Origin: Carboxylicivirga fragile
Lineage (GTDB): Bacteria; Bacteroidota; Bacteroidia; Bacteroidales; Marinilabiliaceae
Reading direction: 5' to 3'
Length of the DNA stretch: 64,000 nt
Assembly (NCBI GenBank): GCA_025499625.1
Contig: JAFMVD010000027.1
Location: 1-64,000 of the forward strand
Below, in pieces: positions 1-64,000 of the stretch. The position numbers and the translations under genes were made by a program. Numbering within the stretch: the first letter of the stretch is position 1; each line of letters begins with the position of its first letter. The notes under the pieces were generated by a model. That model searched no databases and was not told the origin of the DNA. It worked only from the letters and a program-made list of their open reading frames with translations.

Positions 1-14
1 TCCCCTTCAGGGGA
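1..14. repeat. Short GC-rich inverted repeat at window edge
   Basis: A perfect 5-bp inverted repeat (TCCCC ttca GGGGA) is followed by a second GGGG run at 19-22. It stands out in AT-rich intergenic DNA and may be the end of a longer dispersed repeat or a terminator cut by the window edge. Nothing else supports a function. Confidence 0.25.
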
Positions 15-51
15 TTTAGGGGTAGTAAAAAAGGATATTTGATTACAAATT

Positions 52-82
52 AAAAGTAACCTAGATTGTGATTTTTACTTTT
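52..82 (-). terminator. Weak stem-loop downstream of the ACT-domain gene
   Basis: The arms AAAAGTAA (52-59) and TTACTTTT (75-82) are perfectly complementary with a 15-nt loop. The structure lies just after the stop of the minus-strand ACT-domain gene. The stem is AT-only and the trailing T-run is short, so this is a weak terminator candidate. Confidence 0.3.
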
Positions 83-110
83 TGGACACCCTCTTATATT
101 TTAGTCTTAT

Positions 111-782
111 TTATTTCTGCTTATAGGCCGTTTTCAGATTCTTCAAAATAGTAAATCCTCTATCAACATCTTCATCATTTACAATAATCGTAAACTCATT
201 GGTAGTTGAAATCACTTCTTTAATGTTAACGCCTTCCCAGGCAATGGCTTTGAGTATGTGATAGTAAAATCCAGTTACAGCCACATTGGCTGTTGGTAAT
301 TTTAAGGTAATGGCTGAAAGTTCACTTTGTTTCAATAAGCATTCTTCCTCGGCAAAGTACTTCTCAACCAAATCTTCGTAGGTTGAGCTAACTACTAAGT
401 TCGATTCAAATACTCCTCGCACCAGAGTGTAGAATACATCCTGCTGTATACCAATTTCCTGCATTACGCGGGTGTGGCTCTTAAAGATGCTGTTGCTGTT
501 TCTAAAGGTAAAGTCGGTAAGATTTGAACGTACGATAATATCTCCAAGAGATTCAAGTAACTTTTGAAGGTTCTTATTTAATGTGTAGTCTAACTGCGGT
601 GCCAACCTATTTAGCGACATGACAATGGCGCCTTGTTTCACTGGTTTTTCAGTTAGCTTTTCAACCATTGGTTGTATTTGGCGAGCCAAGGAGGAGATAT
701 TAATTAATCCTTCGCATAGGGCTTCAATTACAAAAGGTTTTACTTTTATTACAGCTTCAACTGCTTGACTAACTGTTTTCAT
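111..782 (-). CDS. ACT-domain protein, aspartokinase regulatory-like
   Basis: A 223-residue soluble protein with no signal peptide. The N-terminal two thirds are helical and I do not recognise them as a catalytic fold. The C-terminal part (about residues 160-220) has the beta-alpha-beta pattern of an ACT domain, with a VAVTGFYYHILKAIAWEGVNI stretch like the aspartokinase ACT repeats (hydrophobic strand, then a helix, then 'VNI'). The gene is divergent from dapA, 168 bp away, so a link to aspartate-family/lysine metabolism is attractive but inferred. There are no kinase motifs, so it is not an aspartokinase itself. The ATG at 780-782 is the only sensible start. Role unknown. Confidence 0.6.
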   Translation of the reverse strand: MKTVSQAVEAVIKVKPFVIEALCEGLINISSLARQIQPMVEKLTEKPVKQGAIVMSLNRLAPQLDYTLNKNLQKLLESLGDIIVRSNLTDFTFRNSNSIFKSHTRVMQEIGIQQDVFYTLVRGVFESNLVVSSTYEDLVEKYFAEEECLLKQSELSAITLKLPTANVAVTGFYYHILKAIAWEGVNIKEVISTTNEFTIIVNDEDVDRGFTILKNLKTAYKQK

Positions 783-950
783 ACCGCTTTGATTAAGGTG
801 TATTCAAATGTGCATTAATTTATGAATTCGAGACAAATATATGCATTGTTAAGATATTAACAAAGTGTTATAAAGAAGTTTTATTTGTTTAAAAATTTTC
901 ATTACCTACAAGCATTTCATATTTTTGACGCATATAATTACAGGATGGGT

Positions 951-1841
951 ATGAAGAAATTTGATTTACAGGGCTCAATTGTCGCGATAGTTACACCATT
1001 TTTAGAAAATGGAGACATAGATGTTGATGCATTTGATGCACTTATAGATTTTCATTTGAATAATGACACTGATGGTATCGTTGTTTGTGGAACAACAGGA
1101 GAAACGCCTGCTTTAACGGGCGATGAAGATGCTTTTTTAATTGAGCGTGCTGTAAAAAGAGTTAATGGTAGAATTCCGGTGATAGCTGGTACAGGTAGTA
1201 ACTCTACCCAAGAGTGTATTAAATATAGTCGTAAAGCTGAAGCAATTGGTGTAGATGCGGTTTTGGTGGTTGGACCCTATTATAATAAGCCTACAGAGAA
1301 AGGGATGTACATGCATTTCGCAACTGTTGCCGAAGCCATTGATGTGCCTATTGTTTTATATAATGTTCCATCTCGAACAGGTTCTCGTATATCGGTTGGA
1401 GTTGCTATTCGTTTAGCCAATGATTTTGAGAATATTGTTGCAATCAAAGAGGCGTCGGGAGATATGACATTGTTCGCAGAACTTATTGCCCTGCGACCAG
1501 CAGGCTTTAAAGTATATAGTGGTGATGATTTTCTTGCTGCATCGGCCAATGTGCTGGGTGCAGATGGTTGTATATCGGTTATTGCCAATGTTATTCCAAA
1601 GGAGTTTGCTCAACTAATGAAATACTCCTTGAATGCACAAGTAAAAGAAATGAATGCAATATTCTATAAATACCTCCGCTTAATGGATTTGATGTTTATT
1701 GAGTCTAATCCTATACCTGTTAAAACCACTCTGGCTTTAATGGGCAAGGTAGGAGAGGTGTTTCGTTCTCCTATGTGCGGCATGGAAGAAGCTAATAAAG
1801 CATTATTATTAAATGAATTAAAAAAACTTGAGATTATATAA
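951..1841 (+). CDS. dapA: 4-hydroxy-tetrahydrodipicolinate synthase
   Basis: DapA condenses pyruvate with aspartate semialdehyde in the first committed step of lysine/diaminopimelate synthesis, in the cytoplasm. The 296-residue product has the TIM-barrel hallmarks: GTTGE (substrate Thr), VGPYYNKP (catalytic Tyr), NVPSRTG (substrate-binding Arg) and VAIKEASGD (Schiff-base Lys). Length matches the family (about 295). I prefer the ATG at 951 (MKKFDLQGS); an ATG at 945 adds two residues. A TTG at 885 is in frame but would add 22 residues absent from the family. A terminator follows directly, so the gene is probably monocistronic. Confidence 0.95.
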   Translation: MKKFDLQGSIVAIVTPFLENGDIDVDAFDALIDFHLNNDTDGIVVCGTTGETPALTGDEDAFLIERAVKRVNGRIPVIAGTGSNSTQECIKYSRKAEAIGVDAVLVVGPYYNKPTEKGMYMHFATVAEAIDVPIVLYNVPSRTGSRISVGVAIRLANDFENIVAIKEASGDMTLFAELIALRPAGFKVYSGDDFLAASANVLGADGCISVIANVIPKEFAQLMKYSLNAQVKEMNAIFYKYLRLMDLMFIESNPIPVKTTLALMGKVGEVFRSPMCGMEEANKALLLNELKKLEII

Positions 1842-1868
1842 TATAATTTTAAAGTTGTTGATGGATAG

Positions 1869-1903
1869 AAAAGAGAGCTTCAAAGGAGGTTCTCTTTTTT
1901 TTT
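1869..1903 (+). terminator. Rho-independent terminator after dapA
   Basis: AAAAGAGA (1869-1876) pairs with TCTCTTTT (1891-1898), followed by a run of nine or more T. It lies 27 bp after the dapA stop. Confidence 0.8.
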
Positions 1904-2057
1904 GTTAGTGCCATGTCTCTTTTATAAATCTTATATGTTTACAGCGTTTTTCAGTGATGGTATGAAACTTACACAGGTTATTTACCGTAGAAAGTGAAGC
2001 AGATACCTAAATTCCAAAACCATATTAAACTTTTTGTTATTTTCAAACATTTCATTT

Positions 2058-3926
2058 ATGAAGTATAGAAGTAAAATTCAACTGTACATTTTAGGTGCTA
2101 CAGCGTTAATCTATGCTGCGGCATTTGGGTATTTTTTAGTGCGTTATGCTAATCAAACTACCCGTGAATCGTTTAAACTAGTTGATATTACAGTAAGTGA
2201 TAATGCGCATAAAGTACTTGCTGATTTAAATGTGGATATCGGTTTGTCACGTTCCTTAGCTCATACCATAGGTGCTTATAGGGCAATTGAACCAGAGAAA
2301 CAAATGAAGGTGTTTGAAACGATTATTTTTGATACCCAAAAAAAATCACCTGATTATGTAAGTATCTGGGCAAGTTTTGAGCGAAGTGCTTTTGTGGATT
2401 CATGGGACAAACCTTATGGCAGGGACGTTATTTCTGCAATGCGTATTGGTGAGGAGTTTAAATTAAATCGGTACACTAAAAATTTGGATGGTGATGTTGT
2501 AGGTAGTTCCTATCATAATCTTAAGACTGCGAAACGAGAAGCATTTGATAACCCATATTGGTACTCATTGACAGAAGACGGTGAGAATATGACCCTTATA
2601 ACTAGTGTTTGTGTTCCCATATTAGAAAATGATAATTACATTGGTTTAGCTGGTTTAGATATTGATTTACAGCGCTACGATAAAATAACAAGAGAAATAA
2701 AGCCATTTGAATCATCGGATGCGCTATTGATTTCTAACGATGGTCAGTTTGTTACAGCTCCTGATCCAGCTATGTTAGGTAAAAATATTTATGAATTTTT
2801 CCCTGATATGAAATCCCATGAAATCATTGAAAAGATTCAGGAAGGTGAGAATTTTTCCTTTATGTTTGAAGATAAGGGGGTCGAAAAATACTGTTCATTT
2901 GCTCCTATTGTACTAGGGGAAAGTATAACTCCATGGTCATTAGTTTTGGTAACCTCGAAGAGTGAAATTATATCAGAATTAAGAAGTACCCAAGCGATTA
3001 TGATTCTTGTTGGTTTGCTTGGATTGATATTAATTGGTCTTTTGGTACGTAGAATAGCTAATAGTGTTGTTAACATTATAGAAAGATTCACTGTTTTTGC
3101 CAATGAAATAAATGACGGTAATTTAAAAGCTGAGGTGGATGTTGAGCGAAATGATGAAATTGGGGAACTAGGACGAGCGTTGAAAGCCATGTCTAATTCC
3201 ATTTATAAAATGGCCTTAGGTTTGCATAAGAGTGGAGATGAAATTACTGATACTTCAAAGTATTTAAATGATAGTTCTCAATCCTTGACAGGCCTAGCAA
3301 ATCGTCAGGCAGCAGCTGTAGAGGAAGTAGCCTCTTCAATGGAGGAGATGGCTGCGAATATTGCAGCAAGTACTGAGAATGCTAAAAAAACGGAAGAAAT
3401 TGCCATGACTGCTCAGCAAGAATTAGGTGATACGGTTGAAGCTGTTCGAAGTTCTCATGAAGAGATTCAACAAATTGTAGATAAAATATCCGTTATTTCC
3501 GACATTGCCTTTCAAACCAATATTTTGGCGCTTAACGCTGCTGTAGAAGCTAGTCGTGCCGGCGATTCTGGTAGAGGTTTTGCTGTTGTTGCTGCCGAAG
3601 TGCGTAAATTAGCCGAGCGTAGTCGTGACGCTGCTGATAGTATTTCATCATCGGCGGAAGATGTGCTGACAAGCTCATCAAAAGCAAGGGAGAAAATCGA
3701 AATATTATTACCGGAGATACAGAAAACGACGGAATATGTACGCGAGATATCTACGGCTGGCATGGAACAAAACAATGGTGCGATGCAAATTAATAATTCT
3801 ATTCAGGATATAAATGAGAGCACGCAACATAGTGCAGCTTCAGCTGAGGAATTTTCTGTGACAGCTGTTGAGTTGACTAAGCAATCTGATGAACTGAAGA
3901 AAGCAATAGGGAAATTCCAGGTATAA
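2058..3926 (+). CDS. Methyl-accepting chemotaxis protein with Cache sensor domain
   Basis: A membrane chemoreceptor (622 aa). Residues about 8-28 form TM1. A periplasmic dCache-like sensor follows (about 35-285), with an [11 protein letters not shown] segment and a GLAGLDIDL strand typical of double-Cache domains. TM2 is at about 310-335, then HAMP, then a cytoplasmic coiled coil. The signalling tip contains the near-invariant [19 protein letters not shown] stretch that contacts CheA/CheW. There is no C-terminal CheR-binding pentapeptide. A TTG at 2034 is in frame, but the ATG at 2058 (MKYRSK) places a short basic N-terminus before TM1 and is preferred. Ligand unknown; no che genes lie nearby. 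Confidence 0.92.
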
Positions 3927-3953
3927 TAACTGTGTTAGTTAAAATAAATAAAG

Positions 3954-3986
3954 GGTAGATTAACAGTGTGTTTTTCTACCCATTTT
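3954..3986. terminator. Bidirectional terminator between convergent genes
   Basis: GGGTAGA (3954-3960) and TCTACCC (3976-3982) form a 7-bp stem between the MCP gene and the convergent hydrolase gene. It is preceded by A-rich and followed by T-rich sequence, so it can serve both strands. Confidence 0.7.
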
Positions 3987-3996
3987 ATTGCATAAC

Positions 3997-5025
3997 TTAC
4001 TGAATTAAATACTGACGTATTGCGGCTAGGCTTTCGTTGGGCTTTTCCCCAATCATGTTGTGACCAGCGTTCTTTACAATCTCCATTTTTGCCTTAGGAA
4101 AGAAACTCATATGATATTCCTGAATATCTTTTCCAATGAGGGTATTGCATTCGCTTACTAAAAATAAAACTTCGTTATTGAAGTTCTGAAGTCCTGAAAC
4201 TAGGTCCATTTCCAATTCTCCTTTGCTATTGACACCTGATTTACGTATGCCTTGAGATGCTTGCATTCCAAGACGCCAAAATTTTGTTGAATCAGAACTT
4301 AGGTCTTCATTACAAAAATATTTTGCCATTGGATGATCTTCAATATCGTTCATGCCAATAATACGAGCCATTAGGTAATCCATACCAGCTTCTTCATCAG
4401 GGGCGTTTACCTTTGTTGATTCTAAAACAGCTTTTAGCATACGCCAGACTGTTTTGAAAGTCATTGGAGGCATCATTCCGTTGCTTCGTTCCATAAATGA
4501 ATTGGCTGTTTCTGTGTTAAGAAAACCAGGCTCAGCTAATACTGCTTTATCAACTTTATCAGGATGTGCTGCAATATACCCAGAAGTCAACATGGCTCCC
4601 CAACTATGTCCAATTAGGTGAACTTTGCCATTGGGACTGTAATAATCAACAATGCTGTTTAAATCACTTAATGAGGACTCCATCGAGAGCTCACTTATAT
4701 CAACACGCGGTGAAAGGCCTGTTCCTCGTTGATCATAAAATACAATTCTGAATGAGTCAGATAGAGCTTGTAAGGGAAGTAGATAACGATAATCTTGCCC
4801 TGGACCTCCATGAACAACTATGATGGTTTGAGCAGTGTCTACTCCAAATGTTTCAGCATGAAAAGTGACACTGTCAATGGTTATATGCGGTATGCTTGCA
4901 TCGTTAGCCACCGTTTTGGGAATTTCAAATTGGGGCTCAACAGAAAAATAGGTGATAAGAAGAAAAGTAGTTATGGCAAGGAATATCAAGCCAATTGTTT
5001 TGACAGTTATTTTAAGTAGTTTCAT
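3997..5025 (-). CDS. Membrane-anchored alpha/beta hydrolase (prolyl aminopeptidase-like)
   Basis: A 342-residue alpha/beta-hydrolase. An N-terminal hydrophobic helix (about 8-27) suggests an inner-membrane anchor or uncleaved signal. The HGGPG oxyanion-hole motif (about residue 72) and the nucleophile elbow GHSWG (about 141) are present, and a C-terminal NAGHN supplies the catalytic His. HGGPG plus GxSWG is characteristic of the S33 proline iminopeptidase group, so a peptidase is likely, but epoxide hydrolases and lactonases share the fold. Convergent with the MCP gene and divergent from the nitroreductase; no operon partner. Confidence 0.8.
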   Translation of the reverse strand: MKLLKITVKTIGLIFLAITTFLLITYFSVEPQFEIPKTVANDASIPHITIDSVTFHAETFGVDTAQTIIVVHGGPGQDYRYLLPLQALSDSFRIVFYDQRGTGLSPRVDISELSMESSLSDLNSIVDYYSPNGKVHLIGHSWGAMLTSGYIAAHPDKVDKAVLAEPGFLNTETANSFMERSNGMMPPMTFKTVWRMLKAVLESTKVNAPDEEAGMDYLMARIIGMNDIEDHPMAKYFCNEDLSSDSTKFWRLGMQASQGIRKSGVNSKGELEMDLVSGLQNFNNEVLFLVSECNTLIGKDIQEYHMSFFPKAKMEIVKNAGHNMIGEKPNESLAAIRQYLIQ

Positions 5026-5162
5026 GATTAATAAAATACTGAATTTTTATTGATATTAGATGGAATAATAGGAAATTTGTATCAAGTGAAGATATCATTT
5101 TTTAATCGGTATTTTTTCACTAAATCGAACAATTAAATTTCAAAAATTAAAACACATATATT

Positions 5163-5903
5163 ATGCTTGATGTTCTCAATAATCACAGATCAATACGAAA
5201 ATATACTAATGAAACCATTAGCGATGACTTGTTAAATGAAATTTTAGAGGCTGGTATTCGAGCTTCAACCACTGGTAATATGCAAGTATATAGTGTTGTT
5301 GTAACCCGCAAAGAAGGTAGAAAAGAAGCCTTGGCACCTTTCCATTTTAATCAACCAATGGTGAAAAATGCACCCGTTACACTAACATTTTGTGCTGATT
5401 TTAATCGCTTTAACAAGTGGTGTGTTCAGAATAACGCGCAACCTGGATATGATAATTTCTTATCGTTCGTAACTGCATCTATTGATGCCTTGTTAGTTGC
5501 GCAAAATGTTTGTGTGGCTGCTGAAGCTAAGGGTTTAGGAATTTGTTATTTGGGTACAACTACTTATATGGCAGATAAAATTATTGATTTATTGAAATTA
5601 CCAGCAGGGGTAGTGCCGGTAACAACCGTAACGCTTGGTTATCCTGATGAAAAGCCAGAATTAACAGATCGCTTACCGCTGGAAGCGGTTGTGCATTTTG
5701 AAACGTACAAAGATTATTCGAATGAGGATATTAATCGTTTGTATGCTGAAAAAGAGCAATTGGAAGAAAATAAGGCATTTGTTGCTGAAAATAACAAAGA
5801 AAGCCTTGCGCAGGTATTTACTGATGTTCGCTATAAAAAAGCAGACAATGAGCACTTTAGTGGTGTTCTTTTAGAAGTGCTGAAAAAACAAGGGTTTATG
5901 TAG
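5163..5903 (+). CDS. Nitroreductase-family NAD(P)H:FMN oxidoreductase
   Basis: A 246-residue nitroreductase-fold flavoprotein. The N-terminal HRSIRKYT motif (residues 8-15) is the FMN-phosphate binding signature of the NfsA/Frp group. An AAEAKGLGICYLGT segment in the middle and VVPVTTVTLGYPDEKP later are the second FMN-binding region. The physiological substrate cannot be predicted (quinones, nitroaromatics, flavins). A single gene, with a strong terminator 44 bp downstream. Confidence 0.88.
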   Translation: MLDVLNNHRSIRKYTNETISDDLLNEILEAGIRASTTGNMQVYSVVVTRKEGRKEALAPFHFNQPMVKNAPVTLTFCADFNRFNKWCVQNNAQPGYDNFLSFVTASIDALLVAQNVCVAAEAKGLGICYLGTTTYMADKIIDLLKLPAGVVPVTTVTLGYPDEKPELTDRLPLEAVVHFETYKDYSNEDINRLYAEKEQLEENKAFVAENNKESLAQVFTDVRYKKADNEHFSGVLLEVLKKQGFM

Positions 5904-5946
5904 AACACTTTTAAGAATTACTAAAATTTAGTGTTAGAAAAAAGAT

Positions 5947-5983
5947 AAAGGCAAGCGCATTTGATGTGTTTGCCTTTACTTTT
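5947..5983 (+). terminator. Terminator after the nitroreductase gene
   Basis: A 14-bp stem with two G.U pairs: arms 5947-5960 and 5964-5977 around a TTG loop, followed by ACTTTT. One of the strongest hairpins in the window. Confidence 0.8.
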
Positions 5984-6112
5984 GGGTCGTTAGTCAATTT
6001 CTTATTGCTATCATCTGTTAAGTCTATTATCTTGCTATTAGTTTATATGATTTCAATAATTCAGCACGACAATTGGAATCAATGAAGACTATGAAATTTA
6101 AATCTATATCAT

Positions 6113-7021
6113 ATGAAGAGAATCGTTTTCGCAATAGCAGCGATACTATGTTTTAACTTCGCACAAGCCCAGTCTTTGGAAGACTATTTGTCGAAGTATA
6201 CACAAGAAAATGGTAAGCAATACCTTCAACCATTTGCTGATGCTTTTTCAGCCGACTTTAACAGTGGTTTATTTCACAATGCACGTGTTAAAAAAATGGG
6301 TTTTCAATTGTACATTGGTGTAGTTGCACAGGTGGCAGTTATTCCGTCGAGTGCAAAGCATTTTAATGCATATACCGAAAGTTCGTTATATCCACCTCAA
6401 GGGCCATATAGTGTTCCAACTGTTTTCGGTCCATCTGAAGGTAAAGTTGTTGATGTTGGGAATGGCTTAGAATATGCTTTCCCAGGAGGTTTCGATTTGG
6501 ATTACATGCCATTAGCCATGCCACAAATAACCATTGGATCAGTATTTGGAACCGATTTTACGGCTCGTTATGCGTCTGTTGATGTTACTGATGTGGGTAA
6601 GGTTAAAGTATTTGGTTGGGGACTTCGTCATAGTATTGATCAATATTTGGATGTGCTACCTGTTGATTTAACGGTAGGTTACTATAATCAGACTTTTAAG
6701 ATTGGTGAATACATGGATGCTAAGGCAAATGTAATTAATCTTCAAACGAGTTACTCTATTCCATTCTTAACTTTCTATGGCGGTTTAGGTTATGAAAATA
6801 GTAAGGTGGATGTGCAATATACTTACGAAGGTCCTGATATTTCTGAAACAGATATCAGTGAAGGTGACCAGATTAGTTTTAATATGGAAGGTGCCAATAC
6901 AATGCGTTTCACACTTGGTTTAACACTGAACCTTGGCCCAGTTAAAATTCATGGTGATTATAACATGGCCAAGCAAAATACTTTTGCACTTGGATTGGGA
7001 ATCGGAATTAATGAAAAATAA
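6113..7021 (+). CDS. Exported DUF6588-like protein, probable outer-membrane beta-barrel
   Basis: A 302-residue protein with a clear Sec signal peptide (MKRIVFAIAAILCFNFAQA, cleavage near 19). The body alternates short amphipathic strands and ends with an LGPVKIHGDYNMAKQNTFALG segment like an outer-membrane barrel strand. It resembles a family annotated DUF6588 in Bacteroidota; that assignment is from memory. No catalytic motif. A lipoprotein gene follows after 15 bp, so the two probably share an mRNA and the envelope location. Function unknown. Confidence 0.7.
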   Translation: MKRIVFAIAAILCFNFAQAQSLEDYLSKYTQENGKQYLQPFADAFSADFNSGLFHNARVKKMGFQLYIGVVAQVAVIPSSAKHFNAYTESSLYPPQGPYSVPTVFGPSEGKVVDVGNGLEYAFPGGFDLDYMPLAMPQITIGSVFGTDFTARYASVDVTDVGKVKVFGWGLRHSIDQYLDVLPVDLTVGYYNQTFKIGEYMDAKANVINLQTSYSIPFLTFYGGLGYENSKVDVQYTYEGPDISETDISEGDQISFNMEGANTMRFTLGLTLNLGPVKIHGDYNMAKQNTFALGLGIGINEK

Positions 7022-7036
7022 TAATATAAAATAGAA

Positions 7037-7591
7037 ATGATTATGCGTAAGTTACTATTTATAGCAGCACTTGTAATAGGGATGTCTGCTTGCGAAGAGA
7101 AAGAAATTAATTTGTACCCGAGCATCGAGGAAAGTGCCAAGGTCGACATAACCACTGGTGATTTTGAGGAGTCAGCTATAATTTATAGTTCAGCTATTTC
7201 AAATGCAGTTGACGAAGCTGTTGATGGAGATGGCGATATTGAGCGTGTTGTTATTGAAGGAATATGGTTTGAGTTAACGCCAAAATCTAAAAATACAGCT
7301 CAATCAATGACAGTGAATTTGAGTATCAAGAAATGGGGAACTGAAGAATATGAAGCTATTCTTGATGACTTCACTTTTGATATTAAGGAAGGTAAAGTCA
7401 ATTTCATTAAAGAGTTAAAAGCGGCTGGTATACTTGTTTTAAAAGAGCAAATTAATGCATTGGCTCTGGGAACTGCTAGCAATGATATTAAGTTTGAAAT
7501 TGAAGGAGATGTTACTCCTGAAGGTTCTGAAGTAAATGTTGAACTTGAAGTATTTGTTAGTGGTACAGTTGTTTATGGAACTACTATCTAA
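7037..7591 (+). CDS. Small lipoprotein of unknown function
   Basis: A 184-residue protein with a type II signal peptide: a basic start (MRKLLF), a hydrophobic core, and a lipobox ending SAC at about residue 19, followed by acidic residues as in exported Bacteroidota lipoproteins. The mature part is acidic and predicted all-beta, with no motif I know. ATGs at 7037 and 7043 are both usable; the second gives a more typical signal. Encoded 15 bp after the DUF6588-like gene, so the two may act together at the outer membrane. Confidence 0.65.
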   Translation: MIMRKLLFIAALVIGMSACEEKEINLYPSIEESAKVDITTGDFEESAIIYSSAISNAVDEAVDGDGDIERVVIEGIWFELTPKSKNTAQSMTVNLSIKKWGTEEYEAILDDFTFDIKEGKVNFIKELKAAGILVLKEQINALALGTASNDIKFEIEGDVTPEGSEVNVELEVFVSGTVVYGTTI

Positions 7592-7608
7592 AAGTAAATT
7601 ATTATAAG

Positions 7609-7642
7609 AAAAAAGTGTTACCGCTATGGTAACACTTTTTTT
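7609..7642. terminator. Bidirectional terminator
   Basis: AAAAAGTGTTACC and GGTAACACTTTTTT form a long perfect stem with a 5-nt loop between the lipoprotein gene and the convergent SDR gene. It has A and T tracts on both sides. Confidence 0.9.
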
Positions 7643-7667
7643 ATGGGTTCATCTTTGAGTTTTGTTG

Positions 7668-8426
7668 CTAATCGCGATGGTTGTACGTTGCTGTAGCTTG
7701 TGCTGTTGGCATCACTAATATATCGTTGATGTTGACATGTGGTGGGCGTGTCACAACAAATTCAATGGTGTCCGCAATGTCTTCAGCAAAAAGCGGAGTT
7801 AGGCCTTTGTAAACATTATCTGCTTTAGTTTCATCACCATGATAGCGCACCACTGAGAATTCAGTTTCTACCATGCCTGGAGCAACAGAGCTTACCTTAA
7901 TGCCGTGTGGAAGTAAATCAATGCGCATGCCTTTTGTAATGGCATCAACCGCATGTTTTGAGGCACAGTACACATTTCCGTTAGCATATACTTCCTTACC
8001 AGCAATGGATGATATGTTTACAATTTGACCGCTTTTGCGTTCGATCATTCCCGGTATGATCTGTTTCGATAGCCAAAGTAAGCCTTTTACATTGGTGTCA
8101 ATCATTTGCTCCCAATCACTCCAAAGTCCATCTTGAATTGGATCAGCGCCTGCTGCCAAACCCGCATTGTTTATAAGTAAGTCAATTTTATTCCAATCGC
8201 TGGGTAATTGATTGATAGCTATGGATGTGGCCTCTTTGTCGCGGATATCAAAGGCAAGTGGTAAAACTTTTATTTCGAATTTATCCTCTATTTCGATCTT
8301 TAGTTCATTTAAACGCTCCGAACGTCGACCTGTTATAATTAATTGATAGTCCAATTGTGCCAATTTCAGGGCAGTTGCCTTTCCAATGCCAGATGTTGCA
8401 CCAGTTACGATTGCTATTTTATTCAT
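7668..8426 (-). CDS. Short-chain dehydrogenase/reductase (YdfG-like)
   Basis: A 252-residue classical SDR. It has the TGATSGIG cofactor motif (residues 9-16), an ITGRR segment whose basic residues favour NADP, NNAG (about 87-90), and the catalytic SSIAG Ser plus YCASK Tyr/Lys. The closest general type is the YdfG 3-hydroxy-acid/serine dehydrogenase group. Substrate cannot be inferred. Divergent from purL with 150 bp between; no partner gene. Confidence 0.88.
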   Translation of the reverse strand: MNKIAIVTGATSGIGKATALKLAQLDYQLIITGRRSERLNELKIEIEDKFEIKVLPLAFDIRDKEATSIAINQLPSDWNKIDLLINNAGLAAGADPIQDGLWSDWEQMIDTNVKGLLWLSKQIIPGMIERKSGQIVNISSIAGKEVYANGNVYCASKHAVDAITKGMRIDLLPHGIKVSSVAPGMVETEFSVVRYHGDETKADNVYKGLTPLFAEDIADTIEFVVTRPPHVNINDILVMPTAQATATYNHRD

Positions 8427-8576
8427 GTTCTAAATATTTGTAGTTCTACGCTCAGTTTGGATTTTGGGTTATTTTATTTACTTTCATCATATAAAATGTG
8501 TACGCCAAAAGTTTAAGTGCAAAAATAGACTAGTTTTTTAGTTTAATATCATCTGAAGAGCTCAAAAATTGTAGTT

Positions 8577-10802
8577 ATGGAAACATCTTTACCAATTAAG
8601 GAAGAAGCTGAAAGATTAAATATCTGTTCGGAGGAATTTGATAAAATAAAGGAAATACTTAATCGAGAGCCCAATGGTTTGGAGCTGGAGGTATTTTCTC
8701 TGTTGTGGTCTGAACATGCTAGCTATAAGAGCTCATTGAAGTGGTTAAAAACACTTCCCGTTGATGGTGATAAAGTTTTGGTAAAGGCAGGAGACGATAG
8801 TGCTGGAGCCGTTGATTTAGGTAATGGTTTAGCTTGTGTTATGAAAGTTGAATCGCATAATCACCCATGTTCTATTCAACCTCGCTTGGGAAGTATAACC
8901 GGATTGCGTACCGTAACTCGTGACATTACTGCCATGGGAGCCCGACCATTATCAGTTTTAAGCTCCATGCGATTTGGTGAGGGCAAGCGCGATACTGCTC
9001 GATGGTTGTTTGCTGAGGTTTCGGATGGATTAAGTGAATTTGAGAAAGGTTTTAATGTACCCATAGTTGGAGGTGAAACATATTTCTCTGAAGGATATAA
9101 TTCAAGTCCTGTTGTAAATAATTTATCAATAGGAGTTGTTGAGAAAAGTAAGATAGTTGAGGGCAAAGCTTCGGGAGTAGGAAACCTTATTCTTGTTGTT
9201 GGTGCATTAACTGGTAAAGATGGAATTGATTCGGATGTATTTGCTTCCGATTTATTAGCCGAAGTAAGTACAAAAGCGGTTGCTATGGAGCAATTAATGG
9301 ATGTTTCAAGTGAGCGTAATTTGGTTGATTTGGTGCAGGAATTAACTTCAGGTATATCACTGAAAGGGCTTAACACAATCGGAACACATGGGATAATTGG
9401 TGCTGCATGTGAGATGTCTACCAAAGGTAAGGTTGGTATAAACTTAGAATTAGAAAATGTAAAACATAGGGATGAGGTATTAAATGCTCGTGAGGTTTTA
9501 TTGTCTCAAACATGGGCACGCATTATGGTTTGTATTGAACCTAAGGACCTGAAAGAATTAAGCACTTTGGTTGAAAAGTACAACTTGTCGGTTTCTACCT
9601 TAGGGCAGGTTGTTGAAGGTGATTTGGTGAGCTGTAACTATAAGGGTGAATGTATTGGTGAGTTTCCATCTCAATATATGGGCTTAGGAGAATTAGCACC
9701 GCATATCAATCTGCCTGGTAAAAGTATAAAACAAGAAGCTCTTGATATTAAGCTTGATCTATATAACGAACCCGATCATTATCCGGATGTGATTAAGCAA
9801 ATGTTAGTGAATTTAAATGTTACATCGAAACGCTGGTTGACAGATAAATTTGAAAGGTCGTTAAATAAAGAAGGTCTCAGTCACCAATATCCTTCAGATG
9901 CTGCTTTCATTGATTTAGAGGGAACGAATCAGGCCTTGGCAGCTACCATGGATTGTAACTCAGCATACATGCAAACCGATGCCAATATAGGTGCTCAAAT
10001 AGCAGTTGCCGAAGCGGCACGAAATATTGTTTGCGGTGGTGGTGTACCATTGGCTATCTCTGATTGTTTAAACTTTGGTAATCCGAAGGATGAAGAAATA
10101 TATGGCACTTTTATAGATTCGATTAAAGGGATAACAAAGGCTTGTCAGGACTTTAAAATTCCGGTTATAAGTGGTAATGTGAGTTTTTATAATCAACGAT
10201 CCGAAGAGGGGCAGTTGAAAGCAATTACGCCAACCCCTGTTATAGGGATGGTTGGTTTGGTTGAAGATAAACGACACCATTCTACTTTATCGTTCCGTCA
10301 CAAAGGCGATATGATCTTTATAATCGGCAAATCGCGTAACGATGTTAATTCATCGGAATATGCACATAGTGTTTTAAATGTTAAGAAATCAATTCCGCCT
10401 TATTATAATGTAGAAGAAGAATTAGAACTTCAGGCAACCATATCTGAAATGATTCGTGTTGGTTTGGTGCGTTCGGTGCACGACGTGTCCAACGGAGGAT
10501 TGTTCTTTAGTTTATTGGAATCTGGTATTCCATTGGAGTTTGGTTTTGATATTACATCGGATGCTGAGGTTCGAAAAGATGCCTTTTTGTTTGGTGAATC
10601 ACAGAGTAGGGTTATTGTGTCAGTATCTCCGGCCAAGCAAGACGATTTTGTTGATTTTATGATTGATAAAGGAGTTGCTTTTTCAATACTCGGACATGTA
10701 ACGAAGGGAGAACTTCGTATTGATGATGAATCGTACGGATACATAAAAGATTTAAAAAAGCTTTTTGAGGCGCGTTTAGGACAGTGGGTTGATGATGAAT
10801 AA
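8577..10802 (+). CDS. purL: Phosphoribosylformylglycinamidine synthase II, small type
   Basis: PurL catalyses the ATP-dependent conversion of FGAR to FGAM in purine synthesis. The 741-residue length matches the small PurL that works with separate PurQ (glutaminase) and PurS. Signatures: LWSEHASYKSS near residue 43-53, KVESHNHP (catalytic/ATP site), DITAMGARP, and a second AIRS-like half starting near residue 440 with GNVSFYN and VHDVSNGG. The usual GAATG segment after ESHNHP reads GSITG here. Many Bacteroidota carry a single fused PurL of about 1230 residues, and no purQ or purS is in the window, so partners must be elsewhere. No neighbour is a purine gene. Confidence 0.92.
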   Translation: METSLPIKEEAERLNICSEEFDKIKEILNREPNGLELEVFSLLWSEHASYKSSLKWLKTLPVDGDKVLVKAGDDSAGAVDLGNGLACVMKVESHNHPCSIQPRLGSITGLRTVTRDITAMGARPLSVLSSMRFGEGKRDTARWLFAEVSDGLSEFEKGFNVPIVGGETYFSEGYNSSPVVNNLSIGVVEKSKIVEGKASGVGNLILVVGALTGKDGIDSDVFASDLLAEVSTKAVAMEQLMDVSSERNLVDLVQELTSGISLKGLNTIGTHGIIGAACEMSTKGKVGINLELENVKHRDEVLNAREVLLSQTWARIMVCIEPKDLKELSTLVEKYNLSVSTLGQVVEGDLVSCNYKGECIGEFPSQYMGLGELAPHINLPGKSIKQEALDIKLDLYNEPDHYPDVIKQMLVNLNVTSKRWLTDKFERSLNKEGLSHQYPSDAAFIDLEGTNQALAATMDCNSAYMQTDANIGAQIAVAEAARNIVCGGGVPLAISDCLNFGNPKDEEIYGTFIDSIKGITKACQDFKIPVISGNVSFYNQRSEEGQLKAITPTPVIGMVGLVEDKRHHSTLSFRHKGDMIFIIGKSRNDVNSSEYAHSVLNVKKSIPPYYNVEEELELQATISEMIRVGLVRSVHDVSNGGLFFSLLESGIPLEFGFDITSDAEVRKDAFLFGESQSRVIVSVSPAKQDDFVDFMIDKGVAFSILGHVTKGELRIDDESYGYIKDLKKLFEARLGQWVDDE

Positions 10803-10869
10803 TATTCTATTCGTTAAAACAAATTTAGGAAAGAACCGTTTGTTATACGGAATAAATTAAAAAGAAGAA

Positions 10870-11391
10870 ATGAAGTTAAATAAAGTATTGGTCATAGTAG
10901 GAATTTGTGTGGTAGCTGGGATATCTTCTTTGTCTTCAATCTCAACTGAGGTCGACGATTATGTAAAGGTTGGTGATCAAATTCCGGTAATCTCATTAAA
11001 TGGCGAAAATAGCAAGATTACAAATGCCGATTTGAAAGGTAAAACAGTCTTGATTAATTTCTTTGCCACCTGGTGTCCTCCTTGTGTTAAGGAATTGCCT
11101 GTGTTGCAAAAGGATGTTTGGGAGACATATAAGGATGATGACAACTTTGTGTTACTGGTTGTAGGTCGTGAACATAGTATTGAAGATTTAAAATTATTTG
11201 CTAAGAAAAAGGGGCTGGATCTGCCTTTTTATCCCGACCCTGAACGAGAAATGTTTTCGAAGTTTGCTAAACAATCAATACCTCGCAATTATATTATAAA
11301 TAAGGAAGGTAAAATTGTATATAGTTCGGTGGGGTATAGCCATGAAGAATTTGAGAAACTTAAGAACGTTTTAAAAGCCGAATTAAAATAA
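10870..11391 (+). CDS. TlpA/ResA-like thioredoxin-fold protein
   Basis: A 173-residue exported thioredoxin-like protein. The N-terminal hydrophobic segment (about 7-23) is a signal peptide or anchor. The redox centre is FFATWCPPC (about 68-76), and the cis-Pro loop SIPRNYII follows near residue 142. Members reduce or isomerise disulfides in the periplasm, often for cytochrome c maturation or secreted proteins. No cytochrome gene is adjacent, so the target is open. It lies 67 bp after purL and ends before a strong terminator. Confidence 0.88.
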   Translation: MKLNKVLVIVGICVVAGISSLSSISTEVDDYVKVGDQIPVISLNGENSKITNADLKGKTVLINFFATWCPPCVKELPVLQKDVWETYKDDDNFVLLVVGREHSIEDLKLFAKKKGLDLPFYPDPEREMFSKFAKQSIPRNYIINKEGKIVYSSVGYSHEEFEKLKNVLKAELK

Positions 11392-11412
11392 AAAGCAAAA
11401 TAATATCAAAAG

Positions 11413-11449
11413 AAGGGAATAAGTCTTATCGATTTTATTCCCTTTTTTT
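11413..11449 (+). terminator. Terminator after the TlpA-like gene
   Basis: AAGGGAATAA (11413-11422) and TTATTCCCTT (11435-11444) form a perfect 10-bp stem followed by a T-run. Confidence 0.88.
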
Positions 11450-11461
11450 CGCGACGAATTG

Positions 11462-11469
11462 TATTTTTG
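11462..11469 (+). promoter_or_regulatory. TAnnTTTG -7 promoter box for menG-porT
   Basis: TATTTTTG matches the Bacteroidota -7 consensus TAnnTTTG. It sits 18 bp before the menG ATG and just after a terminator. A good TTTG at -33 is not evident (T-rich sequence there). Confidence 0.55.
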
Positions 11470-11487
11470 CGCTAAATAAAACTTAGA

Positions 11488-12219
11488 ATGACAGTTAAAC
11501 CATATAAGTCTTCGGAAGGTTCGAAGAAAACTCAGGTTGCAGGAATGTTTAATAACATTGCGCCTAAATACGATTTTTTGAATCACTTTTTGTCTTTAGG
11601 CATTGATAAGATATGGCGTAAACGTGCTATTAACCTTTTGAAGGATATTCCTAATCCTTTGATTTTAGATGTAGCTACCGGGACTGGTGATCTTGCGATT
11701 GAGGCCAATAAACGACTTAACTGCAAGGTGGTTGGTGTAGATATATCAACTGAGATGTTGAAGGTTGCTGATGAAAAATTGGTAAAACGTGAATTGACCG
11801 AGGTAATTAGCGTTCAAGAAGGGGATTCTGAAAACCTGCCTTTTGAGAATGATACATTTGATGCTGTGATTGTTGCTTTTGGTGTTCGAAACTTTGAGAA
11901 CCTGAATAAGGGACTTACGGATATGGGTCGTGTTTTAAAACCTGGAGGGAAAATGGTTGTTTTGGAGTTTTCGAAACCAGCTTATTTTCCATTTAAACAA
12001 CTGTACTTGTTTTACTTCCTCTATATTCTGCCTTGGTTGGGTGGGCTTATCTCAAAGGATAAAGCAGCTTATACTTATTTGCCTGAGTCGGTATTGAATT
12101 TTCCGGATGGAAAAACATTTGATTCTGAACTTGTGAAGGCAGGTTTAAGTCCTATTAAACGCTACAAGCAAACAATGGGAATAGCAACAATTTATTTTTC
12201 TGAAAAGCCTAAGCAATAA
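11488..12219 (+). CDS. ubiE/menG: Demethylmenaquinone methyltransferase
   Basis: A SAM-dependent C-methyltransferase of the UbiE/MenG family (243 aa) that methylates demethylmenaquinone to menaquinone at the membrane. The sequence shows MFNNIAPKYDFLNH near residue 21, SAM motif I LDVATGTGDLA (about 68), VGVDIS (motif post I), AFGVRNFEN (family signature) and VLKPGGKMVVLEFSKP (motif III). Menaquinone fits an anaerobe of this phylum. Followed closely by porT, a neighbour arrangement I recall as common in Bacteroidota. Confidence 0.95.
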   Translation: MTVKPYKSSEGSKKTQVAGMFNNIAPKYDFLNHFLSLGIDKIWRKRAINLLKDIPNPLILDVATGTGDLAIEANKRLNCKVVGVDISTEMLKVADEKLVKRELTEVISVQEGDSENLPFENDTFDAVIVAFGVRNFENLNKGLTDMGRVLKPGGKMVVLEFSKPAYFPFKQLYLFYFLYILPWLGGLISKDKAAYTYLPESVLNFPDGKTFDSELVKAGLSPIKRYKQTMGIATIYFSEKPKQ

Positions 12220-12264
12220 AAAACGCTTTATTTAGTTTACATACATAGCACAAAAAACATTTCA

Positions 12265-12984
12265 TTGAAGTTATTCATATACATATTTATTGCTTTAGTT
12301 TTCTTTTCAACATCGCTCGATGCTCAGGTTGACAAGCGTATAGCAAATTTGCGTGGTTTCGATGAGCGAAAGCTTCATTTTGGTTTCTTGCTGGGTATTA
12401 ATACAATGGATTTCCGTGTGTATAATAATGGGAATTCCATAAATCAGGAAGGAGAACGTTTATATGCCGATGTTATTTCTCTGCAGCCAGGATTGAATAT
12501 TGGTATTGTTACGAGCCTGAGATTAAAGCCAAATTTGAACCTTCGATTTTTACCAGGTATTAGTTTTGGTCAGCGAGACCTAAGTTATATTCGTTATGAT
12601 GAGAATGGTGATTTTATTGAACGTGAAGAACCTTTGAAAATTAAATCAACCTTTTTAGAATTTCCTTTACTGATTAAGTACAATGCTTTACGTATGCACA
12701 ACGCCAAACCTTATATTATTGGTGGAATAAATGCACGCTACGATTTGGCCAAGAATGTACAGGATAGACTTCTACTTAATTCAATGGATATGTACCTGGA
12801 AGCAGGGGCCGGTTTTGATTTTTACATGACTTACTTCCGTTTTTCGTTAGAGCTTAAGGCTTCTATTGGTTTTGCTAATATGCTTAATCCTGCTGGCACA
12901 GGTGAGGAAAGGGATATACCTTATACAGAGGCATTGGATGCGCTTCGTTCCCGAATATTCTGCTTGACCTTCTATTTTGAATAA
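12265..12984 (+). CDS. porT: PorT-family outer-membrane protein of type IX secretion
   Basis: A 239-residue protein with a Sec signal peptide (MKLFIYIFIALVFFSTSLDA, cleavage near residue 20) and a PorT/SprT-like small beta-barrel: KLHFGFLLGINTMDF early, LRFLPGISFGQRDL, and KYNALRMHNAKPYIIGG strands. PorT is required for the type IX secretion system that exports C-terminally tagged proteins. The start is TTG at 12265; no in-frame ATG exists upstream before a stop, and the codon directly precedes the signal peptide. Encoded 45 bp after menG. Confidence 0.85.
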   Translation: MKLFIYIFIALVFFSTSLDAQVDKRIANLRGFDERKLHFGFLLGINTMDFRVYNNGNSINQEGERLYADVISLQPGLNIGIVTSLRLKPNLNLRFLPGISFGQRDLSYIRYDENGDFIEREEPLKIKSTFLEFPLLIKYNALRMHNAKPYIIGGINARYDLAKNVQDRLLLNSMDMYLEAGAGFDFYMTYFRFSLELKASIGFANMLNPAGTGEERDIPYTEALDALRSRIFCLTFYFE

Positions 12985-13056
12985 ATTGACTTACCTTTGT
13001 CTCCGATTGCATTGGCATTGAATTAGCACCTTCTCGTGCATAATTTTACAGTATTT

Positions 13057-14640
13057 ATGAAAAGTGAAATTGATTTAAGGCTTTCTCCTAAGGAAGCTTC
13101 AGATGAAGCATATTATTTGCCCTTAGTGGCAAAGAAAATGAAGGTGGCACCTAATAAAATTACATCAATGCGAATTATGAAACGCTCCATTGATGCAAGG
13201 AAAAGACCTATTGTGGTTCAACTAAAGATTGAAGCATACGCCAATGCTAAGCCTCCAAAACAAGAAGAAGTAAAGTTTGATTACCCTGATGTAAGTAACT
13301 CGCCGGAAGTAATTGTGGTTGGAGCTGGGCCGGGTGGTTACTTTGCAGCGCTTCGTTTAATTGAGCTTGGCATGAAACCAATTGTTTTGGAACGTGGTAA
13401 AGGTGTAAATGAGCGGAAAAAGGATTTGGCCTTGCTTAACCGAAATGAAGCAGTTAATACCGAATCGAATTATGCTTTTGGTGAGGGAGGAGCTGGAACT
13501 TTTTCAGATGGAAAGTTATATACACGAAGTACCAAACGGGGTGATTTTAAAAAGGTTCTTGAAGTTTTTCATTATCATGGTGCCGATCAGGAAATAATGA
13601 TTGATGCGCATCCTCATATTGGAACTGATAAGTTGCCGAGCGTTATTAAGTCAATGCGCGAATCTATTCAACAAGCAGGCGGGAAAGTGTTGTTTGATAC
13701 TAAAGTGAGCGATTTACTTGTTGAGAATAGTAAAGTAACCGGAGTTGTAACAGAGAGTGGGGATAAAATATTGGGTCGATCAGTAGTGTTAGCAACCGGA
13801 CACTCGGCACGCGATATATATTATATGCTACATAATAAGTCGATTCAGTTAGAGGCAAAAACATGGGCCATGGGTGTGCGTGTTGAGCATCCTCAAGATT
13901 TAATCGACGAAATTCAATATCATTCGCAGAAAGGAAGAGGTGATTACTTGCCAGCTGCAACTTATAGCATGTCGTGTCAAATGGCCAATCGTGGCGTGTA
14001 TTCATTCTGTATGTGCCCCGGGGGATTCATCGTGCCGGCTATGACGGATGCGGATGAAATGGTTGTTAATGGTATGTCGCCATCGCGTCGTGATTCTCCT
14101 TTTGCCAACTCAGGTATGGTGGTTGAGGTTAAACCTGAGGATATTGGCGAGTTTCAAAATAAAGGTGTTTTAGGTGGACTGGAATATCAGAAAGAATTAG
14201 AGCGTTTGGCTTTTGTAAATGGTGGAAATGGGGTTGTTGCTCCGGCTCAGGGCTTGGCAGACTTTGTTGATGGTAACTTGTCTTTCGAATTATCTGAAAC
14301 TTCCTATGTGCCTGGAGTTATTGCTTCGCCTTTACATTTTTGGTTACCAGAGAATATTGGAGAGCGCTTGAGAAATGGTTTTGCCCATTTTGATAAGCGT
14401 GCCCGTGGTTTTGTAACAAACGAAGCCGTTGTGTTGGGTGTTGAAAGTCGAACGTCTTCACCAGTACGTATACCAAGAGATAGAGAATCTTTTCAGCATG
14501 TTCAAATTGAAGGACTGTTTCCCTGTGGGGAAGGAGCAGGTTATGCGGGCGGTATTGCGTCTTCAGCCATAGATGGCGAACGCTGCGCCGAAAAAGCTTT
14601 TGAATTCGTATCTGGAAAATCAGTGACTGAGAAGTCTTAG
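13057..14640 (+). CDS. FAD-dependent dehydrogenase, COG2509 type
   Basis: A 527-residue flavoprotein. A short N-terminal domain precedes the Rossmann motif GAGPGGYFAALRL (about residues 92-104), then ERGKGVNERKKD, then the family signature GEGGAGTFSDGKLYTR near residue 145, and a C-terminal FPCGEGAGYAGGI FAD-binding segment. This matches the uncharacterised FAD-dependent dehydrogenase group COG2509; substrate unknown. A GTG at 13036 is in frame, but the ATG at 13057 (MKSEIDLRL) fits better. Its stop overlaps the stop of the convergent methyltransferase gene (TTAG shared), leaving no room for an intergenic terminator. Confidence 0.88.
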   Translation: MKSEIDLRLSPKEASDEAYYLPLVAKKMKVAPNKITSMRIMKRSIDARKRPIVVQLKIEAYANAKPPKQEEVKFDYPDVSNSPEVIVVGAGPGGYFAALRLIELGMKPIVLERGKGVNERKKDLALLNRNEAVNTESNYAFGEGGAGTFSDGKLYTRSTKRGDFKKVLEVFHYHGADQEIMIDAHPHIGTDKLPSVIKSMRESIQQAGGKVLFDTKVSDLLVENSKVTGVVTESGDKILGRSVVLATGHSARDIYYMLHNKSIQLEAKTWAMGVRVEHPQDLIDEIQYHSQKGRGDYLPAATYSMSCQMANRGVYSFCMCPGGFIVPAMTDADEMVVNGMSPSRRDSPFANSGMVVEVKPEDIGEFQNKGVLGGLEYQKELERLAFVNGGNGVVAPAQGLADFVDGNLSFELSETSYVPGVIASPLHFWLPENIGERLRNGFAHFDKRARGFVTNEAVVLGVESRTSSPVRIPRDRESFQHVQIEGLFPCGEGAGYAGGIASSAIDGERCAEKAFEFVSGKSVTEKS

Positions 14641-15401
14641 CCTAGTCTGCGTCTGAACTCTGCACATATAATAGCCGTGGCAACAGATACATTTAATGAT
14701 TCGCTCGTTGCTACTTCTGGTGGATAATTAGGAATGAAAAGGCGTGAGCTCACGTAAGGTTCAAGTTTATCCTGAATGCCTTTTCCTTCGTTCCCCATAA
14801 TTATTAAACCATTGTTATTAAGTTCTTCTTGATATAGGTTTTTACCATCTAAGAAAGTGCCATATACCGGACAGTTTAAGGATTTGTATTCTTCAAAGAA
14901 AGGTAACGTTTCAACATAATGAGTTTGAATTCTGGCGATGGCACCCATGGTTGATTGAATGGTTTTGGGGTTGTAGACATCCGCACAAGCTTTGGAGCAA
15001 ATTACTGATTTTATGCCAAACCAATCTGCCAATCGAATGATGGTTCCAAGGTTACCTGGGTCTTGTATATCATCCAGAAACAAACATAGTTGGTTTTTTA
15101 ATGTATTCATTTCAAGCCTATGACTATTTTGCTCAAAAACACCAATGATAGAAGGTGTGCTTTTAAAACCTGAAACTTTTTTTATCGAATCGCTACTCGT
15201 CTTAATTATTTCCACATCAGTATTTAACGAACTCTGGGTGCTGATCCATTTTTCATCTACTATTAAGTATTGGCAGTTAAGGTCTGATTGTAATAAATCC
15301 AGTACTAATTTTTGACCTTCAGCAACGAATAGTTTTTCCTGATCGCGTATTTTCTTTCGACCTAATGCGGTTATGTGTTTCTGCTTGTTTTTACTTAACA
15401 T
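14637..15401 (-). CDS. TrmH/SpoU-family RNA 2'-O-methyltransferase
   Basis: A 254-residue SPOUT methyltransferase. The N-terminal part (KNKQKHITALGRKKIRDQ..., FVAEGQKLV) is the L30e-like substrate-binding domain. The C-terminal knot shows the three SpoU motifs: DDIQDPGNLGTIIR (motif 1), IIMGNEGKGI (motif 2) and IPNYPPEVATSESLNVSVA (motif 3). It methylates rRNA or tRNA ribose; the exact site cannot be told. Divergent from the TamL-like gene, an arrangement I have seen in related genomes. Ends within the stop of the convergent FAD dehydrogenase gene. Confidence 0.92.
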   Translation of the reverse strand: MLSKNKQKHITALGRKKIRDQEKLFVAEGQKLVLDLLQSDLNCQYLIVDEKWISTQSSLNTDVEIIKTSSDSIKKVSGFKSTPSIIGVFEQNSHRLEMNTLKNQLCLFLDDIQDPGNLGTIIRLADWFGIKSVICSKACADVYNPKTIQSTMGAIARIQTHYVETLPFFEEYKSLNCPVYGTFLDGKNLYQEELNNNGLIIMGNEGKGIQDKLEPYVSSRLFIPNYPPEVATSESLNVSVATAIICAEFRRRLG

Positions 15402-15568
15402 CTGAAAAATGTGTGATTGTTGCCGTAAAGTTATACCTTCTCCATCTAATTAAATATCTTTATCGCACTTTTATCGATACAATTGTTCTGGCTATCGATT
15501 ATTAGATTGATGAAAATCTGTATTAGTAGAAAATTCCCAAGTTGTTTTGGGTTCAATTATTCATAGTG

Positions 15569-17887
15569 GTGAGTAAAGGGCGTGTAGTTATAGTTTTTGT
15601 TTTTATTCTGTTAGGCTGGGGGTGTAGTACAACCAAATATGTTCCCGAAGGTGCTTCTTTATTGAATAAAATTGAAATAGAGAATTCTGCTAAAGATGTT
15701 TCGAAGGAGCAAATAAAGTATTACGTACGGCAAAGAGAGAATGTTAAGATTATAGGTTTTTGGCGCTTCCATCTTGGCATGTATAATCTTTCTGGTAGAG
15801 ATGATGAAAAGGGTTTCAATAAATGGTTACGCCGTATCGGAGAAGCTCCTGTTCTGTATGATGAAATACTCAAGGAAAAATCCAAAGAACAAGTAGCCCT
15901 TTTTCTAAATAGTAAAGGCTACTTCAATGCCACGGTCAGCGATACTGTTATTTATACATCTGCTAAAAAAGCAAAGGTACGTTACACCGTGAATCCAGGA
16001 GAGCGCTACCATTTAAATCGTGTTGACTTTAAGGTGGATGATGATTCCTTGCGTTCCATTGTTTATTCTGATACAATTAATAGCTTATTAAAAAAAGGTG
16101 AGCCCTTCGATTCAGACTTGCATGATAAGGAACGAGAGCGATTGACGCGATTAATCCGAAACGATGGGTATTACGACTTTAGTAAAGAGTATATTTATTT
16201 CATGGCCGATAGCTCGTTGCGAAATAATTCGATTAATGATTCTTTGATAATTGTAAAAGATCAGCAAAAATTTATCGATGGTCAAGATACTTTGGTAAAT
16301 CACCGTAAGTCAAAAATAAAGGACGTTTATTTTTTAGTTGGTTTCGATGCTAAAAAAGCACTTGAGAACAGAGATGATTACATGAGCACTTTTGATACTC
16401 TGATGTATCAAGATTGTCATATCTTATATGGTGAAGATTTGAAGTTTAGAGCCGAAGTACTTATTAATTCAAACTACATATTCCCGGGGCAGTACTATAA
16501 CGATGATCAGGTTAAGAGAACTCAGGATCTATTGTCCGATTTGCAGTTATTTCGTTTCATTAATATTCGTTTTAAGCAGATCGAAGGAGAGTATGATGAG
16601 CATGGTAACCATCTGTTAGATTGTTTTATTCAATTGTCTACATCTAAACGACAAGGTTATACTTTCGAAATTGAGGGCACTAACTCTTCCGGTAACCTGG
16701 GGGCGGCTGGTAATTTTAAGTACAAGCATAAGAATTTTATGAGGGGTGGCGAGGTGTTTGATATGCGTTTGAGAACGGCGATGGAGAATCAAACAACTAC
16801 GGAAAATAGTGCCAATAATTTTAATACCCTTGAGGTTGGTGTTGATGCAGCCTTAACCATTCCAAAGTTTTTAATTCCATTGAAGGTTGAGAGTTTTAGA
16901 AAGAAGTATAATCCTACCACAAATTTTTCGACAGCTTATAATTACCAGCGTAGACCTGATTATACGCGTATCTTGGTTAACGGTCGATTGGGCTACGATT
17001 GGCGTTCATCCCGATTGGTGTCGCATTTTTTCGCACCTTTTGATTTAAGTTTGGTTAATGTTCCTGTTATTGATGATGATTTTTGGAACAATATTAAGGA
17101 TACATATTTGCGTTATAGTTATGAAGATCACCTAATAAGTAGTATGTCCTATTCATATATTTACAATGAACAGGTTATTGCAAAATCGTCTGATTATTGG
17201 TATTTCCAAACTAACCTCGAAACTTCAGGTAATATTCTTAATGCTGCCGTAAGCGCATTTAACACCACGGGGAATAAGGGTTATCATGAAATTTTCGGAA
17301 TTCGTTATGCCCAATATGTTAAGGCAGATATAGATATTCGTTACCATTTTAGGATGAACAGAATAAATTCCTTTGCTTATCGTTTGTTTGCAGGTGCAGC
17401 ATACCCATATGGTAATTCGCAGGCAATGCCATTTATTAAACAGTATTTCTCGGGTGGAGCCAATAGTCTGAGAGCTTGGCCGGTTCGAGGATTAGGGCCG
17501 GGTTCATTCAAGGACGAAGTTTCGACCTATTATAATCAAACGGCAGATATTAAGTTAGAGGCCAATGCTGAGTATCGCTTTAAATTGTTTTGGTTATTGG
17601 AAGGTGCATTCTTTGTGGATGCGGGTAACATATGGACGATTAAACCTTCTGGAGATGAATCTTTTGATGAGCAGGGTTTATTTAAGGTTAATAATTTCTA
17701 TAAGCAAATTGCCATTGGAGTAGGTACGGGTGCTCGTCTTGATTTTAACTATTTTGTTTTTCGCCTCGATATGGGGGTTAAGGCACGTGATCCATCACTT
17801 CCATCTGGTGAAAGGTGGATTCTAGGTACACGCAGTTTAACATGGTCTGATACGGCTTTTAATTTTGCAATTGGTTATCCATTCTAG
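15569..17887 (+). CDS. tamL: TamL-like lipoprotein, BamA/TamA-type outer-membrane barrel
   Basis: A large outer-membrane protein (about 772 aa) with a lipobox (LGWGCS), POTRA repeats (about 40-350; GYFNATV and DGYYDFSKEYIYF are POTRA-like) and a C-terminal BamA/TamA 'surface antigen' barrel ending in ...FNFAIGYPF, a typical C-terminal beta-signal. The FSGGANSLRAWPVRGLGPG segment is the conserved VRGF-type barrel-lumen loop. Bacteroidota use such lipidated TamA homologues (TamL) with TamB for envelope biogenesis. The start is uncertain: no ATG fits. GTG at 15569 gives a compact signal peptide (MSKGRVVIVFVF...); GTG at 15566 and TTG at 15542 also exist. Confidence 0.85.
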   Translation: MSKGRVVIVFVFILLGWGCSTTKYVPEGASLLNKIEIENSAKDVSKEQIKYYVRQRENVKIIGFWRFHLGMYNLSGRDDEKGFNKWLRRIGEAPVLYDEILKEKSKEQVALFLNSKGYFNATVSDTVIYTSAKKAKVRYTVNPGERYHLNRVDFKVDDDSLRSIVYSDTINSLLKKGEPFDSDLHDKERERLTRLIRNDGYYDFSKEYIYFMADSSLRNNSINDSLIIVKDQQKFIDGQDTLVNHRKSKIKDVYFLVGFDAKKALENRDDYMSTFDTLMYQDCHILYGEDLKFRAEVLINSNYIFPGQYYNDDQVKRTQDLLSDLQLFRFINIRFKQIEGEYDEHGNHLLDCFIQLSTSKRQGYTFEIEGTNSSGNLGAAGNFKYKHKNFMRGGEVFDMRLRTAMENQTTTENSANNFNTLEVGVDAALTIPKFLIPLKVESFRKKYNPTTNFSTAYNYQRRPDYTRILVNGRLGYDWRSSRLVSHFFAPFDLSLVNVPVIDDDFWNNIKDTYLRYSYEDHLISSMSYSYIYNEQVIAKSSDYWYFQTNLETSGNILNAAVSAFNTTGNKGYHEIFGIRYAQYVKADIDIRYHFRMNRINSFAYRLFAGAAYPYGNSQAMPFIKQYFSGGANSLRAWPVRGLGPGSFKDEVSTYYNQTADIKLEANAEYRFKLFWLLEGAFFVDAGNIWTIKPSGDESFDEQGLFKVNNFYKQIAIGVGTGARLDFNYFVFRLDMGVKARDPSLPSGERWILGTRSLTWSDTAFNFAIGYPF

Positions 17888-18226
17888 AACATTAAACAGC
17901 TTAATTGTATAAGGATTTGCTGTGAATAATCGTTAAATATTTTTAATAACTAATAAATCGAAATTTGATTTTCCTCTTTAAAGAGTGTAAATTTGCAGCC
18001 ATAAAAATGAATGAAAGCACATCGGTTTGTTTTGGATGTATTGGTAATTAGAGTGATGGATTGGTTGTGTTTTGTTTTTGTGATTTAAATCATTGACGAA
18101 AGTCAGTACTAATTGAAAGTGAAATCAATCGTATCGATAAAAAATGAAATTAATATCCAATGTTTTTTATTAATTTCGTAATGAATTTCAGAGTTTAATA
18201 TTAATTCGAACTATAAAATAAAAGCA
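17888..18226 (+). other. 339-bp intergenic region with long leader of fbaA
   Basis: No gene of normal size is present. A near-perfect promoter lies at 17964-17995, which implies a 5' leader of roughly 225 nt before fbaA. The leader is AT-rich and includes a 14-codon frame (18007-18051) that I do not consider convincing. No known riboswitch motif is recognisable by eye. Confidence 0.5.
17964..17995 (+). promoter_or_regulatory. Bacteroidota consensus promoter upstream of fbaA
   Basis: TTTG at 17964-17967 and TAAATTTG at 17988-17995 are separated by exactly 20 nt, matching the TTTG-N19-21-TAnnTTTG consensus of the primary sigma factor in this phylum. Transcription would start near 18002. Confidence 0.75.
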
Positions 18227-19303
18227 ATGAAACGAGTTTTAGACGTGGTAAAACCTGGAGTGGTTACTGGAGATGATGTAACTAAATTATTTGCGATAGC
18301 CAAGGAACAAGGTTTTGCAATGCCTGCAGTAAATGTTGTAGGAACAGACTCTATTAATGGTATTTTAGAAGCTGCTAAAGTAGTGAATTCACCTGTTATG
18401 ATTCAGTTGTCAAACGGTGGTGCTGCATTTTATGCTGGTAAAGGTCTTAAATTAGAAGGACAAGAGGCTCAGATTTTAGGAGCTATTTCTGCTGCAAAGC
18501 ACGTTCACACAATGGCTGAAGCTTATGGTGTACCTGTAGTACTTCATACCGATCATGCTGCTAAAAAATTATTACCATGGATCGACGGATTGCTTGATGC
18601 TAGTGAAAAGCATTATGCTGAAACAGGAAAGCCACTTTTTAGTTCTCACATGCTAGATTTATCTGAAGAGCCAATTGAAGAGAATATTGGTATTTGTAAA
18701 GAGTATTTAGCTCGTATGAGTAAAATCGATATGACTCTTGAGATTGAGCTTGGTATTACTGGTGGAGAAGAAGATGGAGTTGATAATACTGATGTAGATA
18801 ACTCATTGTTATACACTCAGCCGGAAGAAGTAGCATATGCTTACGAAGAGCTTTTAAAAGTATCTCCTCGTTTTACTGTTGCAGCTTCGTTTGGTAACGT
18901 GCATGGTGTATACAAGCCAGGAAACGTTGTCCTAAAGCCAGCTATTCTTGATGCTTCACAAAAATATATCCAAGACAAATACAATACTGCTGAAAAGCCA
19001 GTTGATTTTGTTTTCCATGGCGGTTCTGGATCTTCTTTAGAAGAGATTCGCGAAGCAATCGGTTATGGTGTTGTTAAAATGAACATTGATACTGATACGC
19101 AGTGGGCAACTTGGGACGGTATCCGTGCTTTTGAAGCTAAAAATCATGACTACTTGCAAGGACAGATTGGTAACCCTGATGGAGCTGATAAGCCAAATAA
19201 GAAATTCTACGATCCACGTGTTTGGTTACGTGCTGGTCAGGTTACTTTGGTTGACCGTTTGAAGGTTGCTTTTGAAGACTTAAATTGCATCGATCGTTTG
19301 TAA
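18227..19303 (+). CDS. fbaA: Class II fructose-1,6-bisphosphate aldolase
   Basis: A zinc-dependent aldolase (358 aa, the E. coli FbaA class IIA size) that interconverts fructose-1,6-bisphosphate with DHAP and glyceraldehyde-3-phosphate. Zn ligands are visible: VVLHTDHAAKK (His near 110), FGNVHGVYKPGN (His) and VFHGGSGSS (His plus phosphate loop). MNIDTDTQWATWDG is the NIDTD substrate-binding motif. Its own promoter lies far upstream, giving a long leader, and a terminator follows, so it is monocistronic. Confidence 0.97.
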   Translation: MKRVLDVVKPGVVTGDDVTKLFAIAKEQGFAMPAVNVVGTDSINGILEAAKVVNSPVMIQLSNGGAAFYAGKGLKLEGQEAQILGAISAAKHVHTMAEAYGVPVVLHTDHAAKKLLPWIDGLLDASEKHYAETGKPLFSSHMLDLSEEPIEENIGICKEYLARMSKIDMTLEIELGITGGEEDGVDNTDVDNSLLYTQPEEVAYAYEELLKVSPRFTVAASFGNVHGVYKPGNVVLKPAILDASQKYIQDKYNTAEKPVDFVFHGGSGSSLEEIREAIGYGVVKMNIDTDTQWATWDGIRAFEAKNHDYLQGQIGNPDGADKPNKKFYDPRVWLRAGQVTLVDRLKVAFEDLNCIDRL

Positions 19304-19325
19304 TATTATTACAAAACAAAATATT

Positions 19326-19362
19326 AAGAGGCACTTGTTTACACAATGTGCCTCTTTTTTTA
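19326..19362 (+). terminator. Terminator after fbaA
   Basis: AAGAGGCAC (19326-19334) pairs with GTGCCTCTT (19348-19356), followed by a run of T. Confidence 0.9.
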
Positions 19363-19396
19363 TATTTTGGGCAAGTCTAACCTTGAATAAGAAATC

Positions 19397-20713
19397 ATGA
19401 CTACAACATCACGAGATAGTTTTACAGGTAAATTTGGTGTAATTGCTGCTGCTGCTGGTTCTGCAGTTGGATTAGGAAATATTTGGCGTTTTCCCTATGT
19501 GGTTGGTGAAAATGGTGGTGGAGCCTTCTTGTTGGTTTATATCTTATTCATATTTGCAATTGGAATACCAGTTATGGTTTCGGAACTATTGATTGGTCGT
19601 CGATCACAAAAAAATGTATTTGGAGCCTTTCGAACATTGGCACCAGATAAACCATTTTTTATGATTGTTGGAATTATGGGGGTTGGTGCAGCTTTTATGA
19701 TTTTGGCATTTTATTCAGTTGTAGCAGGGTGGACATTAGAATATACCTATATGGCCATTGGTGATAATTTATTAGATAAGTCATCGGCTGAATTGTCGGC
19801 TTTTTTTGAATCTTTTTCAGAATCTACCGCAGGCCCCATTGGATGGATGGTTTTATTTATGACGCTTACAGCTGGTATTGTTATTGGCGGAGTTAAAAAA
19901 GGTATTGAGCGTTATACTAAAATATTGATGCCTATTCTATTTGTGATAATCGTTGTGTTGTGTATCAATTCAGCGATGTTACCGGGTGCTGGCGAAGGTT
20001 TTGCTTTTTTGTTTAAACCTGATTTCTCAAAGGTCACAGGATCAGTTATTCTTGAAGCCTTAGGTCAGGCATTCTTTTCGCTAAGTATTGGTATGGGAGT
20101 TATCGCTACCTATGGTTCGTATATTCAAAAGAAAGAAAATTTATTAAATACGGCTATCTCTGTTTCTATTGCAGATACATTGATTGCAGTGTTAGCAGGT
20201 GTAGCAATATTTCCTGCAGTTTTCGCATTTGGTATTAATCCAAGTGCCGGTCCGGGTTTGGTGTTTGAGACTTTACCGAATGTTTTTAACCAGATGTCTG
20301 GGGGTTATCTGTTTTCGGTAGCTTTCTTCCTTTTATTGGTTATTGCAGCTTTAACATCTTCGGTTTCATTGTTGGAAGTTGTAGTTGCTTATTTTTCAGA
20401 AGAGTTAAAGATGAATCGTAAGTTAGCAACTGTAATCGCTGCCTCCGTTATTACTGGTTTAGGTGTGGTTTGTGTTATTTATGATAAAGTATTCACTTTC
20501 TTCGATAAAACATCATCAAATGTATTGCTACCTCTTGGCGGTATTTTTATTGCCATTTTTGTAGGATGGGTTTTGGGTAAAGCCAAAACGAAAGATGAGT
20601 TAGAAGCGCATGGGGGTAAGGCACGTTTGGTTGGTTTTTTAATGATTATACTTAAGGTGATAGCACCAATTGCCATTGGAATTGTATTTTTAAATGGCAT
20701 CGGATTGTTGTAA
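19397..20713 (+). CDS. Sodium-dependent transporter, NSS (SLC6) family
   Basis: A 438-residue polytopic membrane protein with about 11-12 TM segments. TM1 carries the family signature AAAGSAVGLGNIWRFPYV, an unwound helix that binds Na+ and substrate, followed by the conserved NGGGAFLLVYILF. A TM6-TM8 region has FFSLSIGMGVIATYGSY and SSVSLLEVVVAYF, both typical of bacterial NSS proteins. Prokaryotic members import amino acids such as Trp, Tyr or Leu by Na+ symport; the substrate is not predictable here. Sits between fbaA and an HhH protein, with no amino-acid enzyme nearby. Confidence 0.92.
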   Translation: MTTTSRDSFTGKFGVIAAAAGSAVGLGNIWRFPYVVGENGGGAFLLVYILFIFAIGIPVMVSELLIGRRSQKNVFGAFRTLAPDKPFFMIVGIMGVGAAFMILAFYSVVAGWTLEYTYMAIGDNLLDKSSAELSAFFESFSESTAGPIGWMVLFMTLTAGIVIGGVKKGIERYTKILMPILFVIIVVLCINSAMLPGAGEGFAFLFKPDFSKVTGSVILEALGQAFFSLSIGMGVIATYGSYIQKKENLLNTAISVSIADTLIAVLAGVAIFPAVFAFGINPSAGPGLVFETLPNVFNQMSGGYLFSVAFFLLLVIAALTSSVSLLEVVVAYFSEELKMNRKLATVIAASVITGLGVVCVIYDKVFTFFDKTSSNVLLPLGGIFIAIFVGWVLGKAKTKDELEAHGGKARLVGFLMIILKVIAPIAIGIVFLNGIGLL

Positions 20714-20748
20714 ATTAAGCTGATATTCTCATGTTATTGTAACAGACT

Positions 20749-21810
20749 ATGGGTTTACGGCAAGACTATTTTACTTTATCACGGCGCGAGCAAGTAGGTT
20801 TTTTAAGCTTAATCGTTATTCTCTTCTGTCTTATCGTTGTATTTTTCTTACGATCTGATGAGGCTGAAATAATTCAAGATCCCGAATTGGACGCATGGGT
20901 CTCGGAGGTGAATGAGCTGAATAGAACAATTGCTGTGGAGTCTTCTCGCATTGAGTTCTTTGCATTTAATCCAAACAAGGCTTCTGCAAAGCAATTAAAA
21001 CAATTAGGGTTTAGCGAGTACGCAATAGCTAATCTTGTTAAGTATCGCGATGCTGGAGGTAAGATCAGTAGTTTTTCCAAGTTTAAAGGTATTTATGGTG
21101 TCGACTCTTCTCATTTGCGTAGGATTCAATCGTACATCGTATTTGATAAAGTCGAAGTTGATCAACAAGAAGATTACAAAAAGAGTTATGCTGATTTTTA
21201 CATTGATCTGAATAGTGTTGATTCGGCTAAGCTAATCAAATGGTCAATTCATCCTCTGTTAGTTAATGATATTCTCTCATCCCGACAAAACAATTATTTT
21301 ACACAACGCTATAGTCGTGATTCACTAATGGGCTACTCTCTTGCAACATGGCACGAGATTAAGGCTGGCAGTATAGTGTCAAAGCGCGTTGATTCGCTCA
21401 ACGATGAGTTTGTAATTGAATTGAATGAGGCTGATACAGCAGCATTAGTTGTATTGCGCGGCATTGGTTCGGTATTGGCCAGGCGTATTGTATATTATCG
21501 AAATCGACTTGGTGGTTTTTACGATGTTAAGCAATTATTGGAAGTAGAAGGGGTATCGCCAGTGGTTCTTAGTGATAACCAAGAGCATCTTAAGGTTGAT
21601 CCGGATCAGATAAAGCCTGTTAATATTAATAAGGCAAGTTTAAAAAGCATGAAGAATCATCCATATATTGATTTTTATATGGCCAAAGATATTTATGAAT
21701 TGCGAAAGAAAGACGGTGTTATAAATACTTTTCATTCAGTTTTTAACCTCGCTTCGTTTGCCAATAAAGATACTTCGCTAATAAAGCGCTATGTTTATTT
21801 CGAAGATTAG
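20749..21810 (+). CDS. ComEA-like protein with four helix-hairpin-helix units
   Basis: A 353-residue protein with one N-terminal TM helix (about 19-35) and a soluble part outside the membrane. It has four tandem HhH-type units starting near residues 68 (FNPNKASAKQL), 148 (IDLNSVDSAKL), 224 (IELNEADTAAL) and 292 (VNINKASLKSM). Only the third keeps the classic LRGIGSVLARRIV hairpin; the others are degenerate. HhH motifs bind DNA non-specifically, so a surface or periplasmic DNA-binding role like ComEA is possible. No other competence gene is near. Confidence 0.75.
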   Translation: MGLRQDYFTLSRREQVGFLSLIVILFCLIVVFFLRSDEAEIIQDPELDAWVSEVNELNRTIAVESSRIEFFAFNPNKASAKQLKQLGFSEYAIANLVKYRDAGGKISSFSKFKGIYGVDSSHLRRIQSYIVFDKVEVDQQEDYKKSYADFYIDLNSVDSAKLIKWSIHPLLVNDILSSRQNNYFTQRYSRDSLMGYSLATWHEIKAGSIVSKRVDSLNDEFVIELNEADTAALVVLRGIGSVLARRIVYYRNRLGGFYDVKQLLEVEGVSPVVLSDNQEHLKVDPDQIKPVNINKASLKSMKNHPYIDFYMAKDIYELRKKDGVINTFHSVFNLASFANKDTSLIKRYVYFED

Positions 21811-21851
21811 TTATCTTTTTAATTTATTGTTATAAAAAAGGATGAATAAAA

Positions 21852-21883
21852 TTTGCTGTAGTCGCGAAACTTCATTTTCTTTG
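21852..21883 (+). promoter_or_regulatory. Possible distal promoter for rpsU operon
   Basis: TTTG at 21852-21855 and TTTCTTTG at 21876-21883 with a 20-nt spacer. The -7 box has TT instead of TA, so this is weaker than the proximal promoter. Confidence 0.4.
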
Positions 21884-21926
21884 CACCTGCAAAAATCAGA
21901 GGTGTGTTTTGATTAAAGTGCATATG

Positions 21927-21958
21927 GTTGATTTTTGAATGATTATTGATTAATTTTG
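21927..21958 (+). promoter_or_regulatory. Promoter for rpsU-xerC-hpf
   Basis: GTTG at 21927-21930, a 20-nt spacer and TAATTTTG at 21951-21958 fit the phylum promoter consensus. Transcription would begin near 21965, 20 nt before the rpsU ATG. Confidence 0.6.
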
Positions 21959-21984
21959 CGATCAGAATAAAAAAGAACAGTGTT

Positions 21985-22176
21985 ATGATAGTAATTCCAA
22001 TGAAAGAAGGCGAAAACATTGAAAGAGCCTTAAAGAAATTTAAAAGAAAATTCGAAAAAACTGGTACTATGCGTGAGTTAAGATCTCGTCAAGCATTTAC
22101 TAAGCCTTCGATTGTAAGAAGAGAACAAGTTAAAAAAGCAATATACATCGAGCAATTACAGCGCGAGGAGGATTAA
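21985..22176 (+). CDS. rpsU: 30S ribosomal protein bS21
   Basis: A 63-residue basic protein starting MIVIPMKEGENIERALKK, with FKRKFEKTGTMRELR, the standard bS21 sequence of this phylum. It binds the 30S subunit near the anti-Shine-Dalgarno region. The ATG at 21985 is chosen; an in-frame upstream start at 21946 would add 13 residues outside the family and lies inside the promoter. First gene of the conserved rpsU-xerC-hpf group. Confidence 0.95.
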   Translation: MIVIPMKEGENIERALKKFKRKFEKTGTMRELRSRQAFTKPSIVRREQVKKAIYIEQLQREED

Positions 22177-22249
22177 TTTCCTTTTGGGGGTGTCTGTTGT
22201 TGCGATTTTTTGTATATTCGTTTAAAGCTTAAAATGGCACCCTCTGTTA

Positions 22250-23134
22250 ATGCAACATTTAAATTCATTCTATAAATATCTGGAGTTTGAGAGGCGTAAT
22301 TCGGTTCACACCATTACGGCTTATAAGAATGATGTTGGTCAATTTTGTCAATATCTGGAAGATGAGCGAATCAAGCTTTGGGAAGATGTTTCTTCGAAAG
22401 TCATCCGTCTCTGGATGGTGAATATGTTGGACAAAGGTGTTTCTGCTCGTTCTGTTCAGCGTAAGGTTTCAACATTAAAAGTTTTATTTCGTTTTTTAAT
22501 TCGGGAAGAAGTACTTGAGTTAAATCCTGCTGAGAAAGTAATTACTCCGAAGATTCCAAAACGTTTGCCTGTGTTTGTAAAGGAAACGGAAATGGATAAT
22601 CTTTTGGATGGAGTGAAATTTGAAGAGGGGTATCAGGGTGTTCGTAATCGTTTGATTATAGATGTTTTTTATTTCACCGGTATGCGTTTGTCTGAATTAG
22701 TTGATTTGAAATTGTCTCAGATAGATTTAGCGGGTGATATTATTAAGGTTTATGGTAAGCGCAAGAAAGAAAGAATTATTCCGATTACTAAAGAACTAAA
22801 GCTTGCGATTGTTGGTTATATAAAGGAGAGAAACAATTGTTTTCCTAATGTTGAAAACGTGTACGTGTTTTTAACAGATAAAGGAATGCCGATATATCAT
22901 AAAATGGTGTATCGAATTGTAAATCGATATTTAAATGTTGTATCAACTGTACAAAAGAAGAGTCCGCACGTTATTCGGCATTCTTTTGCAACAGCCTTGT
23001 TAAATCGAGGTGCTGATTTAAATGCAATAAAGGAGTTGTTGGGGCATGCTAATTTAGCTGCGACTGAAATTTATACACACAACTCTTATGAGAAAATAAA
23101 TGCTATTTATAAACAAGCTCATCCGAGAGCTTAA
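22250..23134 (+). CDS. xerC: Tyrosine recombinase XerC/XerD type
   Basis: A 294-residue site-specific recombinase for chromosome-dimer resolution at dif. The N-terminal SAM-like core-binding domain (HTITAYKNDVGQFCQYL) precedes a catalytic domain with every expected residue: Arg in TGMRLSEL, Lys in YGKRKKERI, His-x-x-Arg in HVIRHSF, His in LGHAN and the nucleophile Tyr in TEIYTH. Length and position between rpsU and hpf match the housekeeping Xer protein of the phylum rather than a mobile integrase. XerC versus XerD cannot be settled without comparison to the paralogue. Confidence 0.93.
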   Translation: MQHLNSFYKYLEFERRNSVHTITAYKNDVGQFCQYLEDERIKLWEDVSSKVIRLWMVNMLDKGVSARSVQRKVSTLKVLFRFLIREEVLELNPAEKVITPKIPKRLPVFVKETEMDNLLDGVKFEEGYQGVRNRLIIDVFYFTGMRLSELVDLKLSQIDLAGDIIKVYGKRKKERIIPITKELKLAIVGYIKERNNCFPNVENVYVFLTDKGMPIYHKMVYRIVNRYLNVVSTVQKKSPHVIRHSFATALLNRGADLNAIKELLGHANLAATEIYTHNSYEKINAIYKQAHPRA

Positions 23135-23140
23135 AAAGAT

Positions 23141-23145
23141 GGAGG
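23141..23145 (+). promoter_or_regulatory. Shine-Dalgarno site deciding the hpf start
   Basis: GGAGG lies 7 nt before the ATG at 23153. An in-frame TTG at 23147 is only one base after the GGAGG and cannot use it. A clear Shine-Dalgarno is unusual in this phylum and in this window. Confidence 0.7.
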
Positions 23146-23152
23146 ATTGCAT

Positions 23153-23452
23153 ATGAATGTAACAATTCAATCTGTACACTTTACTGCTTCAGAACAGTTG
23201 GAGCAATTTGTTCAACAAAAGGTAAATAAGTTGGATCAGTTTTTTGATGGTATAGTAGCTGCGGAAGTTATTTTGAAGTTGGAGAAGTCTGATTCAACAG
23301 AGAATAAAGTGGCTGAAATTAGCTTAAATGTACCAGGTGGTGATTTGTTTGCGAAAAAACAATCAAAAACTTTTGAAGCAGCCGTAGATTTATCTGTTGA
23401 TGCCTTGCGTAAACAGTTGATAAAATGGAAAGAAAAGGTGCGTGCCAAATAG
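23153..23452 (+). CDS. hpf: Ribosome hibernation promoting factor, short form
   Basis: A 99-residue HPF/RaiA-family protein starting MNVTIQSVHF, with the beta-alpha-beta-beta-beta-alpha pattern (VQQKVNKLDQFFDGI, AEISLNVPGGDLFAKKQSKT, FEAAVDLSVDALRKQL). It binds the 30S decoding region in stationary phase, blocking mRNA and tRNA. The length corresponds to the short form without the C-terminal dimerisation domain. It follows xerC after 18 bp and is preceded by a real Shine-Dalgarno, unlike neighbouring genes. Confidence 0.92.
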   Translation: MNVTIQSVHFTASEQLEQFVQQKVNKLDQFFDGIVAAEVILKLEKSDSTENKVAEISLNVPGGDLFAKKQSKTFEAAVDLSVDALRKQLIKWKEKVRAK

Positions 23453-23472
23453 GCAAAAAAAAAAGTGTTTTT

Positions 23473-23503
23473 TTTGTGTTGTTGAAAATAAATTATACAT
23501 TTG
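23473..23503 (+). promoter_or_regulatory. Promoter for the tRNA-Tyr/tRNA-Gly/tuf unit
   Basis: TTTG (23473-23476), a 19-nt spacer and TACATTTG (23496-23503) fit the phylum consensus exactly. The start would be near 23510, about 125 nt before tRNA-Tyr. Confidence 0.75.
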
Positions 23504-23551
23504 CACACCGTTTTTAGGATAGTGCGTCCAGTGCGTTTTAAAATCGATTTT

Positions 23552-23584
23552 AATAGGCTGATTGACTGAGGTGATCGGCCTATT
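23552..23584 (+). other. Stem-loop in the leader before tRNA-Tyr
   Basis: AATAGGCTGAT (23552-23562) and ATCGGCCTATT (23574-23584) form an 11-bp stem with one G.U pair and an 11-nt loop. No T-run follows, so it looks like an RNA processing or regulatory hairpin rather than a terminator. Confidence 0.5.
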
Positions 23585-23634
23585 GAAATGAAAGAAAGCT
23601 TGCAAAAGTGCATTTGCTTTTAAAAAATAATATT

Positions 23635-23717
23635 GGGGAGATACCAAAGCGGCCAACTGGGACGGACTGTAACTCCGTTGACTTATGTCTTCGCAGGTTC
23701 GAATCCTGCTCTCCCCA
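23635..23717 (+). tRNA. tRNA-Tyr (GTA)
   Basis: Acceptor arms GGGGAGA and TCTCCCC pair perfectly, discriminator A. The anticodon GTA is at 23669-23671, and the long variable arm of a class II tRNA is present before the T arm GGTTCGAATCC. CCA is not encoded (followed by CGA). Confidence 0.95.
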
Positions 23718-23783
23718 CGAATTTTTGTATTGAAATTCTACTTCTCAAACTGAATTGAAGTAATTCGATGTGGTTTTGTGAAT

Positions 23784-23856
23784 GCGAAAGTAGCTCAGTT
23801 GATAGAGCATCAGCCTTCCACGCTGAGGGTCGCGGGTTTGAGCCCCGTCTTTCGCT
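23784..23856 (+). tRNA. tRNA-Gly (TCC)
   Basis: Acceptor GCGAAAG pairs with CTTTCGC, discriminator T. The anticodon stem TCAGC/GCTGA encloses loop CTTCCAC, giving anticodon TCC at 23817-23819. T arm GGGTTTGAGCCCC is normal. CCA is not encoded. Confidence 0.95.
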
Positions 23857-23983
23857 CTTTTACTTTTACATGAGTAGAATGGAAAGAATAAAATTTAGGG
23901 ATTATTCAAATTTGTTTGACAATCCTATAAATAAGAGTTAGTTTAAGAAACAATTTATATCTAATTGTCTAATATTTCGAGTT

Positions 23984-25171
23984 ATGGCTAAAGAAAAATT
24001 TGAAAGGACGAAGCCTCACGTTAATATCGGAACCATCGGTCACGTTGATCATGGTAAAACAACATTGACTGCTGCAATTACAACTGTATTGGCATCAAAA
24101 GGATTTTGTGAAGTTAAAGACTTTGATCAAATCGACAATGCTCCTGAAGAGAAGGAAAGGGGTATTACTATTAACACTGCTCACGTTGAGTACGAAACTG
24201 CAAATCGTCACTACGCACACGTTGACTGTCCAGGTCACGCGGATTATGTGAAGAACATGGTAACTGGTGCTGCCCAAATGGACGGCGCTATCTTAGTATG
24301 TGCTGCAACTGATGGTCCTATGCCACAGACTCGCGAGCATATCCTACTTTGTCGTCAGGTAAACGTTCCTAAAATCGTTGTTTTCTTGAATAAAGTTGAC
24401 ATGGTTGATGACGAAGAATTGTTAGAGCTTGTTGAGATGGAAGTTCGTGATCTATTAAGCTTTTATGAGTTTGATGGTGATGAGTCTCCTGTTATCATGG
24501 GTTCTGCTCTTGGTGGATTGAACAACGATCCTCAGTGGGTTGACAAAATTATGGAATTGATGGACGCGGTAGATGAGTGGATTCCACTTCCTCCACGTGA
24601 TGTTGAGAAAGATTTCTTAATGCCTGTTGAGGATGTATTCTCTATTACAGGTCGTGGTACTGTTGCTACAGGTCGTATCGAAACAGGTGTTATCAACTCT
24701 GGAGAGGAAATGCAAATCATTGGTTTAGGTGCAGAAGGTAAGAAAACTGTATGTACTGGTGTTGAGATGTTCCGTAAGATTCTTGATCGTGGTGAAGCTG
24801 GTGATAACGTAGGTTTATTGCTACGTGGTATCGACAAAACTGAGATTAAGCGTGGTATGGTATTAGCTAAGCCAGGTTCAATCAATCCTCACTCTCAGTT
24901 TAAAGGTGAGATCTATGTGTTGAAGAAAGAAGAAGGTGGTCGTCACACTCCTTTCCACAACAAGTACCGTCCTCAGTTCTATTTACGTACGCTTGATGTA
25001 ACTGGTGAGATCACTCTTCCTGAAGGATCTGAAATGGTTATGCCTGGTGATAACGTTACAATCACTGTTGACTTGATTTACCCAGTAGCATTAAACGTAG
25101 GTCTTCGTTTCGCTATTCGCGAAGGTGGTCGTACAGTGGGTGCTGGTCAGGTAACTGAAATTATGGACTAA
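23984..25171 (+). CDS. tuf: Elongation factor Tu
   Basis: A 395-residue GTPase that delivers aminoacyl-tRNA to the ribosome. G1 GHVDHGKT (about residues 19-26), switch [14 protein letters not shown]3 [13 protein letters not shown]4 NKVD and G5 SAL are all intact, followed by the two beta-barrel domains ([30 protein letters not shown]). Two tRNA genes lie upstream on the same transcript and tRNA-Trp downstream, the usual arrangement in the phylum. Confidence 0.98.
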
Positions 25172-25189
25172 TTTAGTTTAATATATATG

Positions 25190-25218
25190 TAACCGGAAAC
25201 CTTGTTTCCGGTTATTTT
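25190..25218 (+). terminator. Perfect hairpin between tuf and tRNA-Trp
   Basis: TAACCGGAAAC (25190-25200) and GTTTCCGGTTA (25204-25214) form an 11-bp perfect stem with a 3-nt loop, followed by TTTT. It directly abuts the 5' end of tRNA-Trp, so it could be a partial terminator, a processing signal, or both. Confidence 0.6.
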
Positions 25219-25291
25219 ACGGGTGTAGCTCAGTTGGTAGAGCACTGGTCTCCAAAACCAGGTGTCGGGAGTTCGAGCCTCTCCTCCCGTG
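25219..25291 (+). tRNA. tRNA-Trp (CCA)
   Basis: Acceptor ACGGGTG pairs with CTCCCGT (one T-T mismatch at pair 6), discriminator G as expected for Trp. The anticodon stem CTGGT/ACCAG encloses CTCCAAA, giving anticodon CCA at 25252-25254. T arm GGGAGTTCGAGCCTCTC. Genomic position between tuf and secE is the standard one. Confidence 0.95.
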
Positions 25292-25298
25292 CAAAAAA

Positions 25299-25332
25299 GC
25301 CGATTTCGAATCATTATTGTTTTGAAATCGGC
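25299..25332 (+). other. Stem-loop between tRNA-Trp and secE
   Basis: GCCGATTTC (25299-25307) and GAAATCGGC (25324-25332) are a perfect 9-bp inverted repeat with a 16-nt loop. No T-run follows, so it is more likely a processing site separating the tRNA from the secE mRNA than a terminator. Confidence 0.5.
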
Positions 25333-25351
25333 CAATTAATGAAACAAGATT

Positions 25352-25546
25352 ATGAGTAAAATAACAGCATATTTTAAAGACGTTCAAAATGAGTTGATCC
25401 ATAAGACTTCATGGCCAACATGGCCTGAGCTTACTAACAGCGCAATTGTTGTTATGGTGGCCTCTTTGATCGTTGCGGGTATTATTTTCGGTATGGATAT
25501 TTCTTTTGAGAAACTTACTGAATTTGTTTACTCACGTCTTTACTAA
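25352..25546 (+). CDS. secE: Preprotein translocase subunit SecE
   Basis: A 64-residue single-TM protein of the SecYEG translocon. An N-terminal amphipathic helix with DVQNELIHKTSWPTWPELTNS carries the conserved Trp-Pro-Thr pattern, and one TM helix (about 32-50) follows. Length is that of the minimal SecE found outside enterobacteria. It precedes nusG by 18 bp, as in most bacteria. Confidence 0.94.
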   Translation: MSKITAYFKDVQNELIHKTSWPTWPELTNSAIVVMVASLIVAGIIFGMDISFEKLTEFVYSRLY

Positions 25547-25564
25547 TCATATAGTACTTTTATA

Positions 25565-26110
25565 ATGGCCGAAGTCGAAAAGAAGTGGTATGTGCTCCGT
25601 GCAATTGGCGGAAAAGAGAAGAAGGTAAAAGAGTATTTGGAAAGCGAAATAGTTGGCTTAAAACTGACTGATTACGTCAATCAAGTACTTATTCCTACTG
25701 AAAAGGTTTATCAAATACGTAATGGTAAAAAGGTAAGTAAAGAACGTCCTTATTTACCGGGTTATGTTTTGGTTGAAGCTGCAATGGTAGGTGAGATACC
25801 ACATATTCTACGTAATTTACCAAATGTAATTGGTTTCTTGGGTGACAATAAAAATGTTCCTGTAGCATTACGTCAATCCGAAGTAAACCGTATATTAGGT
25901 AAGGTTGATGAATTGAATGAAACAGACGAAGAACTCAATGTGCCTTATTTTGTTGGTGAAACAGTGAAGGTGATTGATGGTCCATTCAATGGCTTTAACG
26001 GTTTAATCGAAGAGGTCAACGAAGAGAAGAAGAAATTAAAAGTAATGGTGAAAATTTTCGGAAGAAAAACACCTTTGGAATTGAGTTTTATGCAGGTAGA
26101 AAAAGAGTAG
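25565..26110 (+). CDS. nusG: Transcription termination/antitermination factor NusG
   Basis: A 181-residue two-domain protein. The NGN domain begins [21 protein letters not shown], with the [11 protein letters not shown] signature near residue 60, and the C-terminal KOW domain is [18 protein letters not shown]. It binds RNA polymerase and couples it to Rho or ribosomes. Lies between secE and rplK in the conserved order. Confidence 0.97.
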
Positions 26111-26213
26111 TTGCTTAGTAGTATAAAGACTTCCATGTAAACGTAATGTTTGCATCTACAAGTAATCAATCTTATTTTATCTCATTTTTTATTAATAAAT
26201 ACGAATTGCTACA

Positions 26214-26657
26214 ATGGCTAAAGAAGTAGAAGCTTTTATCAAACTTCAGATAAAAGGTGGCGCTGCGAATCCTTCACCTCCGGTTGGACCTGCATTAGGT
26301 GCAAAAGGGGTGAACATTATGGAGTTCTGTAAGCAATTCAATGCCAGAACACAGGAAAAAGCTGGTAAAGTTTTACCTGTGGTCATCTCGGTGTATAAAG
26401 ATAAATCATTTGAATTTATCATTAAAACACCTCCGGCAGCTGTGCAAATTTTGGAAGCGGCAAAACTTAAGAGTGGTTCTCCGGAACCTAATCGTAGGAA
26501 AGTTGGTTCTATTACCTGGGAACAGGCACGTACAATAGCTGAGGATAAGATGGCTGACTTGAATTGTTTTAAAGTAGAATCTGCAATGAGGATGATCGCT
26601 GGTACCGCCAGAAGTATGGGTGTCACCATGAAAGGCGAATTCCCTGGTAGTAACTAA
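26214..26657 (+). CDS. rplK: 50S ribosomal protein uL11
   Basis: 147 residues; N-terminal [20 protein letters not shown] and C-terminal [12 protein letters not shown] motifs are diagnostic of L11. It forms the GTPase-associated centre with 23S rRNA helices 43-44. It follows nusG by 103 bp and precedes rplA by 19 bp. Confidence 0.98.
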
Positions 26658-26676
26658 TTAATACCTTTTTGCGAAA

Positions 26677-27372
26677 ATGACAAAACTAACAAAGAATAAA
26701 AAGTTAGCGTTAGAAAAAATCGATGCCTCAAAACAGTATACGATTGAAGAAGCAGCAAAATTGGTTAAGGAAATTACCACTACCAAATTTGATGCATCAC
26801 TAGACGTTGACGTTCGCTTGGGTGTAGACCCGCGTAAAGCGAACCAAATGGTTAGAGGTGTTGTCACTTTGCCTCACGGAACGGGAAAAGTAACTCGCGT
26901 ACTTGTGATGTGTACTCCTGATAAGGAGGAAGAAGCAAAGGCAGCAGGCGCTGATTATGTTGGACTAGACGAATACATCGAAAAAATCAAAGGTGGTTGG
27001 ACCGATGTGGACGTGATTATAACCATGCCAAGTGTAATGGCTAAGGTAGGTGCTTTAGGACGTATATTAGGCCCACGTGGACTAATGCCGAATCCGAAAA
27101 GTGGTACTGTAACCATGGATATAGCAAAGGCTGTTAACGAAGTTAAAGCAGGTAAAATTGACTTTAAAGTTGACAAGTACGGAATTATCCACACATCTGT
27201 TGGTAAGGTATCGTTTACTGAAGATAAAATCGTTGAAAACGTAAAAGAATTCATGGCAATGATCATGAAGCTTAAGCCGTCATCGGCAAAAGGAACTTAC
27301 GTTAAGAGTGTTAGTCTTTCGAGTACCATGAGTCCTGGTCTTCGCATCGAACCTAAATCGGTTGATGCTTAA
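26677..27372 (+). CDS. rplA: 50S ribosomal protein uL1
   Basis: 231 residues, with the L1 signature [19 protein letters not shown] near residue 127 and [19 protein letters not shown] in the first domain. It forms the mobile L1 stalk at the E site and in many bacteria represses the L11-L1 operon by binding the mRNA; no such mRNA site was looked for here. Co-transcribed with rplK and rplJ. Confidence 0.98.
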
Positions 27373-27400
27373 TGTTTAATCTTTAAAGAAAGAAGGAATC

Positions 27401-27919
27401 ATGAGAAAAGAAGATAAAAATACGGTTGTCAACGATTTAGTTGCTAACATTAATGAGTTCAGTCACTTCTATGTAACTGAAGCTGGAGGCTTAAACGCTG
27501 AGGTAAGTAGTAACTTACGTCGTGAGTGTTTTAAGAAAGAAGTAAAAATGGTGATGGTTAAAAACACCCTTTTACGCAAAGCTTTGGAAGAAGTGGATGG
27601 TGAGTACGAAGAAATGTTTAGCACCTTTAAAGGAACTACAGCGGTATTATTCTCCAATACTGGAAATGTTCCTGCTAGGTTGATTAAAGAGTTTGCTAAA
27701 GCTAACGCTAAGCCAACGCTTAAGAGTGCATTTGTAGAGGAATGTCTTTACATTGGCGAAGATCAACTTGAAGCACTATGTAATATCAAGTCTAAGGATG
27801 AGCTACTTGGCGAAATCGTTGGATTACTTCAGTCACCAATGAAGAATGTTGTATCTGCACTACAATCAGGCGGAAACACTATTCACGGTGTATTGAAGAC
27901 CTTAGGAGAAAGAGAATAA
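27401..27919 (+). CDS. rplJ: 50S ribosomal protein uL10
   Basis: 172 residues with the L10 pattern: MRKEDKNTVVNDLVANI start, VKMVMVKNTLLRKALEE, TFKGTTAVLF, and a C-terminal helix that carries L7/L12 dimers. An AAGGA-like sequence lies 5-9 nt before the ATG. Encoded directly before rplL, with which it forms the stalk. Confidence 0.97.
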   Translation: MRKEDKNTVVNDLVANINEFSHFYVTEAGGLNAEVSSNLRRECFKKEVKMVMVKNTLLRKALEEVDGEYEEMFSTFKGTTAVLFSNTGNVPARLIKEFAKANAKPTLKSAFVEECLYIGEDQLEALCNIKSKDELLGEIVGLLQSPMKNVVSALQSGGNTIHGVLKTLGERE

Positions 27920-27952
27920 AAAAAGTACAAACAATATTTAATAAATAGAAAA

Positions 27953-28330
27953 ATGGCTGATATCAAAAAGCTTGCAGAAGAATTAGTAAATTTGACTGTT
28001 AAAGAAGTTAACGAACTTGCTGAAGTATTAAAAGAGGAACACGGTATCGAACCTGCAGCTGCTGCTGTAGCTGTTGCTGGTCCTGCTGCTGGTGGCGAAG
28101 GTGATGCTGCTGCTGAGCAAACTGAGTTTGATGTAATCTTAAACTCTGCTGGTGGTTCTAAATTAGCTATCGTTAAGTTAGTGAAAGAAATGACTGGTGT
28201 AGGTCTTAAAGACGCTAAAGAATTAGTTGACAAAGCTCCTACAGCATTGAAGGAAAAGATCACTAAAGAAGAAGCTGAAGCATTAAAATCTCAATTAGAA
28301 GAGGCAGGAGCAGAAGTTGAACTTAAGTAA
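27953..28330 (+). CDS. rplL: 50S ribosomal protein bL12 (L7/L12)
   Basis: 125 residues with an N-terminal dimerisation helix, an Ala/Gly-rich hinge ([20 protein letters not shown]) and the C-terminal domain EKTEFDVIL-type strand, then [20 protein letters not shown]. It recruits translational GTPases. The attenuator-like hairpin before rpoB follows. Confidence 0.98.
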
Positions 28331-28352
28331 TCAAATTCCTATATAAGGATAC

Positions 28353-28387
28353 GGTTTAGGAACCCTTTTGGGCTCCTAAACCTTTTT
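28353..28387 (+). terminator. Attenuator-like terminator between rplL and rpoB
   Basis: GGTTTAGGA (28353-28361) and TCCTAAACC (28374-28382) with an inner CCC/GGG pairing form a strong stem followed by TTTTT. As in many bacteria it probably lets only part of transcription continue into rpoBC. Confidence 0.85.
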
Positions 28388-28425
28388 GTGCTTTAATGTT
28401 TTAGGTTCAATAAATTTGTTGATAG

Positions 28426-31400
28426 ATGACTCCAAATACTACCGAGAGGATTAGTTTTGCTTCCATACAGAATAGGTTGAATTACCCTGACTTGTTGGAG
28501 GTTCAATTAAAATCTTTCCGCGAATTCTTCCAAAAGGGAACCACCCCGGAAGAGCGGAAACTTGAGGGTTTATATCAGGTTTTCAATGAGAATTTTCCAA
28601 TTACGGATACAAGAAATAACTTCGTTTTAGAATTTCTTGACTTCTCTATTGATCCCCCGAGATATAGCCTCTCAGAGTGCATAGAAAGAGGTTTAACTTT
28701 TAGTGTACCTCTAAAAGCCAAATTAAAATTGTACTGTACCGATCCTGAACATGAGGATTTCGATACAGTTGTACAAGATGTATATTTGGGCACAATTCCT
28801 TACATGACCGATAAAGGTAGCTTTATCATTAATGGTGCAGAGCGTGTTGTTGTAAGTCAGTTACACCGTTCACCTGGTGTATTCTTTGGCCAAAGCGTAC
28901 ATGCCAATGGTACTAAATTGTACTCTGCGCGTATTATACCTTTTAAAGGATCATGGATTGAATTTGCTACCGATATAAATAGTGTGATGTATGCTTACAT
29001 CGACAGAAAGAAAAAACTTCCTGTTACAACACTATTAAGAGCCATTGGATACGAAGGGGATAAGGATATCTTAGCCATCTTCGACTTGGCAGATGAAATT
29101 AAAGTCAATAAGGCAGGTTTGAAAAAAGTGGTTGGCCGTAAGCTGGCTGCACGTGTTTTGAAAACCTGGATTGAGGATTTCGTGGATGAAGATACAGGTG
29201 AGGTTGTTTCCATCGAGCGTAATGAAGTTGTGATCGATCGTGAAACAGTTATTGCTGAAGAACACGTTGAAGAAATCATTGACTCCGGTACAAAAACCAT
29301 TCTATTGCACAAGGAAAATCAGAATTTGTCTGATTTTGCAATCATCTATAATACACTACAGAAAGATCCTTGTAACTCTGAAAAAGAGGCTGTAGTTCAC
29401 ATCTATCGACAGTTGAGAAATGCTGAGCCACCTGATGAGGCTACAGCACGTGACGTTATTGATAAATTATTCTTTTCAGACAAGCGTTATGACTTAGGAG
29501 AAGTAGGTCGTTACCGTTTGAATAAGAAATTGAATCTAAATACACCAGCTGAAAATAAAGTGTTAACACGTGATGATATCATTGCGATTATTAAACACTT
29601 GATTCAGTTAATTAACTCAAAAACTGATGTTGATGATATTGATCACTTAAGTAACCGTCGTGTACGTACTGTTGGTGAGCAAATGTCTAATCAGTTTGGT
29701 GTTGGTTTAGCACGTATGGCACGTACTATTCGTGAGCGAATGAATGTACGTGACAACGAGGTATTTACTCCAATTGATTTGATTAATAGCAAGACACTTT
29801 CGTCGGTTATTAATAGTTTCTTTGGAACAAATGCTTTATCTCAGTTTATGGATCAAACCAATCCACTTGCCGAGATAACACACAAACGTCGTATGTCTGC
29901 ATTAGGGCCTGGAGGTCTGTCTCGTGAAAGAGCAGGTTTTGAGGTACGTGATGTTCACTATACACACTATGGCCGTTTATGTCCGATTGAAACACCTGAG
30001 GGACCAAACATTGGTTTGATTTCTTCATTATGTGTTTATGCTAAAATTAACGACCTAGGTTTTATCGAAACACCTTATAGAAGTGTTGAGGAAGGTAAAG
30101 TTGATTTATCTAACGAAGGCGTTTCATATTTAACGGCAGAAGAGGAAGAAGAAAAAATCATTGCACAGGCAAATGCGCCAGTGGGTGAGGATGGATTCTT
30201 TATTAACGAAAGAGTTAAGGCACGTGAAGAAGGTGACTTCCCGGTTGTAGAACCGACTAAGGTTCACATGATGGACGTTGCACCTAACCAGATTGCTTCT
30301 GTTGCTGCATCTCTAATTCCTTTCCTTGAGCACGATGATGCCAACCGTGCACTGATGGGATCTAACATGATGCGTCAGGCTGTACCTTTATTGAAGCCTG
30401 AGTCACCGATTGTTGGAACTGGACTAGAGGGTAAGTTGATTCAAGATTCACGTACACATATTGTTGCTGAAGGCGAGGGTGTTGTAGAGTATGTGGATGC
30501 TGATGAGATTGTAATTCGTTATGATTTAACAGATAATGATCGCTTTGTAACCTTCGAAGGTGATACTAAGCGTTATCCTATCATTAAATATCAAAAAACT
30601 AACCAGAACACTTGTATCGATGTTAAGCCTTTAGTTAGAAAAGGCGACAGAGTTGCTGAAGGTCAGATATTGACTGATGGTTACTCAACCGAGAAAGGTG
30701 AACTTGGATTAGGACGTAACCTGAAAGTGGCATTTATGCCTTGGAAAGGTTATAACTTTGAGGATGCGATTGTAATTTCTGAACGTGTTGTTCGAAATGA
30801 CGTATTTACTTCGGTACACATCGATGAGTACTCATTAGAAGTGCGTGACACTAAACGTGGATTGGAAGAATTAACTTCAGATATTCCTAACGTTAGTGAA
30901 GAAGCTACAAAAGACCTTGATGAAAACGGATTAATTCGTATTGGAGCTCACGTTAAGCCTGGTGATATCTTAATTGGCAAGATTACCCCAAAAGGTGAAA
31001 GTGACCCAACACCAGAAGAAAAATTACTTCGTGCTATTTTCGGTGAAAAAGCTGGTGATGTAAAAGATGCATCATTAAAAGCTTCTCCATCGCTAAAAGG
31101 AGTTGTAATAGATAAGAAGTTGTTCTCTCGTATTGTTAAAGATCGTAAATCGCGTACTACTGAGAAAAGTCAGATTACGAAGATTGATGAGGATTTTGCA
31201 AGATCAGCAGATGAACTTAAAGGAAGATTAATAGATAAGTTATTTACTCAGGTTAATGGCAAAACATCGCAAGGTGTTAAGGATTATCTTGAAGTTGATA
31301 TCGTATCAAAGGGTACCAAGTTTACTCAGAAAATTCTGAACGACATTGAGTACTTAAATGTTAATCCAAATAAGTGGACAACTGATAAAGATAGAAACGA

Positions 31401-32235
31401 GCTAATTTCTAAGGTAATTCATAATTACCGTATGAAATACAAAGAATTGGAAGCCCACGAAAAACGTCAGAAATACAATGTGACGATTGGAGATGAGCTA
31501 CCAGCTGGTATTATTCAGTTAGCTAAAGTTTATATCGCTAAGAAACGTAAAATTACTGTCGGAGATAAGATGGCTGGTCGTCATGGTAACAAGGGTATTG
31601 TATCCAAAATTGTACGTGCCGAAGATATGCCATTTCTTGAAGATGGAACGCCAGTAGATATTGTATTGAATCCACTAGGTGTGCCTTCAAGGATGAACCT
31701 TGGACAGATTTATGAAACTGTATTAGCATGGGCCGGAAAGAACTTGGGTGTCAAATTTGCCACTCCAATTTTTGATGGTGCTTCTATGGATGATATGAAT
31801 TCGTGGACTGATAAAGCAGGAGTTCCTCGCTATGGTCGTACATACTTGTACGATGGTGGAACAGGTGAGCGCTTCCATCAGCCAGCAACAGTAGGTATTA
31901 TTTATATGCTTAAACTGGGGCACATGGTTGAAGATAAGATGCATGCTAGATCAATCGGACCTTACTCATTAATTACGCAGCAACCATTGGGTGGTAAAGC
32001 TCAGTTTGGTGGTCAGCGTTTTGGTGAGATGGAGGTATGGGCATTAGAGGCTTTTGGTGCCGCTAATATCCTACAAGAGATCTTAACTGTGAAATCAGAT
32101 GATGTTATAGGACGAGCCAAAGCTTATGAAGCGATTGTAAAAGGTGATCCACTTCCACAAGCTGGAATACCGGAGTCATTGAATGTATTGCTTCACGAGA
32201 TGCGAGGTCTTGGACTTAGCGTGAACCTAGATTAA
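28426..32235 (+). CDS. rpoB: RNA polymerase beta subunit
   Basis: A 1269-residue core RNA polymerase subunit. It starts [27 protein letters not shown]. The rifampicin-binding region near residues 465-505 reads [17 protein letters not shown] and then [12 protein letters not shown], with the residues equivalent to E. coli D516, H526 and S531 all of the sensitive type. Downstream are [12 protein letters not shown], the GRHGNKG switch region, and the C-terminal [16 protein letters not shown] clamp segment. Followed by rpoC after 80 bp. Confidence 0.98.
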
Positions 32236-32315
32236 TAGTCTGATCGAAGAGATTGGTGCTGGTCACCATTCTCTTCATATCCATATTATATAAATTACAT
32301 AATACTCTACGCAGT

Positions 32316-35300
32316 ATGGCATTTAGAAGAGATCAGAAAACAAAAAGTAGTTTCAGCAAAATCCGCATAGGTTTGTCTTCTCCAGAAGAAATTTTGGAGT
32401 CGTCAAGTGGTGAGGTGCTTAAACCTGAAACTATTAACTACCGTACTTATAAGCCTGAACGTGATGGTTTATTCTGTGAAAGAATATTCGGTCCTGTAAA
32501 GGATTATGAGTGTCACTGTGGTAAATATAAGCGTATCAGGTATAGAGGCATTGTTTGTGACCGTTGTGGTGTTGAAGTAACGGAGAAGAAAGTACGTCGC
32601 GAACGAATGGGACATATCTCATTGGTTGTACCTGTAGCACATATTTGGTATTTCAAATCGTTACCTAATAAAATAGGTTACCTTTTGGGCTTACCAACCA
32701 AAAAATTGGATACTATTATCTATTACGAACGTTATGTCGTAATTCAACCTGGTATTAAGGCTGAAGATGGTGTCAATAAAATGGATTTCTTGACAGAAGA
32801 GGAATATCTTGATATTCTTGAAGCGCTTCCAAAAGACAATCAACATTTAGATGATGATGATCCAAATAAATTCATCGCGAAAATGGGAGCTGATGCCTTG
32901 CATATGCTTCTTAGCCGCATTGAATTGGATTCATTATCTTACGATTTACGTCACAAAGCAAATACAGAAACTTCACAGCAACGTAAAAATGAGGCTTTGA
33001 AGCGTTTGCAAGTGGTAGGTTCGTTCCGTGATTCACAAGGTATTAATCGTCCTGAGTGGATGATCGTAAAAGTAGTTCCGGTAATTCCACCAGAATTACG
33101 TCCTTTGGTACCTTTGGATGGTGGTCGTTTTGCGACTTCAGATTTGAACGATCTTTACCGTCGTGTTATTATCCGTAATAACCGTTTGAAGCGTTTGATC
33201 GAAATCAAGGCTCCTGAAGTGATTTTACGTAATGAGAAACGTATGTTACAAGAGGCTGTTGATTCATTGTTCGACAACTCACGTAAATCAAATGCCGTTA
33301 AAACTGATTCAAACCGTCCTTTAAAATCATTAAGTGATAGTTTGAAAGGTAAACAAGGTCGTTTCCGTCAGAACTTACTTGGTAAGCGTGTTGATTATTC
33401 AGCACGTTCTGTAATCGTTGTAGGTCCTGAGTTGAATATGCACGAATGTGGTATTCCTAAGGATATGGCTGCTGAGCTGTATAAACCATTTGTCATTCGT
33501 AAGCTTATTGAGCGTGGGGTGGTAAAAACGGTTAAATCAGCAAAGAAAATTGTTGACCGTAAAGACCCAGTGGTTTGGGATATATTGGAAAATGTGTTGA
33601 AAGGGCATCCGGTAATGTTAAACCGTGCTCCTACACTTCACCGTTTAGGTATTCAATCATTCCAACCTAAATTAATTGAGGGAAAAGCAATTCAATTACA
33701 TCCATTAGCTTGTGCGGCATTTAACGCCGATTTTGATGGTGACCAGATGGCTGTTCACTTACCATTAGGTAATGCAGCAATTTTGGAAGCACAGATGTTA
33801 ATGTTGGCTTCTCAAAATATATTAAACCCTGCTAATGGGGCACCTATTACTGTACCTTCTCAGGATATGGTTTTGGGTCTTTATTACATGACCAAGCCAC
33901 GTGAAGGTGCTAAGGGTGAAGGTTTAGTATTCTATTCGCCTGCAGAAAGTAAGATTGCATTTAATGAGAAACGTGTGGATTTACATGCCATCGTTAAAGT
34001 TAAAACGCAGGACTTAAATGAAGCTGGTGAGATAGAAACTCAAATGATTGAAACTACTGTTGGACGTATCTTGTTTAACGAGTTTGTTCCTACTGAAGCT
34101 GGATATATCAATGAGTTATTAACGAAGAAAGCACTTCGTGATATTATTGGTAAAGTACATAAAGTATGTGGTACACCACGTACAGCTGCTTTCCTTGATG
34201 ATATCAAGAACCTTGGATACCGTATGGCATTTGAGGGTGGACTATCGTTTAACCTTGGTGATGTAATTATTCCGGCTGAAAAGGAAACATTGGTTAACGA
34301 AGGTTATGCTGAAGTTGCTGATGTAGTGAATAACTATAACATGGGTTTCATTACCAACAATGAACGCTACAACCAGATTATCGATATATGGACGCATGTT
34401 AATGCGAAATTGACTCAGACCTTAATGAATCAGTTAAGTTCAGATAGACAAGGTTTCAACTCTGTTTATATGATGCTTGATTCAGGTGCGAGGGGATCGA
34501 AAGAGCAGATTCGTCAGTTATCTGGTATGAGGGGTCTGATGGCCAAACCTCAAAAGTCTGGAGCTGAAGGTGGTCAGATTATTGAAAACCCTATTCTTTC
34601 GAACTTTAAAGAAGGTCTATCGGTACTTGAGTACTTTATTTCTACTCACGGTGCTCGTAAAGGTCTTGCGGATACGGCTCTTAAAACTGCCGATGCGGGT
34701 TACCTAACGCGTCGTTTGGTTGATGTTTCTCAAGATGTTGTAATACATGAAGATGATTGTGGAACATTAAGAGGTTTGACAGCTACGGATATTAAGAATA
34801 ACGAAGAAGTTGTTGCTTCTTTATATGAGCGTATCTTAGGACGTGTATCGGTACACGATATCTACCATCCAAGTACTGGAGACTTAATTTTAAGTTCTGG
34901 TCAGGAGATTTCTGAGACACATGCTCGAATTATCGATAGTTCTCCAATAGAACGTGTTGAAATTCGTTCGGTGTTAACATGTGAGTCGAAGAAAGGTGTT
35001 TGTGGTAAATGTTACGGACGTAACTTGGCTACTGGACGCATGGTGCAGATTGGTGAAGCCGTTGGAGTTGTTGCAGCTCAGTCGATTGGTGAACCGGGTA
35101 CACAGTTAACACTTCGTACCTTCCACGTAGGGGGTACAGCGGGTAACATTACTTCAGAGAATAACATCCTTGCAAAATACGATGGTGTTGTTGAAATTGA
35201 AGAATTACGTACTGTTCCTGCGAAAACAGAAGAAGGTAAAAAAGTTGATGTTGTAATTGGGCGTTTGGCTGAATTACGTATCATCGATAAGAATACAAAT

Positions 35301-36587
35301 ATTGCGTTGACAACTAACCCGATTCCTTATGGTGCTAAACTATTCATTAAGAATGGTGCAGAGGTCAAAAAAGGTGATGTGATTTGTGAGTGGGATCCAT
35401 ATAATGCCTTGATTATTACTGAAAAAACTGGTAAGGTTTCTTTCGATAATATGATTGATGGTGTTACTTATAAGGAAGAGTCTGATGAACAAACTGGTTT
35501 CCGCGAAAAGATTATTATCGAAACGCGTGATAAGACCAAGAATGCTGCATTACGTATTTTAAGTGATGATGGTGAAGTTCTGAAGACTTATAACTTACCT
35601 GTAGGTGCCCATATGTCAGTTGAAGAGGGTGATTCAGTAACCATGGGTCAGATCTTAGTGAAGATTCCGCGTGCAGTTGGTAAAGCGGGTGATATCACCG
35701 GTGGTCTGCCACGTGTAACTGAGTTGTTCGAGGCGCGTAACCCAAGTAACCCTGCAGTAGTTTCTGAGGTTGATGGTGAAGTTACTTTTGGTAAAATCAA
35801 ACGTGGTAACCGCGAAATTTTGGTGACTACGAAAAATGATGAAGTTAAGAAGTACTTAGTATCATTATCTAAACAGATTCTGGTTCAGGAGAATGATTAT
35901 GTTCGTGCTGGAACACCATTGTCTGATGGTGCAACAACACCTTCTGATATACTTGGAATTAAAGGGCCTACTGCTGTTCAAGAGTACATTGTAAATGAAG
36001 TACAGGATGTATATCGTTTACAGGGTGTGAAGATCAATGATAAGCACTTCGAGATTATTGTTCGTCAGATGATGCGTAAAGTTGACATTGCTGATCCAGG
36101 GGATACTAAATTCCTAGAGAAACAGATTGTTGACAAGCTAGAGTTTATGGCTGAGAATGATAATATCTGGAGCAAGAAAGTCGTTGAAGATGCGGGTGAT
36201 TCTCAATCTTTGAAAGAAGGTATGATAATTACAGCTCGTCGTCTACGCGATGAAAACTCTCAGTTGAAGCGTCGTGATTTGAAATTGGTGACTGCTCGTG
36301 AAGCGGTTCCAGCAACATCGAGTCAGGTACTGCAAGGTATTACTCGTGCTGCACTTCAAACCAAGAGCTTTATGTCAGCCGCTTCCTTCCAGGAAACAAC
36401 TAAAGTACTTAATGAAGCCGCTATTCAAGGTAAAATTGATAACTTAGTTGGACTGAAAGAAAACGTTATTTGTGGACACCTAATACCAGCAGGTACAGGT
36501 TTACGCAAGTTCCGTAAGATGGTTGTTGGTTCTAAAGAAGAGTTTGATCGTCTTGTAAGCAAAGAATCAGTGCAAGAGCAAGAATAA
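32316..36587 (+). CDS. rpoC: RNA polymerase beta' subunit
   Basis: A 1423-residue catalytic subunit starting [16 protein letters not shown]. The N-terminal zinc site [20 protein letters not shown], the catalytic [12 protein letters not shown] near residue 475 (Mg2+-binding Asp triad) and the second zinc site with [16 protein letters not shown] near residue 890 are present. An in-frame ATG at 32253 would add 21 residues not found in the family and lies in the rpoB-rpoC gap, so 32316 is chosen. A terminator follows. Confidence 0.98.
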
Positions 36588-36610
36588 AACTTTATTGAGA
36601 TAAATGAATG

Positions 36611-36643
36611 AGGGGGAGCACGGTTTGTGACTTCCCCTTTTTT
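36611..36643 (+). terminator. Terminator after rpoC
   Basis: AGGGGGAG-CAC (36611-36621) and GTG-a-CTTCCCCT (about 36627-36638) form an imperfect stem followed by TTTTT. Confidence 0.75.
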
Positions 36644-36655
36644 GAAAAAAATAGT

Positions 36656-36973
36656 ATGGAAGATAAGAAAAATCAAAATCAGTTGAATATTGAGCTTAAT
36701 GAGGAAGTAGCTCAAGGGACCTATTCTAATTTGGCCATAATCACACATTCACCATCAGAATTCGTATTAGATTTTGTTCGTATAATGCCAGGAGTTCCAA
36801 AGGCACAGGTGAAATCTCGTATTGTTATCACACCTGAACACGCGAAGCGATTGATGAATGCCTTAAAAGACAATATTGTTCGATATGAGTCGATACATGG
36901 CCCTATCAAACAAACCGACAATGGTTCGGCTCCACCCATGCCAATGAATTTTGGTCCTACAGGACAAGCATAA
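36656..36973 (+). CDS. DUF3467-domain protein
   Basis: A 105-residue acidic protein. YSNLAIITHSPSEFVLDFV, PGVPKAQVKSRIVITPEHAKRL and LKDNI are the conserved blocks of DUF3467, a small domain of unknown function seen in bacteria and archaea. No membrane segment or signal. The ATG at 36656 (MEDKKNQNQ) is chosen, because the longer in-frame start at 36608 lies inside the rpoC terminator. Sits between two terminators, so probably transcribed with read-through from rpoC or from its own promoter. Confidence 0.8.
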   Translation: MEDKKNQNQLNIELNEEVAQGTYSNLAIITHSPSEFVLDFVRIMPGVPKAQVKSRIVITPEHAKRLMNALKDNIVRYESIHGPIKQTDNGSAPPMPMNFGPTGQA

Positions 36974-36975
36974 GG

Positions 36976-37006
36976 AAAAACGGAGCATTATTGCTCCGTT
37001 TTTTTT
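36976..37006 (+). terminator. Terminator after the DUF3467 gene
   Basis: AAAAACGGAGCA (36976-36987) and TGCTCCGTTTTT (36992-37003) form a perfect stem and continue into a T-run. Confidence 0.93.
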
Positions 37007-37024
37007 ATTTTTACTAAAAAAAGT

Positions 37025-38209
37025 ATGCTTTACTTACGTTCAACTAGCTTCCTATTACTTCTTGGTTTATTAACATTGTTTTCGTGTCAAGCGCGAACTA
37101 ATGAAAAGCACATTGAGCTATCATTAGGATGCGAACGCTTTGAGGAGTACATACCACAACTCCTAAATAAACGTGTGGGCGTATTGGTGAACCACACTTC
37201 ATTAATTGATAGTACTCACCTTATTGATACCTTGTTGGCAAAGAACATTGCGGTAACAAAGATATTTGCTCCTGAGCATGGCTTCAGAGGAACTGCTGAT
37301 GCTGGTGAGCACATTAATTCAGATGTGGATGCCTTAACGGGATTACCTGTTATTTCGATGTATGGTAAGTCGAAGAAACCATCGGCTGAATCACTCGCTG
37401 ATTTAGATGTTGTTATTTTCGATATTCAGGATGTTGGCGTTCGTTTTTACACCTATATATCATCCATGCATTATATGATGGAGGCATGTGCTGAAAATAA
37501 CGTTAGGTTCATAGTGTTGGATCGCCCAAACCCAAACGGAGACTATTTTGATGGGCCAGTTTTGGATACGGCGTTTCAATCTTTTGTTGGTATGCATCCT
37601 ATTCCTGTAGTTCATGGTTTAACTGTTGGGGAGCTGGCTCTAATGATTAATAATGAGTATTGGCTGAATGATAGTGTTCAATGTGATTTGGAGGTAATAG
37701 AAATGTTGAATTACACGCATAAACTGTCTTATTCCTTACCTGTGAAACCATCTCCAAACCTACCTAATGACATATCAATACGTTTGTATCCCTCATTGTG
37801 CTTTTTCGAGGCAACAACGGTAAGCATTGGGCGCGGTACATATATGCCATTTCAGGTGATAGGTTATCCGGATAGCTGTATGGGGGAGTTTAGTTTTGTG
37901 CCGAAAAGTATTGAAGGGATGTCAAAACATCCGCCACAGAAAGGGCTTACATGTTATGGGCTTGATTTACGTCAAGAGGAACTTAGTCATCAATTTACCT
38001 TAAGCTATTTTCTTCAATTCCTGAATGCTTGTGTTGAACAGGATGAAATATTAACAAATGAAAGATGGTTTAATCTATTGGCTGGTAACAATCGATTATT
38101 GGAAAAAGTTAACAGCGCTTGGACAGAACAGGAGATAGTTGAGAGTTGGCAAGAGGAGTTAGAAGCTTATTCGCAACTTCGTAATAAATACTTATTGTAC
38201 CCAAATTAA
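37025..38209 (+). CDS. namZ: Exo-beta-N-acetylmuramidase NamZ-like lipoprotein (DUF1343)
   Basis: A 394-residue lipoprotein: hydrophobic leader then LFSC lipobox (Cys at about residue 21). The body matches DUF1343, now known as the NamZ family of exo-N-acetylmuramidases: GVLVNHTSLI, FAPEHGFRG (near 80), VIFDIQDVGVRFYTY, VLDRPNPNG and SPNLPNDISIRLYP. It removes terminal MurNAc from peptidoglycan fragments. The next gene, 14 bp on, encodes a NagZ-like protein; together they would strip muropeptide glycans from the end, a recycling pathway. Confidence 0.85.
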   Translation: MLYLRSTSFLLLLGLLTLFSCQARTNEKHIELSLGCERFEEYIPQLLNKRVGVLVNHTSLIDSTHLIDTLLAKNIAVTKIFAPEHGFRGTADAGEHINSDVDALTGLPVISMYGKSKKPSAESLADLDVVIFDIQDVGVRFYTYISSMHYMMEACAENNVRFIVLDRPNPNGDYFDGPVLDTAFQSFVGMHPIPVVHGLTVGELALMINNEYWLNDSVQCDLEVIEMLNYTHKLSYSLPVKPSPNLPNDISIRLYPSLCFFEATTVSIGRGTYMPFQVIGYPDSCMGEFSFVPKSIEGMSKHPPQKGLTCYGLDLRQEELSHQFTLSYFLQFLNACVEQDEILTNERWFNLLAGNNRLLEKVNSAWTEQEIVESWQEELEAYSQLRNKYLLYPN

Positions 38210-38223
38210 ATTATTTCCTTAGT

Positions 38224-41139
38224 ATGAGATATTTTGCATTTATTCTGTTTTTGCATTCGTTTCTATTTATTCAAGCACAAAATCATTCGGCTAATCATTT
38301 ATTTCAAGTATCACCAAAGACTGAACTTTGGGTAGATAGTGTTTATGCTTCCCTAAATATGGAGGAACGTATTGCCCAGTTATTTTGGATAGCCATTGAA
38401 AATTCGGAAAACCTTACCCAGAATTATAAATACCAAAAACTAATTGAGCAGCACCAGCCAGGTGGAATTGTAATTTTTAAAACAAATCCTCAGCAGTTAG
38501 TTAGCGTAAACAACCATTATCAATCCTTATCTAAAACTCCACTAATGGTTGCCATCGATGGCGAATGGGGCTTGGGAATGCGACTCGATTCAATATTATC
38601 CTTTCCTTATCAAATGACCTTAGGGGCTATCGCTAATGATAGCTTAATTTTTGAGATGGGTAAGGAAGTAGGGAGGCAGCTTAGTGCAATGGGGATCCAT
38701 GTTAATTTTGCGCCCGTTGTTGATGTTAATAATAATGCGGATAATCCTGTTATTGGTAAACGATCGTTTGGTGAAAACCCGGTTAAAGTGGCTAATAAAG
38801 CTTTGTTATATGCACAAGGTATGCAAAGTGAAGGCATTATTGCGGTAGCCAAACATTTTCCTGGTCATGGAGATACCGATGTGGATTCACATAAAGCATT
38901 GCCTGTCATTCCTTACACAAAAGAGCGATTAGATTCCATAGAATTGTATCCATTTCGCCAGCTTATTGATAATGGTATTATGGGGGTAATGACTGCGCAT
39001 TTAAATGTTCCTAAGTTGGAACCTGAGCCAAATAAACCTTCGAGTACATCAAAAGCTATTGTTACCGATTTACTGAAAAAAGAGATGCATTTTAAGGGAT
39101 TGGTTATAACTGATGCAGTTAATATGCGTGGGCTTAGTAATTACGATAAGCCCGGTGTGGTTGATCTCAAATGTTTGATGGCTGGAAACGATGTTGTTGA
39201 ATTTACTAAGGATTTGCCTCTTGCTATTCAAACTGTTAAAGCGGCCATCGAGGAAGGGAATTTTAATGAGGCTGAGCTGGAAGAGAAATGTAAAAAGGTA
39301 TTGGCTGCCAAGTATTGGTGCGGATTATCAGAATATACGCCTGTTCGCCTTAATAAAGCCAAACTTCAAAATAATAAAGCTCAATTGCTGATTCGTCAGT
39401 TGTTTGCACAGTCTATTACGGTACTTGAGAACAAGGATTCAATATTACCATTTAATAAGCTTGAATCTCTTGATGTAACGGCTGTTTGCTTTAAGAATAA
39501 AGCGGAATGGCGAGATTTACTTTGGCGTTATACAGCCATTGATCTAAAAGGGCAAGAAGCAATAAACGATTTACTTCTTGATACCAAAAGTGAGACTATA
39601 GTTTTATTGCTTGTTGAGGATTTGGCTACTATTAAAAAGTATCAATCTCAATTGGATAGCTTAATTGATTCACGTAAATGTTGCTTGGTTTATGGAGGTA
39701 GTCCTTATGATTTAACGAGGCTAAATAACTTGAGTAAAACGAATGCTTTGGTTTTAAGCTATCAGAATAATGCAAATACACGTGATTTAGTTACACAAAT
39801 GTTGTTCGGAGCTATTCCTGCAAATGGTGTTTTACCAGTCGGTATAAATGCTAACTATAAAGAAGGCATGGGCATTGAAGTTTCAGCCTTAGGTCGTTTG
39901 CACTATACCCTACCTGAAGCAAGTGGACTAGATTCGGATTGGATTAATAATAAAGTTGATTCGGTTGTACTTGCGGGGCTTGATATGAAGGCTTTTCCTG
40001 GCTGTCATGTCTTAGTGGCTTACGATAGAAATGTAATCTTTAATAAGACATATGGTTTTCATACTTATGAAAGACGAAAGAAGGTACATCAGAACGATGT
40101 ATTTGATTTGGCATCTGTGACTAAGATAAGTGGACCACTTCCTTTACTAATGAAAGCCTACGAACAGGGTTTAATTGACTTGGATCAGCCTTTTTCTGAG
40201 GCCTGGTCTGATTGGAAGAAGGGCTTTCTTCATCCTTCAAATAAATCGGATATTAGCTTTCGCGAGATTTTAGCTCATCAAGGAAGATTGACGCCTTATA
40301 TAAATTATTACCCTTCAACCATGAAGCACGGTAAATACAAGTCGAAGTATTACAGTAGTTCAGCCGATGAAACATACAATTTAAAGATTGATGAGCACCT
40401 GTATTTAAATTCTAAGTTTAAGAAGCAGATATATAAAAGCATTAGGAAATCGCCCTTACTTGATAAGAAGGCGTACAAGTATAGTGGGCTATCTTTCATG
40501 ATTTACCCTGAAATGCTGACTGAGCTTTTTGAAACTGATTACTCTGAACTATTGTACCAAACATTTTTTGAACCTCTGGGGGCATCGTCGCTTTGTTATA
40601 ATCCATTAGATAGAATGAGTGCGAACAGGATTTTGCCGACGGAGTATGATAAGTATTATCGTAAAAAACAGATTCAAGGAACTGTGCACGATGAAGCTGC
40701 GGCAGTAATGGGTGGAGTTTCGGGTAATGCTGGTTTGTTTTCATCAGCAAATGATTTGGCTAAACTGATGCAGATGTACTTGCAAAAAGGTGAATATGCT
40801 GGCAAACGATACCTCGATGAAGCAGTTGTTGAGGAATTTATTCGCGTGCAGTTTCCTGAAAATAACAATCGTCGGGCACTAGGCTTTGATAAACCTCTTT
40901 TTGGAAATGATACTTTAAGTATTGAAAATAGCTATCCTGCACCTGCAGTGAGTATCACTAGTTTTGGACACGGTGGGTTTACAGGTACATTTGTGTGGTT
41001 AGATCCTGACAAGAAACTTATGTATATTTTTCTGTCGAACAGAGTCTATCCAACAAGAGAGAATCGTTTGATCTATCAAAAAAATATCAGGCCATCCATA
41101 CAGCAAGTATTTTACGATGCTTTGGCCAAGAGAAACTAA
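38224..41139 (+). CDS. NagZ-like GH3 hydrolase fused to a class C beta-lactamase-like domain
   Basis: A 971-residue exported fusion with signal peptide MRYFAFILFLHSFLFIQA. Residues about 40-390 are a GH3 beta-N-acetylglucosaminidase with the NagZ signature KHFPGHGDTDVDSH and the nucleophile in VITDAVNMRGL. A middle GH3 C-terminal region follows. The C-terminal half (from about 570) is a serine beta-lactamase/transpeptidase-like domain with SVTK (Ser near 631), YSGLSF in place of the YxN motif, and GHGGFTGT as the third motif. Whether the second domain is an esterase, amidase or only a binding module is unclear. Overlapping function with NamZ upstream in peptidoglycan recycling. Confidence 0.87.
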   Translation: MRYFAFILFLHSFLFIQAQNHSANHLFQVSPKTELWVDSVYASLNMEERIAQLFWIAIENSENLTQNYKYQKLIEQHQPGGIVIFKTNPQQLVSVNNHYQSLSKTPLMVAIDGEWGLGMRLDSILSFPYQMTLGAIANDSLIFEMGKEVGRQLSAMGIHVNFAPVVDVNNNADNPVIGKRSFGENPVKVANKALLYAQGMQSEGIIAVAKHFPGHGDTDVDSHKALPVIPYTKERLDSIELYPFRQLIDNGIMGVMTAHLNVPKLEPEPNKPSSTSKAIVTDLLKKEMHFKGLVITDAVNMRGLSNYDKPGVVDLKCLMAGNDVVEFTKDLPLAIQTVKAAIEEGNFNEAELEEKCKKVLAAKYWCGLSEYTPVRLNKAKLQNNKAQLLIRQLFAQSITVLENKDSILPFNKLESLDVTAVCFKNKAEWRDLLWRYTAIDLKGQEAINDLLLDTKSETIVLLLVEDLATIKKYQSQLDSLIDSRKCCLVYGGSPYDLTRLNNLSKTNALVLSYQNNANTRDLVTQMLFGAIPANGVLPVGINANYKEGMGIEVSALGRLHYTLPEASGLDSDWINNKVDSVVLAGLDMKAFPGCHVLVAYDRNVIFNKTYGFHTYERRKKVHQNDVFDLASVTKISGPLPLLMKAYEQGLIDLDQPFSEAWSDWKKGFLHPSNKSDISFREILAHQGRLTPYINYYPSTMKHGKYKSKYYSSSADETYNLKIDEHLYLNSKFKKQIYKSIRKSPLLDKKAYKYSGLSFMIYPEMLTELFETDYSELLYQTFFEPLGASSLCYNPLDRMSANRILPTEYDKYYRKKQIQGTVHDEAAAVMGGVSGNAGLFSSANDLAKLMQMYLQKGEYAGKRYLDEAVVEEFIRVQFPENNNRRALGFDKPLFGNDTLSIENSYPAPAVSITSFGHGGFTGTFVWLDPDKKLMYIFLSNRVYPTRENRLIYQKNIRPSIQQVFYDALAKRN

Positions 41140-41153
41140 ACTAATACGTTTTT

Positions 41154-41834
41154 TTAAAAATCACCTAAAATCACATCTTCGTTCGAATCAGGTAATTGAG
41201 GTTTGGTATTTATTTTATAAAACACTTGTGATTCAGTAAAGTCCATTTCCAGCACCTTCATGTGAATGAGGTTAACAAGTATTTTTTCGGCCTTACGCGG
41301 ACTGATATTGGCCATTCCGCAAAACTTTGAAAATGTGATGTAGCCATTGATTTCGAGGTAGGTTAAAAGTTTACTCTCGGCATATTTAATTTTTAGTAAG
41401 GCACCGGTTCCTTCGCGTTCTTTCTTCCAAACTTCAATTAAAATACGGTTGGCAACCATATTCATATCTTTTACTCTATGGTAGACTGTTGCTTGCCCAT
41501 CGGGATCAGGTGCTCTGTGCGGTCTTCTTTTACTCTTCTTAACGACTATTTCAAGTACTGTTTTACCTTCCACTTCCCATTTAATCGTATCAAACGGAAT
41601 GGCAGGTTGGCAATGTTTTTTAGCTGCAGCTTCAATCATGTAGTATTCTTCGTCTGATTCAACGCCTACAATATTACCATTGTCTTTTACACCAATCAAA
41701 AGTCGGCCACCATCGGTATTGGCAAAAGCGACTAAGGATCTGGCTATTTTCTTGGAGTCGGTAATAGCAAATTTGAAATCTTGGGTTTGGTGTTCTCCCT
41801 GCCCAATCATATTTAATAATTCTTTTGAACTCAC
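41154..41834 (-). CDS. AlbA_2 domain protein with C-terminal winged helix
   Basis: A 226-residue cytoplasmic protein. The first half contains EHQTQDFKFAITDSKKIARSLVAFANTDGGRLLIGVKDNG, the hallmark of the AlbA_2 (Schlafen-like) domain: Glu/Gln-x-x-x-F/LE-K then AFANTDGG and IGV. The C-terminal part (YLEINGYITFSKFCGMANISPRKAEKILVNLI) is a winged helix-turn-helix, so a transcription regulator is likely. Convergent with the NagZ-like gene, 14 bp apart, and divergent from hydC1 with 262 bp between; regulation of the hydrogenase module is possible but untested. Confidence 0.75.
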   Translation of the reverse strand: MSSKELLNMIGQGEHQTQDFKFAITDSKKIARSLVAFANTDGGRLLIGVKDNGNIVGVESDEEYYMIEAAAKKHCQPAIPFDTIKWEVEGKTVLEIVVKKSKRRPHRAPDPDGQATVYHRVKDMNMVANRILIEVWKKEREGTGALLKIKYAESKLLTYLEINGYITFSKFCGMANISPRKAEKILVNLIHMKVLEMDFTESQVFYKINTKPQLPDSNEDVILGDF

Positions 41835-42096
41835 AGCTTTATATTTTGCGCTAAGGTCGTAAAAAACTAGTTAGGTTTAAAATTTTGATAATATCGTGTA
41901 TTGTCAGTGTTATTAGGACTTACAAATACCTGTTAGTGCTTAAAATATTGAAGCGTAGCTATTAAGAATAAGTCTTGATAATACTTAAAAGTAAAGAATA
42001 TGATAATTGTCATGTGTAAAAAACGTTAAAAAATATTAAATTACAGAAAAGAATCTCTAATTAAGAGAGGTTTATCACCTTTAAATTTTAGCTATT

Positions 42097-42576
42097 ATGA
42101 CAGCAGTGAAACAACTGGTAAAAGGTTTGGCCGAACAACACGGTCGAAATGAAGAAAGTCTTTTACCAATTCTTCAAGGAATAGTGAGCCAGGAGCAACA
42201 CATTTCCGAGGATGCGATGGTCGAGGTAGCCCGTGAGTTGAATATTTCAGCGGCTCAGGTGTATGGTACTGCTACCTTCTATTCGTTTTTACATACTAAA
42301 CCGCTCGGAAAGTTTGTAATTCGTGTATGCAAGACCATAACTTGTATGATGCACGGAAAAAATCAAATCATTAAAGAACTGGAAACGGTTCTGAAAATTA
42401 ATTTAGGTGAGACTACCCATGACGGAAAGTTCACTTTACTTGAGACTAATTGCCTGGGACAATGTCACAAAGGTCCGGCCATGCTTATCAACGATAAGCC
42501 ATATACACAACTTACCCCTGAGAAGGTACGAGAAATAATTATGATGTATCGTCACGAAGAAGTTCGTGCCAACTAA
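42097..42576 (+). CDS. hydC: NuoE/HydC-like 2Fe-2S subunit of hydrogenase module 1
   Basis: A 159-residue thioredoxin-fold [2Fe-2S] protein. The helical N-terminus (EESLLPILQGIVSQEQHISEDAMVEVA...) is followed by GTATFYSFL and the cluster ligands in CKTITC (C-x4-C) and CLGQC (C-x3-C). HydC/NuoE subunits pass electrons between the NuoF-like flavoprotein and other clusters. First gene of hydC1-hydB1-hydA1. The upstream 262 bp is AT-rich; I find no TAnnTTTG box, but an imperfect palindrome occurs at 42054-42068. Confidence 0.92.
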   Translation: MTAVKQLVKGLAEQHGRNEESLLPILQGIVSQEQHISEDAMVEVARELNISAAQVYGTATFYSFLHTKPLGKFVIRVCKTITCMMHGKNQIIKELETVLKINLGETTHDGKFTLLETNCLGQCHKGPAMLINDKPYTQLTPEKVREIIMMYRHEEVRAN

Positions 42577-42593
42577 CCTTTAAACCTAAAGCT

Positions 42594-42644
42594 ATGAAAC
42601 GAGCCGTGAGAAAATATTTTCATACTAAGACAATTATTTCTTAG
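42594..42644 (+). CDS. Possible 16-residue ORF between hydC1 and hydB1
   Basis: ATG at 42594 opens a 16-codon frame (MKRAVRKYFHTKTIIS) in the 79-bp gap between two hydrogenase subunit genes. It is basic and has no recognisable motif or Shine-Dalgarno. It could also be a remnant or chance frame. Confidence 0.12.
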   Translation: MKRAVRKYFHTKTIIS

Positions 42645-42655
42645 GCGAGTTCCAT

Positions 42656-43864
42656 ATGGTAATTAAAAGAAAACATAATCATATGAAAAAGAAACATCTG
42701 CAAAGGCTCGACCTAATCTTTAAGAATGAGCATGACACAGAAGCTATACTGGAGAAAACTTTTAAAAGAAGTAACGATGACGTTATAAATGACTTAATAA
42801 GTTCTGGTTTAAAAGGCAGGGGTGGAGCTGGATTTCCAACAGGATTAAAGTGGAAACTGGCATCAGAAGAAGAGACAGAAGTTAAATATGTTATTTGTAA
42901 TGCCGACGAAGGAGAACCTGGAACATTTAAAGACCGTGAGATTTTGTCTAGCGTTCCGCATAAAGTATTAGCGGGAATGGCGGTATGTGCTCGTATTATT
43001 GGGGCGAAAAAAGGATTTATTTATCTACGAGGCGAGTATTTATTCTTGAAACCTCAATTGTTAGAAGCCATTGATAAGTTTCACAGCTTGTTAGATGAAA
43101 TGAAAGTAGATTTTAGAGTTGAAATTTTCTTGGGTAGCGGAGCTTACATTTGCGGCGAGGAAAGTGCCTTGTTTGAAAGTATGGAAGGTAAACGTGGAGA
43201 ACCACGTAATAAACCACCTTTCCCAACTGCTCAGGGCTATAAAGATAAACCCACTGTAATTAATAATGTAGAAACCTTAGCGCACACCTATTCAATATTT
43301 AAATATGGTCCGGAGAAGTTCCGCGATTTAGGAATTCAAGATTCAAGAGGTTCAAAGGTGTTTTCTGTTTCGGGAGATACCCCTGTACCTGGTATTTACG
43401 AATTGGAATTTGGTATGTCCTTACAGAAGTTTGTTGATGATTTTGCCGATGGTGATGCAAAAGCTGTGCAAGTGGGTGGTGCATCAGGTTTCTGTGTACC
43501 TCGTAAGCGTTTTGATAAAACTGTAATAGGTTACCAGGGAAAATTACGTGGTACTTCCTTACCAACAGGGGGATCAATGATGATTTTTAATTCTTCACGT
43601 TCGATGTATAACGTACTTCATAACTACCTCGACTTTTTTGTGGAAGAATCATGCGGGCAATGTACACCATGCAGGGTTGGAACCCAGCAGTTATTATTAG
43701 GTGTTGAAGCTGTTAAAAAAGGTGAGCAGCCATCTTCATACCTCGATAAGTTAATGGATTTGGCCGAAGCAATGAGAATAACCGCCAAGTGTGGTTTAGG
43801 CCAGTCAGTGGCAAATTCTTTCTCATCAATTGTTGAGAACTTTAAAGAGGAAATGATTTACTAA
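42656..43864 (+). CDS. hydB: NuoF/HydB-like NADH-binding flavoprotein, short form, module 1
   Basis: A 402-residue protein holding the NuoF core: FMN/NADH-binding GLKGRGGAGFPTGLKWKLA near residue 52, NADEGEPGTFKDRE, GSGAYICGEESALFESMEG, an SLBB-like segment and the [4Fe-4S] ligands in ESCGQCTPCRVG. Unlike HydB2 it lacks both the N-terminal [2Fe-2S] thioredoxin domain and the C-terminal double [4Fe-4S] ferredoxin. The start could be ATG 42656 or ATG 42683 (MKKKHLQRL). It oxidises or reduces NAD(H) and exchanges electrons with HydA1. Confidence 0.92.
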   Translation: MVIKRKHNHMKKKHLQRLDLIFKNEHDTEAILEKTFKRSNDDVINDLISSGLKGRGGAGFPTGLKWKLASEEETEVKYVICNADEGEPGTFKDREILSSVPHKVLAGMAVCARIIGAKKGFIYLRGEYLFLKPQLLEAIDKFHSLLDEMKVDFRVEIFLGSGAYICGEESALFESMEGKRGEPRNKPPFPTAQGYKDKPTVINNVETLAHTYSIFKYGPEKFRDLGIQDSRGSKVFSVSGDTPVPGIYELEFGMSLQKFVDDFADGDAKAVQVGGASGFCVPRKRFDKTVIGYQGKLRGTSLPTGGSMMIFNSSRSMYNVLHNYLDFFVEESCGQCTPCRVGTQQLLLGVEAVKKGEQPSSYLDKLMDLAEAMRITAKCGLGQSVANSFSSIVENFKEEMIY

Positions 43865-43880
43865 CCTAACATGAAGAATC

Positions 43881-45671
43881 ATGGCTGAAAAGATTAATTT
43901 AAAAATTGATAATATCGCTGTAAATATCGATGAGGGTTCAACGATATTGGAAGCAGCACAAAAAATAAATATTCGCATTCCTACATTGTGCTATCACGAA
44001 GATTTATGTGTGGCAGGTAATTGTAGGGTATGTATGGTGGAGCAAGTTGGAAGCGATCGTTTGATACCATCATGTGCCATGCCTGTATCTGAAGGTATGG
44101 AGATAATGACCAATAGTTTAAAAGTTCGCAGTGCTCGAAAGCAAGTGGTTGAGTTGCTTGTGAGCGAACACCGTGCAGAATGTACTCGTTGTTATAAAAA
44201 TGGTAAATGCGAATTGCAGGATCTGTCTTCGGAATATATTGTTGGTGAAAATGGCTACATCGATTTAATTCCATTAAAAGGGTATAGCATCGATAACTTC
44301 TCACCGTCAATCATCAAAGATGATAGTAAGTGTATTCGCTGTCAGCGTTGTGTTCGAACTTGTAACGAATTACAGAACATTGGCGCCCTTTCAGTAGCCT
44401 ATAAGGGAGAGCATATGAAAATATCATCTTTCTACGAAAAGCCGATGTACGAAGTGGTTTGTACCAATTGTGGACAATGTATTAATCGCTGTCCTACAGG
44501 TGCTCTTACCGAAAAGACCTATTTTGATGAAGTATGGTCGGCACTTAATTCGGAAAAGAAGCATGTTGTGGTTCAAACAGCACCTGCTGTTCGTATTGCT
44601 CTTGGTGAAGCTTTGGGCATGCCTGTTGGTGAAATTGTAACGGGTAAATTGGTTGCTGCACTACGTCGTCTTGGATTTAATTCTGTATTAGATACTGACT
44701 TTACAGCTGATTTAACCATTATTGAAGAAGGTAACGAGTTATTACAACGCCTTAAGAAAGTATTGGTTGATGGCGATACAAGTGTTAAGTTACCTTTAAC
44801 CACATCTTGTTCTCCTGGCTGGGTTAAGTTTATTGAACATGCTTTTCCTGAGTACCTCGAAAATGTTTCTACAGCTAAATCGCCTCAGCAGATGTTTGGA
44901 GCCCTGGCTAAAACATTTTATGCAAAGAAAATTGGTGTTGAGCCAGAAAATATGGTGAGTATATCGGTTATGCCGTGTACCGCCAAAAAATACGAAGCCG
45001 ATCGACCAGAAATGCGCAGTAGTGGTTATAAGGATGTTGATTATGTGTTGACTACTCGAGAGTTGGCTTTAATGATTAAGCAGGCAGGTATTGATTTTAG
45101 CTCTCTTCCTGATGATGAATATGACAGCATCATGGGTGAATCTTCCGGAGCCGCCGTTATTTTTGGTGCTACAGGTGGAGTAATGGAAGCTGCCCTTCGA
45201 ACAGCGTACGAGGTTGTTACTGGGCGCGAAGTGCCTTTCAAGAATTTGAATATTACCGCCGTTCGTGGAATGGAAGATGTAAAGGAAGCAACTATCAAGA
45301 TAGAAAATGTATTGCCTGAATGGAGTTTCTTAGAAGGAGCAGAGTTAAAGACTTGTGTAGCACACGGCCTTAGTAATGCTAAAAAAGTGATGGAAGCAGT
45401 ACGTGATGGTAAGGCAGAATATCATTTCATTGAGATTATGGCCTGTCCTGGTGGATGTTTAGGTGGCGGTGGTCAGCCAATACCAACTTCACTGGCAATT
45501 CGTAAGCAAAGAAGTAAGGCCATATACGAAGAGGATTCGTTGAAGCCAATTCGAAAATCGCATGAGAATCCAGAAGTGATCCATATTTATGAGGAATTCT
45601 TGAAAGAACCTTTGGGTGAAAAATCACACGAACTACTACATACGCATTATACTAAGCGAAACAGGTATTGA
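43881..45671 (+). CDS. hydA: [FeFe] hydrogenase catalytic subunit, module 1, with altered L1 motif
   Basis: A 596-residue group A-type HydA. Order: plant-type [2Fe-2S] (about 1-75), NuoG-like His-Cys3 [4Fe-4S] (HRAECTRCYKNGKCELQ), two [4Fe-4S] clusters (CIRCQRCVRTC; CTNCGQCINRCP), then the H-cluster domain from about 230. L2 (VMPCTAKKYE) and L3 (EIMACPGGCLGGGGQP) are intact. In L1 the usual TSCCPGW reads TSCSPGW: C310 is kept but Ser311 stands where the [4Fe-4S]H ligand Cys is expected. The paralogue HydA2 has C310 and C311 at the same positions. Activity therefore needs testing. Stop abuts the convergent stress-protein gene. Confidence 0.93.
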   Translation: MAEKINLKIDNIAVNIDEGSTILEAAQKINIRIPTLCYHEDLCVAGNCRVCMVEQVGSDRLIPSCAMPVSEGMEIMTNSLKVRSARKQVVELLVSEHRAECTRCYKNGKCELQDLSSEYIVGENGYIDLIPLKGYSIDNFSPSIIKDDSKCIRCQRCVRTCNELQNIGALSVAYKGEHMKISSFYEKPMYEVVCTNCGQCINRCPTGALTEKTYFDEVWSALNSEKKHVVVQTAPAVRIALGEALGMPVGEIVTGKLVAALRRLGFNSVLDTDFTADLTIIEEGNELLQRLKKVLVDGDTSVKLPLTTSCSPGWVKFIEHAFPEYLENVSTAKSPQQMFGALAKTFYAKKIGVEPENMVSISVMPCTAKKYEADRPEMRSSGYKDVDYVLTTRELALMIKQAGIDFSSLPDDEYDSIMGESSGAAVIFGATGGVMEAALRTAYEVVTGREVPFKNLNITAVRGMEDVKEATIKIENVLPEWSFLEGAELKTCVAHGLSNAKKVMEAVRDGKAEYHFIEIMACPGGCLGGGGQPIPTSLAIRKQRSKAIYEEDSLKPIRKSHENPEVIHIYEEFLKEPLGEKSHELLHTHYTKRNRY

Positions 45672-46505
45672 TTATTCGCAAAGTACATATAAATCCTTTC
45701 GAGGATTAATGCATAGAACCGGGACTTGTTCCCGGTTTTTAATAGCCTTAAGCTCTGGTGGACCAACTATTTCCTGATCAGGCCCATAGTGTTTTGTTGA
45801 GCAAATCAGTACAATGCCATTTTTATTCGCGGCAGCTAATTCTGTTGCTTCACGGGCTATCGAAAGGCTATTGTAGCAGCCCGGAATGATTTTATATGAA
45901 AGATTTAATTTAGTGAGTAGGTTTTGTGCGAATAATAAATGATTCTTGATGATGTTTCTCGCTGTCACATCTTTTTCATGAGCCGGAATTAATACAATGT
46001 CCGAATTGTTGAATCGACCAAAGTAACTTGCCCAAATGAATTTTTCTTTTTCTTCCTTTCTAAAGCTGATTGGAATATAGATGGTATTGTAGTTCGGAGC
46101 TTTGGTGTTTGGACGAACCATGAGGAAAGGCATTTTAAATTGCCTGCTTTGTTTCATTAATTGAACGTCCTTGTAGAATTTGAGTTTTGATTCCTGGGGC
46201 ATTTCCATAACGATGGATGCCGCTTCTAGTTCGTCAGAAAGGCTTGATAAAACAGGCATTATGCGCCCCTGCTTTACAATGGTGGTAATGCTCGATCGTG
46301 TTTTTAGTCTCAGCTGATCTTTTAGGTCCTGAAGGTAGTCAACAATTGCATCAGAGGCCTCTTGAGAACTTTGATCCGGAATAATGGCAATGATTGCAAT
46401 GTTCTGGTTTAGTGCTTCAGATAATGCTAGGCCTTGCTCAATGACAAGATCATCATTATCATTTCTGCGCACAAGTACGAGTACAGATGATAAAAAAGAA
46501 TTCAT
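45672..46505 (-). CDS. Universal-stress-protein-like, two-domain
   Basis: A 277-residue cytoplasmic protein built as two UspA-like halves. The first starts with the strand SVLVLVRRNDND and contains VIEQGLALSEALNQNIAIIAIIP; the second starts YNTIYIPISFRKEEKEKF and ends with VLICSTKHYGPDQEIVGPPE and VPVLCINP. No clear ATP-binding GxxGxxxxxxxxxS/T motif is visible, so a nucleotide-free USP is possible. It lies between two hydrogenase transcription units on the opposite strand, and hydA1 ends immediately next to its stop. Confidence 0.6.
   Translation of the reverse strand: MNSFLSSVLVLVRRNDNDDLVIEQGLALSEALNQNIAIIAIIPDQSSQEASDAIVDYLQDLKDQLRLKTRSSITTIVKQGRIMPVLSSLSDELEAASIVMEMPQESKLKFYKDVQLMKQSRQFKMPFLMVRPNTKAPNYNTIYIPISFRKEEKEKFIWASYFGRFNNSDIVLIPAHEKDVTARNIIKNHLLFAQNLLTKLNLSYKIIPGCYNSLSIAREATELAAANKNGIVLICSTKHYGPDQEIVGPPELKAIKNREQVPVLCINPRKDLYVLCE
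45717..45741 (+). terminator. hydA1 terminator lying inside the antisense stress-protein gene
   Basis: AACCGGGA (45717-45724) and TCCCGGTT (45730-45737) form an 8-bp GC-rich stem followed by TTTT, 45 bp after the hydA1 stop. It overlaps the 3' end of the minus-strand coding sequence. Confidence 0.7.
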
Positions 46506-46540
46506 TATTTGGCGATTTAAAGGTGCTCTAAAATAACTAA

Positions 46541-46559
46541 ATTTGTTAAAAGAACAAAT
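46541..46559. promoter_or_regulatory. Palindromic operator candidate between the divergent units
   Basis: ATTTGTT aaaag AACAAAT is a perfect 7-nt inverted repeat 36 bp upstream of the stress-protein start and 156 bp upstream of the 2Fe-2S gene. The half-site spacing is too short for a Rex site. Identity of the regulator unknown. Confidence 0.35.
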
Positions 46560-46714
46560 GTTGTATTAGGCTTAGATTTAAATCTATTATATTGATAAAT
46601 AAAGGCTTGAGTTATTTAGGATGGCTATAAATTGCAATGAGCTGATGAATAGCATTCTTCATTAACGAATTATTTTCTTAATTTAAATTCGATTATATTT
46701 TTTAAACCTTGAAT

Positions 46715-46972
46715 ATGGATGCAAAACATGAAATAACTATATGCCTCGGAAGCTCTTGTTTTTCGCGTGGTAATAAGGAAGTATTGGAGGTGATTAAGAA
46801 ATTTATTGACAAGCATCAGCTTAGTGTTGATGTGTTTTTTCATGGTGATTTATGTAATGGTCACTGTGCCGAAGGCCCGGTTCTTAAGATCGATGAACAA
46901 CTATTTTCGAATGTTCAAGTGGATAATGTTTTCGATATTTTGAGTGGGTATTTTGAGATTAATGAAAATTAG
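46715..46972 (+). CDS. Small NuoE-type [2Fe-2S] ferredoxin protein
   Basis: An 85-residue thioredoxin-like ferredoxin with all four ligands: CLGSSC (C-x4-C, residues about 10-15) and CNGHC (C-x3-C, about 46-50). It resembles the C-terminal half of NuoE without the helical N-terminus. ATG at 46715 (MDAKHEIT) is preferred to the in-frame TTG at 46709. First gene of the 13-gene signalling/hydrogenase run, 19 bp before the HydS-like gene, so it probably feeds electrons to or from that protein. Confidence 0.85.
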   Translation: MDAKHEITICLGSSCFSRGNKEVLEVIKKFIDKHQLSVDVFFHGDLCNGHCAEGPVLKIDEQLFSNVQVDNVFDILSGYFEINEN

Positions 46973-46991
46973 CAGCTAAGTTTCTAGTGAT

Positions 46992-48851
46992 ATGAGTCAG
47001 TTAATAGTAAGTGATAAGGATAAGTGTAACCTAAGTTATACCTGTGTTAGGGTTTGTCCCGCTAAAGCCATTAAAATAGCGGATAAGCATGCTCAGATAT
47101 TGCCAGACAGATGTATTGGATGTGGGCATTGTGTAACTATGTGTTCGCAAGAAGCAATTAGCTTTAGGGATGAGAAGACGCAAGTGTTGGAGTTAATCAA
47201 ATCTGAAGATAAAGTTGCAGTTATTTGTGATCCAGCTATATCTGGCGAATTTACTGATGTTACTGATTATCGAAAGTTTGTAGCGATGATCAGAGAGTTA
47301 GGTTTTGATTATGTAACTGAAATGTCCTTTGCAGTTGATTTAATTGCTTATCGTTATGAGAATTTGGTTGAAAACTTTCAAGGTAAGCATTTTATTACCA
47401 CCAAATGTCCGGCAGTTGTTAAGTACATTGAGAGACACGAGCCGGATTTAGTTGAGAATTTAGCGACTATTGTTCCGCCATATATTGCAATGGCAAAAGT
47501 GGTTAAGAAAAGATATGGAACAGACACTAAGGTTGTGTATTTAACTGCCTGTACTGCTTCTAAGGATGATGCAAAGCGTTTCTATGGTAGCGATGGTCAG
47601 GTTGATTCTGTTATAACATTTCTGGAATTACGAGAGCTATTTGCCATGAAACGTATATCTGAAAATACGGTTGAATATAGTGAGTTTGATCCTCCGTTGG
47701 GGCGTAAAGGCGGTTTATTTCCAATTGCTCATGGCCTATTTCAGGCAGTCGATATTAATCAGGGCTTGTTAGAAGGTAATATCTTAATAACAGAAGGGCG
47801 AACTAATTTTTTACAGTCTATTCGAGAATTTAAAGCGGAGAAAGAGCTGAAGCAACACCTTGATCTGTTTTATTGCAAAGGTTGTATCATGGGGCCTGGT
47901 ATGTCGAGTGGAGGTAAGAAGTTTACAAGACGATCGCAGGTAATTAAATATGTAAATAAACGCATGAAAGACATTGATGTTTATCAATGGAGACTTGATG
48001 TGGAAGAATTTAAAAACCTTGATTTAACTCGAAATTTTCGTTCGGTTGATTTACGATTGGTTAATCCAGAAGATGAGGCTGTTGATAAGGTTTTGGAAGA
48101 CATGGGAAAGAAGAAGCGTGAAGATCAGTTAGGATGTGGTGCGTGTGGTTATCCTACGTGTCGCGAATTTGCTGTTGCTCACCTTCAAGGTTTAACGGAT
48201 TACGAGCAATGTTATACCTATTCTTTAAAAACGCTTCGTAGTTATGTGAAGAAGGTTAATGCGTCCAATGAAAAATATAGGGTTACCCAAGATGCTTTAT
48301 TAAAAAGTGAAGAGAAAGCACGGCTGGAGGAGCGAGCTGCTCGTGCTGCTTCTGAAACTACTACTTCAATGCTCAATAAATTAAGGGCAGGAGTGGTGAT
48401 TGTGGATGCTAAGTTGGATGTGATCGAAGCCAACGCTAAGTTTATTGAAATGTTAGGAGACGATGCAAGTGAAATTGCTGAATTGGTGCCTGGTTTAAAG
48501 GGTGCTAAATTGAGTACCTTGGTTGATTTTCATAAAGTATTCACAACCGTATTGCAATCGGGGCAAGATGTGTTGGATAGAGACGTTGCATTTAAAAATT
48601 CAATTTTTAATGTTTCGGTTTTTACCATTAAGAAGAATGGAATAGTTGGTGGTATTATTCGCGATTTAGTAACACCAGAGGTTAGAAAGGAAGAGGTAAT
48701 AAAGCGTGCGCGTGACGTGATTAAAGAAAATCTACAAACTGTGCAGCAAATAGCATTCTTGCTTGGCGAGAGTGCTTCCAAGACTGAAAAGACCCTAAAT
48801 AGTATAATTGAAGCTCAAAAATTAGGCGATTCAAATGAATCAGGACAATAG
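46992..48851 (+). CDS. hydS: Sensory [FeFe]-hydrogenase-like protein with PAS domain (HydS)
   Basis: A 619-residue protein. An N-terminal two-cluster ferredoxin (about 10-60) has its second Cys replaced: DKCNLSYTCVRVCP lacks the second ligand, whereas DRCIGCGHCVTMC is normal. The hydrogenase large-subunit domain (about 75-330) has degenerate motifs: L1 TKCPAVV, L2 ACTASKDDA, L3 YCKGCIMGPGM. A Fes-type [4Fe-4S] (LGCGACGYPTC) follows near 380, then a helix and a PAS domain near 460-570. This order is that of group C HydS proteins proposed to sense H2 or redox state. Its stop overlaps the next gene's start by 17 nt, showing coupling to the phosphatase. Confidence 0.88.
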   Translation: MSQLIVSDKDKCNLSYTCVRVCPAKAIKIADKHAQILPDRCIGCGHCVTMCSQEAISFRDEKTQVLELIKSEDKVAVICDPAISGEFTDVTDYRKFVAMIRELGFDYVTEMSFAVDLIAYRYENLVENFQGKHFITTKCPAVVKYIERHEPDLVENLATIVPPYIAMAKVVKKRYGTDTKVVYLTACTASKDDAKRFYGSDGQVDSVITFLELRELFAMKRISENTVEYSEFDPPLGRKGGLFPIAHGLFQAVDINQGLLEGNILITEGRTNFLQSIREFKAEKELKQHLDLFYCKGCIMGPGMSSGGKKFTRRSQVIKYVNKRMKDIDVYQWRLDVEEFKNLDLTRNFRSVDLRLVNPEDEAVDKVLEDMGKKKREDQLGCGACGYPTCREFAVAHLQGLTDYEQCYTYSLKTLRSYVKKVNASNEKYRVTQDALLKSEEKARLEERAARAASETTTSMLNKLRAGVVIVDAKLDVIEANAKFIEMLGDDASEIAELVPGLKGAKLSTLVDFHKVFTTVLQSGQDVLDRDVAFKNSIFNVSVFTIKKNGIVGGIIRDLVTPEVRKEEVIKRARDVIKENLQTVQQIAFLLGESASKTEKTLNSIIEAQKLGDSNESGQ

Positions 48852-50025
48852 GTTCTATATCGATATCGAGTGTCGTCAAAATAACCATGTTGGTGAGTTG
48901 ATTTGTGGCGATGTATTCCTCTCTAAGCGTATTAAGGAGGAAGGACGAACTATTGCTGTATTGTCTGATGGAATGGGCAGTGGAGTTAAGGCTAATGTGC
49001 TTGCTACGCTTACTGCATCCATGGCAATGAACTTTACGGTTGAGCATCGGGAAGTGCGTAAAACTGCTGAAATTATCATGAATACATTACCTGTGTGTAG
49101 TGTTCGCAAGGTGAGCTATAGCACTTTTACAATTATCGATATTGATGATGATGGAACGACTACCATTGTGGAGTATGATAATCCGCAATGCATAGTCATG
49201 CGTGGAGCAAAAATGTTTGATCCAAAATGGTCTTACATTGAGTTGCAGAGTGAACAAAATAAGGGTAAAAAAATAAGAACTTGTAAGTTTAAAGCACAGC
49301 GAGAAGACAGAGTTTTTTTCTGGTCTGATGGTATTGTGCAGTCCGGTATGGGGTCAAGAGCATTTCCATTTGGATGGGGAGAAGAAGCTGTTGGGGAATA
49401 TGTCAAGAAAATAGTTAATTATACGCCTTTTGCATCTGCCATAAAGATTGCTAATAAGGTTGTAAATATGGCGATGTTGCACGATGGTGACAAACCAAAG
49501 GATGATTCTTCGTGTGGGGTAATTTATTTCAGAGAGCCTCGTAAATTACTGCTCATATCCGGCCCTCCATTTGAAGATGAAAGCGATTTTAAATTTTCTT
49601 TAAAAGTACAACATTATAAGGGCAAAAAAATTATTGCCGGAGGAACAACTGCCGAGGTTATTGCCCGTGAATTAGCACTTAAATTTGATGCTGGACTAGA
49701 GTCTGATGATCCGGATTTACCACCGGTTTCCTTTATGCAGGGAATTGATTTGGTAACCGAAGGTATTTTAACGCTTGGAAAAGTTGCGACACTGTTAGAG
49801 CAGTATAATAATGAGACAAGGTTGGGTCGAGGGCCTGCTGATCAGATAATTAAGATGTTGCTCGAGAGTGATAAAATCCATGTTTTAAATGGAACGAGAA
49901 TTAATGTAGCTCATCAAGATCCAAACTTACCTGTAGAGCTTGAAATTAGGCGTACTGTAGTGAAACGCATCGTCAAATTATTGGAAGAAAAATTCCTGAA
50001 AGAAGTGAATATTGAATACATGTAA
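48835..50025 (+). CDS. SpoIIE/PP2C-type serine phosphatase
   Basis: A 396-residue soluble PP2C. Metal-binding Asp motifs appear as VLSDGMGSGVKAN (near residue 44) and DDSSCGVIYF (near 222), the SpoIIE family pattern. The C-terminal 160 residues (from about 235, starting LLLISGPPFEDESDF) form an extra domain I do not recognise. It starts inside the end of the HydS-like gene, so it is very likely its output partner: a change in the PAS/H-domain would switch phosphatase activity. A candidate substrate is a protein phosphorylated by the RsbW-like ATPase downstream. Confidence 0.9.
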   Translation: MNQDNRFYIDIECRQNNHVGELICGDVFLSKRIKEEGRTIAVLSDGMGSGVKANVLATLTASMAMNFTVEHREVRKTAEIIMNTLPVCSVRKVSYSTFTIIDIDDDGTTTIVEYDNPQCIVMRGAKMFDPKWSYIELQSEQNKGKKIRTCKFKAQREDRVFFWSDGIVQSGMGSRAFPFGWGEEAVGEYVKKIVNYTPFASAIKIANKVVNMAMLHDGDKPKDDSSCGVIYFREPRKLLLISGPPFEDESDFKFSLKVQHYKGKKIIAGGTTAEVIARELALKFDAGLESDDPDLPPVSFMQGIDLVTEGILTLGKVATLLEQYNNETRLGRGPADQIIKMLLESDKIHVLNGTRINVAHQDPNLPVELEIRRTVVKRIVKLLEEKFLKEVNIEYM

Positions 50026-50132
50026 AATGTTAGTTTATTCACTGATAAAAATCATAAACCTTGTCTGCTTTTAAATTATCGCTAATGTCTGTTTAAATCT
50101 TAGATTTTGAAATCAATTCGACCTTGATTGTC

Positions 50133-50162
50133 GTTGATTTGATGCAATTTAATTTAGATTTG
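50133..50162 (+). promoter_or_regulatory. Possible internal promoter in the hyd cluster
   Basis: TAGATTTG at 50155-50162 matches the -7 consensus and GTTG at 50133-50136 is the -33 candidate, with an 18-nt spacer (slightly short). It lies in the only large gap (273 bp) of the cluster and could drive the genes from the first DRTGG gene to hydC2 separately. Confidence 0.5.
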
Positions 50163-50298
50163 ATATGGATTATCGAAAATGGACTTCTTCATTTTTTTTT
50201 TTGATATTAATAGTATTCATTTGTCCTGTCAATCGGGAAAATTTTCTTTAATGGTTGGATTTATTTTAGCCATTTCATGAAAAAAACAGATGTTGCTA

Positions 50299-50643
50299 AT
50301 GAAGATACGAGAAATAGCAGAAATTTTAGATGCACGAGTAGTTTGTGGCGAGGAATCCATTGATAGAGATATTAATTGTGGATTTGCGAGTGATTTGATG
50401 AGCGATGTATTGACATTGGATTCAGAGCACTTGGCATTAATTACGGGTTTGGCGAATATGCAAGTGGTTAGAACTGCAGAAATGGCTGATGTAAATTGCA
50501 TTGTGTTTGTTCGCAATAAAATTGTGAGCCCTGAAATGCGAGAAGTAGCTGCAGAGAATGATATGGTATTATTAGAGTGTAAGTACTCGATGTTTAATAC
50601 CATAGGAATGTTATTTCAGGCCGGATTACAGCCTGTTTATTGA
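50299..50643 (+). CDS. DRTGG-domain protein 1
   Basis: A 115-residue single-domain protein starting MKIREIAEILDARVVCG, with the DRTGG-like fold (CGFASDLMSDVLTL, then VNCIVFVRNK and AAENDMVLLECKYSMFNTIGML). DRTGG domains occur in phosphotransacetylase and CBS/DHH-type proteins and may bind a nucleotide, but the function is unproven. ATGs at 50290 and 50299 are both possible; the second aligns with the paralogue at 52451. Located between the phosphatase and the RsbW-like gene, a neighbourhood recurring in hydrogenase clusters. Confidence 0.8.
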   Translation: MKIREIAEILDARVVCGEESIDRDINCGFASDLMSDVLTLDSEHLALITGLANMQVVRTAEMADVNCIVFVRNKIVSPEMREVAAENDMVLLECKYSMFNTIGMLFQAGLQPVY

Positions 50644-50656
50644 TCTAATTATTTGT

Positions 50657-51073
50657 ATGGAGTTTAACTACGAAGTTGAAGGCGGCAATTTTGCAAAAGC
50701 GGGAAACGCAGCCAGCAGTGTTAAAAAAGTGCTAAAGCAGCTTAATGTTGATCCTAAGGTGATCAAACGTGTGGTTGTGGCTTTATACGAAGGCGAAGTG
50801 AATGTGGTGGCACATGCTTATAAAGGCAATATCATGGTGGATATTGACACTGCTCGTATTTTTATTCGAATTCAAGACGAAGGGCCAGGTATTCCTGATA
50901 TTGACTTGGCTATGACTGTTGGTTATTCAACAGCTTCGGCTATGGTTCGGGAAATGGGATTTGGAGCAGGTATGGGCTTACCAAATATGAAACGAAATGC
51001 AGATTCTTTAAAATTATCAAGTAAGGTTGGTGAAGGAACAATTGTAGAACTCACAACTAACTTGTCAAAATAA
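50657..51073 (+). CDS. RsbW-like GHKL ATPase / serine kinase
   Basis: A 138-residue anti-sigma-factor-type ATPase. N-box residues in YEGEVNVVAHAYKG (Glu, Asn, His), G1 box DEGPGIPD, and G2 GMGLPNMKR are present. Such proteins phosphorylate a STAS-domain antagonist or bind a sigma factor. No STAS or sigma gene is in the window, so the partner is encoded elsewhere or is a new type. Together with the SpoIIE-type phosphatase it forms a classic kinase/phosphatase switch pair, here dedicated to hydrogenase control by location. Confidence 0.88.
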   Translation: MEFNYEVEGGNFAKAGNAASSVKKVLKQLNVDPKVIKRVVVALYEGEVNVVAHAYKGNIMVDIDTARIFIRIQDEGPGIPDIDLAMTVGYSTASAMVREMGFGAGMGLPNMKRNADSLKLSSKVGEGTIVELTTNLSK

Positions 51074-51084
51074 GGATATTAGAT

Positions 51085-52464
51085 ATGCGTAAACAACACT
51101 TTTATCATGCATTAAAAGTAGATGAGCAACTATGCTTTGGTTGTACGCATTGTATGAATGTCTGTCCGACTGATGCCATTCGTATTCGTGATGGCATTGC
51201 ATCTATCCATCGAAATTTATGTGTTGATTGTGGCGAATGTATGAAGGTTTGTCCGGTTGAAGCTATTTTTGTGGAACAGGATGATTTTCAGAATATATTT
51301 GATTACAAGTATCGAGTGGCTGTTTTACCTTCAGTATTTATTGGTCAGTTTTCGAAGCAAATAAGTGAAGGTGAGATAATCGACGTATTAAAAGGTTTAG
51401 GTTTTACACACGTTGTGCCTGCCGAAGCAACCGTTGATAGCTTAAATGAAGCCATGTTGGAGGTTCATAACGCCGATCATGAGAAACCACTGATTAGTTC
51501 CTTTTGTCCATCAATCGTGCGCTTGATTCAAGTTAAGTTTCCGGGACTTGTAAATAATATAATAGCAACAAAACCACCAATTGACAGTACTGCTATCTAC
51601 TATCGTAAGTTACTTTTAGATGAAGGTAAGAAGGCTGAAGATATTGGTATTTTTTATGTTACGCCTTGCGCATCAAAAATTGCAACGGTGAAAGATCCTG
51701 TTGGTGAATCCACATCATTTGTTGATGGGGTCATTAATATGGATTTTTTATATAATAAAGTATACCACGTGCTTAAAACACGTGGCGAAGAATATACTCA
51801 GAAAGACGAAAATGTACCATATATATCACCTAAAGGTTTAAAGTGGAGCCTTACAGATGGAGAATCAGATCACATGAAAGGCCGTTGTTTGGCCATTGAT
51901 GAGATTCATAATGTTATTTCTTTTCTTGAGAAAGTTGAGAACGATGAGGTCATTAATGTAGATTTTCTCGAACTACGTGCATGCGATCAAAGCTGTGCAG
52001 GTGGAGTGCTTTTAACTGAGAATCGATTTTTAACGGTAGAACGTTTGAAAACAAGAGCTGAACGCCTTGAGAAAACGAAGGATTATTATACTGAGATTAC
52101 ACCAGTTCATAAAGAATTTATCAAGGATACTTTACAGTTAGGTAAAATTGAGCCTCGTTCGGTAATGAGCCTTGATGAAGATATGGGAACAGCTCTAAAG
52201 AAAATGGAGCGGGTTCGTCGCATAATGTGTTATTTGCCAGGTATTGATTGCGGAGCCTGTGGAGCACCCAATTGTGAAAGCCTGGCACGAGACATTGTTA
52301 TGAAGGATGCACATTTATCTAATTGTGTATTTCTGCAGCGCATGATGGAAAAAACAAAGAAATTAGATCCGATGCACTCCATAAGAATTATTGAAAAAAC
52401 ATGGGGTAAGGATCGTTTGGATAAGGATTGTAAAAAAAAGGGAGCAAAGAATGAAAGTTTGTGA
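51085..52464 (+). CDS. Second HydS-like [FeFe]-hydrogenase-domain protein, no PAS
   Basis: A 459-residue protein with an N-terminal double [4Fe-4S] ferredoxin (CFGCTHCMNVCP and CVDCGECMKVCP, both complete), a hydrogenase large-subunit domain (about 75-320) and a C-terminal Fes domain (IDCGACGAPNC, near 388). H-cluster Cys candidates persist: FCPSIV (L1), TPCASK (L2, with the Lys kept) and ACDQSC (L3, C-x3-C). No catalytic TSCCPGW. It is distinct from the PAS-bearing HydS and from HydA1/2, so it may be a second sensor or a redox relay. It overlaps the next gene's start by 14 nt. Confidence 0.85.
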   Translation: MRKQHFYHALKVDEQLCFGCTHCMNVCPTDAIRIRDGIASIHRNLCVDCGECMKVCPVEAIFVEQDDFQNIFDYKYRVAVLPSVFIGQFSKQISEGEIIDVLKGLGFTHVVPAEATVDSLNEAMLEVHNADHEKPLISSFCPSIVRLIQVKFPGLVNNIIATKPPIDSTAIYYRKLLLDEGKKAEDIGIFYVTPCASKIATVKDPVGESTSFVDGVINMDFLYNKVYHVLKTRGEEYTQKDENVPYISPKGLKWSLTDGESDHMKGRCLAIDEIHNVISFLEKVENDEVINVDFLELRACDQSCAGGVLLTENRFLTVERLKTRAERLEKTKDYYTEITPVHKEFIKDTLQLGKIEPRSVMSLDEDMGTALKKMERVRRIMCYLPGIDCGACGAPNCESLARDIVMKDAHLSNCVFLQRMMEKTKKLDPMHSIRIIEKTWGKDRLDKDCKKKGAKNESL

Positions 52465-52783
52465 TATAGTAGAAAAGCTGAATTTGAAAGTAATTGGTGG
52501 TTCCGAAGGATTGCAGAATGAGGTAGTTGGTGGTTATACATCAGACTTGTTAAGTGATGTAATGGGAAATGCCAATGAAGGGCAAGTTTGGATAACGCTC
52601 CAAACACATCGTAATGTAATGGCAGTTGCTTCGCTAAAGGATGTTGCAGCGGTGATTATAGTAAAAGGCTTAGAAGCGGAGGAAAGCACCATTAGTCAAA
52701 GTAATGATGAAGGGATTCCTTTGTTAAGCTCAGATTTGGAAACGTTTGAATTATCGGGGCAGCTATACGAGTTGTTGCAGTAA
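52451..52783 (+). CDS. DRTGG-domain protein 2
   Basis: A 110-residue paralogue of the protein at 50299-50643: MKVCDIVEKLNLKVIGG, then GGYTSDLLSDVMGNANEG, AAVIIVKGLEAEE and IPLLSSDLETFELSGQLYEL. An in-frame longer start at 52391 runs into the previous gene; the ATG at 52451 has a GGAG sequence 7-10 nt upstream and aligns with the paralogue. The two DRTGG genes flank the RsbW-like and HydS2 genes. Function unknown; a ligand-binding regulatory subunit is a guess. Confidence 0.8.
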   Translation: MKVCDIVEKLNLKVIGGSEGLQNEVVGGYTSDLLSDVMGNANEGQVWITLQTHRNVMAVASLKDVAAVIIVKGLEAEESTISQSNDEGIPLLSSDLETFELSGQLYELLQ

Positions 52784-52786
52784 GGT

Positions 52787-53530
52787 ATGAAATTATTTAA
52801 AGCTGATTTCCATATTCATACGGTTTTATCGCCATGCGGAAGTTTGGAGATGAGTCCGCTTGGAATAATTGAATCAGCAGTAAAACAAGGATTAGATATT
52901 ATTGGTATTACCGATCATAACACAACACATCAGTGTAAAGAGGTAGTGCTGGTTGGAGAAAAAAAAGGAATAACGGTATTGTGTGGAGCCGAGGTAACTA
53001 CACGTGAAGAAGTACATTGTTTAACGTTCTTTGAAAATTTTGAAAAACTTGAAGCTTTCCAGAAGTATCTGGATGAGCATTTACCAAATGTGCCGAATGA
53101 TGTGGATCATTTTGGACATCAGGTATGGGTGAATGAAGAAGAGGAGATTCTGGGACAAGAAGATCGCTTATTAATTAGTGCCATTGACCAATCGATTGAG
53201 GAGGTAGAACGTAAAGTTAAATCTTTAGATGGTTTATTTATTCCAGCTCACGTTGATAAACTTCGCAATAGTTTGTACAGTCAACTCGGATTTATGCCAT
53301 TTGATTTACAGCCTGACGCCATAGGGATGAGTCCCAATGCTAAAATCGACAAGGAATTGGAAAAGCATCCTGAACTAAATAAGTTGCAATTAATTAGAAG
53401 TTCTGATGCACATCAGCCAGACCTCATAGGTTCGCACTATACTGTTTTAGAGTTAGAAAAGGCCAGTTTCGAAGAAGTGAAAATGGCTTTGCACAAGTTG
53501 AATGGAAGAAACGTAAAACGCTTAGTTTAA
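52787..53530 (+). CDS. PHP-domain phosphoesterase
   Basis: A 247-residue metal-dependent phosphoesterase with every PHP motif: DFHIHT (motif I, His-x-His near residue 6), GITDHN (motif II), a His in EEVHCLTFF, HVD (motif III) and SSDAH (motif IV). Related PHP proteins remove nucleotide 3'-phosphates or act as trehalose or polyphosphate phosphatases, so the target could be a small signalling nucleotide. It starts 3 bp after DRTGG2 and precedes a GHKL ATPase by 10 bp, clearly part of the hydrogenase unit. Confidence 0.85.
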   Translation: MKLFKADFHIHTVLSPCGSLEMSPLGIIESAVKQGLDIIGITDHNTTHQCKEVVLVGEKKGITVLCGAEVTTREEVHCLTFFENFEKLEAFQKYLDEHLPNVPNDVDHFGHQVWVNEEEEILGQEDRLLISAIDQSIEEVERKVKSLDGLFIPAHVDKLRNSLYSQLGFMPFDLQPDAIGMSPNAKIDKELEKHPELNKLQLIRSSDAHQPDLIGSHYTVLELEKASFEEVKMALHKLNGRNVKRLV

Positions 53531-53540
53531 AAGTAGGTAG

Positions 53541-54083
53541 ATGAAGGATTTGTCGATGCATATAACTGATATTGTTCAGAACTCGGTAAGAGCAAAAGCG
53601 AAATTGGTTGAACTCATTATAAATGAAACTGGCGATCAACTCAGTTTTACCTTTGTGGATGATGGTTGCGGCATGGATGAGGAAACGGTTAAGAAAGTAA
53701 GCGATCCGTTTTACACTTCACGAACAACCCGTAAGGTTGGTTTGGGAATCCCTTTATTTACTCAAAGTGCAGAGCAAACAGGAGGCGAATTGAAGATTAG
53801 TTCCACTATTGGTAAAGGAACCACTGTTGAGGTGAGGCTAGGATTAAATCACATCGATCGACCACCCATGGGTGATTTACCTTCAACAGTAGCCATGCTT
53901 ATTACGGGTAATCCTGAAACGGAAATGATTTTCACCTATAATAAGGAGGAAGAGAAGTTTGTATTGGATAGTCGAGAAGTGAAGGAGATATTGGGAGATG
54001 TAGATATCCGTTTACCGCAGGTAACAAGTTTTTTGAAAGAAATGATTGCTGAGAATTTAAAAGAATTGAATACAACTATATAA
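53541..54083 (+). CDS. Second GHKL ATPase in the hydrogenase cluster
   Basis: A 180-residue protein with a histidine-kinase-type ATPase domain only: N-box in MHITDIVQNSVRAKAKLV, G1 DDGCGMDEET, and G2 RKVGLGIPLFTQSAEQTGG. There is no dimerisation/phospho-acceptor domain, sensor or membrane segment. The C-terminal 60 residues are an unrecognised extension. It may phosphorylate a protein directly or act with an external partner. Lies between the PHP gene and the HndB-like gene, with 10-33-bp gaps. Confidence 0.85.
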   Translation: MKDLSMHITDIVQNSVRAKAKLVELIINETGDQLSFTFVDDGCGMDEETVKKVSDPFYTSRTTRKVGLGIPLFTQSAEQTGGELKISSTIGKGTTVEVRLGLNHIDRPPMGDLPSTVAMLITGNPETEMIFTYNKEEEKFVLDSREVKEILGDVDIRLPQVTSFLKEMIAENLKELNTTI

Positions 54084-54115
54084 AACGAATGTGTAATTAA
54101 TAATAACCAATTGCT

Positions 54116-54523
54116 ATGTCTAAAGTTAAATCACTAGCTGATCTTCGTAAAATGAAGGATGAGCTGCAGAGTAAAGTTCATCTGCGGGAACAAAGTGACA
54201 ACCCGGAGAAATTAGTTCAAGTAAAAGTATCTATGGCTACCTGTGGTATTGCTTCCGGAGCTAAAGAGATTATGAACTATATGATTGATGAGATGGATAA
54301 CCAAGCCATCGAAGCGCTTGTTACTCAAACTGGGTGTATGGGTTTTTGCCATGCAGAACCAACTATTGAAGTGACTTTGCCTAATAATGCACCAATTGTT
54401 TATGGCCATGTTGATCAAAAGAGGGCTGAAGAAATAATCAATAAGTACATTATCAGAGGAGAACTGGTTGATGGTATCATACCAGTGAATTACGAGACTG
54501 TTAAAGAAAACAAGAACGACTAG
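54116..54523 (+). CDS. HndB-like [2Fe-2S]-domain protein
   Basis: A 135-residue protein of the HndB type found next to NAD(P)-linked [FeFe] hydrogenases. The cluster region reads MATCGIASGAKE and GCMGFC: three Cys are visible, and the position of the second Cys in the C-x4-C pair is Gly. It may hold an unusual cluster or be a structural subunit. Encoded 12 bp before hydB2 and 32 bp after the GHKL ATPase, so it belongs with the catalytic module. Confidence 0.82.
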   Translation: MSKVKSLADLRKMKDELQSKVHLREQSDNPEKLVQVKVSMATCGIASGAKEIMNYMIDEMDNQAIEALVTQTGCMGFCHAEPTIEVTLPNNAPIVYGHVDQKRAEEIINKYIIRGELVDGIIPVNYETVKENKND

Positions 54524-54535
54524 TATTTTAACACT

Positions 54536-56329
54536 ATGGCTAAATATAAAAATCATGTCCTTGTTTGCGGCGGTACAGGTTGTCGTGCTTCTCAAGGAGA
54601 GGAAATTGTACAGAATTTAAATCAAGTCATTGAAGAGAATGGAATTGAGAATGATGTACAGGTAGTAAGAACTGGATGTTTCGGTTTTTGCGAGAAAGGA
54701 CCAGTTGTGAAAATGGTTCCTGATAATACATTTTACGTACAAGTGAAACCTGAAGATGCAACTGAAATAGTTAAGGAGCATTTGGTTAAAGGGCGTCAAG
54801 TTGAGCGTTTATTATTTACCGATCCTGAAACAAAAGAACGTATTTCAGAATCAAAAGACATGGGTTTCTACAAAAAGCAGATTCGCATTGCCTTGCGTAA
54901 TTGTGGTTTTATCAACCCTGAAAATATTGATGAGTATATCGCTCGTGAAGGTTATGCTGCCTTAGGTAAAGCATTAACTGAAATGAAGCCTGAAGAAGTA
55001 ATCAAGGAGATTCTTGATTCGGGACTTCGCGGTCGCGGTGGAGGAGGTTTCCCTACAGGATTGAAGTGGGAATTGACTCGTAAAGTTGAGGCTGATCAAA
55101 AATACGTAGTTTGTAATGCCGATGAAGGTGACCCAGGTGCATTTATGGACCGTTCAATTCTTGAAGGTGATCCACATGCTGTGCTTGAGGCAATGGCCAT
55201 TAATGGTTATTGTACTGGTGCATCAATCGGTTTAATTTATATTCGTGCTGAGTATCCTTTGGCCATCGAACGTTTGAAAATTGCTATTGAGCAAGCTCGT
55301 GAGTATGGTTTATTAGGTAAGGATATTATGGGTACTGGTTTCGATTTTGATGTTGAAATGCGTTATGGAGCTGGTGCTTTTGTTTGTGGTGAAGAAACAA
55401 GTTTGATTCACTCAATGGAAGGTTTGCGTGGTGAGCCTACTGTTAAGCCACCATTCCCATCGGAAAGCGGATACAAAGGAAAACCAACCAATGTTAACAA
55501 TGTTGAAACTTATGCAAATATCCCAGTTATCCTATTGGAAGGTGCTAAGTGGTTCAGCAGCATTGGTACTGAAAAAAGTAAGGGTACGAAAGTATTTGCT
55601 TTAGCCGGTAAAGTAAATAACGTAGGTTTGATTGAAGTACCTATGGGTACTACACTTCGCGAAGTAATCTTCGACATTGGTGGTGGTATCAAAGATGGAA
55701 AAGGATTTAAAGCTGTTCAAACAGGTGGTCCATCAGGAGGTTGTTTAACTGAGAAACACCTTGATATTCCAATCGATTACGATAACTTATTGGCATGTGG
55801 TTCTATGATGGGATCGGGTGGTATGATTGTAATGGACGAAGATGACTGTATGGTTTCGATGGCTAAGTTCTATCTTGACTTTACCGTTGAAGAATCGTGT
55901 GGTAAATGTGCGCCATGTCGTATTGGTAACAAGCGTTTGTACGAAATGCTTGACAAAATTACAGAAGGTAAAGGAACAGAAGAAGATTTAGGTCACTTAC
56001 GTAATTTAAGTAACGTGATTAAGGATACTTCTCTTTGTGGTTTAGGACAAACATCGCCTAACCCGGTTCTTTCTACTATGGAAAACTTCTGGGATGAATA
56101 TGTTGCTCACGTTAAAGAGGATAAATGTCCGGCTGGTCAGTGTAAGTCATTGATGCAGTATGTTATTAGTGAAGAAACATGTGTGGGATGTACACTTTGT
56201 TCTCGTGTTTGTCCGGTAGATGCTATAACAGGTGATAAAAAAGCACCTCATATCATCAATCAGGAAACATGTATTAAGTGTGGAGCTTGTTATGATAAGT
56301 GTAAATTTGCTGCAATCAGCATCCAGTAG
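54536..56329 (+). CDS. hydB: HydB, long NuoF-like flavoprotein of module 2
   Basis: A 597-residue flavoprotein. Domain order: [2Fe-2S] thioredoxin domain (VCGGTGCRAS, GCFGFC; 1-115), NuoF FMN/NADH core (GLRGRGGGGFPTGLKWEL near 165, NADEGDPGAFMDRS), SLBB, the [4Fe-4S] motif ESCGKCAPCRIGN (near 455), and a C-terminal double [4Fe-4S] ferredoxin (CVGCTLCSRVCP; CIKCGACYDKC). This is the architecture of the bifurcating Thermotoga/Acetobacterium HydB, so coupling of NADH and ferredoxin to H2 is plausible. Module 1 HydB lacks the outer domains. Confidence 0.95.
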   Translation: MAKYKNHVLVCGGTGCRASQGEEIVQNLNQVIEENGIENDVQVVRTGCFGFCEKGPVVKMVPDNTFYVQVKPEDATEIVKEHLVKGRQVERLLFTDPETKERISESKDMGFYKKQIRIALRNCGFINPENIDEYIAREGYAALGKALTEMKPEEVIKEILDSGLRGRGGGGFPTGLKWELTRKVEADQKYVVCNADEGDPGAFMDRSILEGDPHAVLEAMAINGYCTGASIGLIYIRAEYPLAIERLKIAIEQAREYGLLGKDIMGTGFDFDVEMRYGAGAFVCGEETSLIHSMEGLRGEPTVKPPFPSESGYKGKPTNVNNVETYANIPVILLEGAKWFSSIGTEKSKGTKVFALAGKVNNVGLIEVPMGTTLREVIFDIGGGIKDGKGFKAVQTGGPSGGCLTEKHLDIPIDYDNLLACGSMMGSGGMIVMDEDDCMVSMAKFYLDFTVEESCGKCAPCRIGNKRLYEMLDKITEGKGTEEDLGHLRNLSNVIKDTSLCGLGQTSPNPVLSTMENFWDEYVAHVKEDKCPAGQCKSLMQYVISEETCVGCTLCSRVCPVDAITGDKKAPHIINQETCIKCGACYDKCKFAAISIQ

Positions 56330-56366
56330 TTTACAAAGTAGTTTTGAACTGTAAAAGAATAAAAGA

Positions 56367-58133
56367 ATGGAAATCGTTCAATTAACCATAGATAATAAAA
56401 AGGTAGTTGTTGAAAAAGGCACAACTATCTTAGAAGCTGCTAAAACAATCGGGGTTGATATACCTACGCTTTGTCACATGAAGCTTCATGATACAAACTT
56501 CGAAAACAAGCCAGGCGGATGTCGTGTGTGTGTAGTTGAGGTTGAAGGTCGTCGTAATTTAGCTCCAGCTTGTAAGTCGGAGTGTGACGAAGGCATGAAT
56601 ATTAACACGCACTCGGTACGCGTTGTGAATGCACGTCGCACGGTAATGGAACTGATTCTATCAGATCACCCATTTGACTGTTTGGTATGTGCTAAGTCAG
56701 GCGATTGTGAGTTACAGTCGATGGCGCAGAACCTAGGTATTCGCGAAATTAGATACCAAGGTGAGAAAAATAAATATAAGAGTGATGAGTCTCCGGCAAT
56801 CATCCGTGAGATGGAGAAATGTATCATGTGTCGCAGATGTGAAACATCATGTAACAAGGTACAAACTGTAGGTACACTTTCGGCTATCAACCGTGGTTTT
56901 GAGTCAGTTGTAGCTCCTGCATTCGAAATGGATTTAGATCACTCTAATTGTACTTTCTGCGGACAGTGTGTAGCTGTTTGTCCAACTGGAGCTTTAACCG
57001 AGCGCGATAGCTCATCTAAAGTAATGGATGCCATTGTTGATCCTACTAAAACAGTTATCGTGAATACTGCTCCTGCGGTACGTGCTGCTTTGGGTGAAGA
57101 GTTCGGCATGGAAGCTGGTACTTTGGTAACAGGTAAAATGGTTTCTGCTTTGCGTAAGCTTGGATTCGATCATGTATTTGATACGGATTTTGCAGCCGAT
57201 CTTACCATTATGGAAGAAGGTACTGAGTTACTTGGCCGTTTAGGTAAACATTTAGCTGGTGATAAGGATGTGAAATTACCAATCTTGACATCTTGTTGTC
57301 CGGGATGGGTGAATTTCTTCGAGCACCAATTCCCAGATATGTTAGATATTCCATCAACTGCTAAGTCGCCTCAGCAGATGTTTGGAGCCATTGCAAAAAC
57401 TTATTTTGCTGATCAGTTGGAGAAGAAACGTGAAGAAATTGTTGTTGTTTCTGTTATGCCTTGTTTGGCTAAGAAATACGAATGTTCGCGTGATGAATTC
57501 AAGGTAGATGGTGACCCTGATGTTAACTTATCGATTTCAACGCGTGAGTTAGCTCAGATGATACGTAACGCTAACTTGAACTTTGAAGCACTTGAGGATG
57601 ATGATTTCGATCAACCAATGGGTGAGTCAACTGGTGCAGCGGTTATTTTTGGTACTACTGGTGGTGTAATTGAAGCTGCTGTTCGTACCGCTTACGAGGT
57701 ACATACTAAGAAATCCCTCGAACGTCTTGACTTCGAAGAGTTACGTGGAATGGAAGGTATCCGTTCTGCTACCATCGATTTTGATGGACTACCAGTTAAT
57801 ATTGGTATTGCTCACGGTTTAGGTAATGCTCGTAAGTTATTGGAAGATATTAGAGCTGGTAAGTCTGAATTCCATGCCATTGAAATCATGGCTTGTCCTG
57901 GTGGATGTATTGGTGGTGGTGGTCAGCCATATCACCATGGTGATGTGGAAGTTCTTAAGAAACGTCAAAGTGCCATTTATCAAGAGGATAAAGGTAAGGT
58001 ATTGCGTAAGTCGCACGAGAATCCATTCATACAGAAATTGTATAAGGAGTTCCTAGGCGAACCTTGTGGCGAGAAGTCGCATGAGTTATTGCATACGCAC
58101 TATTACGACAAGAAAAAGAAGACTGAAATTTAG
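56367..58133 (+). CDS. hydA: [FeFe] hydrogenase catalytic subunit, module 2 (canonical)
   Basis: A 588-residue HydA: plant-type [2Fe-2S] (GGCRVCVVEV), NuoG-like His-Cys3 cluster (HPFDCLVCAKSGDCELQ), two [4Fe-4S] clusters (CIMCRRCETSC; CTFCGQCVAVCP) and the H-cluster domain. L1 TSCCPGW (C310, C311), L2 VMPCLAKKYE and L3 EIMACPGGCIGGGGQP are all intact, so this is the likely active enzyme that makes or oxidises H2. It shows the same layout as HydA1. Encoded between hydB2 and hydC2 and followed by a repeat-rich gap. Confidence 0.96.
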   Translation: MEIVQLTIDNKKVVVEKGTTILEAAKTIGVDIPTLCHMKLHDTNFENKPGGCRVCVVEVEGRRNLAPACKSECDEGMNINTHSVRVVNARRTVMELILSDHPFDCLVCAKSGDCELQSMAQNLGIREIRYQGEKNKYKSDESPAIIREMEKCIMCRRCETSCNKVQTVGTLSAINRGFESVVAPAFEMDLDHSNCTFCGQCVAVCPTGALTERDSSSKVMDAIVDPTKTVIVNTAPAVRAALGEEFGMEAGTLVTGKMVSALRKLGFDHVFDTDFAADLTIMEEGTELLGRLGKHLAGDKDVKLPILTSCCPGWVNFFEHQFPDMLDIPSTAKSPQQMFGAIAKTYFADQLEKKREEIVVVSVMPCLAKKYECSRDEFKVDGDPDVNLSISTRELAQMIRNANLNFEALEDDDFDQPMGESTGAAVIFGTTGGVIEAAVRTAYEVHTKKSLERLDFEELRGMEGIRSATIDFDGLPVNIGIAHGLGNARKLLEDIRAGKSEFHAIEIMACPGGCIGGGGQPYHHGDVEVLKKRQSAIYQEDKGKVLRKSHENPFIQKLYKEFLGEPCGEKSHELLHTHYYDKKKKTEI

Positions 58134-58143
58134 ACTAGTAAAT

Positions 58144-58233
58144 AGTATCAAGATAAAAGTATCAAGAATGATTTACTTATTGTTTAAAGGTTAATCCTTA
58201 AGTATAGAGTTGCAATCTTGATACTTGATACTT
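58144..58233. repeat. Nested direct and inverted repeats in the hydA2-hydC2 gap
   Basis: AGTATCAAGAT occurs at 58144-58154 and AAGTATCAAG at 58157-58166; their exact inverses ATCTTGATACT (58215-58225) and CTTGATACTT (58224-58233) follow. The result is two nested 10-11-bp stems able to pair in either register with a 50-60-nt loop. It may be a dispersed intergenic repeat or an mRNA structure affecting hydC2 expression. Confidence 0.8.
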
Positions 58234-58259
58234 AGATCTTAAATCTAAAAAAAAACAAA

Positions 58260-58736
58260 ATGGCTAAAATAAAATTACCCGCTGCTAAAGTGGAAGAGTT
58301 AAAAGGAGTTTGCGTTAAATTCAACCGCGATGGTGGTGAATTGATCAACGTGCTTCATGCAGCTCAAGAGTTGTTTGGTTACTTACCTGCCGAAGTGCAA
58401 GAGTTGGTAGCTAACGAAATGAATCTGTCGATTGCCCATGTATATGGTGTAGTTACTTTCTATTCATTCTTCTCGATGATACCTAAAGGTGAGCATCCAA
58501 TTTCTATATGTATGGGTACAGCATGTTATGTGCGTGGTGCCGAAAAAGTATTGGACGAATTTAAGCGTCATTTAGATGTAAAAGTTGGTGAAACGACTGA
58601 GGATGGTAAATTCTCGATTAGCTGCTTACGTTGTGTAGGAGCTTGTGGTTTAGCACCAGTTGTTACTGTTGGCGAGAAAGTTTTCGGACGTGTTGCTCCT
58701 GAAGATGTAAAAGGTATACTCGAAGAGTATTCTTAA
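58260..58736 (+). CDS. hydC: NuoE/HydC-like [2Fe-2S] subunit of module 2
   Basis: A 158-residue thioredoxin-fold [2Fe-2S] protein with ligands in CMGTAC (C-x4-C) and CVGAC (C-x3-C), plus VVTFYSFF of the helical part. Closer to canonical NuoE than HydC1 is. It is the last gene of the run, placed after hydA2 rather than before hydB as in module 1, and separated from hydA2 by a 126-bp repeat-bearing gap. A terminator follows. Confidence 0.94.
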   Translation: MAKIKLPAAKVEELKGVCVKFNRDGGELINVLHAAQELFGYLPAEVQELVANEMNLSIAHVYGVVTFYSFFSMIPKGEHPISICMGTACYVRGAEKVLDEFKRHLDVKVGETTEDGKFSISCLRCVGACGLAPVVTVGEKVFGRVAPEDVKGILEEYS

Positions 58737-58743
58737 CCGATAA

Positions 58744-58761
58744 AATGGCCTTCGGGCTATT
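58744..58761 (+). other. UUCG-capped hairpin after hydC2
   Basis: AATGGCC TTCG GGCTATT forms a 7-bp stem (one G.T pair) with a stable TTCG loop, starting 7 bp after the hydC2 stop. It probably stabilises the 3' end of the mRNA or assists termination at the following hairpin. Confidence 0.5.
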
Positions 58762-58770
58762 TCTATAATG

Positions 58771-58802
58771 AACCGCCCTAGTTATGCTAGGACGGTTTTT
58801 TT
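58771..58802 (+). terminator. Terminator after hydC2
   Basis: AACCGcCCTAG (58771-58781) and CTAGGaCGGTT (58787-58797), one internal mismatch, followed by TTTTT. Confidence 0.85.
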
Positions 58803-58924
58803 GTTACAACAATTTCAAGCTTTGTTCACCGCAATTTGAATTCGTATCAGGTGAGCGTTAGATGCGCATCTATTTTAAAGAGTCATTCTTTTATACATGC
58901 TTATTAACTAACTAGCCTATTGAC

Positions 58925-60004
58925 TTAGTCGTTTTTAGTAAAATAGTCTTTGTTTGAGATGGCATCATCACTCACAATAATACTAGCCTTTTTAAACCAA
59001 ACTTCTGCGTAATTTCCGGTTTTATATTGCTGTTGGAGATCGCCATTATACGTTTTAGCACCTGAACACCAATTTTTGTTGACTTCTGGAGATACGCCGT
59101 TGGTTTGATTATAACAGCCTAATTTAAAGAATAAACCTTCATTGGCATAGGCATTTTCTCTTTCAACACCATCCTGACCAACAGGCACAAACATCTTCTG
59201 AGTCTGCTCGGGTAAATCAGCACTTGTAATATACTCCGACTGAATTAAGTTTTTGGTAAACACTTTTGTTTCGTGATTTGCACTAGTGAACTTAAGGTGC
59301 ATAAGCCCATCCTTAACTTCTATTTCATAACTGAATTCTTCGCCTAACAAGATGCCATTCTGAGGTTCTTCGGGATACGAATTCTCAGTATTACCCACTA
59401 CAGAAAAATCATGTCCCCAAACACTGGTTGAATAATCCCATCGTTTTGAGTTATCAGTACCTTGGGTATTGATTTCGTAATGCCAAAACACCGAACCCTT
59501 TTGATGACCTGGAAACTTCTTGTAAAATATTTTGAGCGGTTCATTCTCATGCCCGTCAGCACTATGTATCTGACCTACTACTACTGAGTAAGAAGCAGCC
59601 ACTCGAGCATCGCCACTGGCTGATACATTCATTACTTTGAGGCTTGCTGACAATTTAGCAGGTGTTTGTGCTGACCACTTTTTAATTTGTGCCAATTCGG
59701 TTCTTGTGTTTTTTGAAGTGCCGTGAGTATTGCCAGCATTTGGGCTTTTAAATACTACCCAATCTTCATTGTTGTCTGAGGTTTTGTAAAAGAAGTCCTT
59801 TTGCTCATAATCAATGGCTTGTCCAACATTTGATCCATCTCCAAGTATCAAATTCCAATGCTCAAAAAATGGAATAATATCACTGGCATAGAGGACTTTC
59901 TCAAGCTCTTTTTTATCACTTTTATTACTTGCTGTTTTACAGCTAATTATTATCAAGCTAAAACTTAATATAACTAAGGATATGACAAATCTTTTTATAT
60001 TCAT
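58925..60004 (-). CDS. PL7 alginate lyase lipoprotein
   Basis: A 359-residue secreted lipoprotein: leader and lipobox IISC (Cys near 22), then a beta-jelly-roll lyase. PL7 motifs: NTRTELAQI (usual R-T/S-E-L/V-R; the last Arg is Ala here), QIH in VVGQIHSADG (catalytic Gln/His), and FKLGCYNQ, a variant of YFKAGxYNQ carrying the catalytic Tyr. It cleaves alginate by beta-elimination outside the cell or at the outer membrane. Last gene of the minus-strand locus, after a DEH-reductase-like SDR. Confidence 0.88.
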   Translation of the reverse strand: MNIKRFVISLVILSFSLIIISCKTASNKSDKKELEKVLYASDIIPFFEHWNLILGDGSNVGQAIDYEQKDFFYKTSDNNEDWVVFKSPNAGNTHGTSKNTRTELAQIKKWSAQTPAKLSASLKVMNVSASGDARVAASYSVVVGQIHSADGHENEPLKIFYKKFPGHQKGSVFWHYEINTQGTDNSKRWDYSTSVWGHDFSVVGNTENSYPEEPQNGILLGEEFSYEIEVKDGLMHLKFTSANHETKVFTKNLIQSEYITSADLPEQTQKMFVPVGQDGVERENAYANEGLFFKLGCYNQTNGVSPEVNKNWCSGAKTYNGDLQQQYKTGNYAEVWFKKASIIVSDDAISNKDYFTKND

Positions 60005-60051
60005 TTTATTGATTTATTAGATGTTACTTAAGTGTTGATGACTTTATGTTC

Positions 60052-60816
60052 TTACATATTATAAACTCCTCCGTTGATGTCGAGCGTTGCGCCTGTAATA
60101 AATCCATCGTATTCTGAAGCAAGGTATAACACAGCTCTTGCAACATCGTCGGCATTGCCTGCTCGTTGAATAGGAATTCCAGCTATTGTTTCATCCGCAG
60201 ACTCCTTGGTAGTATGTGTATTATGGAAAGAAGTGCCCAATATAAGACCCGGAGCAACTGCGTTAACACGTATACCTTGTGGACCAAGTTCAGAGGCTAA
60301 GGCGCGTGTAAACGTTAAGATCGCTCCTTTGCTTGTTGAATAGGCCAACGATCCTGGATGTCCGCCTTTACGACCGGCTAATGAGGCCAGATTAACGATG
60401 CTACTGTTTTCGTTTTTGACTAAATAGGGAGCGGCAGCACGTGTTACAAACATCATTGAAGTAAGGTTGATATCCATGACTTTACGCCAGAAGTCAGTCT
60501 GAATTTCGTTCAATAAATGACGCGCCACAAGTGAACCCGCATTATTGATTAAAATATCAATGCTTCCTAAAGCCTCAACTGTTTTCTCAACAAGAGCAAT
60601 TGCGTCAGCCTCATTGGTCAAATCACCTTTAATGGCAAGGGCTTTCTGACCTTTGCCTCTTGCGTATTCAACCAATTGATTTGCGGTATCAGCACTCGAA
60701 AAATAGTGAATGGCAACATTGGCTCCACTATCAATAAAATGCTTGCTTATTGCTTCTCCTATACCTTGTCCGCCAGCGCTGATAAGGATGTTCTTATTTA
60801 TTACCTTGCTGTTCAT
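60052..60816 (-). CDS. SDR reductase, possible DEH reductase of alginate catabolism
   Basis: A 254-residue classical SDR: ISAGGQGIGEA (TGxxxGIG with TG changed to SA), NNAG at about 92, SLAG Ser, YSTSK Tyr/Lys and VNAVAPG. In alginate loci such SDRs reduce 4-deoxy-L-erythro-5-hexoseulose uronate (the product of alginate lyases) to 2-keto-3-deoxygluconate. That assignment is inferred from the neighbouring PL7 and FadR genes. Gap to the lyase 47 bp, to the regulator 37 bp. Confidence 0.75.
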   Translation of the reverse strand: MNSKVINKNILISAGGQGIGEAISKHFIDSGANVAIHYFSSADTANQLVEYARGKGQKALAIKGDLTNEADAIALVEKTVEALGSIDILINNAGSLVARHLLNEIQTDFWRKVMDINLTSMMFVTRAAAPYLVKNENSSIVNLASLAGRKGGHPGSLAYSTSKGAILTFTRALASELGPQGIRVNAVAPGLILGTSFHNTHTTKESADETIAGIPIQRAGNADDVARAVLYLASEYDGFITGATLDINGGVYNM

Positions 60817-60853
60817 ATTAGTTCGTATTATAGTTGATTATTCTAATTAGTAA

Positions 60854-61594
60854 TTAGGCTTCTACTTTTTCCACGAATTCGGATAATTTGAAAAAGTGAC
60901 CTTCCATGGCAGCCTTTGCCTGATCTATATTTTTAGACTTAATGGCTTCATAGATTCTTTCGTGTTTTTCAATCTCTGAAATAGCTTTATCTCCCTTGCA
61001 AACGGTATCTTTTTCGTAAGTTGCTAAGATGGGTGGGGTTATCGATAGCATAACTGTTAGCATAGTTTGGTTTTTGCTTGCCTTTGCAATGGCTATATGA
61101 AATAGTAAATCTTCTTCCAGATAATCTTTCTCATCGGCCATTTTTGCTTTAAAGGCATTTAAGGCCTTTCTTATATTTTCTAAATCAGCTTCCGTTCGTC
61201 TTTCAGCAGCTAAACAAACTGTTTTTAACTCCATTGTTATGCGCGTTTCAACCAGCTCTTTAAATGATGGCGCATCCAATGACACAATTTCATTTGCCAT
61301 GCCATTAAAACCGATTTTTCCGATGGCTAATACGGTTCCACTTTGCGCAACTGATTTAACAGCTCCATAAAACTCAAGCTTTTTTATGGCCTCTCTAATA
61401 CTATTTCGTTTGACATCAAATTTTTCAGACATGATACGTTCAGAGGGTAATTTATCTCCGAATTCTAGGTTGCGTAGATTTACAAAATCCCGAATCTTGC
61501 AGATTACTTCATTTTGTAACATCCTATTCTCACTTTTGTCGCTTAAGCTTATATTCATGGAATTTTTTTTATAAATAAACGTAGTGGAGTTCAT
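60854..61594 (-). CDS. FadR/GntR-family transcription regulator
   Basis: A 246-residue regulator. The winged-helix GntR domain (about 25-90) has GDKLPSERIMSEKFDVKRNSIREAIKKLE, and the C-terminal helical FCD domain binds an effector, often a uronate or organic acid. Two start ATGs exist: 61594, 7 bp after the transporter's stop, and 61558. The first places a 12-residue extension. It probably controls the alginate/uronate locus in response to an intermediate; no operator was identified. Confidence 0.88.
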   Translation of the reverse strand: MNSTTFIYKKNSMNISLSDKSENRMLQNEVICKIRDFVNLRNLEFGDKLPSERIMSEKFDVKRNSIREAIKKLEFYGAVKSVAQSGTVLAIGKIGFNGMANEIVSLDAPSFKELVETRITMELKTVCLAAERRTEADLENIRKALNAFKAKMADEKDYLEEDLLFHIAIAKASKNQTMLTVMLSITPPILATYEKDTVCKGDKAISEIEKHERIYEAIKSKNIDQAKAAMEGHFFKLSEFVEKVEA

Positions 61595-61601
61595 TGCTAT
61601 T

Positions 61602-62873
61602 TCAAATATTCAAGAATAGCCAAAACGCAATGAAAGAAATAACCATCGAAAAGAATAAGGCTGCATATAAGCATATGTAGATTCCTAAACTCGTTTTAAA
61701 TTCTTTCATTACTTTCTTATTTTTTAAGAGTAAGATTATTCCAATCACTACTATTGGTAATACAAACACATTAAATACCTGAGATAAAATTTGAATTTCA
61801 ATTGGGTTTACACCGAAAGCAGGGCCCAGTAGAGCAACAGCACATGCGATACCTGTCACAATTCTAAATTGCTTTGATGAAGTATCTAATTCGCCGGATT
61901 GATAATCAGCTATTAAAAGAGGAGCGATCAATAAACAAGGAAATATGGAAGATAATCCCGCACTTAAGGCTCCAAAAAAGAAGATACTAACCGCCCAGTT
62001 CCCTGCAATTGGTTCGAGCGTATTGGCCATATCCAGAACCTCACTAACAACTTTACCTTCATAAAACAATGCGCCGCAAGCAACTGCCATGATAGTACCA
62101 CTAATGGTAAAAATTAAAATAGACGCAACAATGGAATCTTTCTTTTGCTGCTTTAGGTTTGATAAATCCCATTTTTTACCTTTTATAAATAGTGGACGAG
62201 ATAGGAATGTAGCTGCTGCCATGGTGGTTCCTACAAATGCTGCCACAAGCATCTTGCCACCCGGCACATTGGGGATTGAAGGAATAAAACCCTTAAGAAC
62301 ATCCGTTGGCAATGGTTGAACGAAAAATATGGATAAAACAAATGACAGCCCCATCATACTCACGAAAATGACAAGTATCTTTTCAAAGAAAGTATAGGAA
62401 CCATTCAACATGACTAAATAAAAGGTAACGATAATGAGTATTGCTGTTATTAGAACTGTTTCGTACTTATAGGCTAACAGATCCGTAAAATTCATAGCCA
62501 GAATTTCATAAATAATATTGGAAGAAATGCCTAAAATTCCCATCAAGGAATTCCATTGACCAAAAGTTATTCCTACTATAATTAAGATGGCCAGTACCTT
62601 TCCAAACTTTATGTGTTTTTTAAAACCATAAAGTGCCGTTTCGCCCGTAACCAAAGCGTAATTACCATACGAGAACATTAATACACCTGAGAAAAGGCAG
62701 CTGATAAATAGCACCCAAATCAGTTCCATTCCGAACTTACTGCCAGCTACTATCATTGAAGTGACACTGCCTGTACCAATGGTATAACCTATGGCAAAAA
62801 AACCAGGGCCAAAACCTAATATTATAGCAATTACCTTCTTTAATAATGATTTAGTTTTTTGTTGTAACTCCAT
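61602..62873 (-). CDS. Nramp-related transporter lacking the metal-binding motifs
   Basis: A 423-residue membrane protein with about 11 TM segments, belonging to the Nramp fold by the N-terminal GPGFFAIGYTIGTGSV segment and overall layout. The TM1 DPGN metal motif is replaced (GPGF/TIGTG), and TM6 has VGTTMAAATF where MPH is expected. It is therefore probably not a Mn/Fe importer; in this uronate locus it may carry a sugar acid or other organic solute. ATG at 62873 (MELQQKTK) starts before TM1 and 14 bp after gnd; a longer start at 62966 would overlap gnd. Confidence 0.75.
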   Translation of the reverse strand: MELQQKTKSLLKKVIAIILGFGPGFFAIGYTIGTGSVTSMIVAGSKFGMELIWVLFISCLFSGVLMFSYGNYALVTGETALYGFKKHIKFGKVLAILIIVGITFGQWNSLMGILGISSNIIYEILAMNFTDLLAYKYETVLITAILIIVTFYLVMLNGSYTFFEKILVIFVSMMGLSFVLSIFFVQPLPTDVLKGFIPSIPNVPGGKMLVAAFVGTTMAAATFLSRPLFIKGKKWDLSNLKQQKKDSIVASILIFTISGTIMAVACGALFYEGKVVSEVLDMANTLEPIAGNWAVSIFFFGALSAGLSSIFPCLLIAPLLIADYQSGELDTSSKQFRIVTGIACAVALLGPAFGVNPIEIQILSQVFNVFVLPIVVIGIILLLKNKKVMKEFKTSLGIYICLYAALFFSMVISFIAFWLFLNI

Positions 62874-62886
62874 AGTTGTAGGCTTT

Positions 62887-64000
62887 TTAGTTTGATTGTT
62901 GTTTCCAATTGGTATGATAGAACTTACCAGACTCATCATTAATTCTTTGATAAGTATGAGCGCCAAAATAATCGCGTTGTGCCTGAATAATATTCGCGGA
63001 AGAATTGGCCTTTGAAAAGTTATTTAAAAAGCTAATTGAATCGATTAAACACGGCACCGGGTATTCGTTTATAACAGATTGCGCAACCACTTTTTTAATA
63101 AAGGGTTTTAAGGTATTTAATGATTCAACTATACCAGCATCGCTTAATAGGTTGTTAGTTGATTTAAAAACCGAAACCAGATCTTCCATAAGATCGGACT
63201 TAATAATGCAGCCATTGGTCCAAACTCTGGCTAGTTCACTTAGATTCAATTGCCAATTATAAGTGTTTGAAGCATCGCTGATTAACTTAAAACCCTGATA
63301 ATGATTTATAATTCGGGCAAAGTGATACGATTTTAATATATCATCATCGCTTAATTCATTTTCAATCATCTTATTTTCACCAAAGTTATTACTTGCTGTC
63401 AACCTTTCTTTTTTATAAAACGAAGCATATCGCGCAAATAATGCAGAAGCAATCATGGTGCTTGGCACACCTAATTCAGCAGTTGAGATGGTTGTCCAGT
63501 TGCCGGTTCCTTTGTTTCCTGCCTTATCCATAATTTTATGAATGAGCCATTCTTCTCCTTCCTTCTTGCGTAAAATGTCGATCGTAATTCCTAATAAGTA
63601 GCTGTTAGTCGAGCTTTTCCATGCTTCCAGGATGTTTGCTATTTCAGAAGGATTATGACCTTTCGAAGTCAGTAAGGCGTACACTTCGGCAAGTAGTTGC
63701 ATTTCTACATATTCAATGCCATTATGCACCATTTTTACAAAATGACCACTACCTTCAGTTCCAATGTAAGCACAACAAGCATGTCCGTTTTTATCTTTAG
63801 CGGCAATTGATTCTAAGTAAACTTTAACCGAGTTATAAGCCTCAATGTTGCCTCCCGGCATGATAGAAGGCCCCTTTAATGCCCCTTCTTCACCACCCGA
63901 AACACCAGCTCCGATTAGATGAACGCCATGAGATTCTAGATATTTCGAACGCTCTTATGTTTTGATATAATTTGAATTACCTCCATCTATGAGTATATCA
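62887..64000 (-). pseudogene. gnd: 6-phosphogluconate dehydrogenase, interrupted by in-frame stop, partial at window edge
   Basis: The minus strand reads DILIDGGNSNY..., then a TAA at 63955-63957, then ERSKYLES, GAGVSGGEEGALKGPSIMPGG, then GSGHFVKMVHNGIEYVEMQ (catalytic Lys), DKAGNKGTGNWT, and ends with RINDESGKFYHTNWK, the standard 6PGDH C-terminus. All on one frame, so a single codon change (AAA or AAG to TAA is simplest) has interrupted the gene. The N-terminus lies beyond 64000. It could be a pseudogene, a sequencing error or translated by readthrough. First gene seen of the uronate/alginate run. Confidence 0.85.

Follow-up and report, generated by a model that had tools for sequence, protein, structure and literature searches.

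A conserved six-gene module around a putative group D sensory [FeFe] hydrogenase, next to HydABC in Carboxylicivirga fragile

Introduction

Putative sensory [FeFe] hydrogenases (HydS) have been described beside signaling genes in several bacteria. In Thermoanaerobacterium, hfsB (HydS) adjoins the phosphatase gene hfsC, and deletion of hfsB alters fermentation (PMC5707799, PMC11837493); for Ruminococcus albus, PMC5707799 credits Zheng et al. with proposing a neighboring Ser/Thr kinase. It is already known that M2e sensors occur near kinases and bifurcating hydrogenases, and a regulatory link between the three was in print by 2012 (PMC3561251). The Halanaerobium hydrogeniformans operon Halsa_1862-1871 is listed as hydA, hydB, a ferredoxin-like gene, a histidine kinase, NuoE, PHP, two Fe-S/hydrogenase-like genes, an anti-sigma kinase and an ORF (PMC4237134). 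Of the genes flanking that for the group D protein TamHydS of Thermoanaerobacter mathranii, one is called an AraC regulator, and the accessible part of that paper describes no partner module (PMC11803613). According to a 2026 TamHydS paper, it is critical to identify what group D enzymes interact with if their signaling is to be clarified (PMC13104023). The words "DRTGG" and "hydrogenase" occur together in PMC10102598. The open-access literature that we searched yielded no functional description of the six-gene unit analyzed here.

Results

Layout of the locus

The window, meaning the whole stretch of 64,000 nucleotides that we analyzed, comes from Carboxylicivirga fragile, a marine bacterium. 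An earlier note on this DNA had described positions 46541..58736 as a 13-gene cluster. ORF and family calls found all 13 genes present, collinear and on the + strand. The stated start needs correction: 46541 is intergenic, and the genes range from 46709 (TTG) or 46715 (ATG) to 58736. The 13 genes are two separable units, in a locus that starts earlier with a second HydABC set that the note had missed. Unit 1 is trx-HydS1-SpoIIE, and unit 2 is DRTGG1-RsbW-HydS2-DRTGG2-PHP-GHKL2, running into HndB-HydBAC.

42097..45671, + strand: second hydrogenase set hydC0-hydB0-hydA0, group A6 (Pfam)
42097-42576, + strand: hydC0 (Pfam)
42656-43864, + strand: hydB0, short form, 402 aa (Pfam)
43881-45671, + strand: hydA0 (NCBIfam NF040763, 880 bits)
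46709..46972, + strand: trx1, thioredoxin-like [2Fe-2S] protein (PF01257, 3.3e-10; likely start ATG 46715)
46992..48851, + strand: HydS1, putative group C (M2f-like) sensory [FeFe] hydrogenase (PF02906, 3.5e-38; PF04060)
48835..50025, + strand: SpoIIE/PP2C-type phosphatase (PF07228, 1.9e-08, residues 36-230)
50026..50289, no strand: intergenic gap between the signaling units, 264 bp, with conserved TAATTTAGA at 50150
50290..50643, + strand: DRTGG1 (PF07085, 8.1e-07; start ATG 50290 or, by relatives, ATG 50299)
50657..51073, + strand: RsbW/SpoIIAB-type GHKL kinase (TIGR01925, 1.3e-16, below its cut-off; SpoIIAB 1til, 1.6e-10)
51085..52464, + strand: HydS2, group D (M2e, TamHydS-type) putative sensory [FeFe] hydrogenase (Fer4, Fe_hyd_lg_C)
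52451..52783, + strand: DRTGG2 (PF07085; 14-nt overlap with hydS2)
52787..53530, + strand: PHP-family phosphoesterase (PF02811, 1.8e-09; motifs HxH, TDHN, GxE, H and SDAH conserved)
53541..54083, + strand: GHKL2, HATPase_c protein (PF02518, 5.6e-17; no phospho-acceptor domain)
54116..54523, + strand: HndB-like [2Fe-2S] protein (PF01257, 9.3e-05, just below the Pfam cut-off)
54536..56329, + strand: HydB, NuoF-like, long form (TIGR01959, 4.6e-144)
56367..58133, + strand: HydA, group A6 NADH-dependent [FeFe] hydrogenase (NF040763, 904 bits)
58260..58736, + strand: HydC, NuoE-like (family search)

At ten of the 12 junctions, neighboring genes overlap or are separated by no more than 40 bp; the two wide ones are SpoIIE/DRTGG1 (264 bp) and hydA/hydC (126 bp). 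In relatives, the SpoIIE-DRTGG1 gap measures 162-975 bp, and once 2145 bp (tblastn boundaries), and non-coding sequence within it is conserved. The note had read co-transcription from the small gaps and overlaps; given the two wide gaps, the variable gap in relatives and the conserved non-coding sequence there, a single transcript was not upheld across the 264-bp gap. Promoter and terminator signals were not clearly more frequent than in shuffled sequence, and we therefore delimited transcription units from spacing and conservation only. Comparison of upstream sequences gave no support for a common operator ahead of both units.

Unit 2 is conserved in content and order

From 514 confirmed relatives we took the best 80 for a comparison of gene order. 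Their record titles place all of them in Bacteroidota, so the 80-locus counts are weighted to close relatives, and other phyla are represented by one Clostridia record and one paper. Counting evaluable cases only and allowing small unassigned ORFs between genes, we found in these best 80 that DRTGG1 and rsbW were adjacent in 77/77 cases, rsbW and hydS2 in 79/79, hndB and hydB in 72/72, hydA and hydC in 65/65, and PHP and GHKL2 in 77 of the 80. DRTGG2 was placed by script in 77 of these 80 loci, and tblastn found it in the remaining three (L104, L107 and L155). The order of unit 2 thus shows very few exceptions in these 80 Bacteroidota loci. In the Clostridia record, from Subdoligranulum variabile, the same five unit-2 genes stand in order beside a divergent hydC-GHKL-hydB-hydA. 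The note had held that random order in relatives would speak against its proposal; in the relatives compared the order is far from chance. A sensory and signaling cluster with two HydS-type proteins, strongly conserved beside HydABC, is supported.

The genes also occur together. Two DRTGG matches were present in all 11 module-bearing genomes and none in any of 13 module-free ones, and PHP was found in 12/12 module-bearing versus 0/13 module-free genomes; genomes reached through loci carry no completeness figures. HydS2 had a match in 39 of 60 relatives, among them a mere cross-hit in G337 to a HisKA-fused HydS, and among viral contigs it gave one pattern match and no relative. Fusions among unit-2 proteins were absent from the 113 loci scanned. 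Membership of the unit-2 genes in one module is well supported.

HydS1 and SpoIIE form a variable companion unit

HydS1 has two [4Fe-4S] motifs, an H-domain and a C-terminal Cx2Cx4Cx16C motif, with weak PAS_8 and PAS matches below the Pfam cut-offs (2.7e-4 and 3.7e-4), and its profile scored 228 bits against R. albus HydS. The C-terminal region of SpoIIE (about residues 231-396) was assigned to no family. The fusion scan of 113 loci turned up one HydS1-type protein joined to HisKA-HATPase. Two related HydS proteins that we examined are HisKA-HATPase fusions, a precedent for a GHKL output.

The note had found a signaling chain from H2 or redox state to the hydrogenase plausible. In a single chain of this kind, SpoIIE and the RsbW-like protein would be matched phosphatase and kinase, with HydS1-SpoIIE and the kinase as opposing halves of one circuit acting on the DRTGG proteins or the hydrogenase. 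The genes are contiguous in Carboxylicivirga and relatives, and a SpoIIE of this type is encoded somewhere in 42 of 51 module-bearing genomes. However, only 22 of the 80 loci (best of 514; some cut by contig ends) show HydS1 and SpoIIE, and this SpoIIE is missing from 9 of the 51 genomes. Among the nine are the 99%-complete genome G331 and four Parabacteroides records that carry no MAG label. The 264-bp gap between the units also argues against such a chain, as does a second trx-HydS-SpoIIE copy in the same genome (the C75 locus), which lies beside another hydrogenase and has no RsbW or DRTGG genes in the surrounding 16 kb by tblastn. We consider a shared circuit decidedly unlikely.

HydS2 resembles group D sensors

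By architecture and motifs, HydS2 has the features of the TamHydS class, the putative sensory [FeFe] hydrogenases of group D (M2e). It contains two N-terminal [4Fe-4S] motifs and an H-domain, their cysteines invariant in the alignment, and a C-terminal Cx2Cx4Cx16C motif (C389, C392, C397 and C414); a Pfam search found no PAS domain. The four cysteines aligning with the [4Fe-4S]H ligands of CpI, whose roles we take as given, are invariant in 16/16 sequences (SSFCP, TPCA and ACDxSC). In pattern-matched Bacteroidota sequences, the relay position holds Phe or Tyr and the proton-relay cysteine is absent. Arg298 stands where group A has a Met next to the di-iron site in 101 of 108 sequences (109 ORFs less the C75 hydrogenase), the other 7 being unmatched by the pattern.

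A predicted RsbW-type kinase with DRTGG proteins nearby

The RsbW-like protein is a predicted Ser/Thr kinase that keeps the SpoIIAB-type N-box Glu/Asn pair (Glu45 and Asn49, aligning with SpoIIAB Glu46 and Asn50) and the ATP-lid glycines. SpoIIAB is also its closest PDB match, as would fit an ordinary partner switch whose STAS protein and sigma factor are encoded elsewhere, and the genome has five STAS (PF01740) matches. None of these, however, is on the window's contig, in keeping with the note's remark that no STAS substrate is present, and the module-bearing, 98%-complete genome G333 has no PF01740 match, the related family PF13466 being outside that search. We therefore compare the protein with RsbW and do not file it as an anti-sigma factor; ordinary partner switching seems to us highly improbable.

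DRTGG1 and DRTGG2 are paralogues (hhalign, 5e-19). Each has an invariant serine, Ser37 in SDLMSDVLT of DRTGG1 (counting from 50293; with a start at 50299 it would be Ser35) and Ser35 in YxSDLLSDVMG of DRTGG2, conserved in 49/49 and 51/51 sequences, respectively, and also in Subdoligranulum. AlphaFold2 modeled the two proteins with mean pLDDT values of 95.9 and 97.6. The predicted fold of DRTGG2 resembles the DRTGG domains of HprK-N and CBS-PPase, consistent with a DRTGG fold. A STAS-like fold was rejected for DRTGG2, no STAS protein being among the structure matches listed. Given these matches, the conserved serine may instead have a structural role or belong to a ligand pocket. In the putative phosphoesterase PHP, the residues of the metal-binding PHP motifs (D7, H9, H11, D43, H44, E69, H77, H155, D207 and H209) are invariant in 15 sequences. 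The note had regarded the roles of the DRTGG, PHP and second ATPase proteins as not established, and the open-access literature that we searched likewise offered none.

These proteins might also form a nucleotide switch with no protein phosphorylation, in which the DRTGG pair would bind an adenine nucleotide, the GHKL proteins would report ATP/ADP and the PHP protein would hydrolyze a nucleotide or nucleic-acid messenger. The modeled DRTGG2 fold resembles that of the CBS-DRTGG regulatory region in a Clostridium perfringens pyrophosphatase (3l2b, 3l31), which we take to be regulated by nucleotides, although its ligands are presumably located in the CBS part. PHP relatives from PDB and family searches include nucleases and a nucleotide phosphatase (EndoQ and 3',5'-nucleoside bisphosphate phosphatase), but the kinase's retained SpoIIAB-type N-box and ATP-lid residues count against this explanation, and we judge it unlikely.

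HydABC, maturases and exceptional genomes

The downstream HydABC set is predicted to be a group A6 bifurcating hydrogenase, having an NF040763 HydA over cut-off together with HydB and HydC. In part of the relatives, hydC0-hydB0-hydA0 lies upstream of DRTGG1, either directly (14 loci) or across unit 1 (best 80 of 514). Loss of the H-cluster from hydA0, considered from its TSCSPGW motif, was rejected, as the solved HydA1 entry 7q4v carries the identical motif.

G331 has the operon split into two parts, DRTGG1-RsbW-HydS2 and PHP-DRTGG2-GHKL2, and keeps both. HydE, HydF and HydG are over cut-off in this genome, where HydS2 is the only Fe_hyd_lg_C match and no other [FeFe] hydrogenase and no HydABC were found. 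This combination fits HydS2 as a maturase client, and it means that HydABC cannot be the sole target of the module, if the G331 assembly is complete. Four Parabacteroides, G333 and G352 have no HydE, HydF or HydG over cut-off though they encode HydA, and all but G352 carry the module; it is therefore uncertain that every HydS2 has an H-cluster. In the maturase and Fe_hyd_lg_C scans, G316 and G361 are probably one genome counted twice (identical places).

The tight linkage of unit 2 to HndB-HydBAC would suit a role in assembly: the GHKL ATPases, the DRTGG proteins and PHP would assist in building or repairing HydABC or its H-cluster, and HydS2 would serve as scaffold or electron donor. In the relatives G355 and G358, the maturase gene HydG follows hydA at distances of about 7 and 9 kb. 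Yet G331 has the module without HydABC, in Parabacteroides the module is located away from HydABC, and PF02906 proteins occur in 5 of 15 genomes that lack the module. An assembly role therefore appears very unlikely.

Discussion

The genes present in unit 2, their order and co-occurrence, and the conservation of catalytic and ligand residues mark it as a candidate for a sensory module in its own right, built on a group D [FeFe] hydrogenase. The reading that we prefer, at somewhat short of an even chance, is that HydS2 signals in trans and that the RsbW-type kinase relays this to the DRTGG pair, with PHP erasing the signal and HydABC being tuned. HydS2 would carry, or be able to carry, an H-cluster and respond to H2 or redox state; since it has no output domain, it would act in trans on the neighboring GHKL kinase. 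With ATP, the kinase would phosphorylate, or bind and release, DRTGG1 and DRTGG2, the probable phospho-site being the invariant serine of SDLxSDV, in place of a STAS protein. PHP might then strip the phosphate or otherwise reset the switch, GHKL2 would be the module's second ATPase, and the output would tune the adjacent A6 HydABC. HydS1-SpoIIE, where present, may be a separate second sensor input of the R. albus/hfs type. H2 as the signal, every phosphorylation step, PHP as eraser and HydABC as target are what we infer.

We counted in favor of this proposal the locus order, including that in Subdoligranulum and the Halanaerobium list, co-occurrence, the two HisKA-HATPase fusions of related HydS proteins, G331, the HydS2 cysteines and M2e motif, the N-box and the DRTGG serine, and against it the lack of unit-2 fusions in 113 loci, the DRTGG2 fold, the maturase-less genomes, HydS2 Arg298 and the presence of the module in G331 without HydABC. 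A broader claim would make group D hydrogenases the receptors in a partner switch that works without STAS proteins and is conserved in both Bacteroidota and Clostridia: H2-bound HydS2 would act through the RsbW-type kinase on the DRTGG pair, and a PHP phosphatase would reset it. We regard this claim as doubtful. If true, it would be a new kind of bacterial phospho-switch, and RsbW-type kinases would gain a new substrate family. Unit 2 supplies five candidate HydS2 partners (the RsbW kinase, DRTGG1, DRTGG2, PHP and GHKL2), the conserved module yields specific residues for mutation, and G331, with sensor, module and maturases kept and no other [FeFe] hydrogenase found, is a natural test genome.

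Unit 2 shares with SpoIIAB/RsbW partner switching the kinase sequence, the N-box and a SpoIIE-type phosphatase nearby, but that system uses STAS proteins, whereas here there are DRTGG proteins and no STAS on the window's contig. The [2Fe-2S] gene(s)-HydS-SpoIIE order of R. albus pRUMAL01 is that of unit 1 and of the C75 locus; in R. albus and Thermoanaerobacterium hfs the next gene is HydA2/HfsD, unlike in unit 1. RsbW, DRTGG and PHP profiles had no match in 13 kb of the R. albus locus, where HydS-SpoIIE adjoins a HydA2-type enzyme, one gene close by carries the annotation "phosphotransferase", and no HydABC is annotated. Within those 13 kb, the R. albus precedent invoked in the note is one for HydS with a phosphatase and not for HydABC. 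TamHydS has the same two N-terminal [4Fe-4S] motifs, H-domain and C-terminal Cx2Cx4Cx16C motif as HydS2 and likewise lacks PAS and a C299-type proton-relay cysteine; the di-iron site is lined by Phe140, Thr193 and Arg298 in HydS2 versus Ala137, Ser191 and Leu291 in TamHydS (PMC11803613). The Halsa_1862-1871 list, which in the accessible text gives no function and leaves DRTGG genes unnamed, is consistent with the order of unit 2 (PMC4237134), and by position only, Halsa_1868 would be DRTGG2 and Halsa_1871 would be DRTGG1.

Two gene units

Gene and domain calls placed 13 genes on the + strand, spanning 46709 to 58736: unit 1, trx1-HydS1-SpoIIE, and unit 2, DRTGG1-RsbW-HydS2-DRTGG2-PHP-GHKL2 followed by HndB-HydB-HydA-HydC. 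The gene content, domains, and collinearity claimed in the earlier note were borne out by domain matches; the cluster start that it gave, 46541, is intergenic. The surrounding features are as follows.

41999-42014: palindrome TATGATAATTGTCATG, 83-98 bp ahead of hydC0
42097-45671: hydC0-hydB0-hydA0, a second A6 hydrogenase set upstream of the 13 genes (Pfam/NCBIfam family matches)
45672-46505, - strand: 277-aa protein of no Pfam family, encoded between the hydrogenase sets
46572-46586: palindrome TTAGATTTAAATCTA, upstream of trx1
50150-50158: TAATTTAGA, upstream of DRTGG1, unchanged in all 16 aligned sequences
58925-63861, opposite strand: cluster with an Nramp-type transporter and 6-phosphogluconate dehydrogenase

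At 402 aa, HydB0 falls 195 residues short of HydB at 54536, and some relatives have the second A6 set next to the module. Minus-strand ORFs comparable to the 277-aa gene in position and size occur in four related loci (L100, L101, L103, and L109). The opposite-strand cluster also holds alginate lyase, short-chain dehydrogenase, and regulator-like ORFs, assigned by reading. Outside the window, ~9 kb past hydC, a 488-aa frame (G000:C60:67859-68671) gave a sub-cut-off match to the HydE model; judged from its position in relatives G355 and G358, it is probably HydG.

Neighboring genes overlap or lie ≤40 bp apart at 10 of the 12 junctions, in line with the several short ones reported earlier; the exceptions are the gaps at SpoIIE/DRTGG1 (264 bp) and ahead of hydC (126 bp). 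Among relatives the SpoIIE-DRTGG1 spacing is 162-975 bp, with one case of 2145 bp, and the gap contains sequence conserved in their alignment. Across the 77 named loci with DRTGG1 placed, what precedes this gene varies: SpoIIE 20 times, hydA0 14 times, some other gene 42 times, and a contig edge once. This comparison confirms the division into two units. HydS1 and SpoIIE were both present in 22 of 80 named loci, some of which end early. A further trx-HydS-SpoIIE copy lies on contig C75 of the same genome, beside an [FeFe] hydrogenase of ~482-486 aa.

HydS1 (46992-48851) has a shortened H-cluster loop, Cys-x2-Cys (YCKGC) replacing Cys-x3-Cys. Of the 45 HydS1-type sequences in the loci, 42 share the short form; the C75 HydS has the Cys-x3-Cys loop. 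The C-terminal ~165 residues of SpoIIE (231-396; 49525-50022) have no domain assignment and are covered by most full-length genomic matches.

A TATGATAATTGTCATG-like site precedes hydC0 in 12 of 29 loci; the palindrome is a candidate Crp/Fnr-type regulator site. TTAGATTTAAATCTA was absent from the 12 aligned relatives.

Unit 2 is a conserved module

Gene order was compared in 80 named loci, the best 80 of 514 relatives and all Bacteroidota by record title; among the matches listed, the closest named relatives by HydS2 were Carboxylicivirga species. Counting evaluable cases only, we found adjacency for DRTGG1-RsbW (77/77), RsbW-HydS2 (79/79), HydS2-DRTGG2 and DRTGG2-PHP (77/80 each, tblastn locating DRTGG2 in the other 3), PHP-GHKL2 (77/80), GHKL2-HndB (74/77), HndB-HydB (72/72), HydB-HydA (67/67), and HydA-HydC (65/65). 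Outside Bacteroidota, the order from DRTGG1 to PHP recurs in one Clostridia record (Subdoligranulum variabile, L170), where these genes diverge from hydC-GHKL-hydB-hydA.

The six signaling genes also co-occur. Module-type DRTGG matches numbered exactly two in 11/11 module-bearing and zero in 13/13 module-free genomes; DRTGG1 and DRTGG2 are the only PF07085 proteins in the window's own genome. Module-type PHP was found in 12/12 module-bearing versus 0/13 module-free genomes. Across 73 genomes searched (G316 and G361 are probably a single genome), Fe_hyd_lg_C matches besides HydS2 occurred in 57/58 module-bearing genomes, and any such match in 5/15 module-free ones.

In the module-bearing genome G331 (1.8 Mb, 99% complete), HydS2 is the sole Fe_hyd_lg_C match, HydE, HydF, and HydG are each above cut-off, and the operon is broken into DRTGG1-RsbW-HydS2 and PHP-DRTGG2-GHKL2, ~25 kb apart on one contig. 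That all six genes outlast the break, and that the maturases persist where HydS2 is the only [FeFe] hydrogenase detected, speaks for the six working as a single functional set and for H-cluster delivery to HydS2, although a HydABC could be hidden in an assembly gap.

The earlier note had joined a HydS-SpoIIE phosphatase and the RsbW-like kinase in a single chain. This does not fit the distribution of unit-1-type SpoIIE: of 51 module-bearing genomes, 42 have it and 9, including four Parabacteroides, lack it. Its claim that a STAS substrate is absent held for the window's contig (zero matches); five STAS matches lie elsewhere in the genome, and module-bearing G333 gave zero PF01740 matches.

HydS2 and its maturation

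By sequence, HydS2 is a putative group D (M2e) sensory hydrogenase, with two N-terminal clusters, an H-domain, and Cx2Cx4Cx16C, and without PAS or a C299-type cysteine. The cysteines aligned to the [4Fe-4S]H ligands of CpI are unchanged in 16/16 sequences. Arg298 occupies the group A Met497 position in 101 of 108 HydS2 sequences, the remaining 7 being unmatched by the pattern.

HydE, HydF, and HydG gave sub-cut-off or no matches in six genomes: four Parabacteroides (G365-G368; L108, L111, L113, and L121), G333, and module-free G352. All six nevertheless carry HydA/[FeFe] hydrogenase genes, and HydA retains all three H-cluster motifs in the four Parabacteroides and G333. This counts against an H-cluster in every HydS2, whose loading in the module-bearing five is putative; the six genomes either use another maturation route or have no H-cluster. 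An open-access search found nothing on [FeFe] hydrogenases without HydE/HydF/HydG.

Comparison with known systems

Our search, covering one open-access library, found no description of the function of the unit 2 module. A 2012 tabulation already places M2e proteins close to kinases and bifurcating hydrogenases (PMC3561251), and a 2026 paper reports that H2 does not reduce the C-terminal cluster and calls finding interaction partners critical (PMC13104023). The listed order of Halanaerobium hydrogeniformans Halsa_1862-1871 matches the module position by position, no function being stated in that passage (PMC4237134). TamHydS, as described in print, has the same M2e architecture as HydS2 (PMC6984386, PMC8163306). 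Unit 1 has its own counterparts. Ruminococcus albus pRUMAL01 carries rex, adhE, a "phosphotransferase"-annotated gene, two [2Fe-2S] genes, HydS, SpoIIE, and a HydA2-type gene. In the Thermoanaerobacterium hfs operon, hfsB (HydS), hfsC (phosphatase), and hfsD (hydrogenase) are neighbors, and hfsB deletion raises ethanol yield (PMC5707799, PMC11837493).
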